From NCBI GenBank assembly GCA_015485035.1, contig WFUI01000096.1, positions 1 through 19,312 on the forward strand: DNA of 19,312 nucleotides, in the 5' to 3' direction. The first letter of the stretch is position 1, and every line of letters begins with the position of its first letter. A program made the position numbers and the translations under genes. The DNA comes from Mariprofundus sp. GTDB taxonomy: Bacteria; Pseudomonadota; Zetaproteobacteria; Mariprofundales; Mariprofundaceae. The notes under the pieces are model-generated. The model saw nothing but the letters and a program-made list of their open reading frames with translations, was not told the DNA's origin and searched no databases. Below are positions 1 to 19,312 of this stretch, one piece after another.

Positions 1-2077
1 GCATGGACAACCGCGACCATGCTGTTTGCAACACATCACGTACGGGTATTTTGCCGCTGCTGCCAAGGCACGGTTCAAGCGCCTGTCGGATAAATATAAT
101 GCGCGCCTGCGCATCCTTGCTCAGGCATTTGAACAGATCGTCATCCACAATCACAGACCAGACCGGTCTGTCATTGCCCTCCAGCAGCACATGTAAATCG
201 TAGGCTTCCAGACCGCAGAACGGTGCACGCAATAACGCCGCCCACGATTCCCGATCTGCCGGATGCAACAGGGCGCGCAACAGGGCGCGTAATAAACGCA
301 CTTCCGGCCTGCTGTTTAATGGCAGGATTTTGACAGCGCGAAAGGCAATACCAGCGGCATTCAGGGCCGGCATAATGGCCTGCAAATGTTTACGCGAACG
401 CGCCAGAATGCCGATGCGCCGGGAGCTCCCGGACAACGCTTCACGAACCAGATCAACCACGTAATCCGCCTCCAGCGCAGCATCCTTGCCCGTTTGAAGG
501 TGCAGGTTTACCGAACCGGTATGTGAGAGAGCAGCCACAGCGGGCGCATAGGCTACCGCACCGGAAATCACATCCTGCCGATCCGGGAAAATTGACCGGA
601 ATGCCGCATTGACCCAATCCACAATGGCAGGAGAAGAACGGAAATTGCGTTCCAGCTGCAATGCTTCCACCGGAGGCAAACCCGCCTCATTGCTGGCTGC
701 ATTGAGAAACAAACCGACTTCCGCCTTGCGGAAGCGGTAAATCGACTGCATCGGGTCACCGACCATAAACAGGCTGCGATGGATGCCGTCACCGCCCTGC
801 CAGCCATCGGTAAGGCATTGCAATAAACGCATTTGCAACAGCGATGTATCCTGAAATTCATCAACGAGAATATGGCGAATGCGGTAATCGAGCTTCATTA
901 GCAGATCGCCCGGTGCAGCATCATTCGCACCCAGGGCATCCATAGCACGCAGTGAAATCTCGGTAAAATCGGCTTCTCCCTGCTGAGCAACACACTGTTG
1001 CAGATGCTTATTGGCCAGCACGAGCAGCACAAACAGTGATTCCAATACGTCCCATTGCTGATCATCCATGCGCGGACTGGCAGGCAATCCGCGCAGTTCA
1101 TGCAAGGCTCCGGCCAGTTCCGGAGTCATCGCCAGCAAATCGAGCAGATGTTTGAACTGATCTTTGGGAACCGTAAAATCTTTACCGGCAGGAAAACCAA
1201 GCCGAACCGTGACGCCGCCGGGTTTACGAAAATCAGCTTTATTCCCCACCAGCAGAAAATCGGCGATGATCTGCCAGGATTCCAGCATTTCCAGATCAGC
1301 ATCCGGCCATTCAAATGATTGCAGCACGTCATCCTGCTTCTGCTCGCCGGCAAAGCGCATCAGGGCGGGCAATGCTTCCCTCACCTGCATCGGCATCAGC
1401 GCATCGCAATCCATCAAGGTCTGCATCATGATGTCAGCCAGATTGGATTCCAGCATCTGGCGCAAGCCCGTCAGATCACGGCCATGCTCGGCAATATCGC
1501 TTAGCCATTGCTCGCGTTTGGACAACATATCAGCCAATAAACCAATCACGGCCACCGCATTGTGATCCTGATGCAGCAACATCCCCTCCGCCGCATCGGA
1601 AAAATCGCGCATGGCTTCATCCAGCGCTGCTTCCGCCGCCTCGCGATACAGGGCCTGCGCATGTTCGGACGGACCTGGCATCATTCCCATGCCGGACAGC
1701 AAAGGCAATTGGCGGGCCAATGAAAACGTCAGGCTATCCAGTGTCATAATCCGCAAACGGCCTGAATGATGTTCTAAATGCCACCCCTTTTCGGCAGAGC
1801 GTTGCATGGCCTGTTGCGCCAGCGTCCACGTTTCCATTTTATGCGTTTCGCCTGCATCCGGTTGCGGCGCAGTAAGCGATTCCAGCACCCGCCGGCGCAT
1901 TTCAGCCGCGGCCTTGCGTGTAAACGTGAGCGCCAGAATTTCTTCCGGCTCATCCACAATGGCCAAAAGAGACAGAATACGCTGGGTGAGCAATTCCGTT
2001 TTACCGGAACCGGCCGGTGCCTGCACGAGAAACGAACCAGCCGGATGACGCGCTCTTTTGCGAACCTCAGCACTCAT
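1..2077 (-). CDS. AddA-like UvrD/Rep-family DNA helicase, 3'-truncated by window edge
   Basis: Superfamily 1 helicase subunit of a RecBCD/AddAB-type double-strand-break repair enzyme, expected to be an ATP-driven translocase acting with the AddB-like partner just upstream. The first 692 codons are present and the C-terminus lies outside the window, so I cannot say whether a C-terminal nuclease domain exists. Motifs seen: Walker A APAGSGKTELL at residues 20-30, motif Ia LALTFTRKAAAEM at about 48-60, Walker B VDEFQDTS with Asp406 and Glu407, motif III VGDPMQSIYRFR at about 437, and then LERNFRSSP. The ATG start at 2075-2077 overlaps the TGA of the upstream addB-like gene as ATGA, and an AGGA ribosome site lies 9 bases ahead of it. 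UvrD itself or RecB are alternatives, but the pairing with an AddB-like Fe-S nuclease favours an AddA-like role. Confidence 0.88.
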   Translation of the reverse strand, partial: MSAEVRKRARHPAGSFLVQAPAGSGKTELLTQRILSLLAIVDEPEEILALTFTRKAAAEMRRRVLESLTAPQPDAGETHKMETWTLAQQAMQRSAEKGWHLEHHSGRLRIMTLDSLTFSLARQLPLLSGMGMMPGPSEHAQALYREAAEAALDEAMRDFSDAAEGMLLHQDHNAVAVIGLLADMLSKREQWLSDIAEHGRDLTGLRQMLESNLADIMMQTLMDCDALMPMQVREALPALMRFAGEQKQDDVLQSFEWPDADLEMLESWQIIADFLLVGNKADFRKPGGVTVRLGFPAGKDFTVPKDQFKHLLDLLAMTPELAGALHELRGLPASPRMDDQQWDVLESLFVLLVLANKHLQQCVAQQGEADFTEISLRAMDALGANDAAPGDLLMKLDYRIRHILVDEFQDTSLLQMRLLQCLTDGWQGGDGIHRSLFMVGDPMQSIYRFRKAEVGLFLNAASNEAGLPPVEALQLERNFRSSPAIVDWVNAAFRSIFPDRQDVISGAVAYAPAVAALSHTGSVNLHLQTGKDAALEADYVVDLVREALSGSSRRIGILARSRKHLQAIMPALNAAGIAFRAVKILPLNSRPEVRLLRALLRALLHPADRESWAALLRAPFCGLEAYDLHVLLEGNDRPVWSVIVDDDLFKCLSKDAQARIIFIRQALEPCLGSSGKIPVRDVLQTAWSRLSM

Positions 2078-4773
2078 GAATCATCGTCCTGTTCACAGTT
2101 CATATTCATTTCTTCAATCCGGCAGACCGCTTCCAGGCCGCAATATTGGCAGGCGTATTCATCGCGTGGAGACACATCGCAACGCCCCTCAACAAACTCC
2201 GTCGCCAGCGCATTGATTGATGCTTTCCAGTCGTCCAATACCGCCTGCCAGTCATCCGGCCTGCCCCGCTTGCCGTCGCACGCAGCAATGCCATCAATGC
2301 CGATGTCCTCGCCGCATAAGCCTTCATAAGCCATATCGCCACTGCGTACCCGTGCAAACGCCACAGCATCATCCACACCAAGATCCGCCGCCAGCGCATA
2401 TTGGGGCAGCTGTGGTTCTTCAATACGTTCGTTTTCTTCGTTAACAATCCATTTGGCGGTGGATTGTTTGGCGCCGGTTTTATAATCAATCAATATCTTG
2501 CGACCCGTCCCATCGACATCCATACGATCGGCTTTAATTTTGACGGTGAACTGTTGATCGGTCTTTTCCGGCAAATACATCAGATATTCCTGCTCTATCG
2601 CCGTCACCCTGAAATCGGGGCGCTGTAATTCCAGCTCCAGCCATGCCGGCAACACGCGCTGCATACGTTTTTTCTCATAATCCCGTGTCCGGCTATCCAC
2701 CGCTACCCGGGCATTGGCCCATGCATGTTCAATCGCCGCATCAATCAGGGCTTTCGTTTCATCTTCGGTGAGCGCTTCCAATGCGGCACGCCGTCCCAGT
2801 TTTCGCCAGATATATTCCAGCGCCAGATGAATCAATGAACCCTTGCTTGTGGCCTCGATACCCGGCGCTGTTTCTCCAAGCGCCGTAATACCGAGCCGGT
2901 GCGTTGCAAAAGCCCTGAACGGGCAGGCCGACTGGTTGCGAATAATGGCTGTGCCGCCATGTACGGTTTGACCTGCCGGTAAGGGTACTTCGGACATCTC
3001 ATCCATGTTCTCCATCGCCAGCGATGTTGCGTCTGTTTCCATTGCAACACATGCCTGAATCGCTACATCCGCAACAAAGGATGAGGGCAATACGTCCTTT
3101 TCATCGTGTTGCCTGGCATACGATATTTCCACACAAGGCGCAGCATGCAGCAACGATGCCCACAGCCGTTGCGAAGCATCATAAGCCAGCGCCCCGCTGC
3201 TCATCGGCAGCGCATACTGTTTCTGCACGCTGGCAGGCAACAAGGGATAAGGACGCACCGGTGGAGGGAAGGCTTCTTCATCCAGCCCCATGACAAACAC
3301 ATGATCGAATCGGAGTCCGGATACCTGTGCCAGCGGCAACACGACCACATTGGCATATCTGGCCGTCTCCGTCAGACCGACTTCCGAACAGCCCGTGCGT
3401 AGCAAGGATAAGAATTTAGCCCACGACAGCGTTTCGCCCATCGCATCCACGGCCACCAGAGAAATCAACACATCACGAAATGCATTCATCTGCCGAATCT
3501 CATGATTGCTGCGCTGCATTTCCTGATCACTTCCAAGCTGTACAAAGCCGGTCACCTTGAGCAACTCATGCACGGCTTTCACCCAGTCATTGGCCGGGCG
3601 CTTTTTCGTATTCCATGCCGCCAGGGCTTTCAGCACTGATAATAATTCCGGCAGTTCCTTTACATCTCTGGCATTTAACAGGCTTTTGAATGTCATGCGG
3701 TGACGGTTATTTTTCCGCAATATCGCATCGAGTCTGGCGCGTTCAAAACGCTCATCGTCAAAACCCGTCAACCATGGTGAAAACAACAGCGGCGAAACAT
3801 CATCGAACGACAGCGAAAACTCGCCCGCCAGACTCAGCACATGCAGCAATTGCGCGATCATCGGCGAATCGGTCAAACGCTCCCCATTCATGGCCACTGC
3901 CTGCATCGTGCAGGATGGATCGCTGCGTAATTCCGGCATCAGCGCATCATTCAACGCCCGTTTCAATCGGGACAGATCCTTCACGGAATCAGACGTCACA
4001 ATGGCAATGCGTGCTGCAGGCTTTTCTGCCAGCACTGCTTTAACACGCGCGGCAATATGATTGCATTCCGCCTGCACATCATCACAGGGACACAGCGTTG
4101 TAACAGCAGGTCTGGTTTCCTCCTGCACCTGCGCCAGATGAACACCGTCCTCCTGTAAAGCCGACAATAAGGCTTGCTGCATCGGGGTTATCACATCGAA
4201 CCCGGCCAGCAGAATGGATTCCGGTTTCTCGATATCATCCATGCATTGAAGCAATCGTTGTCCGACATCAGCAGCCAGCATCCGGCCTGATAACGCGCCA
4301 TCTTCCAGTTGCTTATGCATGGCTTGCATCCAGCGCAACAACGCATCTGCCTCTTCCCCGCCAAACATCAATGCATCTTGATCTATGCAGTATTCCTGCA
4401 TGATGACGTATGCATCGCGCGCATGCCCCGCCAAACCGCGCAGCGAAGCAGCTGGCTGTTCTGTTCCACCGGATGATCTTAACTGTTCTGTCCGCAGATC
4501 CGCCCGAATAACCCGTTCCCACAGCCAGCTTTCCTGCACCCGGTTCAGAGCCACCGGCATCAACACCTGTTCAGCCGCCATATCACCCATCCATGCATGC
4601 CAGCTCAATACATTTGGCGTTGCACACACCGATGATTCCGAATCGACAACCAGACGCCGCTTCCAGTCGATAGCCAGCCGGGAAGAAGACGTCAGCAAAA
4701 GCGCTCCCTGTTTCAGGCAATCAGCAACGGAAGCGGTGGTAATGACGGGTAGATTCAGGTCTTTATCATTCAC
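2074..4773 (-). CDS. AddB-like PD-(D/E)XK nuclease with Fe-S cluster, probable DNA repair protein
   Basis: An 899-residue protein of the ~900-residue 'probable DNA repair protein' type related to AddB, presumed partner of the helicase encoded next. The C-terminal part carries the RecB-family nuclease signature: GSLIHLALE with His649, KADRMDVD with Asp749, and ILIDYKTG with Asp763 and Lys765. Four cysteines are placed as in the AddB iron-sulfur staple: Cys617 (SACPFRAF) before the nuclease core and Cys875, Cys878 and Cys884 (CQYCGLEAVC) after it. The N-terminus has no Walker A motif, so this subunit is probably not an active ATPase. The GTG start at 4771-4773 overlaps the upstream TGA as GTGA, with no strong ribosome site, which suggests translational coupling. 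The nuclease assignment is seen directly; the AddAB-like pathway is inferred from pairing and family. Confidence 0.87.
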   Translation of the reverse strand: MNDKDLNLPVITTASVADCLKQGALLLTSSSRLAIDWKRRLVVDSESSVCATPNVLSWHAWMGDMAAEQVLMPVALNRVQESWLWERVIRADLRTEQLRSSGGTEQPAASLRGLAGHARDAYVIMQEYCIDQDALMFGGEEADALLRWMQAMHKQLEDGALSGRMLAADVGQRLLQCMDDIEKPESILLAGFDVITPMQQALLSALQEDGVHLAQVQEETRPAVTTLCPCDDVQAECNHIAARVKAVLAEKPAARIAIVTSDSVKDLSRLKRALNDALMPELRSDPSCTMQAVAMNGERLTDSPMIAQLLHVLSLAGEFSLSFDDVSPLLFSPWLTGFDDERFERARLDAILRKNNRHRMTFKSLLNARDVKELPELLSVLKALAAWNTKKRPANDWVKAVHELLKVTGFVQLGSDQEMQRSNHEIRQMNAFRDVLISLVAVDAMGETLSWAKFLSLLRTGCSEVGLTETARYANVVVLPLAQVSGLRFDHVFVMGLDEEAFPPPVRPYPLLPASVQKQYALPMSSGALAYDASQRLWASLLHAAPCVEISYARQHDEKDVLPSSFVADVAIQACVAMETDATSLAMENMDEMSEVPLPAGQTVHGGTAIIRNQSACPFRAFATHRLGITALGETAPGIEATSKGSLIHLALEYIWRKLGRRAALEALTEDETKALIDAAIEHAWANARVAVDSRTRDYEKKRMQRVLPAWLELELQRPDFRVTAIEQEYLMYLPEKTDQQFTVKIKADRMDVDGTGRKILIDYKTGAKQSTAKWIVNEENERIEEPQLPQYALAADLGVDDAVAFARVRSGDMAYEGLCGEDIGIDGIAACDGKRGRPDDWQAVLDDWKASINALATEFVEGRCDVSPRDEYACQYCGLEAVCRIEEMNMNCEQDDDS

Positions 4774-5138
4774 TTATCAGTGGTTCGGGGTAACGGCATT
4801 TTTGATTCGGGTTTTGATATCCAGTGGCCGGGCACAAGCTCACCCGATTCATTCATGTGGGAAGGTACATATTGATGCACCCCTACATCACCCTTTTGTT
4901 CCAGTTGCATGAATACGGTCACAGCACTGGCCAAACTAACCACCACAACCAGTGCATAAAACCAGGTCGGTGCGCGTTCCTTATCCACCGGTGTAATATC
5001 AATGACTTCCGGTTCCTGAGCCTTCTCGCGCCTGTTCTTTGCCTTTACGAGCAGCAGCAAGGTCAGATTACGCAACATGAACAGCAATAATGCAGGACCG
5101 AAGAAAAAAAACAGCGATACAAACAGACTTCGAATCAT
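4770..5138 (-). CDS. Small membrane protein, DUF6111-like
   Basis: A 122-residue protein of unknown function with two hydrophobic segments, roughly residues 4-32 and 58-78, separated by a charged loop rich in Lys, Arg and Glu. The C-terminal tail contains YVPSHMNESGELVPGHW, which from memory resembles the end of the DUF6111 family of small proteobacterial membrane proteins; that match is not verified. The ATG at 5136-5138 overlaps the TGA of the DUF1841 gene as ATGA, and its own TGA overlaps the GTG of the AddB-like gene, so it is locked between them. An AAGGAG ribosome site lies about 11 bases ahead of the start. No function can be given; co-transcription with repair genes does not prove a repair role. 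Confidence 0.75.
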   Translation of the reverse strand: MIRSLFVSLFFFFGPALLLFMLRNLTLLLLVKAKNRREKAQEPEVIDITPVDKERAPTWFYALVVVVSLASAVTVFMQLEQKGDVGVHQYVPSHMNESGELVPGHWISKPESKMPLPRTTDK

Positions 5139-5584
5139 AATTCGGACAGCTCCTTCATTCTTCTTGCATAGGCTTCTACATCCGGCTCACGACCGGCACG
5201 CTGGGCGTAGTAGACAGTCTCGGCCAGCACCTCGAGTATCTTGTGCAATGCATCATGGCGATCCATCTTTTTAATGGAAACCATATGATCCAGCGCTCGC
5301 GCCATCTCCGGCGGGTGTTTGGTTGCAACCTGCTCTTCCAGCGCCAGATGCAGGGAGAGGTGCAGATATGGATTCATGCCATCATCGACTGCAAAATCGC
5401 GGTCGAGAAAATCTTCCATATCATCAAAGAAATGATGGTATTCCGGATGCATGGCAATTACACGCGCAATTCTTACTTCCAGCGCATTAAGCGGAAGATC
5501 GGCCTGTGCCTTATGCCATGCATCCCAGAAAACCTGGCGATGTGCCCTCAACTGTTCCCTGCTTGGCCCGCTTGCTTCGCTCAT
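5135..5584 (-). CDS. DUF1841 family protein
   Basis: A 149-residue soluble protein without signal peptide or membrane segment. The central block FFDDMEDFLDRDF, followed by NPYLHLSLHLALEEQV and a KHPPEM stretch, is characteristic of DUF1841, a family of unknown function found in proteobacteria. The length is typical for the family. The ATG at 5582-5584 is preceded by a GGAG ribosome site at good spacing. It is the first gene of a run of four overlapping genes leading into the AddB/AddA-like pair, and a 202-base gap with a hairpin separates it from the cluster to its right, so transcription probably starts in that gap. Many His and acidic residues could suit metal binding, but this is not shown. 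Confidence 0.87.
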   Translation of the reverse strand: MSEASGPSREQLRAHRQVFWDAWHKAQADLPLNALEVRIARVIAMHPEYHHFFDDMEDFLDRDFAVDDGMNPYLHLSLHLALEEQVATKHPPEMARALDHMVSIKKMDRHDALHKILEVLAETVYYAQRAGREPDVEAYARRMKELSEL

Positions 5585-5719
5585 GTGTTACTCCATCGGT
5601 TTATGCAGCGAAACTGTAACAGGATCATGGCAAGGTTGTATCAACGGTTTTCAACTGTGCCTTGCGCTCATTCGTCTCCTGCTGCCTGCGTCGACATTTA
5701 TTCCGGTTCCGGCATGCAA
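5585..5719 (-). promoter_or_regulatory. Leader/promoter region of the DUF1841-addBA operon (weak promoter call)
   Basis: Gene-free stretch ahead of the DUF1841 start. Read on the minus strand it contains TTGAAA and TTGATA boxes around 5630-5652, followed by weak candidate -10 elements (CATGAT, TGTTAC). None matches the sigma-70 consensus well. The region lies between a probable terminator and the first gene of a tightly coupled operon, so a promoter is expected here by position more than by motif. Confidence 0.3.
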
Positions 5720-5753
5720 AATGCCTGCCCCGCATCGTTGCAGGACAGGCATT
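5720..5753 (-). terminator. Probable hairpin terminator after the lipid-type operon
   Basis: Perfect 8-base inverted repeat AATGCCTG (5720-5727) and CAGGCATT (5746-5753), extended inward by imperfect C/G pairing. On the minus strand it lies about 33 bases past the stop codon of the 208-residue membrane protein and is followed by a short run of four T (CATTTTGC). The stem is good but the T tract is short, so termination strength is uncertain. Confidence 0.5.
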
Positions 5754-5786
5754 CAGCAGTCAAAATAACTGTTTTTTTATCAGTGA

Positions 5787-6413
5787 CTACATTTGTTTGG
5801 CCAATAGTGATTCATCATACCATTCACTCATATCATCATACATCTCACCTTTAAGAATATAATACGGTGATTTGTAATAAATCATCACATCATGGAATGG
5901 GTCGGTCAGAATTTTGCAGAACCAGACCAGCCCGGACTGAACGCCCATGATGAAAAACAGGTGAATGGTTCTGAATACCAGCGCCCCAACAGCCAGGGCC
6001 AGCCATACCAATGACAGATTATAGAGAAATCCGCGAGCCTGCTCGGCCGCATCGAATACACCGAACAGTGAGGGCTCAACATATAATGTGGCAGAAGCAA
6101 TGACCCAAAGTGACAACAGAACCAGCTTGCGGGAAAGATTATAACCGACCTTCACACTTTCCTTATAATCATGTGTCGCATCATTAACTTCATCATAGGT
6201 TTTCGGCTCGAAAAAGAAGTGCCCGATCTGACGTAATAACATCGCCACGACCCAGCCGAACAATACCGCCATGACCGGATCCAGAAAAATCCACACATAG
6301 CTGACAATAAAACAGATTGAACTGGCCAGATGCAGAAACTGGTTGATACGATTATGATGATAATAACGGTGGTCATCCCAGCGTTGCATGCGAAGTTCTT
6401 CAATAAAACCCAT
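5787..6413 (-). CDS. His-rich multi-pass membrane protein, possibly Mpo1/DUF962-like
   Basis: A 208-residue membrane protein with about four hydrophobic segments (about 26-44, 47-60, 97-112 and 131-155). The N-terminal part has a cluster of histidines in HRYYHHNRINQFLHL (His15, His19, His20, His28), then GHFFFEP with His65, THDYKE with His81, and a late DPFHD with His174. The HxxxHxxxxN-type start and the membrane-embedded GHFFFEP recall the Mpo1/DUF962 family, whose yeast member is an iron(II) dioxygenase that shortens 2-hydroxy fatty acids; this similarity is from memory and only moderate. A strong AGGGGAG ribosome site sits 7 bases ahead of the ATG. It is the last gene before the hairpin and 92 bases after psd, so it probably belongs to the same operon. 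Function is not established. Confidence 0.7.
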   Translation of the reverse strand: MGFIEELRMQRWDDHRYYHHNRINQFLHLASSICFIVSYVWIFLDPVMAVLFGWVVAMLLRQIGHFFFEPKTYDEVNDATHDYKESVKVGYNLSRKLVLLSLWVIASATLYVEPSLFGVFDAAEQARGFLYNLSLVWLALAVGALVFRTIHLFFIMGVQSGLVWFCKILTDPFHDVMIYYKSPYYILKGEMYDDMSEWYDESLLAKQM

Positions 6414-6465
6414 GATTCATCTCCCCTTCCTGAAAATAATTATGCGAAATGGTGCATGTGTTTTA

Positions 6466-6481
6466 TGACAAGTTTATGTCA
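6466..6481. repeat. Inverted repeat TGACA-N6-TGTCA between psd and the membrane protein gene
   Basis: Perfect 5-base arms, TGACA at 6466-6470 and TGTCA at 6477-6481, in the 92-base gap between the two genes. The half-site word is the same as in the palindrome ahead of the operon (11798-11814), but the arms face the other way. It may be a binding site for the same regulator or a chance match. Confidence 0.3.
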
Positions 6482-6505
6482 ACACAAAGTCACTGCCGAG
6501 ACAGC

Positions 6506-7372
6506 TCAGGATATCAATTCAAGTAAAGGTTCACCCATTTTTATAGCCTGCCCTTCCTGAATATTATCGCAAAAAATATAATGGGATGTGGCAAACAAAA
6601 TAATGGTGGAGCCATGCTGGAAATAGCCCATTTCATCGCCTTTGCTATAGGTAGCATGACAAGGCAGATCATTGGAACCACGACTGCGCAGATCCATATC
6701 TCCCTCCAGACAATGAAACTTCATGCTCGCAACCAATATAGCCGCAACAGGTACCAGCGTTATACTGTGTTCAGGCTTATCCACATCCAGCTGCAAGACT
6801 GCGCGCTCGTTTTTACAATACAGTTTCTCAATACGCTTCAATGCAATCGGATTGACATTCCAGGTATCACCGGAGATATAATTGATACCATGAACCTGAC
6901 AATCCACAGGCGCATGAAAGCGGTGATACATACTCGATTTCAGACGCAGTGTGACGAATACCCCGTCCCGATATTTCTCCTGTAAGGACTGATCCGGAAT
7001 CAAATCCCCCAGTTCATATGGGAATCCCTTGGCCTGAAATACGCTTCCTCCCTTAATTCTGCCATGTGCCCCCACGATCGCATCACACGGACTGACAACA
7101 ACCGATGGCCGCGGATCAATCGGGCGAACACCCGGTTTCAATTCCCGAATAAAACATTCATGCAGACTGATAAATGACTGCTTCCGGGCTTCCGACAAAT
7201 CCAGATCCCTGGCAAAGATACGCCACAGAGCGATAGAGAGTCGTGTTAAAAGAGGATTCTCAATCCGACTGAACCATCCCATCCATTGCGTCAGCCAGCG
7301 GCGTGGAATGCGGTTGGTGAGCAGAAAGTTCAGTTGTTCCTGCTGCGTTAATACGGCAATCAGTTTTGACAT
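6506..7372 (-). CDS. psd: Phosphatidylserine decarboxylase proenzyme
   Basis: Converts phosphatidylserine to phosphatidylethanolamine on the membrane using a pyruvoyl group made by self-cleavage. At 288 residues it has the usual length of the proteobacterial enzyme. The cleavage motif is HGST with the Gly254-Ser255 bond, in place of the common LGST; Ser255 would become the pyruvoyl of the small subunit. The other expected catalytic residues are present: Asp97 in SPCDAIVGAHG and His150/His153 in YHRFHAP. The N-terminal half is amphipathic, fitting peripheral membrane attachment. The ATG lies one base after the TAA of the glycosyltransferase gene and has no purine-rich ribosome site, so translation probably depends on coupling. 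The context suggests it supplies or remodels an amino lipid for this cluster, although it could equally be the cell's housekeeping Psd. Confidence 0.93.
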   Translation of the reverse strand: MSKLIAVLTQQEQLNFLLTNRIPRRWLTQWMGWFSRIENPLLTRLSIALWRIFARDLDLSEARKQSFISLHECFIRELKPGVRPIDPRPSVVVSPCDAIVGAHGRIKGGSVFQAKGFPYELGDLIPDQSLQEKYRDGVFVTLRLKSSMYHRFHAPVDCQVHGINYISGDTWNVNPIALKRIEKLYCKNERAVLQLDVDKPEHSITLVPVAAILVASMKFHCLEGDMDLRSRGSNDLPCHATYSKGDEMGYFQHGSTIILFATSHYIFCDNIQEGQAIKMGEPLLELIS

Positions 7373-7373
7373 G

Positions 7374-10106
7374 TTATACGGGGGAAGAATCCGTATGTGT
7401 CAGCCCCATATCTTGCAAAAACCGCTGCATGATCGGTTCCGCCTGATAGTCATAACTGCGCCGAACAGCATTCTTCTGCATCATGGATCGATGTGCAGCA
7501 TCGCCAAAAAAGCTGGCGACCTGTACGGCCATGGATTCAATATCTTCCACCAGATAACCATTGATTCCATGCTGAATAATATCTTTGGGGCCTTTGCAAT
7601 TGTACGCGATGACCGGCATGCCGTAGGTGAATGCTTCCAACACAACATTACCAAAGGTGTCAAAGCGGGATGGAAACACAAACAGATCAAGACCGGCATA
7701 CAACGATTTCATCCGGGCCTTGTCGACCCAGCCCAGAAACAGCGCATCAGGTAACACTTTTTTCAGTTCCGCTTCGGCAGGCCCCGTTCCGGCAATCACA
7801 ACCCTGACATCAGGCACGGATTGTCGGATACGGGCAACCATCTCTGGAAGGTCAAACAATCCCTTTTCCCGACTCAGTCGACCGGCATACAGTAATACGG
7901 GCAAATCATCGCTTGCACCATCAAACAGCTCGCTTTTGCTGACGGCCTGAACAGCAGGATCTGGCGGCTGCGTGTGGTGCGCTGTCAAAAATACCCTGTC
8001 GTTATCCAGCTGCATCTGGTGTCCGGTCAGCCAGCTCCGGTGCTCATTGTTGAGCACGAATACACCGGTATATTGCTGATAGAAGAAGCGTAGAAAGCGG
8101 CGAATACGATCCCGTTCGTGCTGACTGAGGTCGGTATTATCCTTGATAAAGTCGATCCAGTCCGTATGCATAAAGAAGTATCCGGGCACATTGAACATCG
8201 ACTTGATCAACAAAGAGACCAATGCCATCGGCCCTTCGGTGGAACAGACAATGCGATCATACCCCCCCTCATAGAAGATACGGGCTACTTCCATGAAATC
8301 AGGCAGACGGAACTCCTGCTCACCAAAATCCGCTACGGAAAAACTGGTAAGCGGACGCACCACATGCAAATGCGGCTCTGGTTCGACATCAGCATGGCAA
8401 ATCAGAAAATCAACCGGCAAGTCGGCACGCTGAATTTCCCTGAGTTTCCCGCTTAGCGAACTCGATACGCCGTTTTTATCACGCAGGGTATCGGTCAGAT
8501 ACAAAGCACGCCTGGGGTGTTCGGCACTGCCGATATGTGCAGCAAAATCGTTCAGGAAGCGTCGGTTCTGATACAGCAGACGCGTGCTGGCAAATGTCGT
8601 GCCCAGCAGGATAATGCTGACCAGCACCGGAAAGGACAGACTATCCAGCAGCTTGCCGATATTCAGACCGCTGAACCCCGGCTTGCTGTGACCACCATCG
8701 AACAAACCGGTCAACTGGCTGGGAATCTCGAACTTGCGGGCAATTTCCTCGGTTGAAAAGTTCTCCAGCTTGTTATCCGCATTGATCAATGATGCTTTTT
8801 TTACACGCTTGATCATGAGCAGATTCAGCTCGGTAAACAGCCTGGGGATGGTCTGATTCACCGTTTTGATAAATTCTTCAGGTGATTTGTTTTTACTTGC
8901 ACTGATCTGCTCAAGATATCTGATACAGAAACGGTAATCTTTTTTGGTATTCCATTTGACCAGTTTGCTGAGTTTCCTGCCCTGCAATGCGGCATGAATA
9001 CAATCGTAGAATTTCTGTGTATTCCTGTGCTTCTGCATTTCCAGCAACAGATTACTGATGGCAAAACAGGCCAGTTTATCCGATGTTTCACCGCGATGAA
9101 ACATGATACGTAACAGACCCGGGTCTTCAATATGCGTCGCAACCTGTGAAAAATAATCCAGCAGGGCAATATTCAGTTTCTGATTTTCCGCCACATAGCC
9201 GAAAGGCACAATACGATTGTCACGAATAGCCTCCAGAGCCAGCTCTGATGGCTTGCTGGTTTTAAGCCGTTTGGAAAGATCGGGCACATACAGATACGAA
9301 CCGCACTCACCGGCAAAAATCCCCATATGATCATCCGAACCGCCCGTAAGCACTTTCGGCCGGTCCGGGTCGACGCCGAAATCAGCGGGATCCAAACCAT
9401 GTTTCCCGGCATAGCTGCGGATTTTTTCAGGTGTCAGACTGTTGACCCAGTTGAGCGTCAGCACACTCTGCCACTGGTCCCGCTGCCCGTTCAGAACTTC
9501 AAAGCGTTCAAACAACACAGCCAGTTTTTCAAACAGTTCCAGGTCAATATGTTCATTGCGTGTATAGAAATACATCGGATGCGGCAATATAACCGGGATA
9601 TCGTGCGCTGCGGTATAGCGCAGGAACTGGTAAATATCACCGCGACTACCCTTCAATACAACTTCCTGCTCGGGTGTAAACCCGTAGGTTAAAACATGCA
9701 CAAACAAATCATATTCGGGGAAATGGCAGGTGAACTCGGCGGCAGCCAGAACATCCTGCCCCTTTTCCATCAGCTCCCAGCAGGATCGGGCATTATTATG
9801 ATTGGTCACCGTGATAACATCGCAACCATTGCCCTGCAAACATCGCACCAGATGTTTGGTTTTCAGCCAGGTTTCCGGCAAACCCAGAATGCGCCCCCAT
9901 AACTCATCAGGTACATCACTGTTGAAATCATGGCAGTGCAAATCCATGCGCAGGCAATCTTTCAGCGGAAACCTGTTTGTGGTCTGATCCAGATATTGAT
10001 TGAATTCAAGTTGCAGCGATTTTCGAAATGCGCTTGTCTGGCTACTCACAAAATCGATCACAGGCTGATCACTCCTCGACCGGCTGCTGGTCGACTCGAT
10101 GACCAT
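7374..10106 (-). CDS. PHP-domain phosphoesterase fused to GT4-family glycosyltransferase
   Basis: A 910-residue two-enzyme fusion. Residues ~54-300 form a PHP domain with the metal-binding set HxH (LHCHD, His57/His59), TNHNN, AEF, LPHPMYF and GGSDDHMG. A middle region with a hydrophobic helix near residues 490-509 leads to a GT4 glycosyltransferase: N-domain from ~533 (TDTLRDKNGVS, STEGPMALVS, MHTDWIDF) and C-domain from ~737 (LLYAGRLSREKG, VVIAGTGP). The EX7E motif reads DTFGNVVLE, with Asp816 in place of the first Glu and Glu824 kept. The HTD and NGVS motifs recall lipid-sugar transferases such as the SqdX or PimB type. It overlaps the end of the aminotransferase gene by 38 bases. The ATG at 10104-10106 is preceded directly by an in-frame GTG; neither has a clear ribosome site. 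The sugar donor, acceptor and PHP substrate are unknown. Confidence 0.88.
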   Translation of the reverse strand: MVIESTSSRSRSDQPVIDFVSSQTSAFRKSLQLEFNQYLDQTTNRFPLKDCLRMDLHCHDFNSDVPDELWGRILGLPETWLKTKHLVRCLQGNGCDVITVTNHNNARSCWELMEKGQDVLAAAEFTCHFPEYDLFVHVLTYGFTPEQEVVLKGSRGDIYQFLRYTAAHDIPVILPHPMYFYTRNEHIDLELFEKLAVLFERFEVLNGQRDQWQSVLTLNWVNSLTPEKIRSYAGKHGLDPADFGVDPDRPKVLTGGSDDHMGIFAGECGSYLYVPDLSKRLKTSKPSELALEAIRDNRIVPFGYVAENQKLNIALLDYFSQVATHIEDPGLLRIMFHRGETSDKLACFAISNLLLEMQKHRNTQKFYDCIHAALQGRKLSKLVKWNTKKDYRFCIRYLEQISASKNKSPEEFIKTVNQTIPRLFTELNLLMIKRVKKASLINADNKLENFSTEEIARKFEIPSQLTGLFDGGHSKPGFSGLNIGKLLDSLSFPVLVSIILLGTTFASTRLLYQNRRFLNDFAAHIGSAEHPRRALYLTDTLRDKNGVSSSLSGKLREIQRADLPVDFLICHADVEPEPHLHVVRPLTSFSVADFGEQEFRLPDFMEVARIFYEGGYDRIVCSTEGPMALVSLLIKSMFNVPGYFFMHTDWIDFIKDNTDLSQHERDRIRRFLRFFYQQYTGVFVLNNEHRSWLTGHQMQLDNDRVFLTAHHTQPPDPAVQAVSKSELFDGASDDLPVLLYAGRLSREKGLFDLPEMVARIRQSVPDVRVVIAGTGPAEAELKKVLPDALFLGWVDKARMKSLYAGLDLFVFPSRFDTFGNVVLEAFTYGMPVIAYNCKGPKDIIQHGINGYLVEDIESMAVQVASFFGDAAHRSMMQKNAVRRSYDYQAEPIMQRFLQDMGLTHTDSSPV

Positions 10107-11781
10107 CACGTCGATGCTGTGGTTTCAGCATCGGGAAGCGTGCATACAGCATGTCTTTCAACATCTGTCGTTTAATAGTCTTATTGCTCAGTTCCGGACT
10201 TTGCCACCACCAACCACCCTGCTGCATTTTTTCCGCCGCACTGACAAAACGATTCATTACCTGCAGGTAATCATCATCGTTGAAATTAAGGCTCATGATC
10301 ACCCGGCCTGTACCAATCCAGCTTAAATTGAGCCCTTCAGCCCGCAAGTAGTACTGGTACATCCAGTTGTAACGTGATGGCCGGGTATAAAGAATTGTCC
10401 AGACCGATGATATATTGGCAATACGAAGCGGCAGTTCGGCCTCCCTGAATCGATAATTCAGCTGATAGACCCGCTCATTCCACAAAACGTCGACTTGTTG
10501 ATACATATGCTGATATTCAGGTAATGCGATGCGGTTCAGAAATTCATTCATCGTTGCCATTATATAAGGGTGCGAATTGAATGTGCCGCGCGCAAATGAA
10601 ACCTTCAGTGGCTGTTCATCAGTAAAGCGCTTCATCAAGACATGTTTTCCGCACAACACCCCGACCGGCAATCCACCCCCCAGCGTTTTTCCGTAAGTGA
10701 CCATATCCGCCTGAATATTGAAATATTCCTGAGCGCCCCGATAAGCCAACCGGAAACCGGAGAAAACTTCATCAAATATCAGGACAATCGAACGCCGCGC
10801 GCAAACATCCCGCAGCTGTTTTAGCCAGCCCGTATAAGCAGCCCGATCAAAAGCAGCATGGCGATCGCTGCTGATCAATGCGGTATCACTGGCCGCATTT
10901 GCATTCGGATGCAGTGCCTGCAAAGGGTTAATGAGTACACAGGCAATATCATTGCGGGTTTCCAATACCTTTAGCGTAGCCTCGCTCATATCACTCAGGG
11001 TATACACATCGCTGGTTTTACGTTCATTGCCGATCCCCGGCTGAACGCCGTCCCACCATCCGTGATAAGCCCCGCACAGTCGGACAAGGTGCGTTTTACC
11101 GGTATGATAACGAGCCAGACGTACGGCCTGCATCACCGCCTCTGTGCCGGACATGTGAAAAGATACCTCATCCAGCCCTGAAATATTTTTCAGTTTTTCA
11201 ACATTATCCCGTATGACTGGATGATAAGGACCCAGAACCGGCCCCAGTTTTTTCACCTTTTCCCATGCACTTTCCATGCAATCCTTGTAAAAATCATACC
11301 CGAACACGTTCACGCCATAAGAGCCGCTCAGGTCATAGCTCCAGTTACCATCCAGATCCTTCATCCTGACGCCTTCCGTTTCTTCAACGACCGCACCCAG
11401 CTTCAAATACTTTTGCACATAATTGCGATAAGGAAACGGAACCCGATATGCATTGGTGAAATGCACATCCGAAACAGAGGACTCCAAGGATTCATTGAAC
11501 GCAATGCTTTGGGGTGATTTATCTTTCAGCAAACCGGCCAGCTGATGAAATGCCTCCCGCCGCTGCAAACTTATATTCTCCGGTGAACCATCACTGCTGA
11601 AAAAATGTTGTTCGTTATACTCGAAAAATGGAATTTGGCCGGCAATCCGCCTGGACCACTTGGAATGCCCGGCCAGCGAGCGGTGTTTGGCCCGGGACAG
11701 TCTGAGACGAATCCATATTTTGTAACCCAGTATTAGCGTAAAAACCAAACCAATGATGCCAAAAGCAAAAGGTGCATACAT
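10069..11781 (-). CDS. Membrane-anchored class III PLP aminotransferase (GSA-aminotransferase-like)
   Basis: A 570-residue PLP enzyme related to glutamate-1-semialdehyde 2,1-aminomutase. Seen motifs: SGTEAVMQAVRLAR at 211-224, AYHGWWDG at 238-245, FDEVFSGFR with Asp337, and TYGKTLGGGLPVG with the Schiff-base Lys365. It differs from HemL in having about 130 extra N-terminal residues that begin with a transmembrane helix (residues 3-20, then a basic stretch), which would tether the enzyme to the inner membrane and suggests a lipid or membrane-bound substrate. It is the first gene of the four-gene cluster, with a promoter and palindrome directly upstream, and its end overlaps the PHP-glycosyltransferase gene. 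The C-terminal ~40 residues are basic and specific to this protein. A heme-pathway role is unlikely given the anchor and neighbours; the true amino donor and acceptor are unknown. Confidence 0.88.
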   Translation of the reverse strand: MYAPFAFGIIGLVFTLILGYKIWIRLRLSRAKHRSLAGHSKWSRRIAGQIPFFEYNEQHFFSSDGSPENISLQRREAFHQLAGLLKDKSPQSIAFNESLESSVSDVHFTNAYRVPFPYRNYVQKYLKLGAVVEETEGVRMKDLDGNWSYDLSGSYGVNVFGYDFYKDCMESAWEKVKKLGPVLGPYHPVIRDNVEKLKNISGLDEVSFHMSGTEAVMQAVRLARYHTGKTHLVRLCGAYHGWWDGVQPGIGNERKTSDVYTLSDMSEATLKVLETRNDIACVLINPLQALHPNANAASDTALISSDRHAAFDRAAYTGWLKQLRDVCARRSIVLIFDEVFSGFRLAYRGAQEYFNIQADMVTYGKTLGGGLPVGVLCGKHVLMKRFTDEQPLKVSFARGTFNSHPYIMATMNEFLNRIALPEYQHMYQQVDVLWNERVYQLNYRFREAELPLRIANISSVWTILYTRPSRYNWMYQYYLRAEGLNLSWIGTGRVIMSLNFNDDDYLQVMNRFVSAAEKMQQGGWWWQSPELSNKTIKRQMLKDMLYARFPMLKPQHRRDGHRVDQQPVEE

Positions 11782-11797
11782 ATTGTACCGTCACTTC

Positions 11798-11814
11798 GTG
11801 TCATATTTTGACAC
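11798..11814. promoter_or_regulatory. Palindromic operator candidate GTGTCA-N5-TGACAC
   Basis: Perfect 6-base arms, GTGTCA at 11798-11803 and TGACAC at 11809-11814, lying 17-33 bases ahead of the aminotransferase ATG and covering the predicted transcription start. A further TGACAC at 11832-11837 is a direct copy of the right arm 23 bases away. The position over the start site suits a repressor. No regulator gene is present in the window. Confidence 0.45.
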
Positions 11815-11820
11815 ATCATA
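11815..11820 (-). promoter_or_regulatory. Extended -10 promoter of the aminotransferase-led operon
   Basis: On the minus strand the sequence reads TGTTATGAT, that is a TATGAT -10 box with the upstream TGn of extended -10 promoters. The -35 region (about 11838-11843) has no good TTGACA match, as often seen with extended -10 promoters. The predicted start would be near 11808, giving a leader of about 27 bases. Confidence 0.45.
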
Positions 11821-11920
11821 ACATCCAATTGTGACACGCATGTTGCACGCAGCTATCGGTGCCGGACGAGCAATCAGATTTCCCGCATGTGGACCTGCTG
11901 TTTTATCCGGGCATCACCAT

Positions 11921-12799
11921 TCAATTCTTTTGATTCTGCCCTGATACCGAACAATGGTTATCATCGCAACCTGTCTCCGGCTGCAGGGTTGCATGTTCAA
12001 TATCATACTGCTTCAGTATTTTAAGCAGCGCGGGCAGCAGTTCTGTCCAATGCGCCATCTCATCTATGCCGATATGAGCGGACATTGCCAGCTTGCCTGC
12101 CGGTAATCGCCAGATATGAATATGGTGAATGCCTGTAACGCCTTCTACAGCCTGCATCGCTCCCTCCATTGCACCTGGATCGACGCCCTGTGGTACCGCT
12201 TCCATCAGTTCCAGTGTCGTTTCGCGCACCAGTCGCCAGCCACCCCAGGCCAGTATTCCGGCAACAATAAAGGAAAGGATCGGATCTATCGGCATCCAGC
12301 CGGTTAATAGAATCACGCCACCGGCAACAATGGCGGCAACAGAACCCAGCGCATCCCCCAGCACATGCCAGTAGGCGGCACGTGTATTGATATCATGGCT
12401 GCCGTGCAACCAGCGCATTACGATCAGATTGATGATCAGGCCGAGCGCTGCAATCCATAACACCATACCACCCTGAACGACCGGAGGGTTGGCCAACCGC
12501 CCTGCTGCCTCCCAGACAATCCAGCCGCTGAGAAACCACAGCATTAAACCGTTCACCTGCGCAGCCAGCACCTTGGCGCGACCGTAACCATAGGTCATTT
12601 GCCTGTGAGCAGGCCGCCCGGCAATACGCCCGGCAAACATGGCTAATCCCAGCGCTGCGACATCCGAAACCATGTGGCCTGCATCTGCCAGCAATGCCAG
12701 CGAATTGGCCATCAACCCGCCAACCAGTTCCACCACAGCGAACGCCGCCGTCAACCAGAAGGCGGCGTTCAATGCATGGTGATGATGAACATGGCTCAT
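11921..12799 (-). CDS. czcD: Cation diffusion facilitator, CzcD-type metal/proton antiporter
   Basis: Inner-membrane exporter of Zn2+-like divalent cations from cytoplasm to periplasm. The 292-residue protein has about six membrane helices and the two intramembrane HxxxD metal sites: ADAGHMVSD (His42/Asp46) in TM2 and HVLGDALG (His145/Asp149) in TM5. It also has the family's SLALLADA motif, a His-rich N-terminus (HVHHHH) and a cytoplasmic C-terminal domain containing HHIHIWRL. The chosen ATG at 12797-12799 lies three codons inside an in-frame GTG at 12808; neither has a clear ribosome site. It follows the RND pump gene by about 48 bases, matching the czcCBA-czcD order, and would feed the periplasmic intake of that pump. 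No strong terminator was seen after it. Confidence 0.9.
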   Translation of the reverse strand: MSHVHHHHALNAAFWLTAAFAVVELVGGLMANSLALLADAGHMVSDVAALGLAMFAGRIAGRPAHRQMTYGYGRAKVLAAQVNGLMLWFLSGWIVWEAAGRLANPPVVQGGMVLWIAALGLIINLIVMRWLHGSHDINTRAAYWHVLGDALGSVAAIVAGGVILLTGWMPIDPILSFIVAGILAWGGWRLVRETTLELMEAVPQGVDPGAMEGAMQAVEGVTGIHHIHIWRLPAGKLAMSAHIGIDEMAHWTELLPALLKILKQYDIEHATLQPETGCDDNHCSVSGQNQKN

Positions 12800-12847
12800 G
12801 AATGGCACACTATCAGCATTTACAACGCATAGAGCAAAGAAACAACA

Positions 12848-15800
12848 TCATGATTTATCACGTTCTTCTTTTAATTTATTGCTGCTAAAACGACCAAACA
12901 GGCACGGCAATACAAACAGCGTGAGCAGTGTGGAAGAAACAAGCCCGCCAACAACCACGGTTGCCAATGGTTTTTGAATTTCCGAACCAATCCCTGTCGC
13001 CAGCAGCAGGGGAACCAGGCCCAGTCCTGCAATCATCGCCGTCATCAATACCGGCCTTAAACGACTCTCTGCGCCATTGCATATGGCTTCATTGATATCA
13101 TTGCAATCATCCCAGTGCCGATTAATTGCATCGACCAGCACCACACCGTTCAGCACAGCCACGCCAAACAGGGCAATGAAACCGATACTCGATGGAACAG
13201 ACAAATACTGCCCTGATGCCCATAAAGCCAGAATGCCACCGATCAATGCCATCGGTACATTCAGCATAATCAGTGTGGCCTGACCCACGGAATGGAACAT
13301 GAAATAGAGCAACAGAAAGATCATTAATAATGACAATGGTACCACGATCATCAGCTTGGCCTGTGCCCGTTGCTGATTCTCGAACTGCCCACCGAACACC
13401 ACGGCATAACCCGGCGGCAGTTCGATTTCGTTCTGAATACGCTGATCCAGCTCTGCCACCAGAGAGCCCATATCCCGATCCTCCACATTGCTCTGAATCA
13501 CCACACGGCGCTGAACATCGTCACGCCTGATCATTGGCGGCCCCTGCTCCACATCAATCGATGCCACATCTTCCAGCCGTACCCAGCCGCCGTCAGGTGC
13601 TTGCAGAATCAGGTTGCCAATGGCTTTCGGGTTATCACGAAAACCCCTGGCTAAACGCACATAGATATTATAACGCTCGTTGCCTGAAATCACCTGCCCT
13701 GCAGTAGCTCCACCAATAGCATCCGCCACCAGATTCATCACATCATCCACCGGAATGCCGTAACGATCCAGCTTGCTGCGATCAGGACGAATCACCAACT
13801 GGGCTTCACCCTCAATCTGCTCCATCGCCACATCGCGCGTACCTTCAACCTGTTTGGTCAGTGTTTCGATCTTTTTGCCCATTTCGGCCAGCACTTTCAG
13901 ATCCGGTCCAAACAGTTTGATTGCCAGAGCCGCCTTGACGCCGGATATCAACTCATCAACACGCATGGCAATCGGCTGGGTAAATGCGATCAATAAACCC
14001 GGCACCACTTCCATTTTCTCGCGCATCAGCGTCTGCAGGGCCTGCCTGTCACTGGCGCTTGTCCATTCCGCGACCGGTTTTAAGCCAACAAACAGCTCGA
14101 CATTTGACACCGGTTCCGGATCGCCGCCGATTTCCGCACGCCCTATTCGGGCTGATACATAGGTCACCTCCGGAAATGCATCAATCAACACTTTCTCCAG
14201 CTTTCCTCCCATCTCTTTTGCATAGGATAACGAAGAAGATGGTGCCAGCGTAACACGAATCGCCAGCGTGCCTTCTTCCAGTTCAGGCACAAACTCCGTA
14301 CCCAGAAAAGGGACAATGGCAATGGTTAATACAAAGGCCACGGCTGCTCCACCCACCACGCGCTTACGCGCGTTCAAGGCAGAGCGGAGCAGGCGATGAT
14401 AAGCCCGGGCTATAGGCGCCAGCACAGGGCTCTCTTTGTGAACTACGCCTTTGGTAAAGGCATAGGTCGCCAACACCGGCATTACAAATATTGCCACCAG
14501 CAATGATGCAAACATGGCAAAGCAGATCGACAATGCCATCGGTGTAAACATCTTGCCTTCCACACCTTCCAGCGAGAACAGCGGTGTAAACACCAGCAGG
14601 ATAATAAGAACGGCAAACAGCACCGGCCGCACCACTTCTTTGGAGGCTTCGGTAATACGCAGTGGAATGCCTGCACTGTTTTCCCGGCCATGATTCCCCT
14701 TGGGCATTTTCTCCAGGTGTTTGAAGATATTTTCCACCATCACCACGGAACCATCAACCATCATACCGATGGCAATAGCCAGTCCACCGAGACTCATCAG
14801 ATTGGCCGAAATACCATAATGCTGCATCACCGCCAATGCTGATAATACTGAAATGGGTACGGACAGCAGCACCAGCGTCGCTGCCCGCACATTCATCAAA
14901 AACAGGAACAAAATGATGATAATCAGTACAAATGCTTCGATCAGCGCTTTTTCTACTGTCCACACCGCTTTATTGATCAAGTCGGATTGGTCATAAAACG
15001 GCTGAATCGTGACACCCTTCGGCATGGATTTCTGCACTATCTTCAGGCGGGATTTCACATCATCAATGGTATTTTTTGTATTGGCTCCAAAACGTTTCAG
15101 AACAATGCCAACCACCACTTCATCAAGGTCCTGAACCTGACCGGAAGCGGTGCGCTCCATCATCGTTACTGCGCCCTGACGAATTTCACCGCCAAAAGCC
15201 ACGGTTGCCACATCCCGCACACGAATTGATGTGCCATCAATGGTTTTAACCGGAATGGCCGCAATCGCGGCAAGCCCGTCTTTGCCGCTGGGCACCCAAC
15301 CCACGCCACGAATAACTAACTGTTCATCTCCCTGCGGCAGATACCAGCCACCGGCATTACGGTTGTTGGCTTCAATGGCACTGACCACATCACCCACATG
15401 CAGATTATAGGAAAGCAAACGCTCCGCATTCAGTTGCACCTGATATTGGCGCACCTCACCGCCGTAGGAGAGAATATCCGTCACGCCTTCAACCGGCATC
15501 AGCATCAGTTTGACTACCCAATCGTTCAATGCCCTGAGGGTCATTGCATCAAAACCGGCCGCCGGATCGGACTTGATGATATATTGAAACACCTGGCCAA
15601 GGCCTGATGTGTTCGGTCCGATCTTCGGTATGCCTGCCCAGGCAGGTACCGTTTGGCGGGCATCCTGAAGTTTCTGGAACACCAGCTGTCTGGCAAAATA
15701 GATATCCGTACCTTCTTTGAATACCACGGTAATCACAGATAATCCTGTTTTGGAGATCGAACGTACTTCTTCGACATCAGGCAAGGAATACATCACCGCC

Positions 15801-16009
15801 TCAATCGGGTAGGTGATGAGCTGCTCCACTTCTTCCGAGGCCAGACCCTGCGCTTCGGTATTAATCTGCACCTGCACATTGGTGACATCGGGAAAAGCAT
15901 CCAGATTCAACTTCGGCACGACAAATACCGCATAAGCCATGGAGCCGATCAACAGCATAAGGATCAGTAAACGGTTATTAACCGCCGCATCAATCATTTT
16001 TGTAAGCAT
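12848..16009 (-). CDS. czcA: Heavy-metal efflux RND pump, CzcA/CusA family
   Basis: Proton-driven inner-membrane pump of the HME-RND type, 1053 residues, the energised part of a tripartite complex with the adaptor and outer-membrane proteins encoded upstream. The N-terminal helix, ASEEVEQLITYPIE at 57-70, the periplasmic porter domains and the large hydrophobic blocks are intact. The TM4 motif reads AIAIGMMVDGSVVMVEN at 411-427: Asp419 and Glu426 of the CzcA charge relay are kept, but the first Asp (D402 of CzcA) is Ala413, as in CusA. The methionine cluster of Cu/Ag pumps is missing: the segments read GDPEPVSNVE and RVDELISG, the latter as in CzcA. This favours divalent cations but leaves the metal open. 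The ATG has an AGAGG ribosome site 8 bases ahead; the gap from the adaptor gene is 11 bases. Confidence 0.93.
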   Translation of the reverse strand: MLTKMIDAAVNNRLLILMLLIGSMAYAVFVVPKLNLDAFPDVTNVQVQINTEAQGLASEEVEQLITYPIEAVMYSLPDVEEVRSISKTGLSVITVVFKEGTDIYFARQLVFQKLQDARQTVPAWAGIPKIGPNTSGLGQVFQYIIKSDPAAGFDAMTLRALNDWVVKLMLMPVEGVTDILSYGGEVRQYQVQLNAERLLSYNLHVGDVVSAIEANNRNAGGWYLPQGDEQLVIRGVGWVPSGKDGLAAIAAIPVKTIDGTSIRVRDVATVAFGGEIRQGAVTMMERTASGQVQDLDEVVVGIVLKRFGANTKNTIDDVKSRLKIVQKSMPKGVTIQPFYDQSDLINKAVWTVEKALIEAFVLIIIILFLFLMNVRAATLVLLSVPISVLSALAVMQHYGISANLMSLGGLAIAIGMMVDGSVVMVENIFKHLEKMPKGNHGRENSAGIPLRITEASKEVVRPVLFAVLIILLVFTPLFSLEGVEGKMFTPMALSICFAMFASLLVAIFVMPVLATYAFTKGVVHKESPVLAPIARAYHRLLRSALNARKRVVGGAAVAFVLTIAIVPFLGTEFVPELEEGTLAIRVTLAPSSSLSYAKEMGGKLEKVLIDAFPEVTYVSARIGRAEIGGDPEPVSNVELFVGLKPVAEWTSASDRQALQTLMREKMEVVPGLLIAFTQPIAMRVDELISGVKAALAIKLFGPDLKVLAEMGKKIETLTKQVEGTRDVAMEQIEGEAQLVIRPDRSKLDRYGIPVDDVMNLVADAIGGATAGQVISGNERYNIYVRLARGFRDNPKAIGNLILQAPDGGWVRLEDVASIDVEQGPPMIRRDDVQRRVVIQSNVEDRDMGSLVAELDQRIQNEIELPPGYAVVFGGQFENQQRAQAKLMIVVPLSLLMIFLLLYFMFHSVGQATLIMLNVPMALIGGILALWASGQYLSVPSSIGFIALFGVAVLNGVVLVDAINRHWDDCNDINEAICNGAESRLRPVLMTAMIAGLGLVPLLLATGIGSEIQKPLATVVVGGLVSSTLLTLFVLPCLFGRFSSNKLKEERDKS

Positions 16010-16020
16010 GATCGATACCT

Positions 16021-17229
16021 CTAATGGTTATGTACTTCAAAACCGGCCTTGGCCAGCTCCGAAGCGAGCACAAATGCGCCCTTCACAACAACAGTCTCAC
16101 CCGCTTTGACACCGGTAAGAATCGGTAACAGCCCCATATTCACCTTGCCGACAGTCACTTCGCGGCGCTCAAAATGGCCCGGTTCCTCCTCAACAAACAC
16201 AATCAACTCACTTCCCTGACGCTGAATGGCCTGCTCAGGAAGCAGCAGTGTTTTTTCACCGGAACCCGTTGCAATCTCTGCACTTACAAACATGCCGGGA
16301 TGCAGCAGATCATCACTGTTCTGAATTTCCAGGCGTACGCCGGCAGTGCGGGTGATGGCATCGAGCTGGTGATGAATATTAATGACAGTGCCCGGATAAT
16401 TTCCCTTGCTCCCTTTGGGCGTAACCGATGCAATTTGACCAATGCGAATATCTGACAGTAATGATTCCGGAATTTTGGCTTCAACCCATACATGCGATTC
16501 ATCCACCACCTGCATCAAGCGACTACCCGCCGGCAGGTGCTGACCAAGGCGAAAATCATCGGCCACAACAGTGCCGGCATGAGGCGCCCGCAGTGTTAAC
16601 AGGCCGTAAACATCCTGCTTTAATAACGTGGAGATATCACCTTGACTCAAACCGTAGGAATAGAGCGTTGCTTTGGCTGCAGCCAGATTGGCATGCATCG
16701 CCTGATACGTACTGTCAGCCTGTTGCAAACGTGCCTGGGAAATTATTTTTTGTTTTGCCAGTTTTTTCAGACGCGTCAATTCCTGTCTGCTTCTGTTGTG
16801 TTCAGCCCGGGCCTTGAGATAATTCGCCTGCGCCTGTGCAAGCGACGTACTGTTCAGAGTGACCAGTTTCTGTCCTTTTTTCACATGATCGCCCAGGCGT
16901 ACATGCCGGGCATAAACCATGGCATCGACCAGCGTAGTAATATCCGCCAATGCATAGGCATTAAATGCCACCGTACCAGGAGCCGTGATCGCTTGCATAG
17001 CCGGACGCAGCTGCAGTGTTTCGGTCATAATGCCAGCCTGCTTTATTTGTGCAGGCGTCAGTTTGATTACGCCACCCTCTTCATGGCCACCCTCTTCATG
17101 GCCACCTCCTTGATGACCGCTTTCATTATGATCGCTGCCCCCGGCTTGATCATGGCCATGCTCTGCCGCGATGACCGGAGCACTCATCAAAAATGTGAAT
17201 ATTGTTAAACATAAAATAACTGTTTTCAT
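16021..17229 (-). CDS. czcB: Periplasmic adaptor (membrane fusion protein) of metal RND pump, CzcB type
   Basis: Links the RND pump to the outer-membrane channel. The 402-residue precursor starts with a signal peptide (about 1-22, cleaved near VIAAEHG). A His-rich segment follows, with six His between residues 24 and 49 and a duplicated HEEGG unit, which probably binds metal. The barrel-sandwich halves are recognisable as HVRLGDHVKKGQKLV and LRAPHAGTVVADDFRLG, with a coiled hairpin between them (about 125-200, rich in Ala, Gln, Lys), then beta-barrel and C-terminal domains (TLLLPEQAIQRQG, VKAGETVVVKGAF). Its ATG overlaps the TGA of the outer-membrane gene as ATGA, with AAAGGA 8 bases ahead. 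The His-rich arm fits Zn/Ni/Co-type adaptors more than the Met-rich CusB type, but this is an inference. Confidence 0.92.
   Translation of the reverse strand: MKTVILCLTIFTFLMSAPVIAAEHGHDQAGGSDHNESGHQGGGHEEGGHEEGGVIKLTPAQIKQAGIMTETLQLRPAMQAITAPGTVAFNAYALADITTLVDAMVYARHVRLGDHVKKGQKLVTLNSTSLAQAQANYLKARAEHNRSRQELTRLKKLAKQKIISQARLQQADSTYQAMHANLAAAKATLYSYGLSQGDISTLLKQDVYGLLTLRAPHAGTVVADDFRLGQHLPAGSRLMQVVDESHVWVEAKIPESLLSDIRIGQIASVTPKGSKGNYPGTVINIHHQLDAITRTAGVRLEIQNSDDLLHPGMFVSAEIATGSGEKTLLLPEQAIQRQGSELIVFVEEEPGHFERREVTVGKVNMGLLPILTGVKAGETVVVKGAFVLASELAKAGFEVHNH
17071..17115. repeat. 15-bp tandem repeat encoding the HEEGG units
   Basis: Two identical copies of GCCACCCTCTTCATG (17071-17085 and 17086-17100), followed by a degenerate third copy (17101-17115). 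In frame in the adaptor gene, they encode repeated His-Glu-Glu-Gly-Gly in the His-rich arm. Exact identity of two copies suggests a recent slippage duplication, so copy number may vary between strains. Confidence 0.8.
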
Positions 17230-18485
17230 GATTGGATTCCTTTAAGAATATATTCGGGATGGCCGAGCACACGGGCCAGTCGGATTCTGGCCAGCCAGGC
17301 CTGTTTGATGATTTCAAGCGCAGTCATGCGTGCATCAAGTCCCTGCCTGATATGCACAACCAGTTCTTCCAGGTCCAACTCGCCTGCATCGTAGGCTTTT
17401 TGAGCCAGTTTGATGGTGTCTTCGGCATTCTGTTGCATATTTGAGCTGATGATGCCGGACAGAGCCCGCATGGCGTTGGCATGGTTGGCAATGGCGCTTT
17501 CCACCGCATAGCGTAATTGCTGCGTTGACCATTCCAGCCCTGTATTCACCCGTTCTTTTTGAGCCAGTGCGGCGCGGTAGGCACCCTGATGACTATTCAA
17601 TACAGGAAATGGAATCGTGATACCAAACTTGATCAGATTTTCACCGGCTTCGCGGCCTGTCATCGCACTCAGTGAGATATCGGGAATGCGCGACACACTG
17701 GCCAGATCAGCCTGAGCCGTCGATTGTGCCAGCTTTGAACGCAGGGCTGAAAGATCGGGTCGTGATTCCAGTGCAACCTTGTATGCATCGGTTGGCGGTT
17801 GCCAGCTTGTCAGCAGTTCGGGCAGTTTCAGGCCGGAAGACTTTCCCTGCCCCTGAGTTTGCATTTGACCACTGCGACCCAGAGCGATCAGATAAGCTTG
17901 TCTGCTTTGTGTTAAAAACTGCCTGGCAACTGTCGTTGCATTCAGTGCAGAAGAATAAGCTGATTGGGCAAGATTGGCATCGAGCTGGCTGGATTGACCC
18001 AGCTTGAGTTGCAAAGCCACGGCATGGCTGACTTTTTTCAACATCTCACTCTGCTGGCTACGCAAATCAAATGCCTGTTCAGCCAGTGAGAGCGTCACAT
18101 AAGCCCGGGCGGCTTCAACCATCAGTTGCTGACGAGTATTTTCCCGACCTTTGCTAACAGCATCCAGAGCGGCCTGAGCCGATTGTTCTCTAAGCCCCCG
18201 TTTGCCACCAATTTCGATACCCTGAGACAGGGTAATATAATAATCATTCGCTGTACCCCCGCCATTCAGGCGGCGGCGTTGCGGTTCCAGAGAAAGCTCC
18301 GGGTTATAGGCATAAGCGCCCTGTTCCGTCAGATTTCCTCTGGCTGCTGCAATAGATTGATCAGCCATTTGCAACATCGGATGCTTCGCGGCTGCGAGAT
18401 CCATCGCCTCCTGCAGCGAATCAGCATAAGCATAGATTGGGTGAATGCATAACAGCATTCCGGTTAAAAAAAATCGTGTACGCAC
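17226..18485 (-). CDS. czcC: TolC-family outer-membrane factor of metal RND pump, CzcC type
   Basis: Outer-membrane channel of the tripartite exporter. The 419-residue precursor has a signal peptide (about 1-21, ending YAYA before DSLQEAMDLA), then the two-repeat TolC architecture of long amphipathic helices: repeat starts near SLQEAMDLAAAKHPML and LEWSTQQLRYAVESAI, with NPELSLEPQRR and SQGIEIGGKRG as in CzcC/CusC-like outer-membrane factors. There is no lipoprotein cysteine. The start is a GTG at 18483-18485 with a strong AGGGGG ribosome site 6 bases ahead. The stop overlaps the adaptor start. It is the first structural gene of the CBA set and sits behind a 131-base leader rich in short inverted repeats. 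Confidence 0.9.
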   Translation of the reverse strand: MRTRFFLTGMLLCIHPIYAYADSLQEAMDLAAAKHPMLQMADQSIAAARGNLTEQGAYAYNPELSLEPQRRRLNGGGTANDYYITLSQGIEIGGKRGLREQSAQAALDAVSKGRENTRQQLMVEAARAYVTLSLAEQAFDLRSQQSEMLKKVSHAVALQLKLGQSSQLDANLAQSAYSSALNATTVARQFLTQSRQAYLIALGRSGQMQTQGQGKSSGLKLPELLTSWQPPTDAYKVALESRPDLSALRSKLAQSTAQADLASVSRIPDISLSAMTGREAGENLIKFGITIPFPVLNSHQGAYRAALAQKERVNTGLEWSTQQLRYAVESAIANHANAMRALSGIISSNMQQNAEDTIKLAQKAYDAGELDLEELVVHIRQGLDARMTALEIIKQAWLARIRLARVLGHPEYILKGIQS

Positions 18486-18616
18486 AGTTTTCCCCCTGTG
18501 AAATAGAATAAGTGAACGGGGAAGCTGATTTTTTTTCAGAACTGAGTTGTTCAGTGGCAGTTTGAGAGCATCAGTGAGACCGTCAAAAGATCAGACTGGC
18601 TCTTCAGCCATTAAAA
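18486..18616 (-). promoter_or_regulatory. Leader region ahead of czcC with nested inverted repeats
   Basis: Gene-free 131 bases with unusual structure. A perfect 10-base inverted repeat, AGCTGATTTT (18523-18532) and AAAATCAGCT (18613-18622), encloses the region. Inside are a palindrome ACTGA-N5-TCAGT (18541-18555), TCAG words at 18551, 18571 and 18591 (20-base steps), and a small hairpin TGGCT/AGCCA (18597-18610) followed on the minus strand by TTTT, a possible weak terminator or attenuator. A TTGACG box occurs near 18580-18585, but no matching -10 box is evident. The AGGGGG ribosome site of czcC is at 18492-18497. Confidence 0.4.
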
Positions 18617-18928
18617 TCAGCTGTGCAAAAACCTGGGAGGTTGTTCGATTAAGTGGGAAATCTCGGGAAGGTTCAATGAGGCCAGAAGATTGACCGGTTT
18701 ATTGCCGTTATCCGCCTGACCCTGGTCATATGCCGGCTGCCCCAGAAAAACGTGCGCAGCATGAGCTGCACAGGTCTGGTCAATTGGAGAGCTATCATGA
18801 TCTGTATCTGATTGGGACGATGCAATATGCGCAGGTGTATCCGCTGCATGGCATACATCAATGCCCGCACCGCAGACAAACATGCCCATTTGCAGAGAAA
18901 AAACGGCAATCCAGGCCAGAGAACGCAT
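18617..18928 (-). CDS. Small secreted protein, CzcI-like
   Basis: A 103-residue protein with a signal-peptide-like start (hydrophobic residues 4-24, then CHA before AD) and a short mature part containing TDHD, TCAAHAAH and an EQPPR tail near the end. CzcI family proteins from czc loci have this plan: signal peptide, short Cys/His part, Pro/Arg-rich end. The position directly before czcC is also that of czcI in the classical locus. Similarity is weak and positional evidence carries much of the call. An in-frame GTG at 19001-19003 has a GGAG ribosome site 5 bases ahead and would add 25 residues before the signal-like segment; the ATG at 18926-18928 has no clear ribosome site but gives a normal signal peptide. 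Its role in metal regulation or sensing is unproven even in the family. Confidence 0.55.
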   Translation of the reverse strand: MRSLAWIAVFSLQMGMFVCGAGIDVCHAADTPAHIASSQSDTDHDSSPIDQTCAAHAAHVFLGQPAYDQGQADNGNKPVNLLASLNLPEISHLIEQPPRFLHS

Positions 18929-19032
18929 GACCCGAACGCTAGGTATCGATCTTTGTGATAGCAAGAGATTTGGTAATACAGTGAAATATCGGCACCTGTG
19001 CACGGATTCTCCGATACCGCAAGAGATAAAAA

Positions 19033-19312
19033 TCAGTATCTCCCTACCTGCATCTGTTCTTTCATGGCATCCTTGATAATGGCAATCCCCCCCCGAATCA
19101 CGATCAGTGCAATGGCAAAACCGATCAGCAAATCAGGCAGGTGCGAATCAAGCAGATAGACCAACAGCCCGCCCAGGATCACGCCTACATTGGCGATCAC
19201 GTCGTTTTTGGAGAATATCCAGCTGGCACGCATATGAATTTCACCATGCCGGTGTTTGGCAATCAAAAGCAGGCACCAGATATTGGCAAACAATGCAAGC
19301 AAGCCAAACCCC
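19033..19312 (-). CDS. Cation diffusion facilitator (cation transporter), N-terminus beyond window
   Basis: The C-terminal 92 codons of a CDF-type transporter; the frame is open to the right window edge. Visible are part of TM4 (LLALFANIWCLLLI), the loop KHRHGEIHMRASWIFSKNDVIANVG leading into TM5, and TM6 (PDLLIGFAIALIVIRGG). The TM5 metal site of CzcD-type members, HxxxD, is replaced here by SKNDVIAN, as I recall for a short subfamily of bacterial CDF proteins that lack a long cytoplasmic domain; the protein ends soon after TM6, consistent with that. It precedes the czcI-like gene by 29-104 bases on the same strand and may be the first or an earlier gene of the metal locus. The metal is not determinable. 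Confidence 0.8.
   Translation of the reverse strand, partial: GFGLLALFANIWCLLLIAKHRHGEIHMRASWIFSKNDVIANVGVILGGLLVYLLDSHLPDLLIGFAIALIVIRGGIAIIKDAMKEQMQVGRY

Follow-up and report, generated by a model that had tools for sequence, protein, structure and literature searches.

Do four adjoining genes of a Mariprofundus genome encode a pathway for a membrane lipid? The genes lie in the window, the whole stretch of 19,312 nucleotides analysed here, which belongs to a 2.25 Mb genome that is 96 percent complete. Its closest named relatives, in a scan for relatives of the second gene product, are Mariprofundus and an uncultured zetaproteobacterium. A sequence-only reading of the window had proposed that an anchored aminotransferase (AT), a fusion of a phosphoesterase to a GT4 glycosyltransferase (PHP-GT4), a phosphatidylserine decarboxylase (Psd) and an Mpo1-like protein together form an undescribed lipid pathway. 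The features of the locus are:

11798–11814, strand not assigned: palindrome GTGTCA-N5-TGACAC, 5′ of the first gene, read by eye; possible operator
10069–11781, minus strand: AT, class III PLP aminotransferase, 570 aa; core gene (PF00202, hydrophobic N-terminus)
7374–10109, minus strand: PHP-GT4; putative PHP-like phosphoesterase (residues ~50–310), linker with one hydrophobic helix (484–513), GT4 (~530–905)
6506–7372, minus strand: second Psd, phosphatidylserine decarboxylase, 288 aa; core gene (PF02666, TIGR00163)
5787–6413, minus strand: putative Mpo1-like membrane protein, 208 aa; core gene (PF06127, borderline)
5719–5754, minus strand: hairpin 3′ of the last gene; probable transcript end

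The described arrangement was confirmed to the base. All four lie on the minus strand; the frames of AT and PHP-GT4 overlap by 41 bases if PHP-GT4 starts at the GTG at 10109, or by 38 if it starts at the ATG at 10106, and gaps of 1 and 92 bases separate PHP-GT4 from Psd and Psd from the Mpo1-like gene. The bounding hairpin has a 16-bp stem (z −7.1) and was equalled in stability by 0 of 200 shuffles. On the other side, the palindrome can be seen by eye, and no sigma-70-like site was found around it; a promoter at this position, also claimed earlier, is therefore not confirmed. Directly upstream of the module on the same strand (11921–18485) lie a CDF cation-efflux gene and three open reading frames that resemble, by eye, an RND-type tripartite efflux system, with no sign of membership in the lipid module. 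On the other flank (2–5584), AddAB-like helicase/nuclease genes (assigned by eye), a 122-aa open reading frame and a DUF1841 gene form a group that recurs jointly in relatives within the genus.

Conservation of the gene set

One scan of genome contigs recovered 55 loci with a PHP-GT4 relative. Linkage among homologues was the proposed test of the pathway, and the set passed it: the order AT, PHP-GT4, Psd, Mpo1-like is kept on one strand in 34 of the 55 loci, counting two (L006 and L025) in which AT runs off the contig. Six more are cut by contig ends, four keeping the last three genes and two the first two, and the other 15 carry PHP-GT4 without the other three. L113, a duplicate of L032, was left out of the 34, and L129 and L130, duplicates of L007 and L003, were left out of the classification. 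The lone copies are mostly distant (41–49 percent identity), with three close ones (L011, L027 and L033, 62–65 percent); surroundings were inspected for 11 of these 15 loci, some of which lie near contig ends.

The three genes other than PHP-GT4 form a tighter core. We searched 398 genomes of the phylum for AT (E ≤ 1e-60), Mpo1-like protein (E ≤ 1e-8) and Psd of the module type (E < 1e-80, far from the 1e-38 of other Psd). Each was found in 24 genomes, and all three are present in 23 of the 25 genomes that have any. The exceptions are G004, without Psd and Mpo1-like protein, and G018, without AT; in both, PHP-GT4 itself is truncated (residues 7–457 and 761–903, respectively), which a contig end would be expected to cause. 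By the hypergeometric distribution, AT and the Mpo1-like protein would overlap this much by chance with a probability of 4.5e-35 when genomes are counted and 2.5e-17 when genera are, figures that ignore shared ancestry. Distances between the module proteins correlate (r 0.70–0.97; 0 of 2000 permutations in each test). The recurrent gene order and the co-occurrence of the trio exclude a chance neighbourhood. Flanking genes were rejected as further members of the four-gene module, since none of their families recurs in the way these four do.

A second architecture and its distribution

At 18 loci, including one on a Sphingomonas parapaucimobilis plasmid, AT is encoded on one strand and Psd and the Mpo1-like protein on the other, without PHP-GT4. 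AT, Psd and the Mpo1-like protein are thus a core kept together in two architectures. The conserved four-gene set proposed earlier stands in its linkage and its membrane-lipid theme and is to be amended in its membership, PHP-GT4 being one glycosyltransferase partner of the trio.

The recurring neighbours of the second architecture are phospholipid-type genes, which bears out the membrane-lipid theme. A PmtA-like methyltransferase gene lies within 300 bases of the trio in 15 of the 18 loci; the one such protein scanned, from L094, matches the PmtA model NF045882 best (156 bits), yet falls below its cut-off of 390. The three loci without this gene (L095, L122 and L123) each have a GT4, and two of them a UDP-glucose dehydrogenase gene (UGD). 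UGD is found near 2 of the 18 second-architecture loci and 4 of the 34 four-gene loci. LplT is encoded, above the curated cut-off, in L122 and L123, and a lysophospholipase-L2-like hydrolase, below cut-off, in L126 and L127. A free GT4 (>400 bits to one of two seeds) occurs within 1 kb in 13 of the 18 loci. L126, L127, L128 and L164 have no GT4 matching either seed within 3 kb of the trio, and L125 has only a 78-bit match, so glycosylation is not a fixed part of the system.

These counts bear on whether PHP-GT4 belongs to the module at all. It could instead be a separate glycolipid or glycoside synthase that happens to share an operon with the trio, which would still allow the trio to be a lipid module. 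Both the 15 lone PHP-GT4 loci and the PHP-free trio of the second clade speak for this. We nevertheless judge it unlikely: the AT and PHP-GT4 frames typically overlap in the four-gene clade (median 43 bases), their protein distances correlate with r 0.90, the PHP-GT4 genomes among the 398 (8 at E ≤ 1e-50) all carry the trio or part of it, and the other clade mostly has another GT4 adjoining the trio.

The AT tree separates the two architectures with 100/100 support (18 versus 35 rows; L041, the same record as L058, was omitted, and alignments exclude proteins covering <85 percent of the query). In this tree the window sequence joins two Zetaproteobacteria, inside a clade of eight in which Cycloclasticus and further Gammaproteobacteria are also found (100/99); a Rhodospirillales genome is paired with Nevskia (100/100). 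Within the genus the distribution is patchy. Module genes occur in 5 of 23 genomes and the neighbouring DUF1841 gene in 22; the module adjoins DUF1841 in only two of these 22, G000 and G018, as seen in flanks of about 1.5 kb, and in G014 and G022 the two are on different contigs. With moderate confidence, we take the four genes to be a single module, spread by lateral transfer, whose product is a modified membrane lipid.

Protein families and active sites

AT is a class III aminotransferase. It matches Aminotran_3 (PF00202) at 108.7 bits, against a gathering cut-off of 30.5, and its PLP lysine, K365, is present in at least 97 percent of 54 alignment rows and invariant in a set of 26. A hydrophobic N-terminal segment is found in the window protein and, among the 54 rows, in 42 under a strict threshold and 52 under a lax one, in agreement with the membrane anchor proposed earlier. 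Assignment as GSAM (hemL) was rejected: the TIGR00713 score of 160.6 bits is far under the equivalog cut-off of 527.3. Another class III gene of the genome, at C2:6802-7776, is GSAM-like as judged by length.

Mycosubtilin-type aminotransferases aminate a beta-ketoacyl thioester that is bound to a carrier protein. Among solved structures, the closest relative of AT is the AMT domain of mycosubtilin synthase (178.6 bits, or 229.9 by profile), with which residues 116 to 529 align. This domain is described as a beta-keto aminotransferase acting on a beta-keto acyl chain (PMC3870968), so the amine may be placed on the acyl chain rather than the head group. The kinship points to amination of an oxo-lipid. 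Against it stands a tree, with branches of about three changes per site, in which AT is no nearer to two domains of long open frames, presumed to be NRPS, than to GSAM-like proteins; a GTFN-type motif occurs in only one of these two domains.

Psd matches PS_Dcarbxylase (PF02666) at 188.3 bits and TIGR00163 at 152.9 bits, above the cut-off of 111.75. Residues D97, H153 and S255 of the GST site, the Asp-His-GST set that we take to be the active site, are conserved in at least 97 percent of the 57 aligned rows. The genome has a second psd, which the sequence-only reading had suggested looking for; it adjoins a pss-like gene at C61, and the module copy is thereby ruled out as the housekeeping enzyme. 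A clear second Psd is encoded in 22 of the 23 carrier genomes; in G046 the second match is a 22-bit fragment.

Could the set make an exported amine or glycoside instead of a membrane lipid? AT resembles natural-product aminotransferases, its nearest solved relative being an NRPS/PKS domain, and the Psd family includes enzymes, such as PsiD, that decarboxylate free amino acids. The next-best AT homologues outside the family sit in open frames of 2719 aa (G098) and 4456 aa (G077), presumed from their length to be NRPS/PKS. Viewing the neighbourhoods, we noticed no NRPS, PKS or carrier-protein genes in the module or as recurring neighbours; the neighbours that do recur are phospholipid-type, and the module Psd passes the equivalog cut-off for phosphatidylserine decarboxylase. 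A small-molecule pathway is, in our estimate, highly improbable.

PHP-GT4 had been described as a GT4 fused to a metal phosphoesterase. The GT4 half is firm, with a Glycos_transf_1 match of 106.1 bits and a GT-B fold. In the PHP-like half, Pfam PHP matched none of 23 members, even with E values up to 1, and NCBIfam matches are weak (best E 7e-4), to CehA/McbA, TrlF and RNase RNM, presumably all families of the PHP superfamily. H58, H60, H104, E125, H177, D259 and H261 are invariant in 23 rows, and we take them to be the PHP metal-ligand motif set. These residues are modelled with high confidence; the structure-match lists are filled by the GT domain. The phosphoesterase part of the claim finds support in the conserved ligand motifs and not in Pfam, and we call the domain PHP-like on the basis of sub-threshold similarity.

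Several PHP-GT4 relatives lie in other settings. In a Fibrobacteres MAG (L045, 7640–10000) and a gammaproteobacterial MAG (L047, 273–2660), the PHP-GT4 relative is preceded by a protein of some 790 aa that looks similar by eye in the two; the L047 version of this preceding protein has no Pfam or NCBIfam match. Six Desulfotignum loci (L043, L044, L046, L050, L054 and L056) have PHP-GT4, with no AT or Mpo1-like gene seen; within a few kb there is a distant Psd in the opposite orientation, and that of L043 scores 81.7 bits with TIGR00163, under the cut-off. At L055 (10616–12956), a GT4 relative without PHP adjoins a Metallophos/LpxH-like gene, an arrangement suggesting that this type of GT can also be paired with another kind of phosphoesterase.

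The Mpo1-like assignment, too, is tentative and built on sub-threshold similarity. The protein scores 23.3 bits with PF06127, whose gathering cut-off is 24 (25.4 bits on the genome stretch), and the five further members scanned are all below 24 (19.5–22.7 in 4 of 4 others). An hhalign comparison built on 15 Mpo1-like proteins gave 88 percent (E 2.7e-6), against only 8 percent with a single sequence and at most 3.1 percent in 30 column-shuffled controls. H15, H19, H28, H65 and E69 are invariant in 23 rows, and H20 nearly so. No relative of solved structure was found. A second Mpo1-like copy with 48 percent identity lies away from the module in one genome (L155, G334:C1:3845544-3846140).

Proposed function

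Most of the partners are familiar lipid enzymes, the core has stayed together as a unit, and its Psd is an extra copy; a special membrane-lipid module is therefore the best account of the set. The analysis shows that the genes are linked, that they co-occur and that their active sites are intact. The link to membrane lipids is well supported; what the product is, in what order the steps run and which reaction each protein catalyses beyond its family, we infer as follows. The extra Psd would decarboxylate phosphatidylserine, or a lipid headed by serine, and so yield an ethanolamine-type head group; the PmtA-like enzyme of the second clade may methylate that group. The membrane-held AT would aminate an oxo group of the lipid in the manner of its mycosubtilin-type relatives; a 3-oxoacyl chain or an aldehyde is the likeliest target. 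Yeast Mpo1 is a 2-hydroxy fatty acid dioxygenase that uses Fe2+; by analogy, the Mpo1-like protein may oxidise or shorten an acyl chain with Fe2+. GT4 would add a sugar from a nucleotide sugar, possibly UDP-glucuronate, a donor suggested only by the UGD genes near a minority of loci. The PHP-like domain might remove a phosphate before or after glycosylation, as a fused counterpart of PlcP-Agt. A glycosylated aminophospholipid, the product proposed earlier, is one hypothesis.

A rival account invokes ordinary remodelling: Psd, with or without the PmtA-like enzyme, would top up phosphatidylethanolamine (PE) or methylated PE, PHP-GT4 would make simple glycolipids from diacylglycerol as PlcP-Agt does under phosphate stress, and AT would supply an ordinary precursor. 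Pairing of PlcP with a glycosyltransferase is established: PlcP is a phosphoesterase coupled to a lipid glycosyltransferase, Agt, which makes MGDG and GADG (PMC4796936). The phosphoesterase gene beside the L055 GT4 and the occasional UGD genes fit this scheme. Upstream of AT, however, no Pho box was found; the window holds three loose matches to the consensus against 2.04 expected, which is chance level, and one of them falls in the gap between Psd and the Mpo1-like gene. A phosphate-starvation operon is weakened accordingly. Moreover, all 18 PHP-free loci encode the Mpo1-like protein, and synthesis of ordinary PE, PC or glycolipids leaves a membrane-anchored, mycosubtilin-type AT unexplained. 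We regard ordinary remodelling as decidedly unlikely.

The favoured module can be put in a more specific form, which we offer as a possibility on the doubtful side: the trio would make an undescribed class of membrane lipid, in which the anchored AT aminates an acyl chain of a glycerophospholipid, the product is next glycosylated (by PHP-GT4 or a free GT4) or N-methylated (by the PmtA-like enzyme) according to lineage, and the genes travel between bacterial classes as a compact module. Literature searches, as far as their listings show, turned up no description of this gene set, in keeping with the earlier remark that no characterised pathway containing it is known.

If a special membrane-lipid module is correct, Alpha-, Gamma- and Zetaproteobacteria have an overlooked gene set for a membrane lipid to which no enzymes have yet been assigned. 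Many unrelated bacteria keep the set in addition to their normal lipid genes, and it may make a lipid of undescribed structure and purpose. Lipids that are aminated or zwitterionic can affect surface charge, how metals and peptides are tolerated, and the lipid biomarkers of sediments. The module is found in marine genera with cultured members (Colwellia, Paraglaciecola and Marinobacter), and with a small gene set and clear active-site residues the question is directly testable.

Comparison with known systems

Four known systems resemble parts of the module. Like PlcP-Agt, it would couple a phosphoesterase to a lipid-type glycosyltransferase. None of the four window genes encodes a calcineurin-type phosphoesterase (Metallophos), however; the putative phosphoesterase is PHP-like and fused to the GT; AT, Psd and the Mpo1-like protein are added, and no Pho box was found upstream of AT. 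In the case of yeast Mpo1, the resemblance runs through the bacterial Mpo1-like family, with which the module protein shares an H-x-N ... H ... GHFFFE core; it differs in being about twice as long as the short bacterial Mpo1-like proteins compared, with an unlike second half and a borderline Pfam score. AT and the MycA AMT domain have VTYGK and GTFNxHP-type motifs in common in the alignment, but AT is stand-alone and membrane-anchored, and no carrier protein or ketosynthase was noticed nearby. The module Psd agrees with bacterial Psd (TIGR00163) in its active-site residues and in passing the curated cut-off, and differs in being additional to the housekeeping copy and tied to the AT and Mpo1-like genes.
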